DNA from: Diphasiastrum complanatum
Lineage: Eukaryota > Streptophyta > Lycopodiopsida > Lycopodiales > Lycopodiaceae
Length of the DNA: 64,000 bases
Assembly (NCBI GenBank): GCA_029204225.1
Contig: CM055094.1
Span: 21,507,584 to 21,571,583, forward strand
Direction of reading: 5' to 3'
Made by a program: the position numbers and the translations under genes. The notes under the pieces were generated by a model. The model was given only the letters and a program-made list of their open reading frames with translations, did no database searches and was not told the origin of the DNA. Each line of letters opens with the position of its first letter. The first letter of the stretch is position 1. This document shows positions 1-64,000 of this stretch, in pieces.

Positions 1-291
1 GTAGCCTATTATAAGCAAATTGTGCTGCACTTTTATGTTATCTTAGCACATTTGAATGTAGCTTGTGATATTATTGGTTCGATATTCTAGTAGCTTTTTT
101 GCGCCATTTAAGGTAAGAGAAAGAGAGCACAATCTTTAAAGCTTTCTTCTTGTACAACCAAATTACCTTCCAATTTTTTCAAGCCTATTTGCGGTAAAGT
201 GTCTCACATCTCTATGGAACATATGCACAAAAGTGAATCACTTTCTGCCACGTGATGATAGTGATACATTGTGCACTAGGGAATCACATTG

Positions 292-464
292 TTGATAAGT
301 TGGATTCACATTTACATCATGAAGCAAATAATCTTGTAAGTTTCGTGTTCAAGTGGATCGGAAGCTCGCTCTAATTGATGTTGAGATTAATATATCATGC
401 TATCTCTAGCCTAATAGCCACACACTAGATGTTTGGATCCAGAAAATATTCACACAAAGGGACA
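292..464 (+). repeat. 170-bp dispersed repeat, copy 1
   Basis: This is one of eight copies in the window. It runs from GATAAGTTGGATTCAC to ATTCACACAAAGGGACA. Here it is followed by short CACGTAG motifs and a copia leader. Other copies are at 3908-4082, 18861-19033, 32903-33072, 39218-39391, 44711-44884, 49416-49590 and 54767-54939. Confidence 0.85.
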
Positions 465-779
465 TAGGTCTACCACGTAGGTCTGCCACGTAGTTTTCAA
501 TCAATCAAAAGGAAGGTAGATCCTTATATTTGGTACTATAATAGTTAGTTCTTAGACTTATTGAGATCTTAGAAATTAAATTTTAGGGTCAGCCCAAAGT
601 TTTTGACAAGTGCTCATCAAGTGAATGCAATTCTAGTCAAGATTGTGTTCAATTTTGCTTGATTTGTGATATAGTTTGGATTGATTATTGCATGATGATT
701 CAACTGATCTTGTAGGAATGATTTGAAGAGGCATATTTATGTGCATATGATTCCTTTGGTTCAGGTTAGGTGAATCCTA

Positions 780-1775
780 TATCCTTGTGAAGTCGAGATC
801 AAGGAGGAGGCAGTCGAGATCAATGAATGCATATCTTTTGGATTCACATGATAGATTGAATGCTTCTAATTATTCAATTTGGAAGCTAAGAATGGAATCA
901 ATCCTTATTTTAGAAGATCTAATGGATATAGGGAGTGGCGAAGAGGATGAGCCTATTCACCCTCAAGAAGCTACAAAATACAAAAGGAGGTGCAAGGTTG
1001 CTCTCCATTGTATAAAATGAATGTAGCTCATGAGCTTCTTAAGGAGGTAGGTTCTTGCATCTTGGCTCAAGAATCATGGGAAACTCTTCAAAAGATCTCC
1101 AAGGATTCCTCATGGTCGAGGAGAGTAGGAGAACTCACATCAAATCAAGATGGAGAAGCTCTCCCTCAATGATGGAGATGACAAGGCTCTTTTCATCAAG
1201 ATTAAGAGAAAATCCAAAGGCAAAGGTGTTGCATTCAAGAAGAACCAAGTCAAAGCTCGAGCAAGCCAAAGAAGGATAAGTCGAAGATCAAATGCTACTT
1301 TTGTGGCAAGACGGGGCACTATGCCTCGGAGTGCTTCAAGAGGAAGCAAACTCAAAGTCAAGAAAACCTTGGTCAAGAGGAAGAGGAGAGCTCTCATGAA
1401 GATTTCCTCATGATGTCAAGTTTCTCATCTTCAAGCATAAGAGGTGAAGACCCTTGGTGGATAGATAGTGGGGCTAGCTCCCACATGACAAGTAAGAGGG
1501 AGTATTTTTCAACCTTATCTACCTATGAAGGACCTATCACGTAAATTTTTATAGCAAATAATTATGCTTATAAGATAGAAGGAATAGGATCCATACCTTT
1601 ATGCTTGGGACCTTCAAGGAAGATCAAGATTGATGGAGTGCTTTACATTTTCAGTATCACTAAGAACTTGCTTAGTATAGGGCAATTGCCTGACAATGGT
1701 TTGATTGTGGAGTTCGCCACAAATACATGTAACATCAAGAAGGATGGCAAGATCATTGCTAAAGGGGTGATGATC
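780..1775 (+). mobile_element. Ty1/copia fossil: gag, zinc knuckle, protease region
   Basis: Copia-type parts lie in the expected order. A gag amino end (LNASNYSIWKLRMESIL) is at 787-1020. A CCHC zinc knuckle (CYFCGKTGHYASEC) is near 1290-1355. An aspartic-protease region with WWIDSGASSHM is near 1455-1490, followed by the segment IDGVLYIFSITKNLL near 1630. The element is broken, with several interruptions, and lacks integrase, RT, RNase H and LTRs. The better preserved copy is at 45190-46410. It is old relative to the block duplication because it was copied together with the block. Confidence 0.85.
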
Positions 1776-1960
1776 TCCACACAACCCGGCCTCACTCTTC
1801 AAAAGGTGATCGATCATCTTCTTCAGGAAGAAATGTGAAGAAAGACCAACGGCCTGTCCATCAAAGACAAATCCATAGTCCTGTACACCAAGAAGAAAGA
1901 CTATTCCAAGGGCAAGAATCAAGTGCAGCAGCGACAGCAGAAGCCTCAACTTTGCTGCAA
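1776..1960 (+). mobile_element. Short second copia-like gag fragment
   Basis: At about 1768 the sequence switches to a stretch that reads like the middle of another copia gag (TLQKVIDHLLQEEM, then a lysine- and glutamine-rich part). The same junction recurs at about 46405, so it predates duplication of block A. It is a broken fragment of about 190 bases, and its assignment rests on gag-like character only. Confidence 0.5.
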
Positions 1961-1961
1961 A

Positions 1962-3330
1962 GTGACATCTATCAGAAGATAGCCTAATAACGTGGAGGTT
2001 TGCTTGTTCTTGATATAGTCATGGAGGCAATTGGAAGCAAACTGGGCCCAGTCATAAAGGTTCTCATTGTGTAGTCTAGAATCAGCCATCATGTGGAATA
2101 GTTTCATGGGGATACGCGTGATCTTGGACCTATAGCGCTGTGTATATTTCGCTAGATAGGCACATGGAGCAGCTAAGGGCTTATCATTTATGACCTCAAT
2201 ACGGTAACCATCTTTTTTTCCCATTTGTCCGCTGAGGGGTCTATGTATTTGAAGTATGCTATGGATTCAATTTTTTTGAGGTTCCTACTAACTGTGTTTG
2301 GTCCCCTAGAAAAGCCAAATGTATTGAGGTCAGCTCCAGAAATAGGGACAACATAAACAAAATTTTGGTTAGGAGGTAACATGAACTGGAAAATCTGTGG
2401 GTGTGGTTATAAGCAATATGCAATCGAAATGGGCTCTGATAGCCACTGATAAAAAGAGGAAGTTGGAACTGTATGTGGCTCAGGAACTAGTGTGCCTCCT
2501 GGTACCAAGTGTTCATCTCATAGATATCGAGGCTTTCCATGGTGACGTCAATTTTGTCTAGAGTTGGGTCATCAGAACTAGAAGATGTTGTGTCAGACAT
2601 GTTCTGGACTCGGCTGAGGACTCTGTTGAAGGTTCGGCTCTAGTAACAGACAAGTGGAGTCTCGGCTCGGTCGACTGTGGAGGGCTTCGGATCGGTCGAC
2701 TTTTGATGGACTCATCTCCGTCAACTTGTATGGAGGGTATGGACGCTCAGCTCGGTCCATAGTAAATGCAGAGTATGGGGGCTTGGCTCTATGAGCAGTG
2801 TATGTAAAGTATTGCTCGACAATGTATGGAGACTAGAAATTTGTGGAAAAATTTGGAGCAATGTCGTTCTGATAGGATGTGGAAACGATGATGTTTCTTC
2901 ATAGTAACGTACTAGTAGCGAGCTTTCAACCCAAATCAATGTTGAATGTGCGGTTTTGACAAGCTCAAGGAGCACTACCCCTCAGCATTTGGCTCGTGCT
3001 AGATGTGACGATTTTTGTGTAATGTAGCAGATCTCGACAGTTTAGGGTTTTTGAAAATGGATGATGATGGCGCTCCGGATTCGTGGTGGATGTATGTAGA
3101 TGGTGTCCAAGGATGCGAAGGAGTAATCAAGCATTGTCGTAGCGAATGATAGATCGCCACTAAAAGATGGAGAATCGATCCTTTGAAGTTATAGCTTGTC
3201 AAGGCTTCTGAATTTCATTTCCATGTCTGAAGAAGGAAGTGCCAGCATCAAATCTTCTCCCATCAGAGTTTGTTTTCATTTCCTAAAAACCATGCATGGC
3301 AGCATGGCAGTAAAGCGTGATATTGTGATT
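1962..3330 (-). pseudogene. Family U, interrupted copy (unknown amplified family)
   Basis: I do not recognise this family. On the minus strand, in 5' to 3' order, the copy has a segment rich in TLHSLWTEL-like 12-residue repeats (about 2860-2700), a serine/aspartate-rich segment with DPTLD and SMESLDI-like text (about 2640-2520), a segment beginning MLPPNQNFVYVVPISGAD (2382-2188) and a segment with KDGYRIEVINDKPLAAPCAY (2224-1946). The same order is seen at 20340-21720 and 59052-60480. The copy is interrupted. It could be a host gene fragment or part of an unrecognised mobile element. A telo-box-like CCCTAA motif sits near its 5' end, at about 3045. Confidence 0.55.
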
Positions 3331-3349
3331 TTTTGTAATGTTCCCATGT

Positions 3350-3900
3350 ATGTGATGATTTTTGTTGTTTAATTATATCGATGTTGATTGAAACTATGAT
3401 AGCTTCGTGGTTGTCCTTCGTAATATAAAAAGTTTTTTTTCACCTTATCTTTGGGCAAGTTCACAAATAGCAAGGTAACAAATTGGGACTTGGCAAGAAC
3501 TCACTCCAAATGACTTTTTGAGCTTCACTAACTTATTCTCATGAATCTATCATTGTGTCTAACTTGCCTTATACCAGTTTTATAAGTATTTGCTTGATCC
3601 TTTACTCTTAAATGCACCATAATGCTACTCCGTTACTGGCCATAACTTCTTCACCGTAGCTCAGAACTGGGTCATGTTGGGTGTCGATGAAAAAGCTCTC
3701 GTCAAGGGCTTTTTAATGGCACACTAATCGTCTCTATCCGAGTTGCCGTTCAAAAGTTACACTGTTTTTTCGATGAGTTGCATACTATACTACAAATAAA
3801 ATGGCTTATTTACGGGCTGCCCCGACGCAAAATTACAGTTCTTTTAAAAAGAAAAGAAAATCAATTTGAAGGAGCTCAAATTTGAAGTGTGCTCAAATTT
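3350..3900. repeat. Gene-free repeated spacer
   Basis: No gene is supported here. The stretch recurs at 48770-49410 in the same orientation and inverted at 33100-33720. Its first 300 bases recur at 38510-38800 and, inverted, at 19440-19740. The part present in only some copies contains a short inverted motif around GTAACTTTTGAACG. Confidence 0.75.
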
Positions 3901-3907
3901 TTTGTAA

Positions 3908-4082
3908 TGTTTGATAAGTTCGATTCACATTTACATCATGAAGCAAATAGTCTTGTAAGTTTTCTGTTCAAGTGGATCGGAAGCTCGCTCCAATGGATGT
4001 TGAGATTAGTATATCATGCTATCTCTAGCCTAACAGCCACACACTAGATGTTTGGATCCAGAAAATATTCACACAAAGGGAT
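3908..4082 (+). repeat. 170-bp dispersed repeat, copy 2
   Basis: Here the repeat precedes the upstream region of the 517-codon gene instead of a copia leader, so the same unit borders two unrelated modules. Confidence 0.85.
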
Positions 4083-4084
4083 AT

Positions 4085-4588
<504 letters not shown>

Positions 4589-4595
4589 ATAATCG

Positions 4596-6149
4596 ATGTT
4601 CTCTGTCCTTCTGATTTCGCCTCTTATTTTCGTCATTTACAGAAGGCTGAAGAGTCTCAGAAAAGGATTGTTGATCCAACATCGGCTTAGGAAGATGGAG
4701 CAGGACCTAGAAATGAACATAGTTTTGGTGGCTGAGAAAATCCGTTTGGCCAAAATATCAGAAACTACGAAATCTATATGCGGAAGAGATTTGGAGGCAC
4801 ATGATATCAGTAATTCGATTCTGGTAGGACGCAAAGACGCGGACAAGTCAGTTCCAACGACGGCATCTAATTTGATCGGGAGCTCTTCTCAGCCAGAATT
4901 AATGGCGTCTACCGGTTGGAGAGCTCCAGTCCTCAAAGATACGCACATGAATGAAAGGCTTGAGCAAGCACCAAAGCAAGTCCAGAATGATCCTTCTTTC
5001 GACCCAAGATTTCGTAGAAGACGAGCATGGAGATCGGAAGACAACATATCAGCATATCCTTGCAACTTTGCGATAATAGATGGCTCGTTCTCTTCTCAGA
5101 AGGAATGTCATACATCAATCAATAATTTCTGGGAACTGATTTCCGATTCTCGCGATCCTACAATCCAGCTACAACACAAGTTCTGCCAGTTTCTGATGAC
5201 TGTCATGGGCCAAAGGTTTGAGCAAGATCCACAATTTTCCATCAATCCCAACAAAGCGGTCCTTCACATGGAGGATACTAGGATCTATTTACGGATTCAA
5301 TACTTTCCTGCAGACTCCGTACATATCTTCGAAGAGATGTGCACTTCAGGATTTATCATCAATGCTGATGAGGGTTACATGTACACCCAGAGATCAAAAG
5401 CATTTACTGGTCGAAGACAAATACTGACTCGAAACTGCTTCAACTGGCTACGTGAGCAAAATCATAAGCATGACAGTAAGTCGACTCTGATAGGACGAAA
5501 AGACGAGGACAAGTCAGTTTCAACGACGGCATCTAATTCGATCGGGAGCTCTTCTCAGCCAGATTTAATTGCGTCGACCGGTTGGAGAGCTCCATTCCTC
5601 AAAGATACGTACGTCTATGAAATGCTTTCACCAAAGCAAATTCAGAATGATCCTTCTTTCGACCCAAGTTTTCGTAGAAGACGAGCGCTAGCATGGAGAT
5701 CGGAAGACAACATATCAGCATATCCTTGCAACTTTGCGATAATAGATGGCTCGTTCTCTTCTCAGAAGGAATGTCATACATCCATCAAGAATTTTTGTAA
5801 ATTAACTTCCGATTCTGACGATCCTACAATCAAGCTACAACACAAGTTCTGCCAATTTCTGATGACTGTCATGGGCCGAAGGTTTGAGCAGGATCCACAA
5901 TTTTTCATCAATCCCAACAAATCGACGCTTCACATGGAGGATATCAGGATCTATTTACGGATACAATACTTTCCTGCAGACTCCATACAAATCTTCGAAG
6001 AGATGTGCACTTCAGGCTTTATCATCAATGCTGATAAGGCTTACACCCAGAGATCAAAAGCATTTGCTGGTCGAAGACAAATGCTGACTCGAACCTGCTC
6101 CAAGTGGCTGCGCGAGCAATATCATAAGCATGATGCCCACTATTCCTGA
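4596..6149 (+). CDS. Unknown protein with tandemly duplicated ~215-residue domain and N-terminal membrane anchor
   Basis: This open frame of 517 codons is the only intact member of a family with three copies here. Residues 1-15 (MFSVLLISPLIFVIY) followed by RRLKSLRK look like a signal anchor with a positive inside flank. Residues 20-75 are charged and probably helical. Then come two copies of one domain, about residues 78-293 and 298-512. Each has GSSSQP, STGWRAP.LKDT, NDPSFDP.FRRRRA, SEDNISAYPCNFAIIDGSF, QHKFCQFLMTVMG, IYLRIQYFPADS, IFEEMCTSGFIINAD and GRRQ.LTR. I recognise no known family or catalytic motif. The conserved cysteines (in YPC, HKFC, EMC and ..C..WLRE) could be structural. The start is chosen because it gives the membrane segment and is shared by all copies; an upstream ATG at 4454 is out of frame here. 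Expression is not shown by the sequence. Confidence 0.6.
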   Translation: MFSVLLISPLIFVIYRRLKSLRKGLLIQHRLRKMEQDLEMNIVLVAEKIRLAKISETTKSICGRDLEAHDISNSILVGRKDADKSVPTTASNLIGSSSQPELMASTGWRAPVLKDTHMNERLEQAPKQVQNDPSFDPRFRRRRAWRSEDNISAYPCNFAIIDGSFSSQKECHTSINNFWELISDSRDPTIQLQHKFCQFLMTVMGQRFEQDPQFSINPNKAVLHMEDTRIYLRIQYFPADSVHIFEEMCTSGFIINADEGYMYTQRSKAFTGRRQILTRNCFNWLREQNHKHDSKSTLIGRKDEDKSVSTTASNSIGSSSQPDLIASTGWRAPFLKDTYVYEMLSPKQIQNDPSFDPSFRRRRALAWRSEDNISAYPCNFAIIDGSFSSQKECHTSIKNFCKLTSDSDDPTIKLQHKFCQFLMTVMGRRFEQDPQFFINPNKSTLHMEDIRIYLRIQYFPADSIQIFEEMCTSGFIINADKAYTQRSKAFAGRRQMLTRTCSKWLREQYHKHDAHYS

Positions 6150-6490
6150 ACAAATGTTATGAAGAAAATCCTTTAGACGCAATTTTTTGAATTGAGTACA
6201 TTGAAAACATCAACATTTGTTGATTGGAGCTTTTAAGATTGACCATTATAGTCATCTAGGGCCAATGTATATGGCACTCAACTGCTAATCTATCTCTCCA
6301 CTGCTTTTGAAATGTCCACTTTAGTTCATAATCTATGATCTAGATATACCTTCTTGTCGTTGTGTATATATATATGTTCTCATCATTGATATTTGATTTA
6401 ATGTATTAAATGAACATTGAATGCTCATTAAATCAAAATCAACAATAATTAGGTTACACATATTCTGTTCAAAAAATATTTAGACACACA
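6150..6490. other. 3' flank of the 517-codon gene, no gene seen
   Basis: This AT-rich spacer has a short TATATATATATG stretch near 6365 and an imperfect inverted repeat around ATTTAATGTATTAAAT near 6395-6430. It is kept in both other copies (30430-30760 inverted, 51610-51955). A polyadenylation region is plausible but not demonstrated. Confidence 0.5.
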
Positions 6491-6703
6491 ATGAAAATAT
6501 CATATCGACAAGAGGGAACATATCACGGCAAAAGGACTAGACAGAAATTGTTTGTTAGTGATCATCCATCCAAAGTAGGCGCACCACTTCCAAATTCTAA
6601 TGTTACTCCAAGCCTTTTTGTGAGACTACTAATATTTTTGGAAAACACATGTTCTTCATATTCCAAGCATGCTCAGCATACCTCCAAGCACATAGCAAAG
6701 TAA
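6491..6703 (+). CDS. Conserved 70-residue hypothetical protein, copy 1
   Basis: The frame starts MKISYRQEGTYHGKRTRQK and ends with a histidine- and serine-rich tail (SKHAQHTSKHIAK). It has no recognised domain. The middle part (PSLFVRLLIFLEN) is hydrophobic but short. Three copies in the window (also 30211-30423 minus and 51958-52170 plus) stay open and differ by one residue. Other base differences seen are synonymous (for example GGC/GGT and GTG/GTA), which is suggestive but too few to prove selection. It could be a small gene, a last exon, or chance conservation by recent duplication. Confidence 0.35.
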   Translation: MKISYRQEGTYHGKRTRQKLFVSDHPSKVGAPLPNSNVTPSLFVRLLIFLENTCSSYSKHAQHTSKHIAK

Positions 6704-6709
6704 ACCGTA

Positions 6710-7450
6710 CATCTTCTTTCCTTGCCCTACTTGTTGGTCTTCATCTCGTATGGTAAGTACTCGACCCTTGATTGTTCCTTTGAATAAGACCTTTTTGCTA
6801 TAGTTTCAAGAGAGAAGCTTCCTGGGAAAGGGTCAACTTGGGAGTAGCTTAATATATTGATGTCATTTCAAATCATGATAGCTTCATGGTTGTCACTCAA
6901 AATAATAGTAAACTGTTTGGTAACTTGGGGTAGCTTGATATGTAGATAGGCAATTTAACAACAAATCACCTCTAGATGGCTTCACAAGCTTGTCTAACTC
7001 ATTCTTATAATTACTGCCATTGTGTCTAACTTGCCAAATGCTAGGTGTAAAAGTATTTGACAAATGCATAACTCTTTACTCTCCAAGACTTAAGACTTAC
7101 CAAGTGTTGTTTGTAGCTCATACTAGATGCTTTAAGAAGTTATATTAAGAATTGGGGGGGGGTTTATCGCAAAGAATCCGATCTTGCCAAATACTAGGTG
7201 TAAAAGTGTTTGACATATTCCTAACTCTTTACTCTCCAAGTGTTGTTTTTAGCTCATAGTACATGCTTTGAGAATAATGTTACTGGTTATATTAATTCGG
7301 GGGGATTGCAAAGAATCGAACTTGAGTGTACAAGCCCAACTCAAGTGCAGACACCAACTCACCACACATGGGAAGATCATTAAATTTGAATTTGAAGAAA
7401 AATCATTGAAATGTTTGTAGATCAATGTTTAACAAAATCATATATATTAT
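6710..7450. repeat. Repeated spacer with G run and a family V tail fragment
   Basis: The stretch contains two imperfect copies of a unit including GTGTCTAACTTGCCAAAT and ACTCTTTACTCTCCAAG (about 6990-7110 and 7170-7260), and a nine-base G run at 7154-7162. A relic of the family V carboxyl end (text like LSVQAQ and HGKI.KFEFEEKS) lies at about 7320-7420. It recurs at 52190-52830 and inverted at 29440-30190. No complete gene is seen. Confidence 0.7.
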
Positions 7451-7752
7451 AATCTTCACACGTGTGGAATCAAGATCTAGAAGAAAATCAACATTCTACA
7501 CAGAAAACCAAGATAGAGAACCAATAATATCACAAGCTACATTCAAATGTGCTAAGTTAACACAAAAGTGCAGCACAATTTGCTTATAATAGGCTACTTG
7601 CAAATGATCATAATCATGGTGAGCTGCAAACTCGATCTTTGCGATTACAAATTAGCCTACACTTGGTATAAATAGCATCATTTTCACCAAAAAGAAACTT
7701 TCAGAGGAAGTTGATTTGTAGAAACACTAGAATTTCAACCTCATAAAACTGT

Positions 7753-7935
7753 TTAAGAATCTAGGTCCTTAATTTTGTCATTTGGTGTAGCTATGTATGT
7801 AAGCAAATCTTGCAGAACATTACAAAAAGTCACAATATCATGCTTTACTGCCATGCTGCCATGCATGCATTTTAGGAAATGCAAACAAACTCTGATGGGA
7901 GAAGATTTGATGCTGGCACTTCCTTCTTCAGGCAT
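7753..7935 (-). CDS. Conserved 60-residue frame (family Y), divergent to family U
   Basis: The frame starts MPEEGSASIKSSPIRVC and ends IATPNDKIKDLDS. It has no recognised domain. Open copies are at 20150-20332 (minus) and 44083-44265 (plus); partial ones are near 3222-3345 and 48640-48765. It always reads away from a family U copy, about 25-90 bases from its upstream frame. It could be a small gene, an exon, or a non-coding leader that happens to stay open. Confidence 0.25.
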   Translation of the reverse strand: MPEEGSASIKSSPIRVCLHFLKCMHGSMAVKHDIVTFCNVLQDLLTYIATPNDKIKDLDS

Positions 7936-7955
7936 GGAAATGGAATTCAGAAGCT

Positions 7956-8555
7956 TTGAAAAGCTATAGCTTCAAAGGATTGATTTTCCATCTTTTAGTG
8001 GCGATCTATCATTTGCTACGACCATGCTTGATTACTCCTTCGCATCCTTGGACACCACCTACATACATCCACCATGGATCCAGAGCGCCATCATCATCCA
8101 TTTTCAAAAACCCTAAGCTGCCATTACATGCTACATTACACAAAAATCGTCACATCTAGCACGAGCCAAATGCTGAGGGGTAGTGCTACTGGAGCTTGTC
8201 AAAAGCACACATTCAACACCGATTTGGGTTGAAAGCTCTCTACTAGTACATTATCGCGAAGAAACATCATCGTTTCCACATCCTATCAGAGCGACATTGC
8301 TCCAAATTTTTCCACAAATTTATAGTCTCCATACACTGCCGAGCAATACTCTACATACACTGCTCATAGAGCCGAGCCCCCATACTCTGCAATCACCGTG
8401 GACCGAGCCAAGCATCCATACTATGCATTCACTGTGGAGCAAGCGGAGCGTCCATAGTTTGCATACAAAGTTGACTGAGCCAAGTCCATCAAAAGTCGAC
8501 CGATCTGAAGCCCTCCACAGTCGATCGAGCCAAAACTCCACTTGTAAATAGATTT
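7956..8555 (+). pseudogene. Family U, 5' half only
   Basis: Two overlapping candidate starts exist: a frame from 7956 (MKSYSFKGLIFHLLVAIYH) and one from 8074 (MDPERHHHPFSK). The longest frame, 8183-8551, starts MLLELVKSTHSTPIWVESSL and runs through the 12-residue repeat. A telo-box (AAACCCTAA) lies at about 8106. At about 8555 the sequence passes abruptly into a Ty3/gypsy fragment, so the 3' half of U is missing. The junction is shared with 43450-43465, so it is older than the block duplication. Confidence 0.45.
8354..8490 (+). repeat. 36-bp minisatellite coding a 12-residue repeat
   Basis: Units start at 8381, 8417 and 8453 (consensus around CATACTCTGCATTCACTGTG GACCGAGCC), exactly 36 bases apart, with a shorter degenerate unit before them. 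In frame they give peptides like VHTLHSLWTELS. Related arrays are at 20770-20880, 27300-27440, 43560-43650, 48130-48210 and 60250-60350, with two to three full units each. Confidence 0.8.
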
Positions 8556-8561
8556 TAAAAA

Positions 8562-8860
8562 CCATACTATGGTATTTAAAGATAAGTTTGACCAGATAGT
8601 CTCTATTTATGGGGAGACTAATGTACTCCCATCATCGATGGTTTGCTCGGCGGAAGTTATGGAAAAACTACATGATTCTAAGTATGAGCTTTTTCATCTT
8701 GTTTTGAAATCTCGTATGCATTGTGATGTGAATGATGATGTGAATGTGTTAACATGCTTTAACACCAAAAATTAGCATCAAGAACAGCTTTTAATGCAAT
8801 ATTTAAAACAAGAGTTCAATGATGTTTTTCCTAAATAGGTAAGATTTTATGAGGTACATA
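8562..8860 (+). mobile_element. Ty3/gypsy protease-region fossil fragment
   Basis: The fragment carries the end of a gypsy protease and linker region (text IVSIYGETNVLPSSMVC, SAEVMEKLHDSKYEL). It matches the longer fossils at 24935-25970 and 61395-62420, and its layout resembles the corresponding part of the chromovirus in this window ([17 protein letters not shown]). It is a broken fragment with no LTRs. Confidence 0.65.
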
Positions 8861-9025
8861 CTTCTAATTATATTTCAGTCCATTTTAAGCACATAATCAA
8901 ATTTTTCCAAAATGAAATCTTTGAAATGTTTCAGAAAAGAGCAAGTACATAAAGATAGTTTTTCAATTTCAAAATTGCAGAAAACATCAAACAGAAAGTA
9001 CCATTCACTTTTGATGTTAGGTAAG

Positions 9026-9382
9026 TGTAATAGTTCCTAACACCATAGTAGGGCAAACACTAACTAATCCACCCAACCTTGCCTACTCCCTGATATAGAG
9101 TAAGCCCCTCCTAGCCCAGTGTGAGGACTGGTAGCATGCTACTGCCAAGTGTCGGCCACGTGGCACTGACGTGGCCGACTGCACGTCGGGACCCAACTGG
9201 GGGCCCTATCCTGCTGACAGGGTCCCTAGGCTGTGTTAGGCCCGCATGGCTATGGACTGTGCTGGGGCACACTATTCACACTGTCTGGCCCTGTTGGTCA
9301 TGTACGCTGGACATGACCCTGACTGTGGTATCTGACCTATCTGTGTTCTCTAGGGTTCGGCATTGGTTACGAGCTCGTAACA
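9026..9382 (-). repeat. Chromovirus LTR (3' LTR in element orientation)
   Basis: On the plus strand the LTR begins TGTAATAGTTCC and ends GCTCGTAACA, a TG...CA terminus in either reading. It contains an ACGTGGC-rich palindromic part (GGCCACGTGGCACTGACGTG near 9151-9171). It differs from the partner LTR mostly by C/T changes. Confidence 0.95.
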
Positions 9383-9393
9383 CTCCCTCCCCC
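9383..9393 (-). promoter_or_regulatory. Polypurine tract of the chromovirus
   Basis: In element orientation the sequence GGGGGAGGGAG abuts the 3' LTR directly and follows the stop of the long frame without a gap. It would prime plus-strand DNA synthesis. Confidence 0.85.
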
Positions 9394-12300
9394 TTAAGAA
9401 CCGTCTTGGTCTTCTAAGACAAAGTCTGGAAAAATCTTGCGAAGGACGCTGCCTCTTTTCCAAGTGGAATTCTCAACAGGCTGATCATTCCACTTAACCA
9501 GATATTCTCGGTATAGAGTATGACGAGTCTGCGTCTCTCTACTATCAAGAATCTCCTCTGGTTCACGTGGAGGTTGTTGAGGATCCAATGGGAGAACTAG
9601 AACACTGTCCCCTACCAGATTGTCTGATCTGGTTAAGGCTTTTCGTAACTGACTTACATGAAAGACTGGAAAAACCTTACTGCTGTGTGGGAGTTCTAGT
9701 TCATAGGTGACCTCGCCTAGTCTCCTACTGATGGTAAAGGGACCACAATACCTTGGAGACAACTTAGCACACACTCCTGATTTGAGGGTTTTAGAGTCAA
9801 CTGGGACTCTCAAGTAGACTTTCTGACCAGTGGAGAACTGCACATCCCGTCTGTGTGGATCTGCATAATGCCTGGCTCGATCCTGGGATTGTCTAATGCT
9901 ACGCTTAGCATGTTCTATCATCTGGTTTAGGTATTCTAAAAAGTTTCTGGCTGCTTCAACTTTTTCTTGTTTAAACCCTACAGTTGTGGGTGAGCGTGGC
10001 TGAAAACCGTACATTAGCATAAATGGGCTGTATCCCGTAGCTGAATGTTTGGTACTGTTGTAAGCAAACTCTAATATCGAGAGATACTCCTCCCAATTAG
10101 TCTGCTTCTTGCTGACGTATGCACGAAGCATATCCTCCAGCACTTGATTTATTCTTTCTGTTTGACCGTCCGTCTGTGGATGGTCGGTGGTACTCATATT
10201 AAGTTTAGTATAGAGATGATGGAATACTGCCCTCCAAAAATTTCCAGTAAACTTACTGTCCCAGTCGCTGACTATGCCGGAAGGTAGACCGTACAATTTA
10301 AATAGCCCGTCTACAAACAACCTCGCTAACTCTGGAGCTCTAACGGTTGTTTTGGTCGGAATAAAATGAGCCATTTTGGTCAGACGGTCAACTGTGACCC
10401 ATATAGCGTCATTACCCTTTTGGGTTTTAGACAGGCCTACTATAAAATCCATGGAGATACTCTCCCATTTACCAACTAGTATTTCTAAGGGATGCAACAA
10501 CCCTCCTGCCTTTAAACGCTCTGCTTTATTTACTTGACATTTCTGGCAACTGGTTACATACTGGTGGACGTCCTTTTTCAAACTGGGCCAGAAAAATTGC
10601 CTACGAAGAAGCTCATAGGTCTTCTGTATGCCTGGGTGTCCCGCGCTAGGATTGTCATGACATTCATATAGGACCTGCTGCCTATAATCCTCTGAATTGG
10701 GGACACATACTCTATCTCTATAGAGCAAGTACTCATCCTGAATGGAATACTGTTTCCATTTGAATCCTTGAGTCAACTGAACCTCAACCACTAGGGTTTG
10801 CTTGGGTAATACAGGCTCAGAATCCTCAACGTCATCTGACGACGTATACTCGGACTCATCATCATCCTCAATGGAAGCTGTCGTATTCTTGGATGAACTG
10901 GCACCAGCCCCGGGAACTGGTTCTGGAGTCTGTAACTGTCTGTTCTGGACTGAGTTCCAGATAATAGAGAAGAATGCATCATGCTGGTATTTCCCTCTCA
11001 AGGACTCGAGTAACTCATTACGAATCTGAGTAAAACTCAGCTCGTTTATCATAGGCATTCTGCTAAGGGCATCTGCTACTGTATTGAATTTTCCACGCCT
11101 ATATCTGATAGACATGTCAAACTCTTGTATCAACTCTGCCCAACGGGCTTTCCGACCTCTAAGCTCAGGTTGATTGCAAAGGTATCTGAGACTCTCATGG
11201 TCTGTCAGGACCTCAAAGTTGGCACCATACAAATAATGCCTCCAAGTCTTAAGGGCATGTACTATAGAAAAGAGTTCCTTTTCATAGGCATTGTACCTAG
11301 TCTGAACTGGCTCGAGTTTTTTACTCTCGAACGCAACTGGTCGTCCACCCTGAGTTAGCACAGCAGCTACTGCAAAGTCGCTAGCATCTGTTTCGACCAC
11401 AAATGGCTGATTGGGGTCGACGACTTTTAAAACTGGTGCTGTAGCTAAGGCTGTTTTGAGAGCATCAAAGCTCTCCTGTTGTGCAGACTCCCAAATGAAC
11501 TCCTTTCCCTTCCCGTTAAGGAGATTTGTCATAGGGACTGCTATCTGAGCATATTCCTTGACAAATCGTCTGTAATATCCTGCCAGACCAAGAAAGATTT
11601 GAAGTTCCAAAATATTCTGAGGTCTCAGCCAACTGAGTATGGCTTTAACCTTATTTGGGTCCATCTTAATCCCATCTGAAGAGATAATGTGATCCAAATA
11701 TGCTACTTCTTCAACGAAGAATTCACACTTGGATTGTTTAGCATAAAGCTTATGCTTTCTGAGAAGTCGAAACACCTTTCTGAGGTGTTTTAGATGCTCC
11801 TTCCTCGTTTTGCTGTAGACGAGGATGTCATCTAAAAATACGACTACAAACTTACCCAAGTATGGTCTGAGGACACTGTTCATCAAGGTCATAAAGGTAG
11901 CTGGAGCATTTGTGAGCCCAAATGGCATCACCTTAAACTCATAATGACCGTGACGAGTCCTAAAAGCTATTTTTGAGACATCTTTCGATTTTATACGGAC
12001 TTGATGATATCCCGATTTGAGGTCTATTTTGCTGAAAAACTTAGTCCCGTCGAGTTGATCAAACAACTTGTCTGCCCGAGGCATAGGATATTTATTCTTA
12101 ATTGTGACTTTATTGAGGGCTCTGTAATCTACGCAAAGACGCATAGACCCCTCTTTCTTTTTCACCAATAGGATTGGTGAGGCCCATGGTGAACTACTGG
12201 TCTGAATTTGGCCTTTCCCAAGATAGTCTGTTAACTGCCTAGTTATTTCTTCATCCTCTGTTCGGCTGACCCGATACGGAGGTTTAGAAACAGGTGCTGT

Positions 12301-14016
12301 ACCTTGTACTAGGTTTATTACATGATCTACCTCTCTGCTAGGTGGTAAACCATGTGGCAAATCTTCAGGAAAAACATCTTTAAATTTAGACAATAAAGTT
12401 TCTAACTTACTGATTTTTTGCTGAATAGAACTGGAAATAGAAACTTCAGGAATAAACTGAAAGTCACATAAGAATACCTGATGGTCTTCGTCTCCGATTA
12501 GCTGACAGAGCTCTGAACTGCAGACCATAGGGCTGTTGGGAACATCATGCTCCCCATGCAACTGGATCTCTCGGCCTTTATACTGAAAGCTGAGGGTGTT
12601 CTCCTGATAGTTTTCGTGGAGGGAAGGTCCTAAACTGTAGAGCCAATCTCTCCCGAGAACAATGTCTGTTCGATCCAGGTGCATTATCTGAAAGTTTATT
12701 TCATCTTGGTACCCCTGAATACCAAGATTTAACTTACTTACCATAGTTTCCCATATTTTTTTATCTTCACCCTTAGCTAATGAAACTATGTACCTATGCT
12801 GACTAGGTACTTCTGGTAGTTTAAGCTTTTTAACCAGGGTGTGGTTGATGAAATTATGGGTTGCCCCATCATCAACCATGACTCTTACTGACTGGTTACC
12901 AATTTTCCCATGCATACGTACTAGGTCATGTGGCCCAAAGCTGAAGGGTCTTGCTAGCATTGCAGAGGTCAGCTGGCAACAATGTTCATGATCTTCATGA
13001 TACACTTTGATCTCGGAAGCTGCCGAGTCACTAGGGAAACATACAGTCTGAACAAGATGAACTTGTTTTTTATCTTTTTTATCTTTTTTTGTGAAGGGCC
13101 CCTTGGGACACTGTCTGACTGTGTGTCCCTTGCCCATAAACACAAAGCACAAACGTTCTTGTTTGGCTTTCTCAAAATCATCTGGTTTTAAGGGCTGTAT
13201 GAGTGAAGGGCGTTTCTGAGGAGCTTCACCTTTAAATTTATCTTCTTTCTTTCTTTTTAAAAATTTCTTTTTAAATTGAAAGTCTTTCTGAGGAAGCTGC
13301 TCAGAAAGTGGTTGTTGTCTCGCTCTCTTCCTACCCACTGAATCATCATAGATTTGAGCATATCTGAGAGCTTGCTCAAGGGTAGTAGGCGAGTTTCTCT
13401 GGACCTCTACTTTATATTCATCTTTGAGGCCAAGGACAAATCCCCTGATTTTTTGATAGTCATCCATATTTTTAATCTTTAAAATTGCTTCTCGATACTG
13501 CGAGATATATTGGATGAGGGATTTATCCATTAGTGTTCTTTCCCAGGCTTCCCAGGCTCTATCCAGTTCATTTTCTGGTAGAAATTCTCTTAGGAAAGCT
13601 TTTTCAAAAGCTTTCCATGACCGGGGAGTCTGCCCAGTCTCCTGGAGATTTAACCACCACTTATAGGCCATAGGCCCTAAGGAAAGACTGGCCTCAATTG
13701 CTTGCAAATGGTCAAGGGTCTGTTTAAGAGCATGAATGTTCTTCCATTTGCTGAGGAAGGTTTGTAGAATATCTGCATTTCTATCCTTCTCTTCCCCATT
13801 AAAAGTAGGAGGCTTTAAATCTTTAAAAACACTGGGGTGAGACCGTAAAGTCTCACCCGAAACTGATGGAAGTGGAGAAGGGGATAATTGAAAAGTGGAG
13901 GGAAGGCTTCCTTTCGCGGAACTCAAAATCAAGTTTTTGAGTTCAGCGAACAAGTCGTCCACACTGGACTTGAAATTGGCTAATGCCAACTTCAGTTCAT
14001 CCACTTCTGTTACCAA
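9394..14016 (-). CDS. Chromovirus Gag-Pol polyprotein
   Basis: The frame encodes 1540 residues of a virus-like retroelement polyprotein. In order it shows a gag region (about 60-230), a basic and zinc-knuckle-like region (240-320), an aspartic protease with VDDGATHNF (381-389), reverse transcriptase with [13 protein letters not shown] (553-565), [13 protein letters not shown] (696-708) and [10 protein letters not shown] (727-736), RNase H with ETDASDFA (875-882), an integrase zinc-binding region (H1120...C1157-C1160), an integrase core with SMDFIVGL and SDWDSKFTG, and a chromodomain-like carboxyl end with YLVKWNDQP and STWKRG (about 1490-1530). The order RT-RNase H-integrase plus chromodomain defines a chromovirus. 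Single-frame gag-pol is usual for several plant lineages. The frame looks whole. Confidence 0.95.
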
Positions 14017-14929
14017 TTGGAGGAACTGCTCCTTGGTAACCAGTTCGTCGAGTTCTTCGGTGAACTGTTCCTATTCTTCTACTTTCATGGGTTCCTTCCC
14101 TTTTTTGTAAGCCAAGGCTTCTGTTTCAAGTTCGTCGAGTCCTCTCTCCGGTGGTTGATCAGGTCCCTGAGGAGTGGTCATCTTTGGAACTAAAAGAGAG
14201 CTACCTTAACTTCTGAAGGAAAAAAAGTCTAAAAGACTAATTTACAACTGTACAAGGAAAAGGACTGTTTTCGAGGACTGTACTTCCACAGAGAGAATCA
14301 AGAAAAGCCCTTTCAGCTCTTCCTCCACTGATTTGAGGTTGAAAAATGTGCAACACGATCTGAAACTTTTGCTATCCCCCCTCGCTGGTCTGACAGCATC
14401 TCAATTTGTCCACAAAATGGCAAGTCTGAAGTCCAAAAACCCTTCTGAATTCTGAAATTTCAGAAGTCTCCTGCTCGCTGATCTGGTAGGAATCCTCTTG
14501 CTCCAAATCTCTGACGTTAGGGCCCGAAAACTTGTCCAAATCCCAGATTTTCAGAAGCACTGGCAGCGTTGGCCCTGCTCCTCTTTTTTGGTTTCAAACT
14601 CACTGAGAACCAGTAAATTTTTCCCTGGAAATCAGATGCAGGTCTCTGGCTATACAACGATGGAGGTGCTGGCTTCTTCCTTCTCTAATTTCACTGGGAA
14701 AACTATGAAGAATCCTCTGAACTCAGTGAGAAACAGCTGTTTTTCCAGCGAGTTACCTACAATTGGAATCTGACTCCTTGCTACTGTGATTTCTCAGTGA
14801 AAATCAGAAGTTTGAAGGCTGCCCCTACAGCGATCCTCCTCCTCTATTCCTCTCTAAGAATCTGAGAAACACTTCCTATCTTCTGATAGCTTTCTCTACT
14901 GCTGCTCCTAACTCCCTAGGATGGAGATG
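14017..14929 (-). other. Chromovirus leader between LTR and gag-pol
   Basis: About 0.9 kb of leader precedes the long frame. It carries no other recognisable gene and belongs to the element's untranslated and early gag-leader region. Confidence 0.7.
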
Positions 14930-14941
14930 GCTCTGATACCA
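14930..14941 (-). promoter_or_regulatory. Primer-binding site for initiator Met-tRNA
   Basis: In element orientation the twelve bases TGGTATCAGAGC lie one base after the end of the 5' LTR. This is the classical plant PBS complementary to the 3' end of initiator methionine tRNA. Confidence 0.9.
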
Positions 14942-14942
14942 G

Positions 14943-15300
14943 TGTAATAGTTCCTAACACCACAGTAGGGCAAACACTAACTGATCCACCCAACCTTGCC
15001 TACTCCCTGATATAGAGTAAGCCCCTCCTAGCCCAGTGTGAGAACTGGTAGCATGCTACTGCCAAGTGTCGGCCACGTGGCACTGACGTGGCCGACTGCA
15101 CGTCGGGACCCAACTGGGGGCCCTATCCCGCTGACAGGGTCCCTAGGCTGTGTAAGGCCCGCCATGGCTATGGACCGTGCTGGGGCACACTACTCACACT
15201 GTCTTGCCCTGTTGGTCATGTACGCTGGAAACGACCCTGACTGTGGTATCTGACCTATCTGTGTTCTCTAGGGTTCGGCACTGGTTACGAGCTCGTAACA
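14943..15300 (-). repeat. Chromovirus LTR (5' LTR in element orientation)
   Basis: This is the 358-bp partner of the LTR at 9026-9382 with the same termini. The GTAAG immediately after it completes the target-site duplication. Confidence 0.95.
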
Positions 15301-15305
15301 GTAAG

Positions 15306-15990
15306 TATGACCAAGCAAACACGATATCATGGAAGGACTTGTGTATATAAGGCCAAAGATCTATAATAAAATACAAGTGTAAAAGTGTCTCACACGAATG
15401 GTCTCAAACATTCTATTACAGTAGCATAAATGTAAAAATATCTTTACCTTGTCCTTGTGCATGTTGAGTTGTAGTCGATCCACCGTATTCCTAGTGAGAG
15501 TTCTTCTATGCAGATCCTCAACATCCTGCAAGCCAGTAAATCCCTGTAAAAGTTTAGTCTTTTAGCCGGTAAGTCTTCTTTTGCACCACTCCCTTGTCCT
15601 TTGTTTTCTTTATATCATGTATACTTCTTTCTTTTTCTCATATTTTGTCCAGAAACCACCAAACTAGGGCTGTTTAGGTTGAAAGAACCAGCCCTTTCAT
15701 TTGAGTTTTGGAAGAATTTATCTTGGACAGCGAAAAAATTTGGTCTTTTGTAGAGGCGTTCAATCTCTCTGATGTTTTCAGCATCTCCTAAGTTGGCAAG
15801 GAGTTTAGCAGAAGGGTTTGCAGCAAATCAATCATGTGCTGGCGTAAAAAGAGAAAAGTAGGTGTGACTTGACAACATCTCTGGCGAGCTTGTGTAGCCA
15901 AAGAAAAAAGCCATTCATCTGATTTTGGAAGAATGCACCACGGAAGAATTTACTAAGATTGTTCATCATGAAACATGATGACCCAAAAAA
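15306..15990 (+). other. Repeated flank with family W relic
   Basis: The region resumes the pre-insertion sequence. At about 15680-15865 it carries a relic of family W (RLKEPALSFEFWKNLSWT, SISLMFSASPKLA), interrupted here but open at 26509-26706 and 42432-42623. The family is unknown to me. The rest shows no gene. Confidence 0.4.
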
Positions 15991-16590
15991 AAAAGAAATG
16001 ACATGGAGTCCCTTTTTTTTTGTCGTTTTTTTTTTTAATTTTATAAAAAAATATCCATATTTAAAATGCTTCAAATAAAGATATTGTAATGCTAAAAGAA
16101 ATATTGTATTTTGCAAGAAAATTAATCAACCTACTAAAATTTTGTTAATAAATTTTTGTTAATAATTGCAAATTAGCTTTTATGAAATAATAATACTATT
16201 CAAAATAAAATCATTGGACACAACCATTAGAATAACTAAAAAAAACCTTTTTGCTTATTAAAACAAAAATTTTCAATGTTTTTTTAAAAATTTTAAATCA
16301 CAATTCTTGTATCAAGAAAAATATTTTTTAAATTATGACAAAATTTTAATCAGTATTTAAATCTTTCATTATATTTAAACACAACGCAAAATAAAAATAT
16401 TAAAAAACTGACAGTTCGTTGCAATTTTAGTTTTGCTAATATTTAAATCATTAAAAAACTGCTAAATCTATATTTTTTATACAAACAAATTTAAAAACAT
16501 TAAATTAATCAAAAAGATTTCAATACACAATATTTCAAGAAATATAAACAGAATTGTTTTCTAAAATAAAAGAGAATTTATTACTCCCAA
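15990..16590. repeat. Very AT-rich block
   Basis: The block is dominated by A and T runs and is also present inverted at 41630-42290. Shortened forms are at 26840-27125 and, inverted, at 60545-60890. No coding potential is seen. It could be a matrix-attachment-like or element-internal spacer; this is not testable by reading. Confidence 0.7.
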
Positions 16591-16769
16591 AAATCATCAA
16601 GATCATTTACATTTTTTGTTTTTCTGAAGGAGCCATCGCAGTGTCAATTTGCAGCTCTTCCACAATTTCCTTGACAACTGTAACCACATTTATCCTGAAC
16701 TAGGACATCAGCAAAGTTCCCTTTATCACCCACTTTTCCACTGGTAGGAGGTTGGGGTTCTTTTTGATA

Positions 16770-17445
16770 AAAATACAGCAAAATAAACCCATTTGATTCT
16801 AGAAATGATGGAGAAAGCACCTACTTAAAATCCAAACAAGATCTAGAAGCTAGATTACTAATCAACACATTGATTCCTAGTTTATCTTGGCTTGAACTCC
16901 ATGAATTATCTCCAAAACTCTTCACACATGTGGATGTACGGCTTGCTGCTGCCTGCGTACTATACCTGCAACTCCAATCTCATTCAATGATAAAATCATA
17001 AGCCAATAGCATTCATCAGTCAAATCATAGACTCAAACTAGTCAAGAAGGAAAATCTCAATTTTGCTCATAATTGGATGGAAATCCCATCACATATTTAT
17101 ACATGTAGAGCTCGAATTTGAGCGTATTACGGCTTCTATGTAATCATCACAAACTAACTCTAACATCCAACCTAAAGATCCAGTTGATCCACCCTATTTA
17201 GGGTCGATACCTCGAGATCCAAAAACAATGCAAAAACTGCTATTTTAAGCTCCTACTTTTTTTCTACTCTATCTATGCACTCTTTGGACACATTCCAAAG
17301 GTACCATTCCAAAGCTAGGTTAACAATTTGACTTAGAATAAGGTATCCTATGCTTTTGGAATGTGTGACATCCCACATCATGGCCTCAAAGTCATTTACA
17401 AGTGGAATTCATGCAAACTAGCTTGTGTAAATTTAACACTCCTCC
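16770..17445 (-). repeat. Ty1/copia LTR, single (approximate inner end)
   Basis: This is the inverted counterpart of 40793-41478. In element orientation the LTR starts TGTTAAATTTACACAAGCTA directly after a purine-rich tract (GAGGAGGAG). No second LTR of this type is seen in the window, so the fossil lacks its other end. The inner end is approximate. Confidence 0.6.
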
Positions 17446-18560
17446 TCACAACTAGTTTGAAGATAACATAGAATTGCTATCAACCCTAGGGCTGACCTTA
17501 ACTTCACAAATGCAGCTCTTTGAAGTGGCTTAGTGAGGATATCAGCAACACATTCACTACTTGCCACATGCTCCAAAGATATCTCCTTAGATTGCACCTT
17601 CTCTGACACAAAATGATGAGAGATCTTGATATGTTTTGGTATTGCATGGCAGATTGGGTTGGTTGCAAGGTGTTGGACTGAAATGTTGTCATTGTAGAGA
17701 GTTGGAACATCATATAAACTTTGCTAAGGATCTTGGAAGTCCTGAGGCAAGCTCCTCCTTGCACATGATCTCCATGGATTTTGAGTTGATGTGGCCAAGT
17801 CTTTTGTGCCGTAGAATATGGTTGGATAGCTTGGTCTCCTTGGCTAGCATCACAATATTAGCATCCACATAGGCATCTAGTTTGAACAGTCTTCCAAACC
17901 TTATGCCTCTAGCAATGATCTTGCCATCCTTCTTGATGTTACATGTATTGGTGGCGAACTCCACAATCAAACGATTGTCAAGCAATTGTCCTACACTAAG
18001 CAAGTTTTTAGTGATACTAGAAATGTAAAGTACTCCATCAATCTTGATTTTCCATGAAAATCCCAAGCATAAAGGTATGGATCCTATTCCTTCTATCTTA
18101 CAAGCATAATTATTTGCTGTAAAAATTGACTTGATAGGTCCTTCATAGGTAGATAAGGTTGAAAAATACTCCCTCTTATTTGTCATGTGGGAGCTAGCCC
18201 CACTATCTATCCACCAAGGGTCTTCACCTCTTATGATTGAAGAAGAGAAACTTGGCATCATGACGAAATCTTCATGAGAGCTCTCCTCTTCCTCTTGACC
18301 AAGATTTGTTGGACTTTGAGTTTGCTTCTTCTTGAATAGATGCAAAATAGAAATGATTAAAAGACTAGGTATCCCACTACCTAGGGACTTGAGAAAGCTC
18401 AAAACTTGACCTCTCAATAAGATCCTACCCGATCTTAAGCCAAATCATATCTATTAATGTTAACAAGAATGGAAACTAGCTTGAATTTGCATAAAAATTG
18501 GATGTAGAACTGCCTCCTCCTTGATCTCGACTTCACAAGGATATAGGATTCACCTAACCT
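17446..18560 (-). mobile_element. Ty1/copia fossil, internally deleted
   Basis: In element orientation it shows gag-leader sequence, the protease region (WWIDSGASSHMTNKREYF), the segment IDGVLYISSITKNLL, the pre-integrase region (RLGHINSKSM) and then, with most of pol missing, the very end of RNase H next to the polypurine tract and LTR. It is a broken non-autonomous derivative, the inverted twin of 39700-40792. Several breaks are present. Confidence 0.85.
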
Positions 18561-18860
18561 GAACCAAAAGGAATCATATGCACATAAATATGCCTCTTCA
18601 AATGATTTCTACAAGATCAGTTGAATCATCAAGCAATAATCAATCCAAACTATATCACAAATCAAGCAAAATTGAACACAATCTTGACTAGAATTGCATT
18701 CACTTGATGAGCAATTGTCAGAAACTTTGGGCTGACCATAAAATTTAATTTCTAAGATCTCAATAAGTCTAAGAACTAACTATCACAGTACCAAAGATAA
18801 GGATCTACCTTCCTTTTCGATTGATTGAAAACTACGTGGCAGACCTACGTGGTAGACCTG

Positions 18861-19033
18861 TGTCCCTTTGTGTGAATATTTTCTGGATCCAAACATCTAG
18901 TGTGTGGTTATTAGGCTAGAGATAGCATGATATATTAATCTCAACATCCATTGTAGTGAGCTTCCGATCCAGTTGAACACGAAACTTACAAGACTATTTG
19001 CTTCATGATGTAAATGTGAATCCAACTTATCAA
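18861..19033 (-). repeat. 170-bp dispersed repeat, copy 3
   Basis: This is an inverted copy; the inverted twin is at 39218-39391. It lies upstream of the copia leader in element orientation. Confidence 0.85.
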
Positions 19034-19224
19034 CAATGTGATTCCCTAGTGCACAATGTATCACTATCATCACGTGGTAGAAAGTGATTCACTTTTGTGC
19101 ATATGTTCCATAGAGATGTGAGACACTTTACCACAAATAGGCTTGAAAAAATTGGAAGGTAATTTGGTTGTACAAGAAGCAAGCGTTAAAAAATGAAGGG
19201 GCCTAGACAAATTTTTTTAAGGCT

Positions 19225-19347
19225 ATGTCCTTGGAGGTGGCCAATAATGAACTCCAAGCATCTACGATGAACTACAACAACACTTGGCTTAACACACAAG
19301 CTTCAAACTTTCAAGACTTCTTCAGGAACTACAAAGAACATGTTTAA
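19225..19347 (+). CDS. Conserved 40-residue frame
   Basis: The frame starts MSLEVANNELQASTMNYNNT and ends QDFFRNYKEHV. It is open in both copies (twin 38905-39027, minus) with two substitutions. It is asparagine- and glutamine-rich with no domain recognised. It may be a gag or exon remnant. Confidence 0.2.
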   Translation: MSLEVANNELQASTMNYNNTWLNTQASNFQDFFRNYKEHV

Positions 19348-19439
19348 GCTTAAAGACAAGTGGATGCAAAAACATCAGTATGTCTTGAAAACTTCCATAC
19401 ATGTGTATACATTGTTAATTTTAGAGCTCTAGGACTATG

Positions 19440-19740
19440 GCACATGCAAAGGGGGGTACCATTATGGTGCATTTAAGAGTAAAGGATCAAGCAAATACTT
19501 ATAAAACTGGTATATGGAAAGTTAGACACAATGATAAATTCATGAGAGCAAGTTAGTGAAGCTCAAAAAGTCATTTGGGGTGAGTTCTTGCCGAGTCCCA
19601 AATTGTTACCTTGCTATTTGTGAACTTGCCCCAAGATAAGGTGAAAAAAAACTTTTAATATTACGAATGACAACCACGAAGCTATCATAGTTTCAATCGA
19701 CATCGATATAATTAAACAACAAAAATTATCACATACATGC
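19440..19740 (-). repeat. Gene-free repeated spacer (inverted)
   Basis: This is the inverted copy of the spacer seen at 3350-3640, 38510-38800 and 48770-49040. No gene is seen. Between 19740 and 20150 there is only more repeated sequence, matching 1-130 in inverted form. Confidence 0.75.
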
Positions 19741-20149
19741 AAAGAAGATGGCAAACACTCATCAATTTTTCTGTGCATGATTCGAGCCGGATTGTCTTCA
19801 TGCCCAAATTCCTAGAAATTGGAGATATCGGAACAACAAATTTACATTTTTCTAGAACCTATTGCATCATTATTTGATTGTGCTCTCTTTCTCTTACCTT
19901 AAATGGTGCAAAAAAGCTACTAGAATATCAAACCAATAATATCACAAGCTACATTCAAATGAAAGTGCAGCAAAATTTGCTTATAATAGGCTACTTGCAA
20001 ATGATCATAATCATGGTGAGCTGTGAACTCGATCTTTGCCATTATAAATTAGCCTACAATTGGTATAAACAGCATCATTTCCACCAAAAAGAAACTTTCA
20101 GAGGAAGTTGATTTGTAGAAAAACTAGCATTTCAACCTCATAAAACTCT

Positions 20150-20332
20150 TTAAGAATCTAGGTCCTTAATTTTCTCATTTGGTGTAGCTATGTATGTAAG
20201 CAAATGTTGCAGTAAATTACAAAAATTCACAATATCACGCTTTACTGCCATGTTGCCATGCATCCTTTTTAGAAAATGAAAACAAACTCTGATGGGAGAA
20301 GATTTGATGCTGGCACTTCCTTCTTCAAGCAT
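20150..20332 (-). CDS. Family Y 60-residue frame, copy 2
   Basis: This is the same frame as 7753-7935 (MLEEGSASIKSSPIRVC...KIKDLDS) and is again divergent to a family U copy. It stays open despite several substitutions. Confidence 0.25.
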   Translation of the reverse strand: MLEEGSASIKSSPIRVCFHFLKRMHGNMAVKRDIVNFCNLLQHLLTYIATPNEKIKDLDS

Positions 20333-20339
20333 GGAAATG

Positions 20340-21720
20340 GAATTCAGAAGCTTTGAAAAGCTATAGCTTCAAACGATCAATTTTCCATGTTTTAGTGGCG
20401 ATCTATCATTCGCTACGACCGTGCTTGATTACTCCTTTGCATCCACACCATCTACATACATCCACCACGGATCCAGAGTGCCATCATCATCCATTTTCAA
20501 AAACCCTAAGCTGTCGAGACTTGCTACATTACACAACAATCGTCACATCTAGCATGAGAATGCTGAGGGGTAGTGCTACTGGAGCTTGTCAAAACCACAC
20601 ATTCAACACCGATTTGGGTTGAAAGCTCTCTACTAGTACGTTATCGCGAAGAAACATCATCGTTTCGACATCCTATCAGAGCGAAATTGCTCCAAATTTT
20701 TCCACAAATTTCTATTCTAAATACACTGCCGAGCAATACTCTACATACACTGCTCATAGAGTCGCGCCCCCATACTCTACAATCACCGTGGACCGAGCTT
20801 ATCGTACATACTCTACATTCACTGTGGAATGAATTGAGCGTCCATACTCTGCATACAAAGTTGACTGAGCCGAGTCCATCAAAAGTTGACCGATCCAAAG
20901 CCCTCCACAGTCGATCGAGCTGAGACTCCACTTGTCTGTTACCAGAGCCGAACCTTCAACAGGGTCATCAACCGAGTCCAGAACTTGTCTGCCACAACAT
21001 CTTCCAGTTCTGATGACCCAACTCAAGACATAATTGACATCACCATGGAAAGCCTCGATATCTCTGAGATGAACACTTGGTACCAGGAGGCACACTAGTT
21101 CTTGAGCCACATAGAGTTCCAACTTCCTCTTTTAAGTGGCTATCAGAGCCCATTTCTATTGCATATTGCTTATAACCACACGATCAGAACCTTTATGACT
21201 GGGCCCAGTTTGCTTCCAACTGCCTCCATGACTATATCAAGAACAAGCAAACCTCCAATTATTGGGCTATCTTCTGATAGATGTCATTGTAGCAGTTGAG
21301 CCACCGACCTCGAGTTCGAGACCACTTGATGCTAGCAGATAAAAGCTTGGGAGACTCCCTCAGAACCAGCCAAGAATACCAACTCTACTTCTAGGCCTAT
21401 TGCAACAGATTCCACGCAAGTGGCTTCTCAAAAGAGAAAGAGTTCCTTCTCTCCACAAGGGCCAACTGCAAAGCACCAAACAGTTGGCCTAGTGAAGCTT
21501 ACATTGAGAAAGACACCCATGTCCTCTATGTCACAGATGAAGGATCATTCTGCTGAAGAGTCTTTTGCTCAACATGAAGACACCACCACACTGGACCAAC
21601 AACCACCAACACAATGATCCAGGCAAAGGACCAAGATACGAGCGAAGTGTCATGCTTCATTAGATGAAACAGACTCAGATGATATGGAGCTTGACCTCAC
21701 TAGTAACGTATGTAGTTAAC
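20340..21720 (+). pseudogene. Family U, long interrupted copy
   Basis: The copy keeps the order of the family: an upstream frame from 20353, a repeat-bearing frame from 20573 (MLLELVKTTHSTPIWVESSL) with the 36-bp array at 20770-20880, a serine/aspartate-rich segment (SATTSSSSDDPTQDIIDI, ending near 21098), and a last segment matching 59052-59390 (AYCNRFHASGFSKEKEFLLS near 21390-21440). The middle segment beginning MLPPNQN is largely missing here. It is interrupted in several places. Confidence 0.5.
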
Positions 21721-22200
21721 TGGAAGTTGGATAGCTGCAACGCGTGGGGTCCATACTTCAAGATTCTATTTTCTACCATTAACTAGCATAACTTCTCATG
21801 TAAATGCAAATCATATTCCACATCAAAGTTTTCTTTCCATCTACTCAAAGCGTTCACATCAAAGAAAAACACTCTTATCGATCTGAAAATCATGGTAAGA
21901 AACTTTGAATATTTTGGATCACAATGAGCGCCAACGTGAATCTTGAAATTCAGAAAATACGAAGTGTGTTGGATCAAATGGAGCGGCAAGGTTATTTCAA
22001 AGTTTTGCAATTCAGAAATATTGAAAAAATATTTTGCTAATTTTGCTCATAACTGCAAAGCTTTGATTTTGCATATAAAGCAAGAAACTTGGAGTGTGAT
22101 GGATCAAAAAGAGCGCGAAGGTCATTTCAAACTTTTCCAATTAATTTTTTTTATAATTAAGACGAGTTTTAATAGCTTACAAGATATGTAACAAGTTGGT
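21720..22200. repeat. Repeated module T, coding status unclear
   Basis: The module also lies at 37700-38290 and 58580-59050 in inverted orientation. It gives open frames on both strands, for example one reading QETWSVMDQKE on the plus strand here and one reading NALSRWKENFDVEYD on the other strand. Neither is clearly better. At 58231-58842 the first of these is fused in frame to family X. Confidence 0.45.
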
Positions 22201-22235
22201 TTTCTACTAGATTAATCTATCGATTATTAAGATGT

Positions 22236-22530
22236 CTAAATATCATCTCCATATTGATCTTCCCACAGAATATGCTCCACTGTCGAGAAAAAATCTGAAA
22301 GGATCCACCTTACCAGACAGGAAACAAGTTTCAAACAGGTTTTAAAGAAGATCATGAAATTATATTTTGGATTTTTAGTAAAATAGAATATCCAGAGATA
22401 ATTAAGAATCATATGAGCGACACACCACTCAATGTTCCTAGAATAGGTGATTTTAAGGTGGAATGGCATTTGGTTCACACACCAAGAGCTACAGGGAGTG
22501 AAAATTCAAAACTTAGCGAAATGTTTTAAC
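22236..22530 (+). pseudogene. Family X, two-end fragment
   Basis: The amino-terminal part (YHLHIDLPTEYAPLSRKNLK) lies next to the carboxyl-terminal part (FKEDHEIIFWIFSK, MSDTPLNVPRIGDFK, ending KLSEMF and a stop at 22528). The 1.5 kb that separates these parts in the copies at 35572-37212 and 56915-58842 is absent. It is not one continuous frame. Confidence 0.5.
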
Positions 22531-22614
22531 TGATCAAACAACATTTATATAGCTAGAACCAATAAAACCCAAGCCGTACACTCGTCGATCCAACAACGGA
22601 TCAGATCTACGGCA

Positions 22615-23021
22615 TGTAATACAACCGTCCACACGTGTGAGACCACACGTGCTACAATACACGTCAATCTGCCATTCGGCCATGTGCCCACACGTGCGAG
22701 CTAACACGTGCCAGAACACACGTCACCAAACCATTCGACCACATGGCCACATGTGCAAGTTTCACACATGCGGATACAGAAGTGTGGTCCCACACGTCAA
22801 ATACTGATTGGGCCACGTGACCACACGTGCGAGCCGATATGTGCAAGAACACATGTCACTGATCCATTCGGCCACGTGTCCCCACATGGGATCCCACATG
22901 TGTTGATCCAGATGTGCAGTTTCACAAATGCGTATACAAACATGTGGTTCCACATGTTAGCTACTGACTGGGCCACATGTCGCTCGGATTCACACGTGCC
23001 AACTTTTTTCTCCTATATAAG
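22615..23021 (+). promoter_or_regulatory. ACGT-core (G-box) array with TATA box, copy 1
   Basis: I count eight CACGTG hexamers by eye in about 390 bases (for example in CCACACGTGTGAG, CCACACGTGCGAG and GGCCACGTGTCC), plus several ACGTCA and CATGTG relatives. They are arranged in at least two diverged units about 133 bases apart (starting near 22679 and 22812). A good TATA box, CTATATAAG, follows at 23013-23021. The inverted copy at 56424-56860 lies upstream of the histone-like frame. Here only a 23-codon frame (MAGDSRDFRKV..., 23043-23114) follows, then satellite, so any gene this promoter served has been lost or replaced. Confidence 0.6.
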
Positions 23022-23114
23022 TCCATTCCCGGGGATTGTACAATGGCCGGTGATTCCAGGGATTTCAGAAAGGTCAACGTACGACGAGTTGAGGCTACAA
23101 CTACAACCACATAG

Positions 23115-23505
23115 TCCTACCATAGGCTTGTGTGGTTTACCACATGGCATACCATAGACTTGTGTAGCAGGCCACATAGGCCTACGATTGACCAACGCTG
23201 TGAAAGGTGCCCACGTGTCAAGTCACGTATCACTGCCATGTGGCAAATCATGCAGGCTTGGGGCTAGTCACGTGGCAAGCCACGTAGGCCCATCATATGC
23301 TGGCAAGCCAACCAGGCTCTGCCTATGTGGTCTGCTATTTGCGAAGCCTATCGCACACTACCACATGGCAAGCCACGTAGGTCTACCACATGGCAAATCA
23401 TGCAGGCTTGAGGGTTGCCATGTGGCAAGCCATGTAGGCCTACCATAACCTTGTATGTCAAGTCAACTGGGCCCTGTGCCACGTAGGCTTGAGTGGACCT
23501 AGAGA
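23115..23505. repeat. Palindromic CACGTAGG/CCACATGG satellite, copy 1
   Basis: The region is built of short palindrome-like words such as GCCACGTAGGCC, CCACATGGCAAGCCACGTAG and GCCATGTGGCAAGCC. It ends in AGATCTATATATATATATAG. Other tracts are at 34854-35580, 55486-55700 and 63850-64000. No gene is seen. Confidence 0.85.
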
Positions 23506-23581
23506 TCTATATATATATATAGGTGGGCTCAAATCTCTTGCCATAAAAACCAGCCAAGAAGATAAACTTTTTCAAACCCTA

Positions 23582-24500
23582 AATGTGTCCTAAAAGACAC
23601 AAAAAACAGCAAGTATCAAATCTAAAAAATCAGCACCAAAATGTGTCGAAACCACACATTAGATGGATGTAGGAACTCGCCCTCCTACAAGCCTTGTGTG
23701 CTGAAAATTTCAGCCTGAAATTGCATTACAAACTCAAAAAACCAGCAAGCAAAGAATTAGGTTACCCCCAAAAAAGCAATATTCCTTTGAACGGGATTGA
23801 AGATTTGAAAACTATTATGACTAAAATGATTTGTTCGGCATTTAAAATTGCCAAAATCAAATTGCTCAAATACAAACAAATATCTAGAACCAATGATTTT
23901 AAATGGGTTTCGAAAAATACAGGTTCATATGAATGGAGTACTATAGACCGCAAGAATACCTTATGCATTTGGAATTCCTATTTGACAGACAATTGCATTA
24001 TCAGACTTGGGGATCATACTTGGCGACAGGTCGGGGGAATACCAATGGGTTTTTCATATTCACCAATGTCTTGTAATTGGTACCTTTCTTTTTTTTAAAT
24101 GTAGTTTATTAAGAGGCTTGCAAGATTAGGGGAAATTAAATTTATAAACGACTTCAAATATTCGTTCAGGTACATTGACGATATATGCTTTATCAATAAT
24201 CATACGGTTGGACGTTTCCTAGACAAGACTCAACCAAGAACACCTGACAATCCTTTTTGGATCTATCCCCTGGAATACCTTGAGATAGACGGAAACGACA
24301 ACACATGTAATTTGGTGAACTTTATGAATATTACAATTACCTTTAACCCAATTACCGGTTGTACACATCTGTCCAAATATGATAAAAGGGGAGACCTTCC
24401 TTTTCGCTTTTTGCAATATATACACCTTGCCTCATATAGACCCGTGTTTAACTCATATAATAGGTCTGTGGTAAATTGGGGTAGCTTGATATGTATCTAG
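23582..24500 (+). mobile_element. Reverse-transcriptase relic, copy 1
   Basis: This is the homologue of the longer frame at 62862-63773. It has the motifs GGIPMGFSYSPMSCNWYLS (about 24031-24087) and FRYIDD (about 24169-24186). It is broken. A telo-box AAACCCTAA occurs at about 23574. See the other copy for family assignment. Confidence 0.65.
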
Positions 24501-24935
24501 GCAACTAATAAAACAACAACACACCTCTGGATGGCTTCACAAGCTTCTCTAACTCATTCTTATGATACTATCATTATGTCTAACTTTCCAAATACTAGAT
24601 GCAAGAGTATTTGACAGATTCCTAATTCTTTACTCTCCAAGTGTTGTTTGTAGCTCATCGTAGATGCTTTGAGAATAATGTTACTAGTTATATTAATTGG
24701 GGGGGGGGATTATTTTGGATTTTTGCTCTTGAATAGGGATTTTGGAAGTTCCTTTATTGCATTTAGGTTTGCCATTACTTTTTCCCTATTTACTTTTTTG
24801 GGTTAAGGCAATTGAAAGCCTTAAAAAAAAAGCAATTTTTGTTGAGTACTTTGTAGACCTAGCAACCGTATCCTTTTAGAGGTGTATGCTATTTTTTTCC
24901 ATTTGAAAAAGGCTTCTAATAATCACTTAAGGGTC
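24500..24935. repeat. Spacer with ten-base G run
   Basis: No gene is supported. The G run at 24699-24708 sits in the context TATTAATTGGG, the same context as the G or C runs at 7154, 29740-29760 and 62653-62665. The first part resembles 6960-7260. Confidence 0.65.
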
Positions 24936-25970
24936 ATTTGATTGGAAATTGGCACAGTGGCAATTCATAGTATGGATTGTCAGCCGATTACCAAAAGGAG
25001 TGCAAAGGGAATGTCCTCCATATTGAAAGATGCTATCCGAGTAGCTAAAGCCTACGATAGCACCGTGATTGCCTCACAGAAGAGTTTGCACAGCCAATCA
25101 GCCCAAAAGCCTAAGAATGAAAAGCCAAAAAATAATAAGATAAAAAATCTATTTTCTGATGAACTAGAAGCTACTGCTTGCCAACAAACTTGGGCATCAT
25201 GCCAAACAGAGATCCGAGAGGGAAAATAAATCATCAAGTTTCATGGCGATGGATTTACCGACAGGTAAATTGAAAGTCGATTTGTTAAATGGTTGTGAAT
25301 TGAAAGTTGATTTGTTAAATGGTTGTGAATATACTTGTAACTTCAGTACACTTTCTTTCAAGTATAATCAATGGTTTCAAGTTAAAGGCAATATTCTAGG
25401 GAAAGACATAAGTATAATGTTTGAATTTGGAGGTACTCACAACTTTTTGAATGTGCGGCTTGTATAGAAGCTTCGGGTGCCCACCATGGCTAGTGATCAA
25501 CATTATGTGGTCCTCTGGCCTCAGGGTCAGACACAGAAGTTTGGGATGTGAAAGTCCCTAATTTGGAGGTTCGGATGCAAGATCATGTTGAACGGCTCGA
25601 CTTCCGTGTTATGAATCTTGATAGAACTTATGTAATCCTAGGATATGAATGGTTTTTTGATAAATCAGATTCGTTGAAAATAGATTTTAAAAACCATACT
25701 ATTGTATTTAAAGATAAGTTTGACCAGATAGTCTCTATTTATGGGGAGACTAATGTACTCCCATCACTGATGGTTTCCTCGGTGGAAGTTATGGAAAAAC
25801 TACATAATTCTAAGTATGAGCTTTTTCATCTTGTTTTGAAATCTCATATGCATTGTGATGTGAATGTATTAACATGCTTTAACACCAAAAATTAGCATCA
25901 AGAACAGCTTTTAATGCAAGATTCAAAACAAGAGTTCAATGATGTTTTTCCTAAATAGGTAAGATTTTCT
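24935..25970 (+). mobile_element. Ty3/gypsy fossil: gag tail and protease region
   Basis: A frame with SAKGMSSILKDAIRVAKAYD (24942-25229) precedes a protease-like region with GGTHNFLNVRLV (near 25430) and a following segment with VMNLDRTYVILGYEWFFDK. This matches the order in gypsy polyproteins (compare GATHNF and [16 protein letters not shown] in the chromovirus). A 30-bp direct repeat encoding KVDLLNGCEL lies at about 25268-25328. The fossil is broken and has no LTR, RT or integrase. The inverted twin is at 61395-62420. Confidence 0.7.
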
Positions 25971-26120
25971 GAGGTACATACTTTTAATTATATTGCAGTC
26001 CGTTTTAAGCACATAATCAAATTTTTCCAAAATGAAATCTTTGAAATGTTTCAGAAAAGAGCAAGAACATAAAGATAGATTTTCAATTTCAAAATTGCAG
26101 AAAACATCAAACAGAAAGTA

Positions 26121-26160
26121 CCGTTCACTTTTGATGTTAGGTAAGTATGACCAAGCAAAC
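26121..26160 (+). other. Paralogous site without the chromovirus
   Basis: The sequence ACTTTTGATGTTAGGTAAG (ending 26145) continues straight into TATGACCAAGCAAAC, whereas at 9021 and 15301 the same words are separated by the 6.3-kb element. GTAAG occurs once here and twice around the insertion. Confidence 0.95.
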
Positions 26161-26508
26161 ACAATATTATGGAAGGACTTGTGTATATAAGGTCAAAGAT
26201 TGTAATAAAATACGAGTGTAAAAGTGTCTCACATGAATGGTCTCAAACATTCTGTTACAGTGGCGTAAATGTAAAAATATCTTTGCCTTGTCCTTGCGCG
26301 TGTTGAGCTGTAGTCGATCCACCGTATTCCTAGTGAGAGTTCTCCTATGCAGATCCTCGTCATCCTGCGAGCTAGTTAATACCTGTAAAAGTTCAGTCTT
26401 TTAGCCAGTAAGTCTTCTTTTGCACCACTGCCTTGTCCTTCCTTTCCTTTATATCATGTATACTTCTTTCTTTTTCCCATATTTTGTCCATAAACCACCA
26501 AACTAGGG

Positions 26509-26706
26509 TTGTTTAGGTTGAAAGAACCAGGTCTTTCTTTTGAGTTTTGGAAGAATTTATCTTGGACAGTGAAAAAACGTGGTCTTTTGAGGAGGCATTC
26601 AATCTCTCTGATGTTTTCAGCATCTCCTAAGTTGGCAAGGAGTTTAGCACAAGGGTTTGTAGCAAATCAATCATGTGCTGGTGTAAAAAGAGAAAAGTAT
26701 GTGTGA
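26509..26706 (+). CDS. Family W 65-residue frame
   Basis: The frame starts MFRLKEPGLSFEFWKNLSWT and continues with SISLMFSASPKLARSLAQGF. It is open here and at 42432-42623 (minus), and interrupted at 15680-15865. It has no recognised domain. It may be part of a larger unrecognised element, since it always lies between the gypsy fossil and the AT-rich block. Confidence 0.3.
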   Translation: MFRLKEPGLSFEFWKNLSWTVKKRGLLRRHSISLMFSASPKLARSLAQGFVANQSCAGVKREKYV

Positions 26707-26839
26707 CTTGACAACATCTCTGGCGAGCTTGTGTAGCCAAAGAAAAAAGCCATTCATCTATTTTTGGAAGGATGCACCAGGGAAGAATTTACTAAGATTG
26801 TTCATAATGAAACACGATGATCCCAATAAAAAGAAATGA

Positions 26840-27125
26840 CATGGAGACAAATTTTTTTTTTAATTTTATAAAAAAAATACCCATATTTAAAATGCTTCAA
26901 ATAAAGATATTGTAATGCTAAAAAAATTTTTTATTAATATTTGCACATCACCTTATATGAAATAATAATACTATTCAAAATAAAATCATTGGACACAACC
27001 ATTAGAATAATTAAAAAAAAACCTTTTTGCTTATTAAAACAAAACTTTTTAATTTTTTTTTAAAATTTTTAAAAGTGTTTTAAATCACAATTCTTGTATC
27101 AAGAAAAATATTTTTCAAATTACGA
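26840..27125. repeat. Short form of the AT-rich block
   Basis: The sequence matches parts of 15990-16400 with a deletion. At about 27127 it joins the copia-leader phrase ACCTGAACCAAAAGGAATC-like sequence and then family U, a junction shared with 60470-60545. Confidence 0.65.
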
Positions 27126-27199
27126 CCTAACTTGAACCAAAAGGAATCATATGCACATAAATATGTCTCTTCAAATCATTCCTACAAGATCAGTTGAAT

Positions 27200-27657
27200 C
27201 ATCATGCAATAATCATCATTTCCACATCCTATCAGAGCACCATTGCTCCAAAGTTTTTCACAAATTTTTAGTCTCCATACACTGCCGAGCAATACTCTAC
27301 ATACACTGCTCAGAGAGCCTAGGCCCCATGCTCTGCAATCACTGTGGACTGAGCCGAGCGTCCATACTCTGCATTCACTGTGGACTGAACTGAGCGTCCA
27401 TACTCTACATACAAAGTTGACTGAGCCGAGTCCATCAAAAGACAACCGATCCAAGCCTTTCACAGTCGACCGAACTGAGACTCCACTTGTCTGTTACCAG
27501 AGCCGAACCTTCAACAGAGTCATTAGCCGACTCCAGAATCTGTCTGTCACAACACCTTCCAGTTCTGATGACCCAACTCAAGACAGAATTGACATCACCA
27601 TGGAAAGCCTCGATATCTCTGAGATGAACACTTGGTACCAGGAGGCACACTAGTTTC
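27200..27657 (+). CDS. Family U, repeat-bearing segment, 136 codons
   Basis: The open frame 27243-27653 starts MLQSFSQIFSLHTLPSNTLH, runs through the 36-bp array and continues without interruption into SVTTPSSSDDPTQDRIDI and MESLDISEMNTWYQEAH. It is the longest uninterrupted link between the repeat and the serine/aspartate-rich segment. Function is unknown. An in-frame 12-residue repeat that changes copy number argues for either a disordered coding region or a non-coding minisatellite. Confidence 0.35.
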
Positions 27658-27757
27658 TGAGCCACATAGAGTTCCAACTTTCTCTTTTCATCAGTGGCTA
27701 TCAGAGCCCGTTTCGATTGCATATTGCTTATAACCACACCATCAGATTTTTCAGTTC

Positions 27758-28123
27758 ATGTTACCTCCTAACCAAAATTGTGTTTATATTATCCCTATTT
27801 CTGGAGCTGACCTCAATACATTTGGCTTTCCTACGGGACCAAACACAGTCAATAGGACCCTCAAAAAGATTGAGTCCACAACATACTTCAAATACATAGA
27901 CCCCTCATCAACGTTGAAAAAAATATCTGATGGAGATAAGAAGGGTCCCAAGCAAATTTCAAATGAGAATCTTGCAAAGAAAGTATTGAAACCACAGTTG
28001 GCGAGGGATCCCAAAGAATCGAACTTGAGTGTACAAGCCCAACAAAAGCGCATACACCAACTCACCACACATGGGAAGATCGTTAAATTTGAATTTGAAG
28101 AAAAATCATTGAAATGTTTGTAG
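27758..28123 (+). CDS. Chimeric 121-residue frame: family U segment joined to family V tail
   Basis: The first 47 residues (MLPPNQNCVYIIPISGADLN...YFKYIDPS) belong to family U. From STLKKISDGDKKGPKQ onward the sequence belongs to family V, whose tail (LSVQAQQKRIHQLTTHGKI, FEFEEKSLKCL) is also seen at 54442-54651 (minus) and 29438-29623 (minus). In other loci these parts are separate. The frame stays open across the junction. Both families are unknown to me. Confidence 0.35.
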   Translation: MLPPNQNCVYIIPISGADLNTFGFPTGPNTVNRTLKKIESTTYFKYIDPSSTLKKISDGDKKGPKQISNENLAKKVLKPQLARDPKESNLSVQAQQKRIHQLTTHGKIVKFEFEEKSLKCL

Positions 28124-28403
28124 ATCGATGTTTAACAAAATCATATATATTATAATCTTCACACGTGTGGAATCAAGATCTACAAGAAAATCAACATTCT
28201 ACACATAGAAAACCAAGATAGAGAAAATCACACGAGATGGACATAAGAGATGAATTCTCCACAAAGAAAGAAAGTTTGATGATTATTTCTCCACTTAGGT
28301 ACAACTATTTATAGCTTCCAAAATGTCATTTGGCCACTTGCCCCAAACTTGACCTAATTTGGAAACTTCTAGATACTTTATCAACAACCTAGAAAATCTA
28401 GAT

Positions 28404-28900
28404 GCAATGTACCAAAATTAGCCAATTAGAATGGGTCCAAACTCGACCTCATCCACTGATCTACTTGCCAGAGGTAGTTAAACCACTATTTAGGCCCTTA
28501 TTAACAAATATGAAACTAACTCGAAGTTGAGATTCATTTTGGCCTCCAAAATTGCCAAATGAAAACCCAAACTAGTTGACAATTTTTCACACCATGTCCT
28601 CTAGACATCTCCATTGATGAATACAATTTATAAGTTTTTGAAAGCAATGTACCAAAATTTAGCCAATTAGAATGGGTCCAAACTCGACCTCATCCACTTA
28701 TCTACTTGCCAGAGGTAGTTAAACCACTATTTAGGCCCTTATTAACAAATATGAAACTAACTCGAAGTTGAGATTCATTTTGGCCTCCAAAATTGCCAAA
28801 TAAAAAACCAGACTAGTTGACAATTTTTCACACCATGTCCTCTAGACATCTCCATTGATGAATACAATTTATAAGTTTTTGAAAGCAATTCCGAATGCAA
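28404..28900 (-). repeat. 241-bp tandem repeat, two units
   Basis: The unit starts GCAATGTACCAAAATTAGCC at 28404 and again near 28644, ending GTTTTTGAAA before each new start. The inverted twin at 53446-54155 has about three units, and 34246-34590 has about one and a half. Confidence 0.9.
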
Positions 28901-29430
28901 TCAGGGTCATGTTTTAGCTCAATGATCTCTCTTTCACATTACAAAAGTTTTTAAAATACATCGTTCTAGGATTCGAGAATGGATTTTGGAATGAATTATA
29001 TTTCATTGAAGTTTGAACGAGCTTGGAAATTTGAAGATTGAATTTGAAGCTGTAATTGGAAACTCAAAGTTGTTCATGCAAATTAAGTCATTTTTGTTAA
29101 TATATTAAAATGTTGTAATCTAGGATTTCCAAAAACAAATTGAAAATTTGTTAAAAAAAATGCTTATTCCTTGTTACACGACTAAATAACATATAGTTAA
29201 AAAGCATATAATGAATCTATGCTATGTTCCAAACATATGCAAGTTACATTGCATTCATTCACACTTCACAAATCATTGGAATTCGAATTTGAACGAAATC
29301 ATTGAAATTAGTAGATCAATGTTTAAATGAAGCGATAAATATTATAATCTTCCCATTTAATTCAATTATATTTATATATTATTGGTGCATTAATAGGATA
29401 AAAACTGGTTATTATTATTTTCTTTGTTTC
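28900..29430. other. AT-rich spacer, no gene seen
   Basis: The inverted twin is at 52930-53445. It has scattered ATTTGAA and GAATTTGAA words but no open frame conserved between the two copies. Confidence 0.6.
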
Positions 29431-29437
29431 TATTGAT

Positions 29438-29623
29438 TCAAGCAAGCACAGCTCGTCTAGATGATGACCACAATGCCTTTAGTTTTGATTTTTCTTCAAA
29501 TTCAAATTTAATGATCTTCCCATGTGTGGTGAGTTGGTGTCTGCACTTGAGTTGGGCTTGTACACTCGAGTTCGATTCTTTGCAATCCCCCCAAATTAAT
29601 ATAACCAGTAACTTTATTCTCAA
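29438..29623 (-). pseudogene. Family V tail fragment
   Basis: The frame carries SSVQAQLKCRHQLTTHGKI and FEFEEKSK, the carboxyl-end signature of family V, with a different end. The twin at 52740-52850 is shorter. Confidence 0.35.
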
Positions 29624-29739
29624 AGCATGTACTATGAGCTAAAAACAACACTTGGAGAGTAAAGAGTTAGGAATATGTCAAACACTTTTACACCTAGTAT
29701 TTGGCAAGATCGGATTCTTTGCGAAACCCCACACCACCA

Positions 29740-29760
29740 CCCCCCCCCCCCCCCCCCCCC
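29740..29760. repeat. C homopolymer, 21 bases
   Basis: The run follows ACACCACCAC and lies in the same context as the nine-base G run at 7154-7162 (inverted) and the interrupted run near 52621. Confidence 0.9.
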
Positions 29761-30210
29761 AATTCTTAATATAACTTCTCAAAGCATCTAGTATGAGCTA
29801 CAAACAACACTTGGTAAGTCTTAAGACTTGGAGAGTAAAGAGTTATGCATTTGTCAACTACTTTTCCACCTAGCATTTGGGAAGTTAGATACAATGGTAG
29901 TAATTATAAGAATGAGTTAGACAAGCTTGTGAAGCCATCTAGAGGTGATTTGTTGTTTAGTTGCCTAGCTATATATCGAGCTACCCCAAGTTACCAAACA
30001 CTTAACTATTATTTTTAGTGACAACCATGAAGCTATCATGATTTGAAATGACATCAATAAATTAAGCTACTCCCAAGTTGACCCTTTCCCAGGAAGCTTC
30101 TCTCTTGAAACTATAGCAAAAAGCTCTAATTCAAAGGAACAATCAAGGGTCGAGTACTTACCATACGAGATGAAGACCAACAAGTAGGGCAAGGAAAGAA
30201 GATGTACGGT

Positions 30211-30423
30211 TTACTTTGCTATGTGCTTGGAGGTATGCTGAGCATGCTTGGAATATGAAGAACATGTGTTTTCCAAAAATATTAGTAGTCTCACAAAAAG
30301 GCTTGGAGTAACATTAGAATTTGAAAGTGGTGCACCTACTTTGGATGGATGATCACTAACAAACAATTTCTGTCTAGTCCTTTTGCCGTGATATGTTCCC
30401 TCTTGTCGATATGATATTTTCAT
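30211..30423 (-). CDS. Conserved 70-residue hypothetical protein, copy 2
   Basis: This is the same frame as 6491-6703 with one residue change (VGAPLSNSN instead of VGAPLPNSN). It lies about 340 bases downstream of a copy of the 517-codon gene, as in the other loci. Confidence 0.35.
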   Translation of the reverse strand: MKISYRQEGTYHGKRTRQKLFVSDHPSKVGAPLSNSNVTPSLFVRLLIFLENTCSSYSKHAQHTSKHIAK

Positions 30424-30763
30424 TGTGTGTCTAAATATTTTTTGAACAGAATATGTGTAACCTAATTATTGTTGCTTTTGATTTAATGAGCATTCAATGT
30501 TCATTTAATACATTGAATCAAATATCAACGATGAGAACATATATATATACACAACGAGAAGAAGGTATATCTAGATCATAGATTATGAACTAAAGTGGAC
30601 ATTTCAAAAGCAGTGGAGAGATAGATTACCAGTTGAGTGCCATATACATTGGCCCTAGATGACTATAATGGTCAATCTTAAAAGCTCCAATCAACAAATG
30701 TTGATGTTTTCAATGTACTCAACTCAAAAAATTCAGCTAAAGAATTTTCTTCATAACATTTGT

Positions 30764-32276
30764 TCAGGAATAGTGGGCATCATGCTTAAGATATTGCTCG
30801 CGCAGCCACTTGGAGCAGCTTCGAGTCAGCATTTGTCTTCGACCAGCAAATGCTTTTGATCTGTGGGTGTAAGCCTTATCAGCATTGATGATAAAGCCTG
30901 AAGTGCACATCTCTTCGAAGATTTGTATGGAGTCTGCAGGAAAGTATTGTATCCGTAAATAGATCCTGGTATCCTCCATGTGAAGCGCTGGTTTGTTGGG
31001 ATTGATGAAAAATTGTGGATCCTGCTCAAACCTTCGGCCCATGACAGTCATCAGAAACTGGCAGAACTTGTGTTGTAGCTTGATTGTAGGATCGTCAGAA
31101 TCGGAGAAGAGAACGAGCCATCTATTATCGCAAAGTTGCAAGGATATGCTGATATGTTGTCTTCCGATCTCCATGCTAGCGCTCGTCTTCTACGAAAACT
31201 TGGGTCGAAAGAAGGATCATTCTGAATTTGCTTTGGTGATTGATCAAGCATTTCATAGACGTACGTATCTTTGAGGAATGGAGCTCTCCAACCGGTCGAC
31301 GCAATTAAATCTGGCTGAGAAGAGCTCCTGATCGAATTAGATGTCGTCGTTGGAACTGACTTGTCCCCGTCTTTTCGTCCTATCAGAGTTGACTTACTGG
31401 CATGCTTATGATTTTGCTCACGTAGCCAGTTGAAGCAGTTTTGAGTCAGTATTTGTCTTCGACCAGTAAATGCTTTTGATCTCCGGGTGTACATGTAACC
31501 CTCATCAGCATTGATGATAAATCTTGAAGTGCACATCTCTTCGAAGATATGTATGGAGTCTTGAAAAAAGTATTGAATCCGTAAATAGATCCTGGTATCC
31601 TCCATGTGAAGGACCGCTTGTTGGGATTGATGGAAAATTGTGGACCTTGCTCAAACCTTTGGCCCATGACAGTCATCGAAAACTGGCAGAACTTGTGTTG
31701 TAGCTGGATTGTAGGATCGCGAGAATCGGAACTCAGTTCCCAGAAATTATTGATTGATGTATGACATTCCTTCTGAGAAGAGAACGAGCCATCTATTATC
31801 GCAAAGTTGCAAGGATATGCTGATATGTTGTCTTCCGATCTCCATGCTGGTCTTCTACGAAATCTTGGGTCGAAAGAAGGATCATTCTGGATTTGCTTTG
31901 GTGCTTGCTCAAGCCTTTCATTCACGTGCGTATCTTTGAGGATTGGAGCTCTCCAACCGGTAGACGCCATTAATTCTGGCTGAGAAGAGCTCCCGATCAA
32001 ATTAGATGTCGTCGTTGGAACTGACTTGTCCGTGTCTTTGCGTCCTACCAGAATCGAATTACTGATATTCTGTGTCTCCAAATCTCTTCCGCATATAGAT
32101 TTCGTACTTTCTGATATTTTGGCCAAACGGATTTTCTTAGCCACGGATACTATGTTCATTTCTAGGTCCTGCTCCATCTTCCTAAGCCGATGTTGGATCA
32201 ACAATCCTTTTCTGAGAATCTTTAGCCTCCTGTAAATGACGAAAATAAGAGGCGAAATCAGAAGGACAGAGAACAT
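30764..32276 (-). pseudogene. Broken copy of the 517-codon gene, copy 2
   Basis: The start at 32276 and the membrane segment MFSVLLISPLIFVIY are intact and the first domain is well kept. The copy then loses its frame about twice: once from a one-base loss in the first domain near 31620, and once from a deletion of roughly 18 codons in the second domain near 31105. Its carboxyl end (KWLREQYLKHDAHYS) is still present. The sequence is otherwise very close to 4596-6149, so the damage is recent. Confidence 0.75.
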
Positions 32277-32281
32277 CGATA

Positions 32282-32470
<189 letters not shown>

Positions 32471-32479
32471 TTCCATGCA

Positions 32480-32890
32480 TTGCATTCTATTTGTACTATT
32501 TCGGGTTAGACGTTGAGGCATTGTAGTCATATGTATAGAGCATCCCATCCTTAAAGGAGAACTTGTGACCATTCTCTAGGTGACTTGAATAAGCCCGCCC
32601 TCCATTCATTTCAAAGTCAAGAATAATCCATGCCCCTTTCACACTCGTAGCCATCTATACTATACACCCCCCCCCCCCTTACAACAATCAAATTTTACTT
32701 GTCCAAGAATAGGAGAAAGATGAGCATGAGAAAAGGTCACAATTGTATCACATTTTAGTTGCCCAAGACAAAGGTAGTGCATGAGAAATTAAGGCAACAG
32801 GAAAGGCACATTCACAGGTTTGTTTGAAGGGAGCTTTTCATGTCGCATAAGCACGAAGAGATGTGACGAATTAAAAGGTGAAAGTAGATT
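32480..32890 (-). promoter_or_regulatory. Upstream region of the broken 517-codon gene
   Basis: This is the inverted copy of the module at 4085-4463 and 49591-50025, with a 12-base C run at 32667-32678. It has an extra segment (near 32600-32660) that 4085-4463 lacks. Confidence 0.4.
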
Positions 32891-32902
32891 AATATTGATG
32901 TG

Positions 32903-33072
32903 TGTTTGCGTGAATATTTTCTGGATTCAAACATCTAGTGTGTGGCTGTTGGGCTAGAGATAGCAAGATATACTAATCTCAACATCCATTGGAGCGAGCT
33001 TCCGATCCACTTGAACACGAAACTTACAAGACTATTTGCTTCATGATGTAAATGTGAATCCAACTTATCAAC
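32903..33072 (-). repeat. 170-bp dispersed repeat, copy 4
   Basis: This is an inverted copy in the context of the 517-codon gene's upstream region. Confidence 0.85.
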
Positions 33073-33099
33073 CATTATAGAAAATTTGAGCACAAAAGG

Positions 33100-33730
33100 G
33101 GCCTTTCAAAAACATACCTTTTATTTTTTTTCTGAAAAGTTTCTTCCACATGGTCCAATCAAAACACTCAAATTTGAAATCTACGTAACGTAGCTCCTTC
33201 AAATTGATTTTTTTTTCCTTTTAAAAGAACTGTAATTTGTAGCCCGTAAATAAGCCCGTAAATAAGCCATTTTATTTGTAGTATAGTATGCAACTTAGCA
33301 AAAAAACAGTGTAACTTTTGAACGACAACTCGGATAGAGACGATTAGGGTGCCATTAGAAAGCCCTTGACGAGAGCTTTTTCAACAACACCCAACATGAC
33401 CCAGTTCCGAGCTACGGTGAAGAAGTTATGGCCAGTAAGGGAGTAGCATTATGGTGCATTTAAGAGTAAAGGATCAAGCAAATACTTATAAAACTGGTAT
33501 ATGGCAAGTTAGACACAATGATAAATTCATGAGAATAAGTTAGTGAAGCTCAAAAAGTAATTTAGAGTGAATTCTTGCCGAGTCCCAATTTGTTACCTTG
33601 CTATTTGTGAACTTGCCCCAAGATAAGGTGAAAAAAAACTTTTAGTATTACGAATGACAACCACGAAGCTATCATACATGGGAACATTAAAAAAATCACA
33701 ATATCACGCTTTACTGCCATGTTGCCATGC
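33100..33730 (-). repeat. Gene-free repeated spacer (inverted)
   Basis: This is the inverted copy of 48770-49410 and related to 3350-3900. At about 33738 it joins a copia fragment; the other copies join family U instead, so this is a rearrangement breakpoint. Confidence 0.75.
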
Positions 33731-33737
33731 ATGCTTT

Positions 33738-34250
33738 TTGTCAAGCAATTGCCCTACACTAAGCAAGTTCTTAGTGATACTGAAAATGTAAAGAACTCCA
33801 TCAATCTTGATCTTCCTTGAAACTCCCAAGCATAAAGGTATGGATGCTATTCCTTCTATCTTATAAGCATAATTATTTGCTATAAAAATTTACGTGATAG
33901 GTCCTTCATAGGTAGATAAGGTTGAAAAATACTCCCTCTTACTTCTCATGTGGGAGCTAGCCCCACTATCTATCCACCAACGGTCTTCACCTCTTATGCT
34001 TGAAGATGAGAAACTTGACATCATGACGAAATCTTCATGAGAGCTCTCCTCTTCCTCTTGACCAAGGTTTGCTTGACTTTGAGTTTGCTTCTTCTTGAAG
34101 CACTCCGAGGCATAGTGCCCCGTCTTGCCACAAAAGTTGCATTTGATCTTCGACCTATCCTTCTTTGGCTTGCTCGAGCTTTGACTTGGTTCTTCTTGAA
34201 TGCAACACCTTTGCCTTTGGATTTTCTCTTAATCTTGATGAAAAGGGCCT
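33738..34250 (-). mobile_element. Ty1/copia fossil fragment
   Basis: In element orientation the fragment has a zinc-knuckle region, the WWIDSGASSHM protease region and the IDGVLYIFSITKNLL segment. It is about 510 bases, broken, and without LTRs. It is closest to 1230-1690 and 45850-46320. Confidence 0.8.
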
Positions 34251-34590
34251 AAATAGTGGTTTAACTACCTCTGGCAAGTAGATAAGTGGATGAGGTCGAG
34301 TTTGGACCCATTCTAATTGACTAAATTTTGGTACATTGCTTTCAAAAACTTATAAATTGTATTCATCAATGGAGATGTCTAGAGGACATGGTGTGATAAA
34401 TTGTCAACTAGTTTGGTTTTTCATTTGACAATTTTGGAGGCCAAAATGAATCTCAACTTCGAGTTAGTTTCATATTTGTTAATAAGGGCCTAAATAGTGG
34501 TTTAACTACCTCTGGCAAGTAGATCAGTGGATGAGGTCGAGTTTGGACCCATTCTAATTGGCTAATTTTGGTACATTGCTTGGGACCCTT
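34246..34590 (+). repeat. 241-bp tandem repeat, about 1.5 units
   Basis: GGGCCTAAATAGTGGTTTAA occurs at about 34246 and again near 34487, 241 bases apart. It is in the same orientation as 53446-54155. Confidence 0.9.
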
Positions 34591-34672
34591 CTTATCTCCA
34601 TCAGATATTTTTTTTCAACGTTGATGCTAGGCCATACCACAGGGAAGTAGTTCATGTGTGACTCCTCGCTCA

Positions 34673-35571
<899 letters not shown>

Positions 35572-35580
<9 letters not shown>

Positions 35581-37212
35581 CTTAAAATCACCTATTCTAG
35601 GAACATTGAGTGGTGTGTCGCTCATATGATTCTTAATTATCTCTGGATATTCTGTTTTACTAAAAATCCAAAATAGAATTTCATGATCTTCTTTAAAACC
35701 TGTTTGAAACACAAAATCATGAACTATTCTCAGAGAATTGAACTCAGACCTATAATAACAAAACAATACTAGCTTAAAACACAAAACCATTAATTCTCGA
35801 AATGAATTAGTTGCTAGTACTCAATAGAATAGATTTAAACCTGGAAAGCTGCAACCACCAAATATTATTTTCGGACTGGACACTGAAATTAAGACTCTCC
35901 GAGTTTATCGTATTGCTTAATGTTCCATTCATAAGTGTAACACTAACCCTTTCCAGCTTTTGTCCCTTTATTACTTCTGATTCATCTAACTTGGAGAACT
36001 AATATCAATTTTTCAACAATTTCGTTTGTGATTCCATAAAACTTTACAATAAATCTCTATAAATGATTCAGATCTACAAACATATTGCTGGTAGAATCAT
36101 ATGACAAAGTGCCATGTTTTGAGTTATAAATTTCATTGATATGGTAAGGAATACCAATGATGTTTTGCAAACCCCTGTTTAACACATCTCTCTCTAATTT
36201 GATTTGAAAGGGCCGGGGAATAGGAAATTGTTTTATATGTACTTGTCCAAATGCCTCTTTGATAATTTTAAACATCGTGTCATATGCATCCCTGCTAATA
36301 CCAGAATAATCACATGCTCCTTGTATCAATTTTCGGTCAATGATCTTGCTGACTTCACCCATAAGGGCCTCTGCAATCTTCGGCTTGATTCGAGATTATC
36401 GTTGATTTCCAAGTAGACTCGTCATTGACTTGGCTGTAAGTACTGCACTCAAACCTTTCCAACCATGTCCTTGTCTTTCGGATTTTCATTGGTGACTAAA
36501 GCTTATCTGCAAAAAAGAAATAAGATTTAGAAGAAAACAATTCACAACCATTGATGTGCTAGATGAAACAAAACACATGAATAGTTTAAAACATAATCCT
36601 ACTTGAAAGCATATATTTTTTTTTTCCGTTGAACCCCACTTGTTGAGAGCTCATTAATACTTTTTAGAATAACTCTTTTTCACTTATTGTTCAGTATTTT
36701 CTTCCGTAATGTGTTTACTTCTAAATTTATTTGACAATATGAGGTACACAATGTTTGTACAATTAGTTTCATGTTGTCAATTTCTTGGTTGAGGTTTAAT
36801 ATAATATCTTACAAACAAGAATTATCTATCTTCAAGATTTCATTTTCTTCTTTTGTTTGCAAAAAAAAGTTTCTTTTTCTCGGTAGTCAGCAAGCAAACC
36901 ATTCAACATATTTTCCAAACAGTGGATTTTTTTCATTGAATAACTAATGCCATAAATTTTCAATCTTTCACAATAATCCAATAGACTATTGTGTCCTTCA
37001 CACAAAAACAGTATGAGTTGCATGACCGATCTAAAATTTGGATGTTGCATTGAGCTTGGATCGATTGGATACAAACATCCATCAACCCGTAGATCACAAT
37101 GTTTCCTGTCTTTCGTCCTTTGGTGAGCTGGTAAGGTGGATCCTTTCAGATTTTTTCTCGACAGTAGAGCATATTCTGTGGGAAGATCAATATGGAGATG
37201 ATATTTAGACAT
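35572..37212 (-). pseudogene. Family X, unknown, several exon-like segments
   Basis: On the minus strand the first segment, 37212-36832 (126 codons), starts MSKYHLHIDLPTEYALLSRK and includes SSMQHPNFRSVMQLILFLCE and a lysine-rich end. A second segment (36362-36057) has MGEVSKIIDRKLIQGACDYS, FGQVHIKQFPIPRPFQIKLE and NIIGIPYHINEIYN. A third (35790-35572) has YYRSEFNSLRIVHDFVFQTG and MSDTPLNVPRIGDFK. A pyrimidine-rich stretch ending TTTTGCAG precedes the second segment (near 36510), as expected for a splice acceptor. I do not recognise the family. It may be a multi-exon host gene copy or part of a DNA element. Confidence 0.45.
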
Positions 37213-37289
37213 CTTAATAATTGATAGATTAATCTAGTAGAGAACTATATATGTTATATATCTTGTAAGCTATTAAAACTCGTCTTAGC

Positions 37290-37620
37290 TATATAAATGT
37301 TGTTTGATCGGTTAAAACATTTCGCTAAGTTTTGGATTTTCACTCCCTGTAGCTCTTGGTGTGTGAACCAAATGCCATTCCACCTTAAAATCACCTATTC
37401 TAGGAACATTGAGTGGTGTGTCGCTCATATGATTCTTCATTATCTCTGGATATTCTATTTTACTAAAAAACCAAAATAGAATTTCATGATCTTCTTTAAA
37501 ACCTGTTTGAAACTTGTTTCCTCTCTTTTGTCCTTTGGTGAGTTGGTAAGGTGGATCCTTTCAGATTTTTTCTTGACAATGGAGCATATTATGTGGGAAG
37601 ATCAATATGGAGATGATATT
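37290..37620 (-). pseudogene. Family X, end fragment
   Basis: The third-segment text (FKEDHEI, MSDTPLNVP) and the KLSEMF end recur here directly upstream of the longer copy, followed by a repeat of the first-segment start. This suggests a local tandem arrangement of X pieces. Confidence 0.45.
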
Positions 37621-37699
37621 TAGACATCTTAATAATCGATAGATTAATCTAGTAGAAAACCAACTTGTTATATATCTTATAAGCTATTAAAACTCATCT

Positions 37700-38290
37700 T
37701 AATTATAAAAAAAAGTTAATTGGAAAAGTTTGAAATGACCTGCGTGCTCTTTTTGATCTATCACACTCCAAGTTTCTTGCCTTATATGCAAAATCAAAGC
37801 TTTGCAGTTATGAGCCAAATAAGCAAAATAGTTTTTCAATAGATGTGTGTTAAAATTGCAAATTTCTGAATTGCAAAAGTTTGAAATAAACTTGCCACTC
37901 CATTTGATCCAACACACTCCGTATTTTCTGAATTTCAAGATTCACGTTGGCGCTCATTGTGATCCAAAATATTCAAAGTTTCTTGCCATGATTTTCAGAT
38001 GGATAAGACTGTTTTTCTTTTATGTGAACGCTTTGAGTAGATGGAAAGAAAACTTTGATGTGCAATACGATTTTCATTTACATGAGAAGTTATGTTAGTT
38101 AATGGTAGAAAATAGAATCTTGAAGTATGGACCCCACGCGTTGCGGCTATCCAACTTCCAGTTAACTACATACGTTACTAGTGAGGTCAAGCTCCATATC
38201 ATCTGAGTCTGTTTCATCTGATGAAGCATGACGCTTCGCTCGTATCTTGGTCCTTTGCCTGGATTGTTGTGTTGGTAGTGGTTGGACCAG
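37700..38290 (-). repeat. Module T, copy 2
   Basis: This is the inverted copy of 21640-22200. The part near 38100-38290 also matches the end of family U (compare 21640-21720), so module T and U are adjacent in several copies. Confidence 0.6.
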
Positions 38291-38904
38291 TGTTATCTTA
38301 GCACATTTGAATGTAGCTTGTGATATTATTGGTTCGATATTCTAGTAGCTTTTTTGCACCAAAAGAGAGCACAATCAAATAATGATGCAATAGGTTCTAG
38401 AAAAATGTAAATTTGTTGTTCCGGTATCTCCAATTTCTAGGAATTTGGGCATCAAGACAATCCGGCTCGAATCATGAACAAAAAAAATGATGAGTGTTTG
38501 CCATCTTGTTTGCATGTATGTGATGATTTTTGTTGTTCAATTATATCGATGTCGATTGAAACTATGATAGCTTCGTGGTTGTCATTCGTAATATTAAAAG
38601 TTTTTTTTCACCTTATCTTGGGGCAAGTTCACAAATAGCAAGGTAACAAATTGGGACTCGGCAAGAACTCACTCCAAATGACTTTTTGAGCTTCACTAAC
38701 TTGTTCTCATGAATTTATCATTGTGTCTAACTTGCCATATACCAGTTTTATAAGTATTTGCTTGATCCTTTACTCTTAAATGCACCATAATGGTGCCCCC
38801 CTTTGCATGTGCCATAGTCCTAGAGCTCTAAAATTAACAATGTATACATATGTATGGAAGTTTTCAAGACATACTGATATTTTTGCATCCACTTGTCTTT
38901 AAGC

Positions 38905-39027
38905 TTAAACATGTTCTTTGTAGTTCCTGAAGAAGTCTTGAAAGTTTGGAGCTTGTGTGTTAAGCCAAGTGTTGTTGTAGTTCATCGTAGATGCTTGGAG
39001 TTGATTATTGGCCACCTCCAAGGACAT
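38905..39027 (-). CDS. Conserved 40-residue frame, copy 2
   Basis: This is the twin of 19225-19347 (MSLEVANNQLQASTMNYNNT...). Two residues differ. Confidence 0.2.
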   Translation of the reverse strand: MSLEVANNQLQASTMNYNNTWLNTQAPNFQDFFRNYKEHV

Positions 39028-39217
39028 AGCCTTGAAAAAATTTGTCTAGGCCCCTTCATTTTTTAACGCTTGCTTTTTGTACAACCAAATTACCTTCCAA
39101 TTTTTTCAAGCCTATTTGCGGTAAAGTGTCTCACATCTCCATGGAACATATGCACAAAAGTGAATCACTTTCTGCCATGTGATGATAATGATACATTGTG
39201 CACTAGGGAATCACATT

Positions 39218-39391
39218 GTTGATAAGTTGGATTCACATTTACATCATGAAGCAAATAGTCTTGTAAGTTTCGTGTTCAAGTGGATCGGAAGCTCACTCCA
39301 ATGTATGTTGAGATTAATATATCATGCTATCTCTAGCCTAATAGCCACACACTAGATGTTTGGATCCAGAAAATATTCACACAAAGGGACA
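39218..39391 (+). repeat. 170-bp dispersed repeat, copy 5
   Basis: It is followed by CTACCACGTAGGTCTGCCAC and the copia leader, as in copies 1, 3 and 6. Confidence 0.85.
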
Positions 39392-39699
39392 CAGGTCTAC
39401 CACGTAGGTCTGCCACGTAGTTTTCAATCAATTAAAAGGAAGGTTCTTTGGTACTGTGATAGTTAGTTCTTAGACTTATTGAGATCTTAGAAATTAAATT
39501 TTAGAGTCAGCCCAAAGTTTTTGACAATTGCTCATCAAGTGAATGCAATTCTAGTCAAGATTGTGTTCAATGTCGCTTGATTTGTGATATAGTTCGGATT
39601 GATTATTTCTGATCTTGTAGGAATTATTTGAAGAGGCATATTTATGTGCATATGATTCCTTTTGGTTCAGGTTAGGTGAATCCTATATCCTTGTGAAGT

Positions 39700-40792
39700 C
39701 GAGATCAAGGAGGAGGTAGTTCTACATCCAATTTTTATGCAAATTCAAGCTAGTTTTTATTCTTGTTAACATTAATAGATATGATTTGGCTTAAGATCGG
39801 GTAGGATCTTATTGAGAGGTCAAGTTTTGAGCTTTATGAAGTCCCTAAGTAGTGGGATATCTAGTCTATTAATCATTTCTATTTTGCATCTATTCAAGAA
39901 GAAGCAAACTCAAAGTCCAGAAAATCATGGTCAAGAGGAAGAGGAGAGCTCTCATGAAGATTTCGTCATGATGCCAAGTTTCTCTTCTTCAAGCATAAGA
40001 GGTGAAGACCCTTGGTGGATAGATAGTGGGGCTAGCTCCCACATGAGAAGTAAGAGGCAGTATTTTTCAACCTTATCTACCTATGAAGGACCTATCAAGT
40101 GAATTTTTACAGCAAATAATTATGCTTGTAAGATAGAAGGAATAGGATCCATACCTTTATGCTTGGGATTTCAAGGAAAATGAAGATTGATGGAGTACTT
40201 TACATTTCTAGTATCACTAAGAACTTTCTTAGTGTAGGACAATCGCTTGACAATGGTTTGATTGTGGAGTTCGCCACAAATACATGTAACATCGAGAAGG
40301 ATGGCAAGATCATTGCTAAAGGCATAAGGTTTGGAAGATTGTTCAAACTAGATGCCTATGTGGATGCTAATATTGTGATGCTAGCCAGGGAGACCAAGCT
40401 ATCCAACCATATTCTACGGCACAAAAGACTTGGCCACATCAACTCAAAATCCATGTAGATCATGTGCAAGGAGGAGCTTGCCTCAGGACTTCCAAGATCC
40501 TTAGCAAAGTTTATATGATGTTCCAGCTCTCTACAATGACAACATTTCAGTCCAACACCTTGCAACCAACCCAATCTTCCATGCAAGACCAAAACATATC
40601 GAGATCTCTCATCATTTTGTGTCAGAGGAGATGCAATCTAAGGAGATATCTTTGGAGCATGTGGCAAGTAGTGAATGTGTTGCTGATATCCTCACTAAAC
40701 CACTTCAAAGAGCTGCATTTGTGAAGTTAAGGTCAGCCCTAGGGTTGATAGCAATTCTATGTTATCTTCAAACTAGTTGTGAGGAGGAGTGT
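39700..40792 (+). mobile_element. Ty1/copia fossil, internally deleted
   Basis: This is the inverted twin of 17446-18560. It contains the protease region (WWIDSGASSHMRSKRQYF), IDGVLYISSITKNFL, the pre-integrase RLGHINSKSM and, after loss of most of pol, the RNase H end and purine-rich tract. It is broken, with several breaks, and non-autonomous. Confidence 0.85.
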
Positions 40793-41478
40793 TAAATTTA
40801 CACAAGCTAGTTTGCATAAATTCCACTTGTAAATGTCTTTGAGGCCATGATGTGGGATGTCACACATGCCAAAAGCATAGGATACCTTATTCTAAGTCAA
40901 ATTATTAACCTAGCTTTGGAATGGTACCTTTGGAATGTGTCCAAAGAGTGCATAGATAGGGTAGAAAAAAAGTAGGAGCTTAAAATAGCAGTTTTTGCAT
41001 GGTTTTTGGATCTCGAAGTATCGACCCTAAATAGGGTGGATCAACTGGATCTTTAGGTTGGATGTTAGAGTTAGGTTGTGATGATTACATAGAAGCCGTA
41101 ATACACTCAAATTCGAGCTCTACATGTATAAATATGTGATGGGATTTCCATCCAATTATGAGCAAAATTGAGATTTTCCTTCTTGACTAGTTTGAGTCTA
41201 TGATTTGACTGATGAATGCTATTGGCTTATGATTTTTTATGATCATTGAATGAGATTGGAGTTGTAGGTACAGTACGCAGGCAGCAACAAGCCGTACATC
41301 CATGTGTGTGAAGAGTTTTGGAGATAATTCATGGAGTTCAAGCCAAGATAAACTAGTAATCAATGCATTGATTAGTAATCTAGCTTCTAGATCTTATTTG
41401 GATTTTAAGTAGGTGCTTTCTCCATCATTTCTATAATCAAATGGGTTTATTTTGTTGTATTTTTATCAAAAAGAACCC
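40793..41478 (+). repeat. Ty1/copia LTR, single (approximate end)
   Basis: The LTR begins TGTTAAATTTACACAAGCTA right after GAGGAGGAG. The end is placed near the change of context at AAGAACCCCA and is uncertain. No partner LTR is seen upstream. Confidence 0.6.
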
Positions 41479-41629
41479 CAACCTCCTACTAGTGGAAAAG
41501 TGGGTGATAAAGGGGAGTTTGCTGATGTCCTAGTTCAGGATAAATCTGGTTACAGTTGTCAAGAAATTTGTGGAAGATGTACCAATTGACACTGCAATGG
41601 CTCCTTCAAAAAAACAAAAAATGTAGATG

Positions 41630-42300
41630 ATCTTAATGATTTCTGGGAGTAATAAATTCTCTTTTATTTTAGAAAACAATTGCGTAGATATTTCTTGAAA
41701 TATTGTGTATTGAAATCTTTTTGATTAATTTAATGTTTTTAAATTTATTTGTATTAAAAAAATAGATTGGGCAGTTTTTTAATGATTTAAATATTAGCAA
41801 AACTAAAATTGCAACGAACTGTCAGGTTTTTAATATTTTAATTTTTCGTTGTGTTTTTATGAGAAGTTTTTAGAAATAATTTCATTTGCAATCATTTAAT
41901 GTTTAAATATAAGTAAAGATTTAGATACTGATTAAAATTTTGTCATAATTTAAAAAATATTTTTCTTGATACAAGAATTGTAATTTAAAACACTTTTAAA
42001 ATCTAAAAAAAAAACATTGAAAACTTTTGTTTTAATAAGCAAAAAGGTTTTTTTTAGTTATTCTAATGGTTGCGTCCAATGATTTTATTTTGAATAGTAT
42101 TATTATTTCATATAACCTAATTTGCAATTATTAACAAAAATCTATTAACAAAATTTTAGTAGGTTGATTAATTTTCTTGCAAAATACAACATTTTCTTTA
42201 GCATTACAATATCTTTATTTGAAGCATTTTAAATATGGATACTGTTTTTATAAAATTAAAAAAAAAAGCGACAAAAAAAAAATGGGTCTCCATGTCATTT
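41630..42300. repeat. AT-rich block, copy 3
   Basis: This is the inverted twin of 15990-16590. No gene is seen. Confidence 0.7.
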
Positions 42301-42431
42301 CTTTTTTTTTTGGGTCATTGTGTTTCATGATGAACAATCTTAGTAAATTCTTCCCTGGTGCATTCTTCCAAAATCAGATGAATGGCTTTTTTCTTTGGCT
42401 ACACAAGCTCGCCAGAGATGTCAAGTCACAC

Positions 42432-42640
42432 CTACTTTTCTCTTTTTACGCCAGCACATGATTGATTTGTTGTAAACCCTTCTGCTAAACTCCTTACCAA
42501 CTTAGGAGATGCTGAAAACATCAGAGAGATTGAACGCCTCCTCAAAAGTCCAAATTTTTTCGCTGTCCAAGATAAATTCTTCCAAAACTCAAATGAAAGG
42601 CCTGGTTCTTTCAACCTAAACAACCCTAGTTTGGTGGTTT
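42432..42640 (-). CDS. Family W frame, copy 3
   Basis: The frame reads MFRLKEPGLSFEFWKNLSWT as at 26509 and remains open to 42432. Function is unknown. Confidence 0.3.
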
Positions 42641-43189
42641 CTGGACAAAATATGGGAAAAAGAAAGAAGTATACATGATATAAAGGAAAGAAAGGACAAG
42701 GGAGTGGTGCAAAAGAAGACTTACCGGCTAAAAGACTAAACTTTTACAGGGATTAACTGGCTCGCAGGATGTTGAGGATCTGCATAGAAGAACTCTCACT
42801 AGGAATACGGTGGATCGACTACAACTCAGCACGCACAAGGACAAGGCAAAGATATTTTTACATTTACGCTACTGTAATAGAATGTTTGAGACCATTCATG
42901 TGAGACACTTTTATACTTGTATTTTATTATAGATCTTTGGCCTTATATACACAAGTCCTTCCATGATATTGTGTTTGCTTGGTCATACTTTCCTAACATC
43001 AAAAGTGAATGGTACTTTTTGTTTGATGTTTTCTGCAATTTTGAAATTGAAAATCTATCTTTATGGTCTTGCTCTTTTCTGAAACATTTCAAAGATTTCA
43101 TTTTGAAAAAATTTGATTATGTGCTTAAACCGGACTGCACTGCAATATAATTAGAAGTATGTATCTCAGAAAATCTTACCTATTTAGGA

Positions 43190-43462
43190 AAAACATCATT
43201 GAACTCTTGTTTTAAATCTTGCATTAAAAGCTGTTCTTGATGCTAATTTTTGGTGTTAAATCATGTTAACACATTCACATCATCATTCACATCACAATGC
43301 ATACGAGATTTCAAAACAAGATGAAAAAGCTCATACTTAGAATCATGTAGTTTCTCCCTAACTTCCGCCGAGCAAACCATCGATGATGGGAGTACATTAG
43401 TCTCCCCATAAATAGAGAATATCTAGTCAAACTTATCTTTAAATACCATAATATGGTTTTTA
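43190..43462 (-). mobile_element. Ty3/gypsy protease-region fossil fragment
   Basis: This is the inverted twin of 8562-8860. It is broken and is joined directly to the 3' side of a truncated family U copy at about 43462. Confidence 0.6.
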
Positions 43463-43466
43463 AAAT

Positions 43467-44062
43467 CTATTTACAAGTGGAGTCTCGGCTCGATCGACTG
43501 TGGAGGGCTTCGGATCGGTCGACTTTTGATGGACTCGGCTCAGTCAAGTTTGTATACAGAATATGGACGCTCAGCTTGGTCCACAGTGAATGCATAGTAT
43601 GGACGTTCGGCTCGGTCCATGGTGATTGCAGAGTATGGGGGCTTGGCTCTATGAGCAGTGTATGTAGAGTATTGCTCGGCAATGTATGGAGACTAGAAAT
43701 TTGTGGAAAAATTTGGAGCAATGTCACTCTGATAGGATGTGGAAACGATGATGTTTCTTCGCGATAACGTACTAGTAAAGAGCTTTCCACCCAAATCGAT
43801 GTTGAATGTGTGGTTTTGACAAGCTCCAGTAGCACTACCCCTCAGCATTTGGCTCGTGCTAGATGTGACGATTTTTGTGTAATGTAGCAGATCTCGGCAG
43901 CATAGGGTTTTTGAAAATGGATGATGATGGCGCTCTAGATCCATGGTGGATGTATGTAAATGGTGTCCAAGGATGCGAAGGAGTAATCAAGCACAGTCGT
44001 AGCAAATGATAGATCACCACTAAAAGATGGAAAATCAATCCTTTGAAGCTATAGCTTTTCAA
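43467..44062 (-). pseudogene. Family U, 5' half
   Basis: This is the twin of 7956-8555. The repeat-bearing frame 43835-43467 (MLLELVKTTHSTSIWVESSL) is open for 122 codons, with a telo-box near 43905. Between this and the gypsy fragment the 3' half is missing. Confidence 0.45.
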
Positions 44063-44082
44063 AGCTTCTGAATTCCATTTCC

Positions 44083-44265
44083 ATGCCTGAAGAAGGAAGT
44101 GCCAGCATCAAATCTTCTCCCATCAGAGTTTGTTTGCATTTCCTAAAAAGCATGCATGGCAGCATGGCAGTAAAGCATGATATTGTGACTTTTTGTAATG
44201 TTCTGCAACATTTGCTTACATACATAGCTACACCAAATGAGAAAATTAAGGACCTAGATTCTTAA
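44083..44265 (+). CDS. Family Y 60-residue frame, copy 3
   Basis: The frame reads MPEEGSASIKSSPIRVCLHF and ends EKIKDLDS, divergent from the U copy at 43467-44062. Confidence 0.25.
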   Translation: MPEEGSASIKSSPIRVCLHFLKSMHGSMAVKHDIVTFCNVLQHLLTYIATPNEKIKDLDS

Positions 44266-44710
44266 AGAGTTTTATGAGGTTGAAATGCTAGTTTTTCTAC
44301 AAATCAACTTCCTCTGAAAGTTTCTTTTTGGTGTAAATGATGCTATTTATACCAAGTGTAGGCTAATTTGTAATGGCAAAGATCGAGTTTGCAGCTCACC
44401 ATGATTATGATCATTTGCAAGTAGTCTATTATAAGCAAATTATGCTGCACTTTCGTGTTATCTTAGCACATTTGAATGTAGCTTGTGATATTATTGGTTC
44501 GATATTCTAGTAGCTTTTTTGCACCATTTAAGGTAAGAGAAAGAGAGCACAATCTTTAACGCTTGCTTCTTGTACAACCAAATTACCTTCCAATTTTTTC
44601 AAGCCTATTTGCGGTAAAGTGTCTCACATCTCTATGGAACATATGCACAAAAGTGAATCACTTTCTGCCACATGATGATAGTGATACATTGTGCACTAGG
44701 GAATCACATT

Positions 44711-44884
44711 GTTGATAAGTTGGATTCACATTTACATCATGAAGCAAATAGTCTTGTAAGTTTTGTGTTCAAGTGGATCGGAAGCTCGCTCCAATTGATG
44801 TTGAGATTAATATATCATGATATCTCTAGCCTAATAGCCACACGCTAGATGTTTGGATCCAGAAAATATTCACACAAAGGGACA
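44711..44884 (+). repeat. 170-bp dispersed repeat, copy 6
   Basis: This is the block A right-copy counterpart of 292-464. Confidence 0.85.
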
Positions 44885-45189
44885 TAGGTCTACCACGTAG
44901 GTCTGCCACGTAGTTTTCAATCAATCAAAAGGAAGGTAGATCCTTATCTTTGGTACTATAACAGTTAGTTCTTAGACTTATTGAGATCTTAGAAATCAAA
45001 TTTTAGGGTCAGCCCAAAGTTTTTGGCAAGTGCTCATCAAGTGAATGCAATTCTAGTCAAGATTGTGTTCAATTTTGTTTGATTTGTGAGATATTTGGAT
45101 TGATTATTGCATGATGATTCAACTGATCTTGTAGGAATGATCTGAAGAGGCATATTTATGTGCATATGATTCCTTTTGGTTCAGGTTAG

Positions 45190-46595
45190 GTGAATCCTAT
45201 ATCCTTGTGAAGTCGAGATCAAGGAGGAGGCAGGCGAGATCAATGAATGCATATCTTTTGGATTCACATGATAGATTGAATGCTTCTAATTATTCAATTT
45301 GGAAGCTAAGAATGGAATCAATCCTTATTTTACAAGATATAATGGATATAGTGAGTGGCGAAGAGGATGAGCCTATTCACCCTCAAAAAGCTACAAAATA
45401 CAAAAGGAGGTGCAAGGTTGCTCTCCATTGTATAAAATGAATGTAGCTCATGAGCTTCTTAAGGAGGTAGGTGCTTGCATCTTGGCTCAAGAATCATGGG
45501 AAACTCTTCAAAAGATATATGAATCCAAGAATACTTCAAGGTTGATATCCTTGAAGAATCAAATCCATATGTGCTGAGAGTCAAGGACTTAAACAAAGAG
45601 CTTGCTTACATAGGAGATTCCATTAAGGAAAGTGAACTTGTTCAACCAATCTTGAATGGTTTAAGTATGGATTTTGCCTAACTTGGTGCAAGGCTATGCA
45701 GTCATGGGCAAGTTGCCTTCACTTGAAGATCTCCAAGGATTCCTCATGGTCGAGGAGAGTGGGAGAACTCACCTCAAGTCAAGGATGGAGAAGCTCTCCC
45801 TCAATGATGGAGATGACAAGGCTCTTTTCATCAAGATCAAGAGAAAATACAAAGGCAAAGGTGTTGCATTCAAGAAGAACCAAGTCAAAGCTCGAGCAAG
45901 ACAAAGAAGGATAAGTCGAAGATCAAATGATACTTTTGTGGCAAGACGAGGCACTATGCCTCGGAGTGCTTCAAGGAGAAGCAAACTCAAAGTCAAGAAA
46001 GCCTTGTCAAGAGGAAGAGGAGAGCTCTCATGAAGATTTCGTCATGATGTCAAGTTTCTCATCTTCAAGCATAAGAGGTGAAGACCCTTGGTGGATAGAT
46101 AGTGGTGCTAGCTCCCACATGACAAGTAAGAGGGAGTATTTTTCAACCTTATCTACCTACGAAGGACCTATCACGTAAATTTTTATAGCAAATAATTATG
46201 CTTATAATATAGAAGGAATAGGATCCATACCTTTATGCTTGGGATCTTCAAGAAAGATCAAGATTGATGGAGTGCTTTACATATTCAGTATCACTAAGAA
46301 CTTGCTTAGTGTAAGGCAATTGCCTGACAATGTTTTGATTGTGGAGTTCACCACAAATACATGTAACATCAAGAAGGATGGCAAGATCATTGCTAAAGGG
46401 GTGATGATATCCACACAACCCGGCCTCACTCTTCAAAAGGTGATCGTTCATCTTCTTCAGGAAGAAATGCGAAGAAAGATCAACGGCCTGTCCATCAAAG
46501 ACAAATCCATGGCCCTATACACCAATAAGAAAGACTATTCCAAGGGCAAGAATCAAGTGCAGCAGCAACAGCAGAAGCCTCACACTCAAGGTGAG
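45190..46595 (+). mobile_element. Ty1/copia fossil plus second gag fragment
   Basis: This is the most complete gag in the window, with the start MNAYLLDSHDRLNASNYSIW, a middle part absent from the left copy (near 45510-45740), a CCHC-like knuckle, the WWIDSGASSHM protease region and IDGVLYIFSITKNLL. The sequence joins a second copia-like gag piece (TLQKVIVHLLQEEMRRKING, KDYSKGKNQVQQQQQKPH) at about 46405. It is broken, with several breaks and no LTRs. Near 46600-46690 the family U end follows. Confidence 0.85.
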
Positions 46596-46689
46596 AATAG
46601 TGGATTGCTGGTTCCGAGGGAGTCTCCCAAACTTTTATCTGCTAGTATCAACTGGTCTCGAACTCGAGGTCGATGGCTCAACTACTGCA

Positions 46690-47565
46690 AAGTGACATCT
46701 ATTAGAAGATAGCCTAATACCGTGGAGGTTTGCTTGTTCTTGATATAGTCATGGAGGCAGTTGGAAGCAAACTAGGCCCAGTGATAAAGGTTCTCATTGT
46801 GTAGTCTAGAATCAGCCATCATGTGGAATAGTTTCATGGGGATACGCGTGATCTTGGACCTATAACGCTGTGTATATTTTGCTAGATAGGCACATGGAGT
46901 AGCTAAGGGCTTATCATTTATGACGTCAACACGGTAACCATCTTTTTTTTTTCCATTTGTCCGCTAAGGGGTCTATGTATTTTAAGTATGCTATGGATTC
47001 AATTTTTTTGAGGGTCCTACTAACTGTGTTCGGTCCCCTAGGGATGCCAAATGTATTGAGGTCAGCTCCAGAAATAGGGATAATATAAACAAAATTTCGG
47101 TTAGGAGGTAACATGAACTGGAAAATCTGTCGGTGGGGTTATAAGCAATATGCAATTGAAATGGGCTCTGATAGCCACTGATCAAAAGAGGAAGTTGGAA
47201 CTCTATGTGGCTCAGGAACTTGTGTGCCTCCTAATACCAAGTGTTCATCTCATAGATATCGAGGCTTTCCATGGTGATGTCAATTCTGTCTAGAGTTGGG
47301 TCATCAAAACTGGAAGATGTTGTGGCACATATGTTCTAGACTCGGCTCTATGAGCAGTGTATGTAGAGTATTGCTCGGCAGTGTATGGAGACTTGAAATT
47401 TGTGGAAAAATTTGGAGCAATGTTGTTCTGATAAGATGTGGAAACGATGATGTTTCTTCGTAGTAACGTACTAGTAACGAGCTTTCAACCCAAATCGGTG
47501 TTGAATGTGCGGTTTTGACAAGCTCCAGGAGCACTACCCCTCAGCATTTGGCTCGTGCTAGATGT
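46690..47565 (-). pseudogene. Family U, tandem copy a
   Basis: It contains the segments MLPPNRNFVYIIPISGADLN (47114-46926), KDGYR-like text and CAYLAKYTQRY-like text downstream, and MLLELVKTAHSTPIWVESSL (47534-47304). The 36-bp array is almost deleted here. It is interrupted. Together with 47570-48640 it forms a direct tandem duplication of U pieces that block A left lacks. Confidence 0.5.
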
Positions 47566-47569
47566 GAAA

Positions 47570-48640
47570 ATTTTTGTGTAATGTAGCAGATCTCGGCAGC
47601 TTAGGGTTTTTGAAAATGGATGATGATCGCGCTCCGGATCCGTGGTGGATGAATGTAGATGGTGTCCAAGGATGCGAAGGAGTAATCAATTTTTTTGACG
47701 GTCCTACTGACTGTGTTTGGTCCCCTAGAAAAGCCAAACGTATTCAGGTCAGCTCCAAAAATAGGGATAATATAAACAAAATTTTGGTTAGGAGGTAACA
47801 TGAACTAGAAAATCTGTCGGTGGGGTTATAAGCAATATGCAATCGAAATGGGCTCTGATAGCCACTGATCAAAAGAGGAAGTTGGAACTCTATGTGGCTC
47901 AGGAACTAGTGTGCCTCCTGGTACCAAGTGTTCATCTCATAGATATCGAGGCTTTCCATGGTGATGTCAATTCTGTCTAGAGTTGGGTCATCAGAATTGG
48001 AAGATGTTGTGGCAGACATATTCTGGACTCGGCTGAGGACTCTGTTGAAGGTTCGGCTCTGGTAACAGACAAGTGGAGTCTCGGCTAGGTCGACTGTGGA
48101 GGGCTTCGGATCGGTCGACTTTTGATGGACTCGTCTCAGTCAACTTTGTATGCAGAGTATGGACGCTCAGCTCGGTCCATAGTGAATGCAGAGTATGGGG
48201 GATCGGCTCTATGAGTACTGTATGTAGAGTATTGCTCGGCAGTGTATGGAGACTAGAAATTTGTGGAAAAATTTGGAGCAATGTCGTTCTGATAGGATGT
48301 GAAAACGATGATGTTTCTTCGTAGTAACATACTAGTAGCGAGCTTTCAACACAAATCGGTGTTGAATGTGGGGTTTTGACAAGCTTCAGGAGCACTACCC
48401 CTCAGCATTTGGCTCGTGCTAGATGTGATGATTTTTGTGTAATGTAGCAGATCTCGGCAGCTTAGGGTTTTTGAAAATGGATGATGATCGCGCTCCGGAT
48501 CCGTGGTGGATGAATGTAGATGGTGTCCAAGGATGCGAAGGAGTAATCAAGCACTGTCGTAGCGAATCATAGATCGCCACTAAAAGATGGAAAATCGATC
48601 CTTTGAAGTTATAGCTTTTCAAGGCTTCTGAATTTCATTT
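47570..48640 (-). pseudogene. Family U, tandem copy b
   Basis: It contains MLPPNQNFVYIIPIFGADLN (47801-47601), the frame 48395-47991 of 134 codons (MLLKLVKTPHSTPICVESSL... through the 36-bp array into PSRDSTCLLPEPNLQQSP) and the upstream frame 48622-48419 (MKSYNFKGSIFHLLVAIYD). The phrase GGTCCTACT(A/G)ACTGTGTT at about 47012 and 47700 marks the two tandem units. Confidence 0.5.
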
Positions 48641-48769
48641 ACATGCCTGAAGAAGGATGTGCCAGCATCAAATCTTCTTCGATCAGAGTTTGTTTTCATT
48701 TCCTAAAACGCATGCATGGCAGCATGGTAGTAAAGCGTGATATTGTGATTTTTTGTAATGTTTCCATGT

Positions 48770-49410
48770 ATGTGATGATTTTTGTTGTTTAATTATATCG
48801 ATGTTGATTGAAACTATGATAGCTTCGTGGTTGTCATTCGTAATATTAAAAGTTTTTTTTCACCTTATCTTTGGGCAAGTTCACAAATAACAAGGTAACA
48901 AATTGGGACTCGGCAAGAACTCACTCCAAATGACTTTTTGAGCTTCACTAACTTGTTCTCATGAATTTATCATTGTGTCTAACTTGCCATATACCAGTTT
49001 TATAAGTATTTCCTTGATCCTTTACTCTTAAATGCACCATAATGCTACTCCCTTACTGGCCATAACCTCTTCACCGTAGCTCAGAACTGCGTCATGTTGG
49101 GTGTAGTTGAAAAAGCTCTCATCGAGGGCTTTCTAATGCCACCGTAATCGTATCTATTTGAGTTGTCGTTCAAAAGTTACACTGTTTTTTTGCTGAGTTG
49201 CATACTATACTACAAATAAAATGGCTTATTTACGTGCTGCCCCGACGCAAAATCACAATTCTTTAAAAAAGAAAAGAAAATCAATTTGAAGGAGCTACGT
49301 TACGTAGATTTGAAATTTGAGTGTTTTGATTGGACCATGTGGAAGAAACTTTTGAGAAAAAAAATAAAAGGTATGTTTTTGAAAGGCCCCTTTTGTGCTC
49401 AAATTTTCTG
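48770..49410. repeat. Gene-free repeated spacer
   Basis: This is the direct copy of 3350-3900, longer by a stretch around GGAGCTACGTTACGTAG (near 49290) that 33170-33200 shares in inverted form. No gene is seen. Confidence 0.75.
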
Positions 49411-49415
49411 TAATG

Positions 49416-49590
49416 GTTGATAAGTTGGATTCACATTTACATCATGAAGCAAATAGTCTTGTAGGTTTTGTGTTCAACTGGATCGGAAGCTCGCTCCAAT
49501 GGATGTTGAGATTAATATATCATGCTATCTCTAGCCTAACAGCCACACACTAGATGTTTTGATCCAGAAAATATTCACACAAAGGGACAT
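49416..49590 (+). repeat. 170-bp dispersed repeat, copy 7
   Basis: It precedes the upstream region of the third 517-codon gene copy. Confidence 0.85.
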
Positions 49591-50023
49591 CACACATCAA
49601 TATTAATCTACTTTCACCTTTTATTTCGTCACATCTCTTCATGCTTATGCGACATGAAAAGCTCCCTTCAAACAAACCTGTGAATGTGCCTTTCCTGTTG
49701 CCTTAATTTCTCATGCACTACCTTTGTCTTGGGCAACTAAAATGTGATACAATTGTGACCTTTTCTCATGCTTATCTTTCTCCTATTTTTGGACAAGTAA
49801 AATTTGATTGTTGTAAGGGGGGGGGTGTGTATAGTATAGATGGCTATGAGTGTGAAAGGGGCATGGATTATTCTTGACATTGAAATGAATGGAGGGCAGG
49901 CTTATTCAAGTCACCTAGAGAATGGTCACAAGTTCTCCTTTAAGGATGGGATGCTCTATACATATGACTACAATGCCTCAACGTCTAACCCGAAATAGTA
50001 CAAATAGAATGCAATGCATGGAA

Positions 50024-50058
<35 letters not shown>
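49591..50058 (+). promoter_or_regulatory. Upstream region and 33-bp (CT)n of gene copy 3
   Basis: This is the same module as 4085-4584 but with a CT tract of only 33 bases (50026-50058). The ATG at 50014 is in frame with the gene start at 50068 (54 bases). Confidence 0.5.
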
Positions 50059-50062
<4 letters not shown>

Positions 50063-50067
50063 TATCG

Positions 50068-51600
50068 ATGTTCTCTGTCCTTCTGATTTCACCTCTTATT
50101 TTCGTCATTTACAGGAGGCTGAAGAGTCTCAGAAAAGGATTGTTGATCCAACATCGGCTTAGGAAGATGGAGCAGGACCTAGAAATGAACATAGTATCGG
50201 CGGCTGAGAAAATCCGTTTGGCCAAAATATCAGAAACTATGAAATCTATATGCGGAAGAGATTTGGAGGCACATGATATCAGTAATTCGACTCTGGTAGG
50301 ACGCAAAGACGCGGACAGTCAGTTCCAACGACGACATCTAATTTGATCGGGAGCTCTTCTCAGCCAGAATTAATGGCGTCTACCGGTTGGAGATCTCCAG
50401 TCCTCAAAGATACGCACGTGAATGAAAGGCTTGAGCAAGCACCAAACCAAGTCCAGAATGATCCTTCTTTCGACCCATGATTTCGTAGAAGACGAGCATG
50501 GAGATCGGAAGACAACATATCAGCATATCCTTGCAACTTTGCGATAATAGATGGCTCGTTCTCTTCTCAGAAGGAATGTCATACATCAATCAATAATTTC
50601 TGGGAACTGAGTTCCGATTCTCGCGATCCTACAATCCAGCTACAACACAAGTTCTGCCAGTTTCTGATGACTGTCATGGGCCAAAGGTTTAAGCAAGATC
50701 TACAATTTTCCATCAATCCCAACAAAGCGATCCTTCACATGGAGGATACCAGGATCTATTTACGGATTCAATACTTTCCTGCAGACTCCATACATATCTT
50801 CGAAGAGATGTGCACTTCAGGATTTATCATCAATGCTGATGAGGGTTACATGTACACCCAGAGATCAAAGGCATTTACTGGTCGAAGACAAATACTGACT
50901 CGAAACTGCTTCAACTGGCTACGTGAGCAAAATCATAAGCATGCCAATAAGTCGACTCTGATAGGACAAAAAGATGGGGACAAGTCAGTTCCAACGACGA
51001 CATCTAATTCGATCGGGAGCTCTTCTCAGCCAGATTTAATTGCGTCGACCGGTTGGAGAGCTCCATTCCTCAAAGATACGTACATCTATGAAATGCTTGA
51101 TCAATCACCAAACTAAATTCAGAATGATCCTTCTTTCAACCCAAGTTTTCGTAGAAGACAAGCGCTAGCATGGAGATCGGAAGACAACATATCAGCATAT
51201 CCTTGCAACTTTGCGATAATAGATGGCTCGTTCTCTTCTCAGAAGGAATGTCATACATCCATCAAGAATTTTTGCAAATTAACTTCCGATTCTGACGATC
51301 CTACAATCAAGCTACAACACAAGTTCTGCCAGTTTCTGATGACTGTCATGGGCCGAAGGTTTGAGCAGGATCCACAATTTCTCATCAATCCCAACAAACC
51401 GGCGCTTCACATGGAGGATACCAAGATCTATTTAAGGATACAATACTTTCCTGCAGACTCCATACAAATCTTCGAAGAGATGTGCACTTTAGGCTTTATC
51501 ATCAATGCTGATAAGGCTTACACCCAGAGATCAAAAGCATTTGCTGGTCGAAGACAAATGTTGACTCGAACCTGCTCCAAGTAGCTGCGCGAGCAATATC
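50068..51600 (+). pseudogene. Broken copy of the 517-codon gene, copy 3
   Basis: The start and membrane segment are intact (MFSVLLISPLIFVIYRRLKS). The frame is lost in the linker near 50316 by a small indel, and further interruptions follow (near 50478, 51115 and 51584). The two-domain layout is still clear, with 50667-51116 and 51339-51584 open. It lies 12 or so bases from the CT tract, as in the other copies. Confidence 0.75.
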
Positions 51601-51957
51601 ATAAGCATGATGCCCACCAAATGTTATGAACAAAATCCTTTAGGCGCAATTTTTTGAATTGAGTACATTGAAAACATCAACATTTGTTGATTGGAGCTTT
51701 TAAGATTGACCATTATAGTCATCTAGGGCCAATGTATATGGCACTCAACTGCTAATCTATCTCTCCACTGCTTTTGAAATGTCCACTTTAGTTCATAATC
51801 TATGGTCTAGATATACCTTCTTCTCGTTGTGTATATATATATGTTCTCATTGTTCATATTTGATTTAATGTATTAAATGAACATTGAATGCTCATTAAAT
51901 CAAAATCAACAATAATTAGGTTACACATATTCTGTTCAATAAATATGTAGACACACA

Positions 51958-52170
51958 ATGAAAATATCATATCGACAAGAGGGAACATATCACGGCAAAA
52001 GGACTAGACAGAAATTGTTTGTTAGTGATCATCCATCCAAAGTAGGTGCACCACTTCCAAATTCTAATGTTACTCCAAGCCTTTTTGTAAGACTACTAAT
52101 ATTTTTGGAAAACACATGTTCTTCATATTCCAAGCATGCTCAGCATACCTCCAAGCACATAGCAAAGTAA
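51958..52170 (+). CDS. Conserved 70-residue hypothetical protein, copy 3
   Basis: The protein is identical to that of 6491-6703, with synonymous base differences. It has the same position relative to the 517-codon gene copy. Confidence 0.35.
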   Translation: MKISYRQEGTYHGKRTRQKLFVSDHPSKVGAPLPNSNVTPSLFVRLLIFLENTCSSYSKHAQHTSKHIAK

Positions 52171-52189
52171 ACCGTACATCTTCTTTCCT

Positions 52190-53440
52190 TGCCCTGTTGG
52201 TCTTCATCTCGTATGGTAAGTACTCGACCCTTGATTGTTCCTTTGAATAAGAGCTTTTTGCTATAGTTTGAAGAGAGAAGCTTCCTGGGAAAGGGTCAAC
52301 TTGGGAGTAGCTTAATATATTGATGTCATTTCACATCATGATAGCTTCATGGTTGTCACTCAAAATAATAGTAAATTGTTTGGTGACTTGGGGTAGCTTG
52401 ATATGTAGCTAGGCAACTAAACAACAAATCACCTCTAGATGGCTTCACAAGCTTGTCTAACTCATTCCTATAATTACTACCATTGTGTCTAACTTGCCAA
52501 ATGCTAGGTGTAAAAGTATTTGACAAATGCATAACTCTTTACTCTCCAAGTCTTAAGACTTACCAAGTGTTGTTTGTAGCTCATACTAGATGCTTTGAGA
52601 AGTTATATTAAGAATTGGGACGGGGGGGTTATCGCAAAGAATCCGATCTTGCCAAATACTAGGTGTAAAAGTGTTTGACATATTCCTAACTCTTTACTCT
52701 CCAAGTGTTGTTTTTAGCTCATAGTACATGCTTGCAAAAAATCGAACTTGAGTGTACAAGCCCAACTCAAGTGCAGACACCAACTCACCACACATGGGAA
52801 GATCATTAAATTTGATTTTTGAAGAAAAATCTAAAAAAAATTGAAAAACTATTTCTCCTTAGAGGCATTGTGGTCATCATCTAGACGAGCTGTGCTTGCT
52901 TGAATCAATAGAAACAAAGAAAATAATAACGAGTTTGTATCCTATTAATGCACCAATAATATATAAATATAATTGAATTAAATGGGAAGATTATAATATT
53001 TATCGTTTCATTTAAACATTGATCTACTCATTTCAATGATTTCGTTTAAATTCGAATTCCAATGATTTGTGAAGTGTGAATGAATGCAATGTAACTTGCA
53101 TATGTTTGGTACATAGCATAGATTCATTATATGCTTTTTTAATATATGTGTAACAAGGAATAAGCATTTTTTTAAACAAATTTTCAATTTGTTTTTGGAA
53201 ACCCTAGATTACAACATTTTAATATATTAACAAAAATGACTTAATTTGCATGAACAACTTTGAGTTTTGAAAATCCTAGATTACAGCTTCATTCAATCTT
53301 CAAATTTCCAAGCTCGTTCAAACTTCAATGAAATATAATTCATTCCAAAATCCATTCTCGAATCCTAGAACGATGTATTTAAAAACTTTTGTAATGTGAA
53401 AGAGAGATCACTGAGCTAAAACATGACCCTGATTGCATTC
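52190..53440. repeat. Repeated spacer, no gene seen
   Basis: The first 640 bases match 6710-7450; the rest matches 28900-29430 in inverted form. It includes a family V tail remnant near 52740-52830. Confidence 0.65.
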
Positions 53441-53445
53441 GGAAT

Positions 53446-54155
53446 TGCTTTCAAAAACTTATAAATTGTATTCATCAATGGAGATGTCTAGAGGACATGG
53501 TGTGAAAAATTGTCAACTAGTTTGCTTTTTTATTTGGCAATTTTGGAGGCCAAAATGAATCTCAACCTCGAGTTAGTTTCATATTTGTTAATAAGGACCT
53601 AATTAGTGGTTTAACTACCTCTGGCAAGTAGATAAGTGGATGAGGTCGAGTTTGGACCCATTCTAATTGGCAAAATTTTGGTACATTGCTTTCAAAAACT
53701 TATAAATTGTATTCATCAATGGAGATGTCTAGAGGACATGGTGTGAAAAATTGTCAACTAGTTTGGTTTTTTATTTGGCAATTTTGGAGGCCAAAATGAA
53801 TCTCAACTTCGAGTTAGTTTCATATTTGTTGATAAGGGCCTAAATAGTGGTTTAACTACCTCTGGCAAGTAGATAAGTGGATGAGGTCGAGTTTGGACCC
53901 ATTCTAATTGGCTAAATTTTGGTACATTGCTTTCAAAAACTTATAAATTGTCTTCATCAATGGAGATGGCTAGAGGACATGGTGTGAAAAATTGTCAACT
54001 AGTTTGGTTTCTCATTTGGCAATTTTGGAGACCAAAATGAATCTCAACATATTTGTTAATAAGGGCCTAAATAGTGGTTTAACTACCTCTGGCAAGTAGA
54101 TCAGTGGATGAGGTCGAGTTTGGACCCATTCTAATTGGCTAATTTTGGTACATTG
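53446..54155 (+). repeat. 241-bp tandem repeat, about three units
   Basis: GCTTTCAAAAACTTATAAAT occurs at about 53446, 53688 and 53929, spaced 242 and 241 bases. The last unit has a deletion near 54050. Confidence 0.92.
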
Positions 54156-54441
54156 CATCTAGACTAGATTTTCTAGGTTTTTGATAAAGTATCTAGAAGT
54201 TTCCAAATTAGGTCAAGTTTGGGGCAAGTGGCCAAATGACATTTTGGAAGCTATAAATAGTTGTACCTAAGTGGAGAAATAATCATCAAACATTCTTTCT
54301 TTGTGGAGAATTCATCTCTTATGTCCATCTCATGTGATTTTCTCTATCTTGGTTTTCTATGTGTAGAATGTTGATTTTCTTGTAGATCTTGATTCCACAC
54401 GTGTGAAGATTATAATATATATGATTTTGTTAAACATCGAT

Positions 54442-54651
54442 CTACAAACATTTCAATGATTTCTCTTCAAATTCAAATTTAACGATCTTCCCATGTGTGG
54501 TGAGTTGGTGAATGCGCTTTTGTTGGGCTTGTACACTCAAGTTCGATTCTTTGGGATCCCTCGCCAACTGTGGTTTCAATACTTTCTCTGCAAAATTCTC
54601 ATTTGAAATTTGCTTGGGACCCTTCTTATCTCCATCAGAAATTTTTTTCAA
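54442..54651 (-). CDS. Family V carboxyl-terminal segment, 69 codons
   Basis: The frame starts MKKISDGDKKGPKQISNENF and ends FEFEEKSLKCL. It is rich in lysine and charged residues. No domain is recognised. It is the unfused counterpart of the second half of the frame at 27758-28123. Confidence 0.35.
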   Translation of the reverse strand: MKKISDGDKKGPKQISNENFAEKVLKPQLARDPKESNLSVQAQQKRIHQLTTHGKIVKFEFEEKSLKCL

Positions 54652-54766
54652 CGTTGATGCTAGGCCATACCATAGGGAAGTAGTTCATGTGTGACTCCTC
54701 ACTCAGACTCTCTCTCTCTCTCATTCCACTCAAGCCTACTTTTGTGCACAAATTTTCTGTAATAGT

Positions 54767-54939
54767 TGATAAGTTGGATTCACATTTACATCATGAAGCA
54801 AATAGTCTTGTAAGTTTTGTGTTCAAGTGGATCGGAAGCTCGCTCCAATGGATGTTGAGATTAATATATCATGCTATCTCTAGCCTAACAGCCACACACT
54901 AGATGTTTGGATCCAGAAAATATTCACACAAAGGGACAT
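54767..54939 (+). repeat. 170-bp dispersed repeat, copy 8
   Basis: It lies just after a truncated CT run and satellite words and before a further copy of the 517-codon gene's upstream region. Confidence 0.85.
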
Positions 54940-55479
<540 letters not shown>

Positions 55480-55485
55480 TCCTCT

Positions 55486-55700
55486 CAAGCCTACATGGCA
55501 AACTTAGTTGGATTGCCACACAAGCCTACGTCAAGCCTATATGGCAGACTGCAACATACCAGCATGAATATATATATAGATCTCTAGCTCCACTCAAGCC
55601 TACGTGGCACAGGGCCCAGTTGGCTTGACATACAAGGTTATGGTAGGCCTACATGGCTTGCCACATGGCAACCCTCAAGCCTGCATGATTTGCCATGTGG
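55486..55700. repeat. Palindromic satellite, copy 3
   Basis: It includes the TATATATATAGATCTC junction near 55567 and the phrase CCACATGGCAACCCTCAAGC. Its distal end forms the last 20 or so codons of the histone-like frame on the minus strand. Confidence 0.85.
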
Positions 55701-56096
55701 CATACCGGTGTCATAGGTGTCTTGAAACCTCATGACAAGAAGCATGTCCTTGGGCATTAGTGTCACCCTCTTGCCATGAATGGAACACGGCATCGAATCC
55801 TCAAACAATTTTGTCTGGAAGTCCTCGTATGCAACATGGAGGGCCTCCAATGCAGTGATATTCCACCTCACTGCATAGGGCAGATGCGTGGTCATATCTT
55901 GTGTAACCTCCCTCACAGCCCGGTACAAGGCTGCTTTCAGGATCACAAGTTTGGCGTACCTCTGCAAGGCCCTGATGTAGCTCAACCATGGACGGCGAGG
56001 TCTTCCACATCTTTGCAGATGCATGGGTTCAGATGTCTGGGGACGGGACGGTTGAACAAAATGGGTAAGCCTAGAAGTTTGCTTCATCCGAGCCAT
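55638..56096 (-). CDS. Divergent histone H3 / CENH3-like protein
   Basis: This is an open frame of 152 codons. It begins MARMKQTSR, close to the H3 tail ARTKQTAR; K4 is kept and the K9 position is leucine. The rest of the tail is short and unlike H3. From about residue 33 the histone fold is recognisable: RRPWLSYIRALQRY against RPGTVALREIRKY of H3, KAALYRAVREVTQDM against KLPFQRLVREIAQDF, and LFEDSMPCSIHGKRVTLMPKD (residues 97-117; 15 of 21 match H3). Loop 1 is about four residues longer than in H3 and carries R77-W78, and DSM...RVTLM resembles plant CENH3; these are CENH3 traits. The sequence is more GC-rich than its surroundings. The histone part ends near residue 127; the last ~20 residues are translated satellite. 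The start has good context (CCTCAATGG). It is unique in the window. It may be a real centromeric or sex-linked H3 variant or a young degenerate copy. Confidence 0.75.
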   Translation of the reverse strand: MARMKQTSRLTHFVQPSRPQTSEPMHLQRCGRPRRPWLSYIRALQRYAKLVILKAALYRAVREVTQDMTTHLPYAVRWNITALEALHVAYEDFQTKLFEDSMPCSIHGKRVTLMPKDMLLVMRFQDTYDTGMPHGKSCRLEGCHVASHVGLP

Positions 56097-56423
56097 TGAG
56101 GCCGGATATCTATACCATGTGAGGACAAAGATATAGCAGAAGAGAGAGCTAAATTATCTCCCGTAATGGCGACACTGAGAACTCTAAGGGTGATATCGCT
56201 ACAACGCGAGAGAGTGGCAGAGACAGGCGAGGAGAGGCAGGGGCTTGCATGATGGCGATATTGGGAAAGTCAAACTGATATCGCTACGACGTGAGAGGGT
56301 GTAAGGAATAGGCCTAGGGACGAGGTCGCTCGCATGATGGCGATATCACGAATGCAGGTCGTATGGAAGCAATCAAACATGACAGCAAATTATGCAAAAC
56401 CCTATACGATCCCCGAGAATGCA
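56097..56423 (-). other. Leader of the histone-like gene with 86-bp tandem repeat
   Basis: About 330 bases separate the TATA box from the ATG. TGATATCGCTAC recurs at about 56191 and 56277, and GCATGATGGCGATAT at about 56247 and 56332, giving two or more imperfect units of about 86 bases. The region is unique in the window and GC-rich. A very short upstream frame (ATG GTA TAG) precedes the main start. An intron cannot be excluded. Confidence 0.6.
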
Positions 56424-56860
56424 CTTATATAGGAGAAAAAAGTTGGCACTTGTGAATCCTAGCGACACGTGGCCCAGTCAATAGCTGACATGTGGAACCA
56501 CACGTTTGTATACGCATGTGTAAAACTGCACGTCTGGATCATTACGTCTGGGATCCCATGTGGGGACACGTGGCCGAATGGATCAGCGACGTGTGTTCTT
56601 GCACATATCGGCTCGCACGTGTGGTCACGTGGCCCAATTAGTAACTGACGTGTGGGACCAGACTTCTATATTCGCACGTGTGAAACTTGCACATGTGGCC
56701 ATGTGGTCGAATGGTTTGGTGACGTGTGTTCTGGCACGTCTTAGCTCGCATGTGTGGGCACGTGGCCGTATGGCAGATTGATGTGTACTGTAGCACGTGT
56801 GGTCTCACATGTGTGGATGGTTGTATTACGCGCCATAGATCTGATCCGCTGTTGGATCGA
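56424..56860 (-). promoter_or_regulatory. ACGT-core (G-box) array and TATA box upstream of the histone-like gene
   Basis: On the minus strand CTATATAAG lies at 56432-56424. Upstream, to about 56860, I count at least seven CACGTG hexamers by eye and at least two ACGTCA hexamers. ACGTCA is the hexamer known from plant histone promoters and, like the G-box, binds bZIP proteins. The same array, inverted, lies at 22615-23021 without a histone frame. Promoter function is inferred from layout. Confidence 0.6.
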
Positions 56861-56914
56861 CGAGTGTACGGCTTGGGTTTTATTGGTTTAGGTATATAAA
56901 TGTTGTTTGATCAG

Positions 56915-58225
56915 TTAAAACATTTCGCTAAGTTTTGGATTTTCACTCCCTGTAGCTCTTGGTGTGTGAACCAAATACCATTCCACCTTAAAGTCACCTA
57001 TTCTAGGAACATTGAGTGGTGTGTCGCTCATATGATTCTTAATTATCTCTGGATATTCTGTTTTACTAAAAATCCAAAATAGAATTTCATGATCTTCTTT
57101 AAAACCTGTTTGAAACACAAAATCATGAACTATTCTCAGAGAATTGAACTCAGACCTATAATAACAAAACAATACTAGCTTAAAACACAAAACCATTAAT
57201 TCTCGAAATGAATTAGTTGCTAGTACTCAATAGAATAGATTTAAACCTGGAAAGCTGCCAACCACCAAATATTATTTTCGGACTGGGCACTGAAATTAAG
57301 ACTCTCCGAGTTTATCGTATTGCTTAATGTTCCATTCATAAGTGTAACACTAACCCTTTCCAGCTTTTGTCCCTTTATTACTTCTGATTCATCTAACTTG
57401 GAGAACTAATATCAATTTTTCAACAATTTCGTTTGTGATTCCATAAAACTTTACAATAAATCTCTATAAATGATTCAGATCTACAAACATATTGCTGGTA
57501 GAATCATATGACAAAGTGCCATGTTTTGAGTTATAAATTTCAATTTTAGGTAAGGAATACCAATGATGTTTTGCAAACCCCTGTTTAACACATCCCTCTC
57601 TAATTTGATTTGAAAGGGCCGGGGAGTAGGAAATTGTTTTATATGTACTTGTCCAAATGCCTCTTTGCTAATTTTAAACATCGTGTCATATGCATCCCTG
57701 CTAATACCAGAATAATCACATGCTCCTTGTATCAATTTTTGGTCAATGATCTTGCTGACTTCGCCCATAAGGGCCTCTGCAATCTTGGCCTTTGCAATGT
57801 TGATTTCCAAGTAGACTCGTCATTGACTTGGCTTTAAGTACTGCACTCAAAGACTTTCCAATCATGTACTTGTCTTTCGGATTTTCATTGGTGACTAAAG
57901 CTTATCTGCAAAAAAAAAATAAGATTTAGAAAAAAACAATTCACAACCATTGATGTGCTAGATGAAACAAAACACATGAATAGTTTAAAACATAATCCTA
58001 CTTGAAAGCATATATTCTTTTTTTCCGTTGACCCCCACTTGTTGAGAGCTCGTCAATACTTTTTAAAATAACTCTTTTTCGCTTATTGTTCAGTATTTTC
58101 TTCCATAATGTGTTTACTTCTACATTTATTTGACAATATGAGGTACACAATGTTTGTACAATTAGTTTCATATTGTTAGTTTCTTGGTTGAGGTTTAATA
58201 TAATATTTTACAAACGAGAATTATC
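56915..58225 (-). pseudogene. Family X, later segments
   Basis: The third segment (57196-56915) is open to its stop with RIVHDFVFQTGFKEDHEIL and ends PRATGSENPKLSEMF. The second (57810-57481) has EINIAKAKIAEALMGEVSKI and VHIKQFPTPRPFQIK. A pyrimidine-rich stretch ending TTTTGCAG (near 57910) precedes the second segment. Both are close to 35572-36500. Confidence 0.45.
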
Positions 58226-58230
58226 TATCT

Positions 58231-58842
58231 TCAAGATTTCATTTTCTTCTTTTGTTTGCAAAAAGAAGTTTCTTTTTCTCGGTAGTCAGTAAGCAAACCA
58301 TTCAACATATTTTCCAAACAGTGGATTTTTTTCACTGAATAACTAATGCCATTACTTTTCAATCTTTCACAATAACGCAATAGACTATTATGTCCTTCAC
58401 ACAAAAATAGTATGAGTTGTGTGACCGATCTAAAATTTGGATGTTGCATTGAGCTTGGATCGATTGGATACAAACATCCATCAACCCATAGATCACAATG
58501 TTTTCTGTCTTTCGTCCTTTGGTGAGCTGGTAAGGTGGATCCTTTCAGATGTTTTCTCGACAGTGGAGCATATTCTGTGGGGAAAAGTTTGAAATGACCT
58601 TGGCACTCTTTTTGATCCATCACACTCCATGTTTCTTGCTTTATATGCAAAATCAAAGCTTTGCAGTTATGAGCAAAATAAGCAAAATATTTTTTCAATA
58701 GATGTGTGTTGAAATTGCAAATTTTTGAATTGCAAAAGTTTGAGATAACCTTGCCACTCCATTTGATCCGACACACTCCGTATTTTCTGAATTTCAGAAA
58801 TTTAGATTCACGTTGGCACTCATTGTGATCCAAAATAGTCAA
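58231..58842 (-). CDS. 203-residue frame: module T fused to family X first segment
   Basis: The first ~87 residues come from module T (starting MTILDHNECQRESKFLKFRK, with ALILHIKQETWSVMDQKE). The rest is the family X first segment (PTEYAPLSRKHLKGSTLPAH, SSMQHPNFRSVTQLILFLCE, FCKQKKKMKS). In the other copies the two parts are separated by about 490 bases. The fusion is in frame. Function is unknown and no catalytic motif is recognised. Confidence 0.4.
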   Translation of the reverse strand: MTILDHNECQRESKFLKFRKYGVCRIKWSGKVISNFCNSKICNFNTHLLKKYFAYFAHNCKALILHIKQETWSVMDQKECQGHFKLFPTEYAPLSRKHLKGSTLPAHQRTKDRKHCDLWVDGCLYPIDPSSMQHPNFRSVTQLILFLCEGHNSLLRYCERLKSNGISYSVKKIHCLENMLNGLLTDYREKETSFCKQKKKMKS

Positions 58843-59051
58843 AGTTTCTTGCCATGATTTGCAGATCGATAAGACTGTTTTTCTTTGATGTGAACGCTTT
58901 AGTAGATGGAAAGAAAACTTTGATGTGCAATACGATTTGCATTTACATGAGAAGTCATGTTAGTTAATGGTAGAAAATAGAATCTTGAAGTATGGACCCC
59001 ATGCGTTGCGGCTACCCAATTTCCAGTTAACTACATATGTTACTAGTGAGG

Positions 59052-60480
59052 TCAAGTCATCGGAGTTGTGTGGGCAGACCAAAAACTCGGTCGAAGTTTT
59101 AAAATTCGATGATTTCTCTCTCTTACGTGGCATTTATTAGATAGCCCTTTTGGGCCATGGAACTCCTCGAATGTAAACTCCATATCATTTGAGTCTGTTT
59201 CATCTGATGAAGCATGACACTTTGTTTGTATCGATCCTTCGTCTATGACATAGAGTACATGGGTGTCTTTTTCGATGTAAGCTTCACTAGGTCGACCGTT
59301 TGGTGCTTTGCAGTCGGCCCTTGTGGAGAGAAGGAACTCTTTCTCTTTTGAGAAGCCGCTTGCGTGGAATCTGTTGCAATAGGCCTGCAAGTAGAGTTGG
59401 TATTATTGGCTGGTTCTGAGGGAGTCTCCCAAGCTTTTATCTGCTAGCATCAAGTGGTCTCAAAATCGAGGTCAGTGGCTCAACTGCTGCAAAGTGACAT
59501 CTATCAGAAGATAGCCCAATAACTGGAGGTTTGCTTGTTCTTGATATAGTCATGGAGGCAGTTGGAAGCAAACTGGGTCCAGTCATAAAGGTTTTGATCC
59601 TGTAGTTTAGAATCAGCCATCATGTGGAATATTTTCATGGGGATACGCGTGATCTTGGACCTATAGGCCTATTTATATTTCGTTAGATAGGCGCACGGAG
59701 CAGCTAAGGGCTTATCATTTATGACCTCGATACGGTAACCATCTTTTTTTTTCCCATTTGTCCACTGAAGGGTCTATGTATTTGAAGTATGTTGTGGATT
59801 CAATCTTTCTGAGGGTCATATTGACTGTGTTTGGTCCCCTAGGGAAGCCAAATGTATTGAGGTCAGCTCCAGAAATAGGGATAATATAAACAAAATTTTG
59901 GTTAGGAGGTAACATGAACTGGAAAATCTGTCGGTGTGGTTATAAGCAATATGTAATCGAAATGGGCTCTGATAGCCGCTGATCAAAAGAGGAAGTTGGA
60001 ACTCTATGCGGCTCAGGAACTAGTGTGTCTCCTGGTACGAAGTGTTCATCTCAGAGATATCGAGGCTTTCCATGGTGATGTCAATTATGTCTTGAGTTGG
60101 GTCATCAGAACTGGAAGATGTTGTGGCAGACAGTTCTGGACTCGGCTGATGACTCTGTTGAAGCTTCGGCTCTAGTAACATACAAGTGGAGTCTCGGCTC
60201 GGTCGATTGTGGAGGGCTTCGGATCGGTCGTCTTTGGATGGACTCAGCTCAGTCAACTTTGTATGCAGAGTATGGACGCTCAGTTCAGTCTACAGTGAAT
60301 GCAGAATATGGACGCTTGGCTCGGTCCACAGTGATTGCAGAGCATGGGGGCTAGGCTCTCTGAGCAGTGTATGTAGAGTATTGCTCAGCAATGTATGTAG
60401 ACTAAAAATTTGTGGAAAACTTTGGAGCAATGTTGCTCTGATAGGATGTGAAAACGCTAATTATTGCATGATGATTCAAC
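59052..60480 (-). pseudogene. Family U, most complete copy
   Basis: From 5' to 3' on the minus strand there is the 36-bp array (about 60350-60250), a segment with TSSSSDDPTQDIIDI and MESLDISEMNTSYQ (60256-60020), MLPPNQNFVYIIPISGADLN (59915-59715), the KDGYR and CAYL segment near 59740-59680, and a last segment 59390-59052 with AYCNRFHASGFSKEKEFLLS, an acidic stretch (DETDSNDMEFTFEEF) and a basic end. The copy is interrupted but preserves the order best. No known domain is recognised. The acidic middle and basic tail would suit a nuclear or gag-like protein, which is only a guess. Confidence 0.5.
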
Positions 60481-60544
60481 TGATCTCGTAGGAATGATTT
60501 GAAGAGGCATATTTATGTGCATATGATTCCTTTTGGTTCAGGTT

Positions 60545-60890
60545 AGGTCATAATTTAAAAAATATTTTTCTTGATACAAGAATTGTAATTTAAAACACTT
60601 TTAAACATTTTAAAAAAAAATTAGAAACTTTTGTTTTAATAAGCAGAAAGTTTTTTTTAGTTATTCTAATGCTTGTGTCCAATGATTTTATTTTGAATAG
60701 TATTATTATTTCATATAAGCTAATTTGCAATTATTAACAAAAATCTATTAACAAAATTTTAGTAGCTTGATTAATTTTCTTGCAAAATACAACATTTTTT
60801 TTAGCATTACAATATCTTTATTTGAAGAGTTTTAAATATGGATATATTTTATAAAATTAAAAAGAAATGGGTCTCCATGTCATTTATTTT
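60545..60890. repeat. AT-rich block, short form
   Basis: This is the inverted twin of 26840-27125 and part of 41940-42300. No gene is seen. Confidence 0.65.
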
Positions 60891-61194
60891 TTTTGGGATC
60901 ATCGTGTTTCATGATGAAGAATCTTAGTAAATTCTTCCCTGGTGCATTCTTCCAAAATCAGATGAATGGCTTTTTTCTTTGGCTACACAAGCTCGCTAGA
61001 GATGTTGTCAAGTCACACGTACTTTTCTCTTTTTACGCCAGCACATGATTGATTTGTTGCAAACCCTTATGCTAAACTCTTTTTACATTTACGCTACTGT
61101 AACAGAATGTTTGAGACCATTCATGTGAGACACTTTTACACTCGTATTTTATTACAATCTTTGGCCTTATATACACAAGTCCTTCCATGATATT

Positions 61195-61240
61195 GTGTTT
61201 GCTTGGTCATACTTACCTAACATCAAAAGTGAATGGTACT
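61195..61240 (-). other. Second paralogous site without the chromovirus
   Basis: On the minus strand the target word GTAAG occurs once (61216-61212) between the same flanks as at 9021 and 15301. A third such site, with one base change in the target, is at 42988-42992. Confidence 0.95.
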
Positions 61241-61394
61241 TTCTGTTTGATGTTTTCTGCAATTTTGAAATTGAAAACCTATCTTTATGTTCTTGTTCTT
61301 TTCTAAAACATTTCAAAGATTTCATTTCAGAAAAATTTGATTATGTGCTAACAACGCACTGCAATATAATTAGAAGTATGTACCTCAGAAAATC

Positions 61395-62420
61395 TTAGCT
61401 ATTTAGGAAAAACATCATTGAACTCTTGTTTTAAATATTGCTTTAAAAGCTGTTCTTGATGCTAATTTTTGGTGTTAAAGCATGTTAACACATTCACATC
61501 ACAATGCATACGAGATTTCAAAACAAGATGAAAAAGCTCATACTTAGAATCATGTAGTTTTTCCATAACTTCCGCCGAGCAAACCATCGATGATGGGAGT
61601 ACATTAGTCTCCCCATAAATAGAGACTATCTTGTCAAACTTATCTTTAAATACAATAGTATGGTTTTTAAAATCTATTTTCAACGAATCTGATTTATCAA
61701 AAAACCATTCATATCATAGGATTACATAAGTTCTATCAAGGTTCATAACATGGAAGTCGAGCCGCTCAACATGATCTTGCATCCGAACCTCCAAATTAGG
61801 GACTTTCACATCCCAAACTTCTGTGTCTGACCCTGAGGCTAGATGACCACATGATGTTGATCACTGGCCATGGTGGGCACCCGAAGCTTCTATACAAGCC
61901 GCACATTCAAAAAGGTTGTGAGTACCTCCAAAATCAAACATTATACTTATGTCTTTCCCTAGAATATTGCCTTTAACTTGAAACCATTGATTAGACTTGA
62001 AAGAAAGTGTACTGAAGTTACAAGTATATTCGCAACCATTTAACAAATCAACTTTCAATTCACAACCATTTAACAAATCGACTTTCAATTTACCTGTCGG
62101 TAAATCCATCGCCATGAAACTTGATGATTTATTTTCCCTCTCGGATCTCTGTTTGGCATGATGCCCAAGTTTTTTGGCAAGCAGTAGCTTCTAGTTCATC
62201 AAAAAATAGATTTTTTATCTTATTACTTTTTGGCTTTTCATTCTTAGGCTTTTGGGCTGATTGGTCGTGCATGCTCTTCCATGAGGCAATCACGGTGCTA
62301 TCGTAGGCTTTAGCTACTCGGATAGCATGTTCCAATATGGTGGACATTCCATTTGCACTCCTTTTGGTAATCGGCTGACAATCCATACTATGAATTGCCA
62401 CTGTGTCAATTTCCAATCAA
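61395..62420 (-). mobile_element. Ty3/gypsy fossil: gag tail and protease region
   Basis: This is the inverted twin of 24935-25970, with the same 30-bp direct repeat (about 62095-62035), a protease-like GGTHN region and a segment reading VSIYGETNVLPSSMVC. It is broken and has no LTRs. Confidence 0.7.
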
Positions 62421-62860
62421 GTGACCCTTAAGTGATTATTAGAAGCCTTTTTTAAATGGAAAAAAATAGCATATACCTCTAAAAGGATACGGTTGCTAGG
62501 TCTACAAAGTACTCAACAAAAATTGCTTTTTTTTTTTTTTAAGGCTTTCAATTGCCTTAACCCAAAAAAGTAAATAAGGAAAAAGTAATGGCAAACCTGA
62601 ATGCAATAAAGGAACTTCCAAAATCCCTATTCAAGAGCAAAAAATCCAAAATCCCCCCCCCCCCCTTAATATAACTAGTAGCATTATTCTCAAAGCATCT
62701 ACGATGAGCTACAAACAACACTTGGAGAGTAAAGAATTAGGAATCTATCAAATACTCTTGCATCTAGTATTTGGAAAGTTAGACATAACGATAGTATCAT
62801 AAGAATGAGTTAGAGAAGCTTGTGAAGCCATCCAGAGGTATGTTGTTGTTTTATTAGTTG
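62420..62860. repeat. Spacer with 13-base C run
   Basis: This is the inverted twin of 24500-24935. The C run is at 62653-62665 (ten bases in the twin). No gene is supported. Confidence 0.65.
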
Positions 62861-62861
62861 C

Positions 62862-63773
62862 CTAGATACATATCAAGCTACCCCGAGTTACCACAGATCT
62901 ATTATATGAGTTAAACACAAGTCTATATGAGGCAAGGTGTATATATTGCAAAAAGCGAAAAGGAAGGTCTCCCCTTTTATCATATTTGGACAGATGTGTA
63001 CAACCGGTAATTGGGTTAAAGGTAATTGTAATATTCAGAAAGTTCACCAAATTACATGTGTTGTTGTTCCCGTCTATCTCAAGGTATTCCAGGGGATAGA
63101 TCCAAAAAGGATTGTCAGGTGTTCTTGGTTGAGTCTTGTCTAGGAAACGTCCAACCGTATGATTATTGATAAAACATATATCGTCAATGTACCTGAACGA
63201 ATATTTGAAGTCGTTTATAAATTTAATTTCCCCTAATCTTGCAAGCCTCTTAATAAACTGCATTTTAAAAAAAGAAAGGTACCAATTACAAGACATTGGT
63301 GAATATGAAAAACCCATTGGTATTCCCCCAACCTGTTGCCAAGTATGATCCCCAAGTCTGATAATGCAATTGTCTATCAAATAGGAATTCCAAATGCATA
63401 AGGTATTCTTGCGGTCTATAGTAATCCATTCATATGAACCTGTATTTTTCGAAACCCATTTAAAATCATTGGTTCCGGATATTCGTTTGTATTTGAGCAA
63501 TATCATTTTGGCAATTTTAAATGCCGAACAAATCATTTTAGTCATAATAGTTTTCAAATCGTCAATCCCGTTCAAAGAAATATTGCTTTTTTGGGGGTAA
63601 CCTAATTCTTTGCTTGCTAGTTTTTTGAGTTTGTAATGCAATTTCAGGCTGAAATTTTCAGCACACAAGGCTTGTAGGAGGGCGAGTTCCTGCATCCATC
63701 TAATGTTCGACACATTTTGGTGCTGATTTTTTAGATTTGATACTTGCTGTTTTTTGTGTCTTGTAGGGCACAT
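62862..63773 (-). CDS. Reverse transcriptase relic, 303 codons, possibly Penelope-like
   Basis: The frame starts MCPTRHKKQQVSNLKNQHQN and carries RT motifs: RLGDHTWQQVGGIPMGFSYS (about 139-158), the palm FRYIDDICFINN (193-204), and a later part with LNITITF and HLSKYDKRGDLPF (about 246-272). The order IPMG, then YIDD about 40 residues later, then YDKR resembles a broad class of eukaryotic RTs that I associate with Penelope-like elements; the class assignment is uncertain. No GIY-YIG endonuclease, integrase or RNase H is seen, and the early finger motifs are missing, so this is probably a truncated element. It starts just after a telo-box (about 63768-63776) and a TATATATATATAGA junction with satellite. 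Confidence 0.65.
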   Translation of the reverse strand: MCPTRHKKQQVSNLKNQHQNVSNIRWMQELALLQALCAENFSLKLHYKLKKLASKELGYPQKSNISLNGIDDLKTIMTKMICSAFKIAKMILLKYKRISGTNDFKWVSKNTGSYEWITIDRKNTLCIWNSYLIDNCIIRLGDHTWQQVGGIPMGFSYSPMSCNWYLSFFKMQFIKRLARLGEIKFINDFKYSFRYIDDICFINNHTVGRFLDKTQPRTPDNPFWIYPLEYLEIDGNNNTCNLVNFLNITITFNPITGCTHLSKYDKRGDLPFRFLQYIHLASYRLVFNSYNRSVVTRGSLICI

Positions 63774-63849
63774 TTAGGGTTTGAGAAAGTTTATCTTCTT
63801 GGCTGGTTTTTATGGCAAGAGATTTGAGCCCACCTATATTTATATATAT

Positions 63850-64000
63850 ATAGAACTCTAGGTCCACTCAAGCCTACGTGGCACAGGGCCTAGTTGACAT
63901 GACATACAAGGTTATGGTAGGCCTACATGGCTTGCCACATGGCAACCCTCAAGCCTGCATGATTCGCCATGTGGTAGACCTACGTGGCTTACCATCTGCT
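63850..64000. repeat. Palindromic satellite, copy 4, runs off the window
   Basis: CCTACATGGCTTGCCACATG and CCACGTGGC-like words continue to the window edge. This is the inverted twin of 23340-23500. Confidence 0.85.

Follow-up and report, generated by a model that had tools for sequence, protein, structure and literature searches.

An open, divergent H3/CENH3-like histone frame fused to amplified repeat DNA in Diphasiastrum complanatum

Within a 64,000-nucleotide stretch of Diphasiastrum complanatum contig CM055094.1 (hereafter the window), the minus strand carries an uninterrupted frame of 152 codons with an ATG (56096 to 55638), which is homologous to histones, has a longer loop 1 and ends, across a junction, in a tail derived from repeat DNA. 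In our reading, which we consider slightly more likely than not, the frame derives from a CENH3-like (CENP-A-like) H3 variant that evolves fast, and is an intronless copy of it that was displaced and became fused to the repeat. The variant would have diverged under past selection at a time when the gene still worked. Later, leader and coding part would have joined an amplified repeat as a block of approximately 700 bp, with repeat sequence taking the place of the variant's own C-terminus at the junction close to the stop codon. A translated product could still use its fold to form pairs with H4 and with another copy of itself, as the residues of H3-H3' contact and of DNA contact are mostly kept. 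For centromere function, the sequence would lead one to expect poor performance at best, since it has neither a long N-terminal tail nor the C-terminus normal for a centromeric histone. Most likely, the displaced copy is heading towards a pseudogene, and we infer that it is inactive at present.

Histone homology, tail and loop 1

Homology to histones was established by a match to Pfam PF00125 (Histone; 63.1 bits, E 3.8e-17, cut-off 26.4), while a second Pfam match, CENP-T_C, stayed below its cut-off (21.2 vs 28.1 bits). A PDB search gave 173 distinct chain sequences at E<=0.001 (best E 3.4e-15), and nearly all of the best 60 are named H3, CENP-A-type or chimeras, the rest being generic histone-domain proteins. 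With a core-histone fold above the curated cut-off and PDB matches of H3/CENP-A types, the frame belongs to the histone H3 superfamily, although only 39 of 91 fold residues are as in H3 (43% identity). The highly divergent, open H3/CENH3-like frame described in the earlier note is thus borne out. In the same register, the plus strand contains stops; the opposite strand here is also open for 107 aa (55776-56099), so openness alone says little. Structure prediction from the single sequence placed helices roughly at the H3 positions, but with a quality (mean pLDDT 47.3, pTM 0.30) insufficient for searching by fold.

Table 1 Coordinates of the histone-like frame and its surroundings
Feature	Position in window	Strand	Basis or remark
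Open frame, 152 aa	55638..56096	-	ATG at 56096, stop at 55638-55640
Histone-homologous part, residues 1-125	55722..56096	-	Pfam stretch 13-123, best PDB stretch 15-125, MARMKQTSR aligned
Extended loop 1 region, residues 65-78 (TQDMTTHLPYAVRW)	55863..55904	-	Alignments
Repeat array translated as residues 131-152, with stop	55638..55706	-	In place of native H3/CENH3 C-terminus
Block of histone part and ~308 bp leader	55707..56404	-	No other copy in window
5' leader	56097..56404	-	No other copy in window
Shared repeat resumes	56405..57116	+	669/712 bases identical to 22328-23040 (-)

A tblastn search of the frame against the 64-kb window found no second histone-like stretch, the remaining matches being either to the repeat-derived tail or weak. 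Viral contigs yielded no confirmed relative, neither with the frame as query (4 candidate stretches) nor with alignment A1 (27 candidate stretches). Scanning genome contigs with the same alignment led from 50 candidate stretches to 6 loci, which are complete or partial canonical H3s in records titled bacterial MAGs and are of use as H3 references only. Rfam and tRNA scans gave no matches, and an NCBIfam scan gave no relevant one.

The histone-homologous part combines an H3-like start, a shortened tail, a fold from approximately residue 31 and an end of homology at approximately residue 125. Residues 1-9 (MARMKQTSR) align with MARTKQTAR of H3, and the remainder of the tail, which is shorter than that of H3, is unlike it. 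Among the K4, K9 and K27 sites, K4 alone is kept, with its surroundings in part; L stands at the K9 position, and the K27 context is absent. The near-identical fold and K4/K9/K27 tail of canonical H3.1/H3.3 are therefore not found in this frame, nor is the long non-H3 N-terminal tail of CENH3. In the alignments, loop 1 is 4 residues longer than in H3 and has RW at its end, as expected of a CENH3. Tyr58 of the frame occupies the column of H3 Gln68, a replacement typical of CENP-A, and F84 of H3 is changed as well. The QD before loop 1 is H3-like, and MPKD is as in H3, its P also being present in human CENP-A. The MARMKQTSR start, the retained LFEDS and KRVTLMPKD, the longer loop 1 with R-W and the short tail lacking the K9 and K27 contexts had all been pointed out before and are indeed present in the minus-strand frame.

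Among the aligned H3 positions, C110, H113, D123, L126 and R129, which we take to be H3-H3' contact positions, are kept. The same applies to R69, R72, R83, R116 and T118, presumably positions of DNA contact; I130, R49 and R63 are changed. As described in excerpts of two papers, a longer loop 1 and a replaced H3 Gln68 are hallmarks of CENP-A (PMC11633173), and CenH3 is marked by a longer loop 1 and a non-canonical tail (PMC4308911).

Junctions with the amplified repeat

The frame lies in an ampliconic repeat setting, as the earlier note had stated: the window contains 278 inverted pairs, the 25 longest of which measure 432-1370 nt and are 91-98% complementary (for example, 7513-8882 with 43136-44505), and it is also rich in direct copies. 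Repeat sequence enters the frame itself. Its last 22 codons, residues 131-152, are translated repeat array, which was absent from the earlier account, and the native C-terminus, the part of CENH3 that contacts CENP-C, is missing. The array, antisense to these codons, recurs at 23380-23518 (-) and 63842-63980 and partly at 35461-35578; the stretch 55568-55706 is identical to the sister copy 23518-23380 at 135 of 139 bases.

In the copy at 23040-23380, the place of the block at 55707-56404 is taken by approximately 340 bp of different sequence, most of it array. Beyond the junction, the copy at the window end, which includes the array at 63842-63980, continues into this array too, matching the sister copy at 151 of 157 bases. 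As two sister copies carry array and one carries the block, the histone block appears as the newcomer and, judged from these alignments, probably joined the repeat later than the sister array. A third copy (34576-35993) is without 55682-56982 altogether; on its right flank, 415 of the 417 bases beside the gap agree, compared with 96.4% over 1608 positions, an unevenness that makes the order of events less than certain. The leader holds an imperfect duplication (56166-56261 and 56252-56346, 71% identical). At the edges of the block, neither terminal repeats nor target-site duplications were seen on inspection by eye.

In simulations with an assumed indel rate, the frame survived in 27% to 7% of neutral copies at 3-6% change since joining, and in 80% at 0.5% change. 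Given that the block would have joined recently and changed little since, the intact frame is weak evidence of function. The description as an intact gene therefore stands for the open frame, but a working gene is not implied for a block that seemingly joined the repeat recently. One alternative, which we regard as possible though unlikely, is a functional H3 variant of a specialised kind (centromeric, gametic, sex- or B-chromosome-linked) that is expressed here and tolerates the repeat tail as a new C-terminus. In its favor, the frame is open, the first ATG falls precisely at the H3 start in the alignment, the GC content by codon position is 0.51/0.42/0.58 in a window of 0.34-0.44, the fold sites show constraint, and only the above 27% to 7% of neutral copies remain free of stops and frameshifts. 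However, chances of this size are not small, the C-terminus is repeat DNA, the basic tail is mostly lost, and the frame is a single copy in the window and lies in a TE-rich stretch. It is also conceivable, but very improbable in our view, that a CENH3-like histone whose tail is encoded by the repeat is both carried and expressed by the amplified repeat as its own. If true, such a repeat-borne histone could bias how strong the centromere is on the chromosome with the repeat, or how that chromosome segregates.

Past selection and placement between CENH3 and H3

Between the coding part and Arabidopsis H3.1 (an unconfirmed reference sequence), no fewer than 97 nucleotide changes are counted in 120 aligned codons. 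Under assumed mutation models and with H3 taken as the ancestor, neutral decay to the observed identity left 2.6% of 5000 runs stop-free (6.3% for the fold alone); with the indel rate assumed to be 0.12 per substitution, every one of the 5000 acquired a frameshift. On the same assumptions, sites that CENH3s conserve hold more of the residues retained from H3 than expected (P 0.0018; 131/5000 with checked references). The retained sites together with the missing stops suggest that the bulk of the divergence accumulated while the gene still worked. Counting against selection, the observed amino-acid replacements, with a mean BLOSUM of -0.62 vs -0.55 for neutral ones, are no more conservative, and the fold alone lends no support to it (-0.37 vs -0.50 neutral, P 0.295). 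The repeat location and replacements as radical as neutral ones would also fit a canonical H3 pseudogene in simple neutral decay. This explanation is scarcely credible, and we disfavored it, since the frame has neither stop nor frameshift despite so many inferred changes and the sites retained are mostly the conserved ones.

The affinity of the frame was assessed with two reference sets, one wider and confirmed only in part (5 H3, 6 CENH3) and one checked, with sequences supplied or confirmed by tools (4 H3, 3 CENH3). With the wider set, 17 positions agree with at least one CENH3 but with none of the H3s, and 2 positions are H3-only. Neutral decay gave a mean of 5.7 and a maximum of 14 CENH3-only positions, and the BLOSUM-weighted simulation a mean of 7.2 and a maximum of 15 (2000 runs each). 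The checked set gave 12 CENH3-only positions, a number that 0/5000 simulations of decay from H3 reached (mean 3.3, maximum 10); for all of these counts, any fast-evolving H3 may use the same tolerant sites.

The tree proposed earlier led to a similar, partial answer. The best trees place the frame on the CENH3 side, with support of 91/95 (wider set) and 78/91 (checked set), values that are not strong, but placement with H3 was not rejected (AU p 0.06 and 0.175, respectively). Holding the frame with plant CENH3 alone was likewise not rejected (AU p 0.209, wider set). Its branch is very long, at 0.9-1.5 changes per site, which counts against our preferred explanation. Against a CENH3-like reading we also count the best ungapped scores (canonical H3 172 and 171, Cnp1 171, Arabidopsis CENH3 158) as well as the H3-like N-terminus, QD and MPKD.

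These features could instead belong to a divergent gene of canonical H3 type, not CENH3, whose loop 1 was lengthened independently. Besides the MARMKQTSR start, QD and the top pairwise scores to H3, this alternative would account for the unrejected H3 placements and for the lack of an intron, as H3.1 genes are intronless. Yet the 17 CENH3-only matches exceed every simulation, including the BLOSUM-weighted ones, and Gln68 is lost; we consider it rather improbable. Altogether, a placement of the frame on the CENH3 side rather than with H3 is favored by these sequence comparisons, but not decisively. The earlier CENH3-like label holds for the fold features and fails for the H3-like first nine residues, the missing long CENH3 tail and the C-terminus replaced by repeat DNA. 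As this affinity is favored but unproven and two CENH3 features, the long tail and the native C-terminus, are lacking, we do not file the frame as a CENH3 member.

Known histone variants and neighboring elements

With CENH3/CENP-A, the frame shares the histone fold, the longer loop 1, the replaced Gln68 and a Trp before helix 2; its DSM and VTLM are, we assume, as in Arabidopsis CENH3. It differs from this family in the H3-like first nine residues, the short N-terminal tail and the missing native C-terminus. With canonical H3.1/H3.3 it has in common the MARxKQTxR start, QD after helix 1 and MPKD in loop 2, but the fold identity is only 43%, loop 1 is longer by 4 residues, Gln68 and F84 are changed, and the K9/K27 contexts are absent. 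Unlike the CenH3 of Gossypium polyploids, for which an excerpt of PMC4308911 gives 7 exons, the frame is without an intron. Plant "H3-like" variants, named as a class in an excerpt of PMC4357034, resemble it, by their description, as H3 copies outside the H3.1/H3.3 signatures. Judged by title and opening lines of the abstract, no paper among those listed in literature searches dealt with a CENH3 copy inside a repeat amplicon. An intronless, repeat-fused frame with an H3-like start and a CENH3-like fold would show how centromeric histones get copied and released from constraint, and it offers a concrete case for asking whether displaced copies of this kind are ever used.

Several other elements were observed in the window, and the types of transposon, along with the CENH3 residues, would point to a plant origin of the DNA. 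A reverse-transcriptase-like frame at 62862-63773 (-), with an inverted copy at 23656-24708, contains the motifs GIPMGFSYSP and FRYIDDICF, and is presumably reminiscent of Penelope-like elements. It matched RVT_1 at E 0.023 only, below the cut-off, had no match in PDB, and gave no confirmed relative among 16 candidate stretches in the viral contig scan. The arms of the inverted repeat (62654-63706 and 23656-24708) are complementary at 97%. A 517-aa frame at 4596-6149 (+) has an internal 666-bp duplication (78% identical) and no Pfam match below E 0.05; it is repeated in other amplicon copies, partially near 31051-32480 (-) and near 50014-51116 (+). At 9394-13671 (-) lies an uninterrupted Gypsy-type polyprotein of 1425 aa with gag, protease, RT, RNase H, the zinc-binding part of integrase and a chromodomain (Pfam), and a Copia-type gag-pol fragment (Pol_BBD, gag_pre-integrs) is located at 17710-18261 (-).
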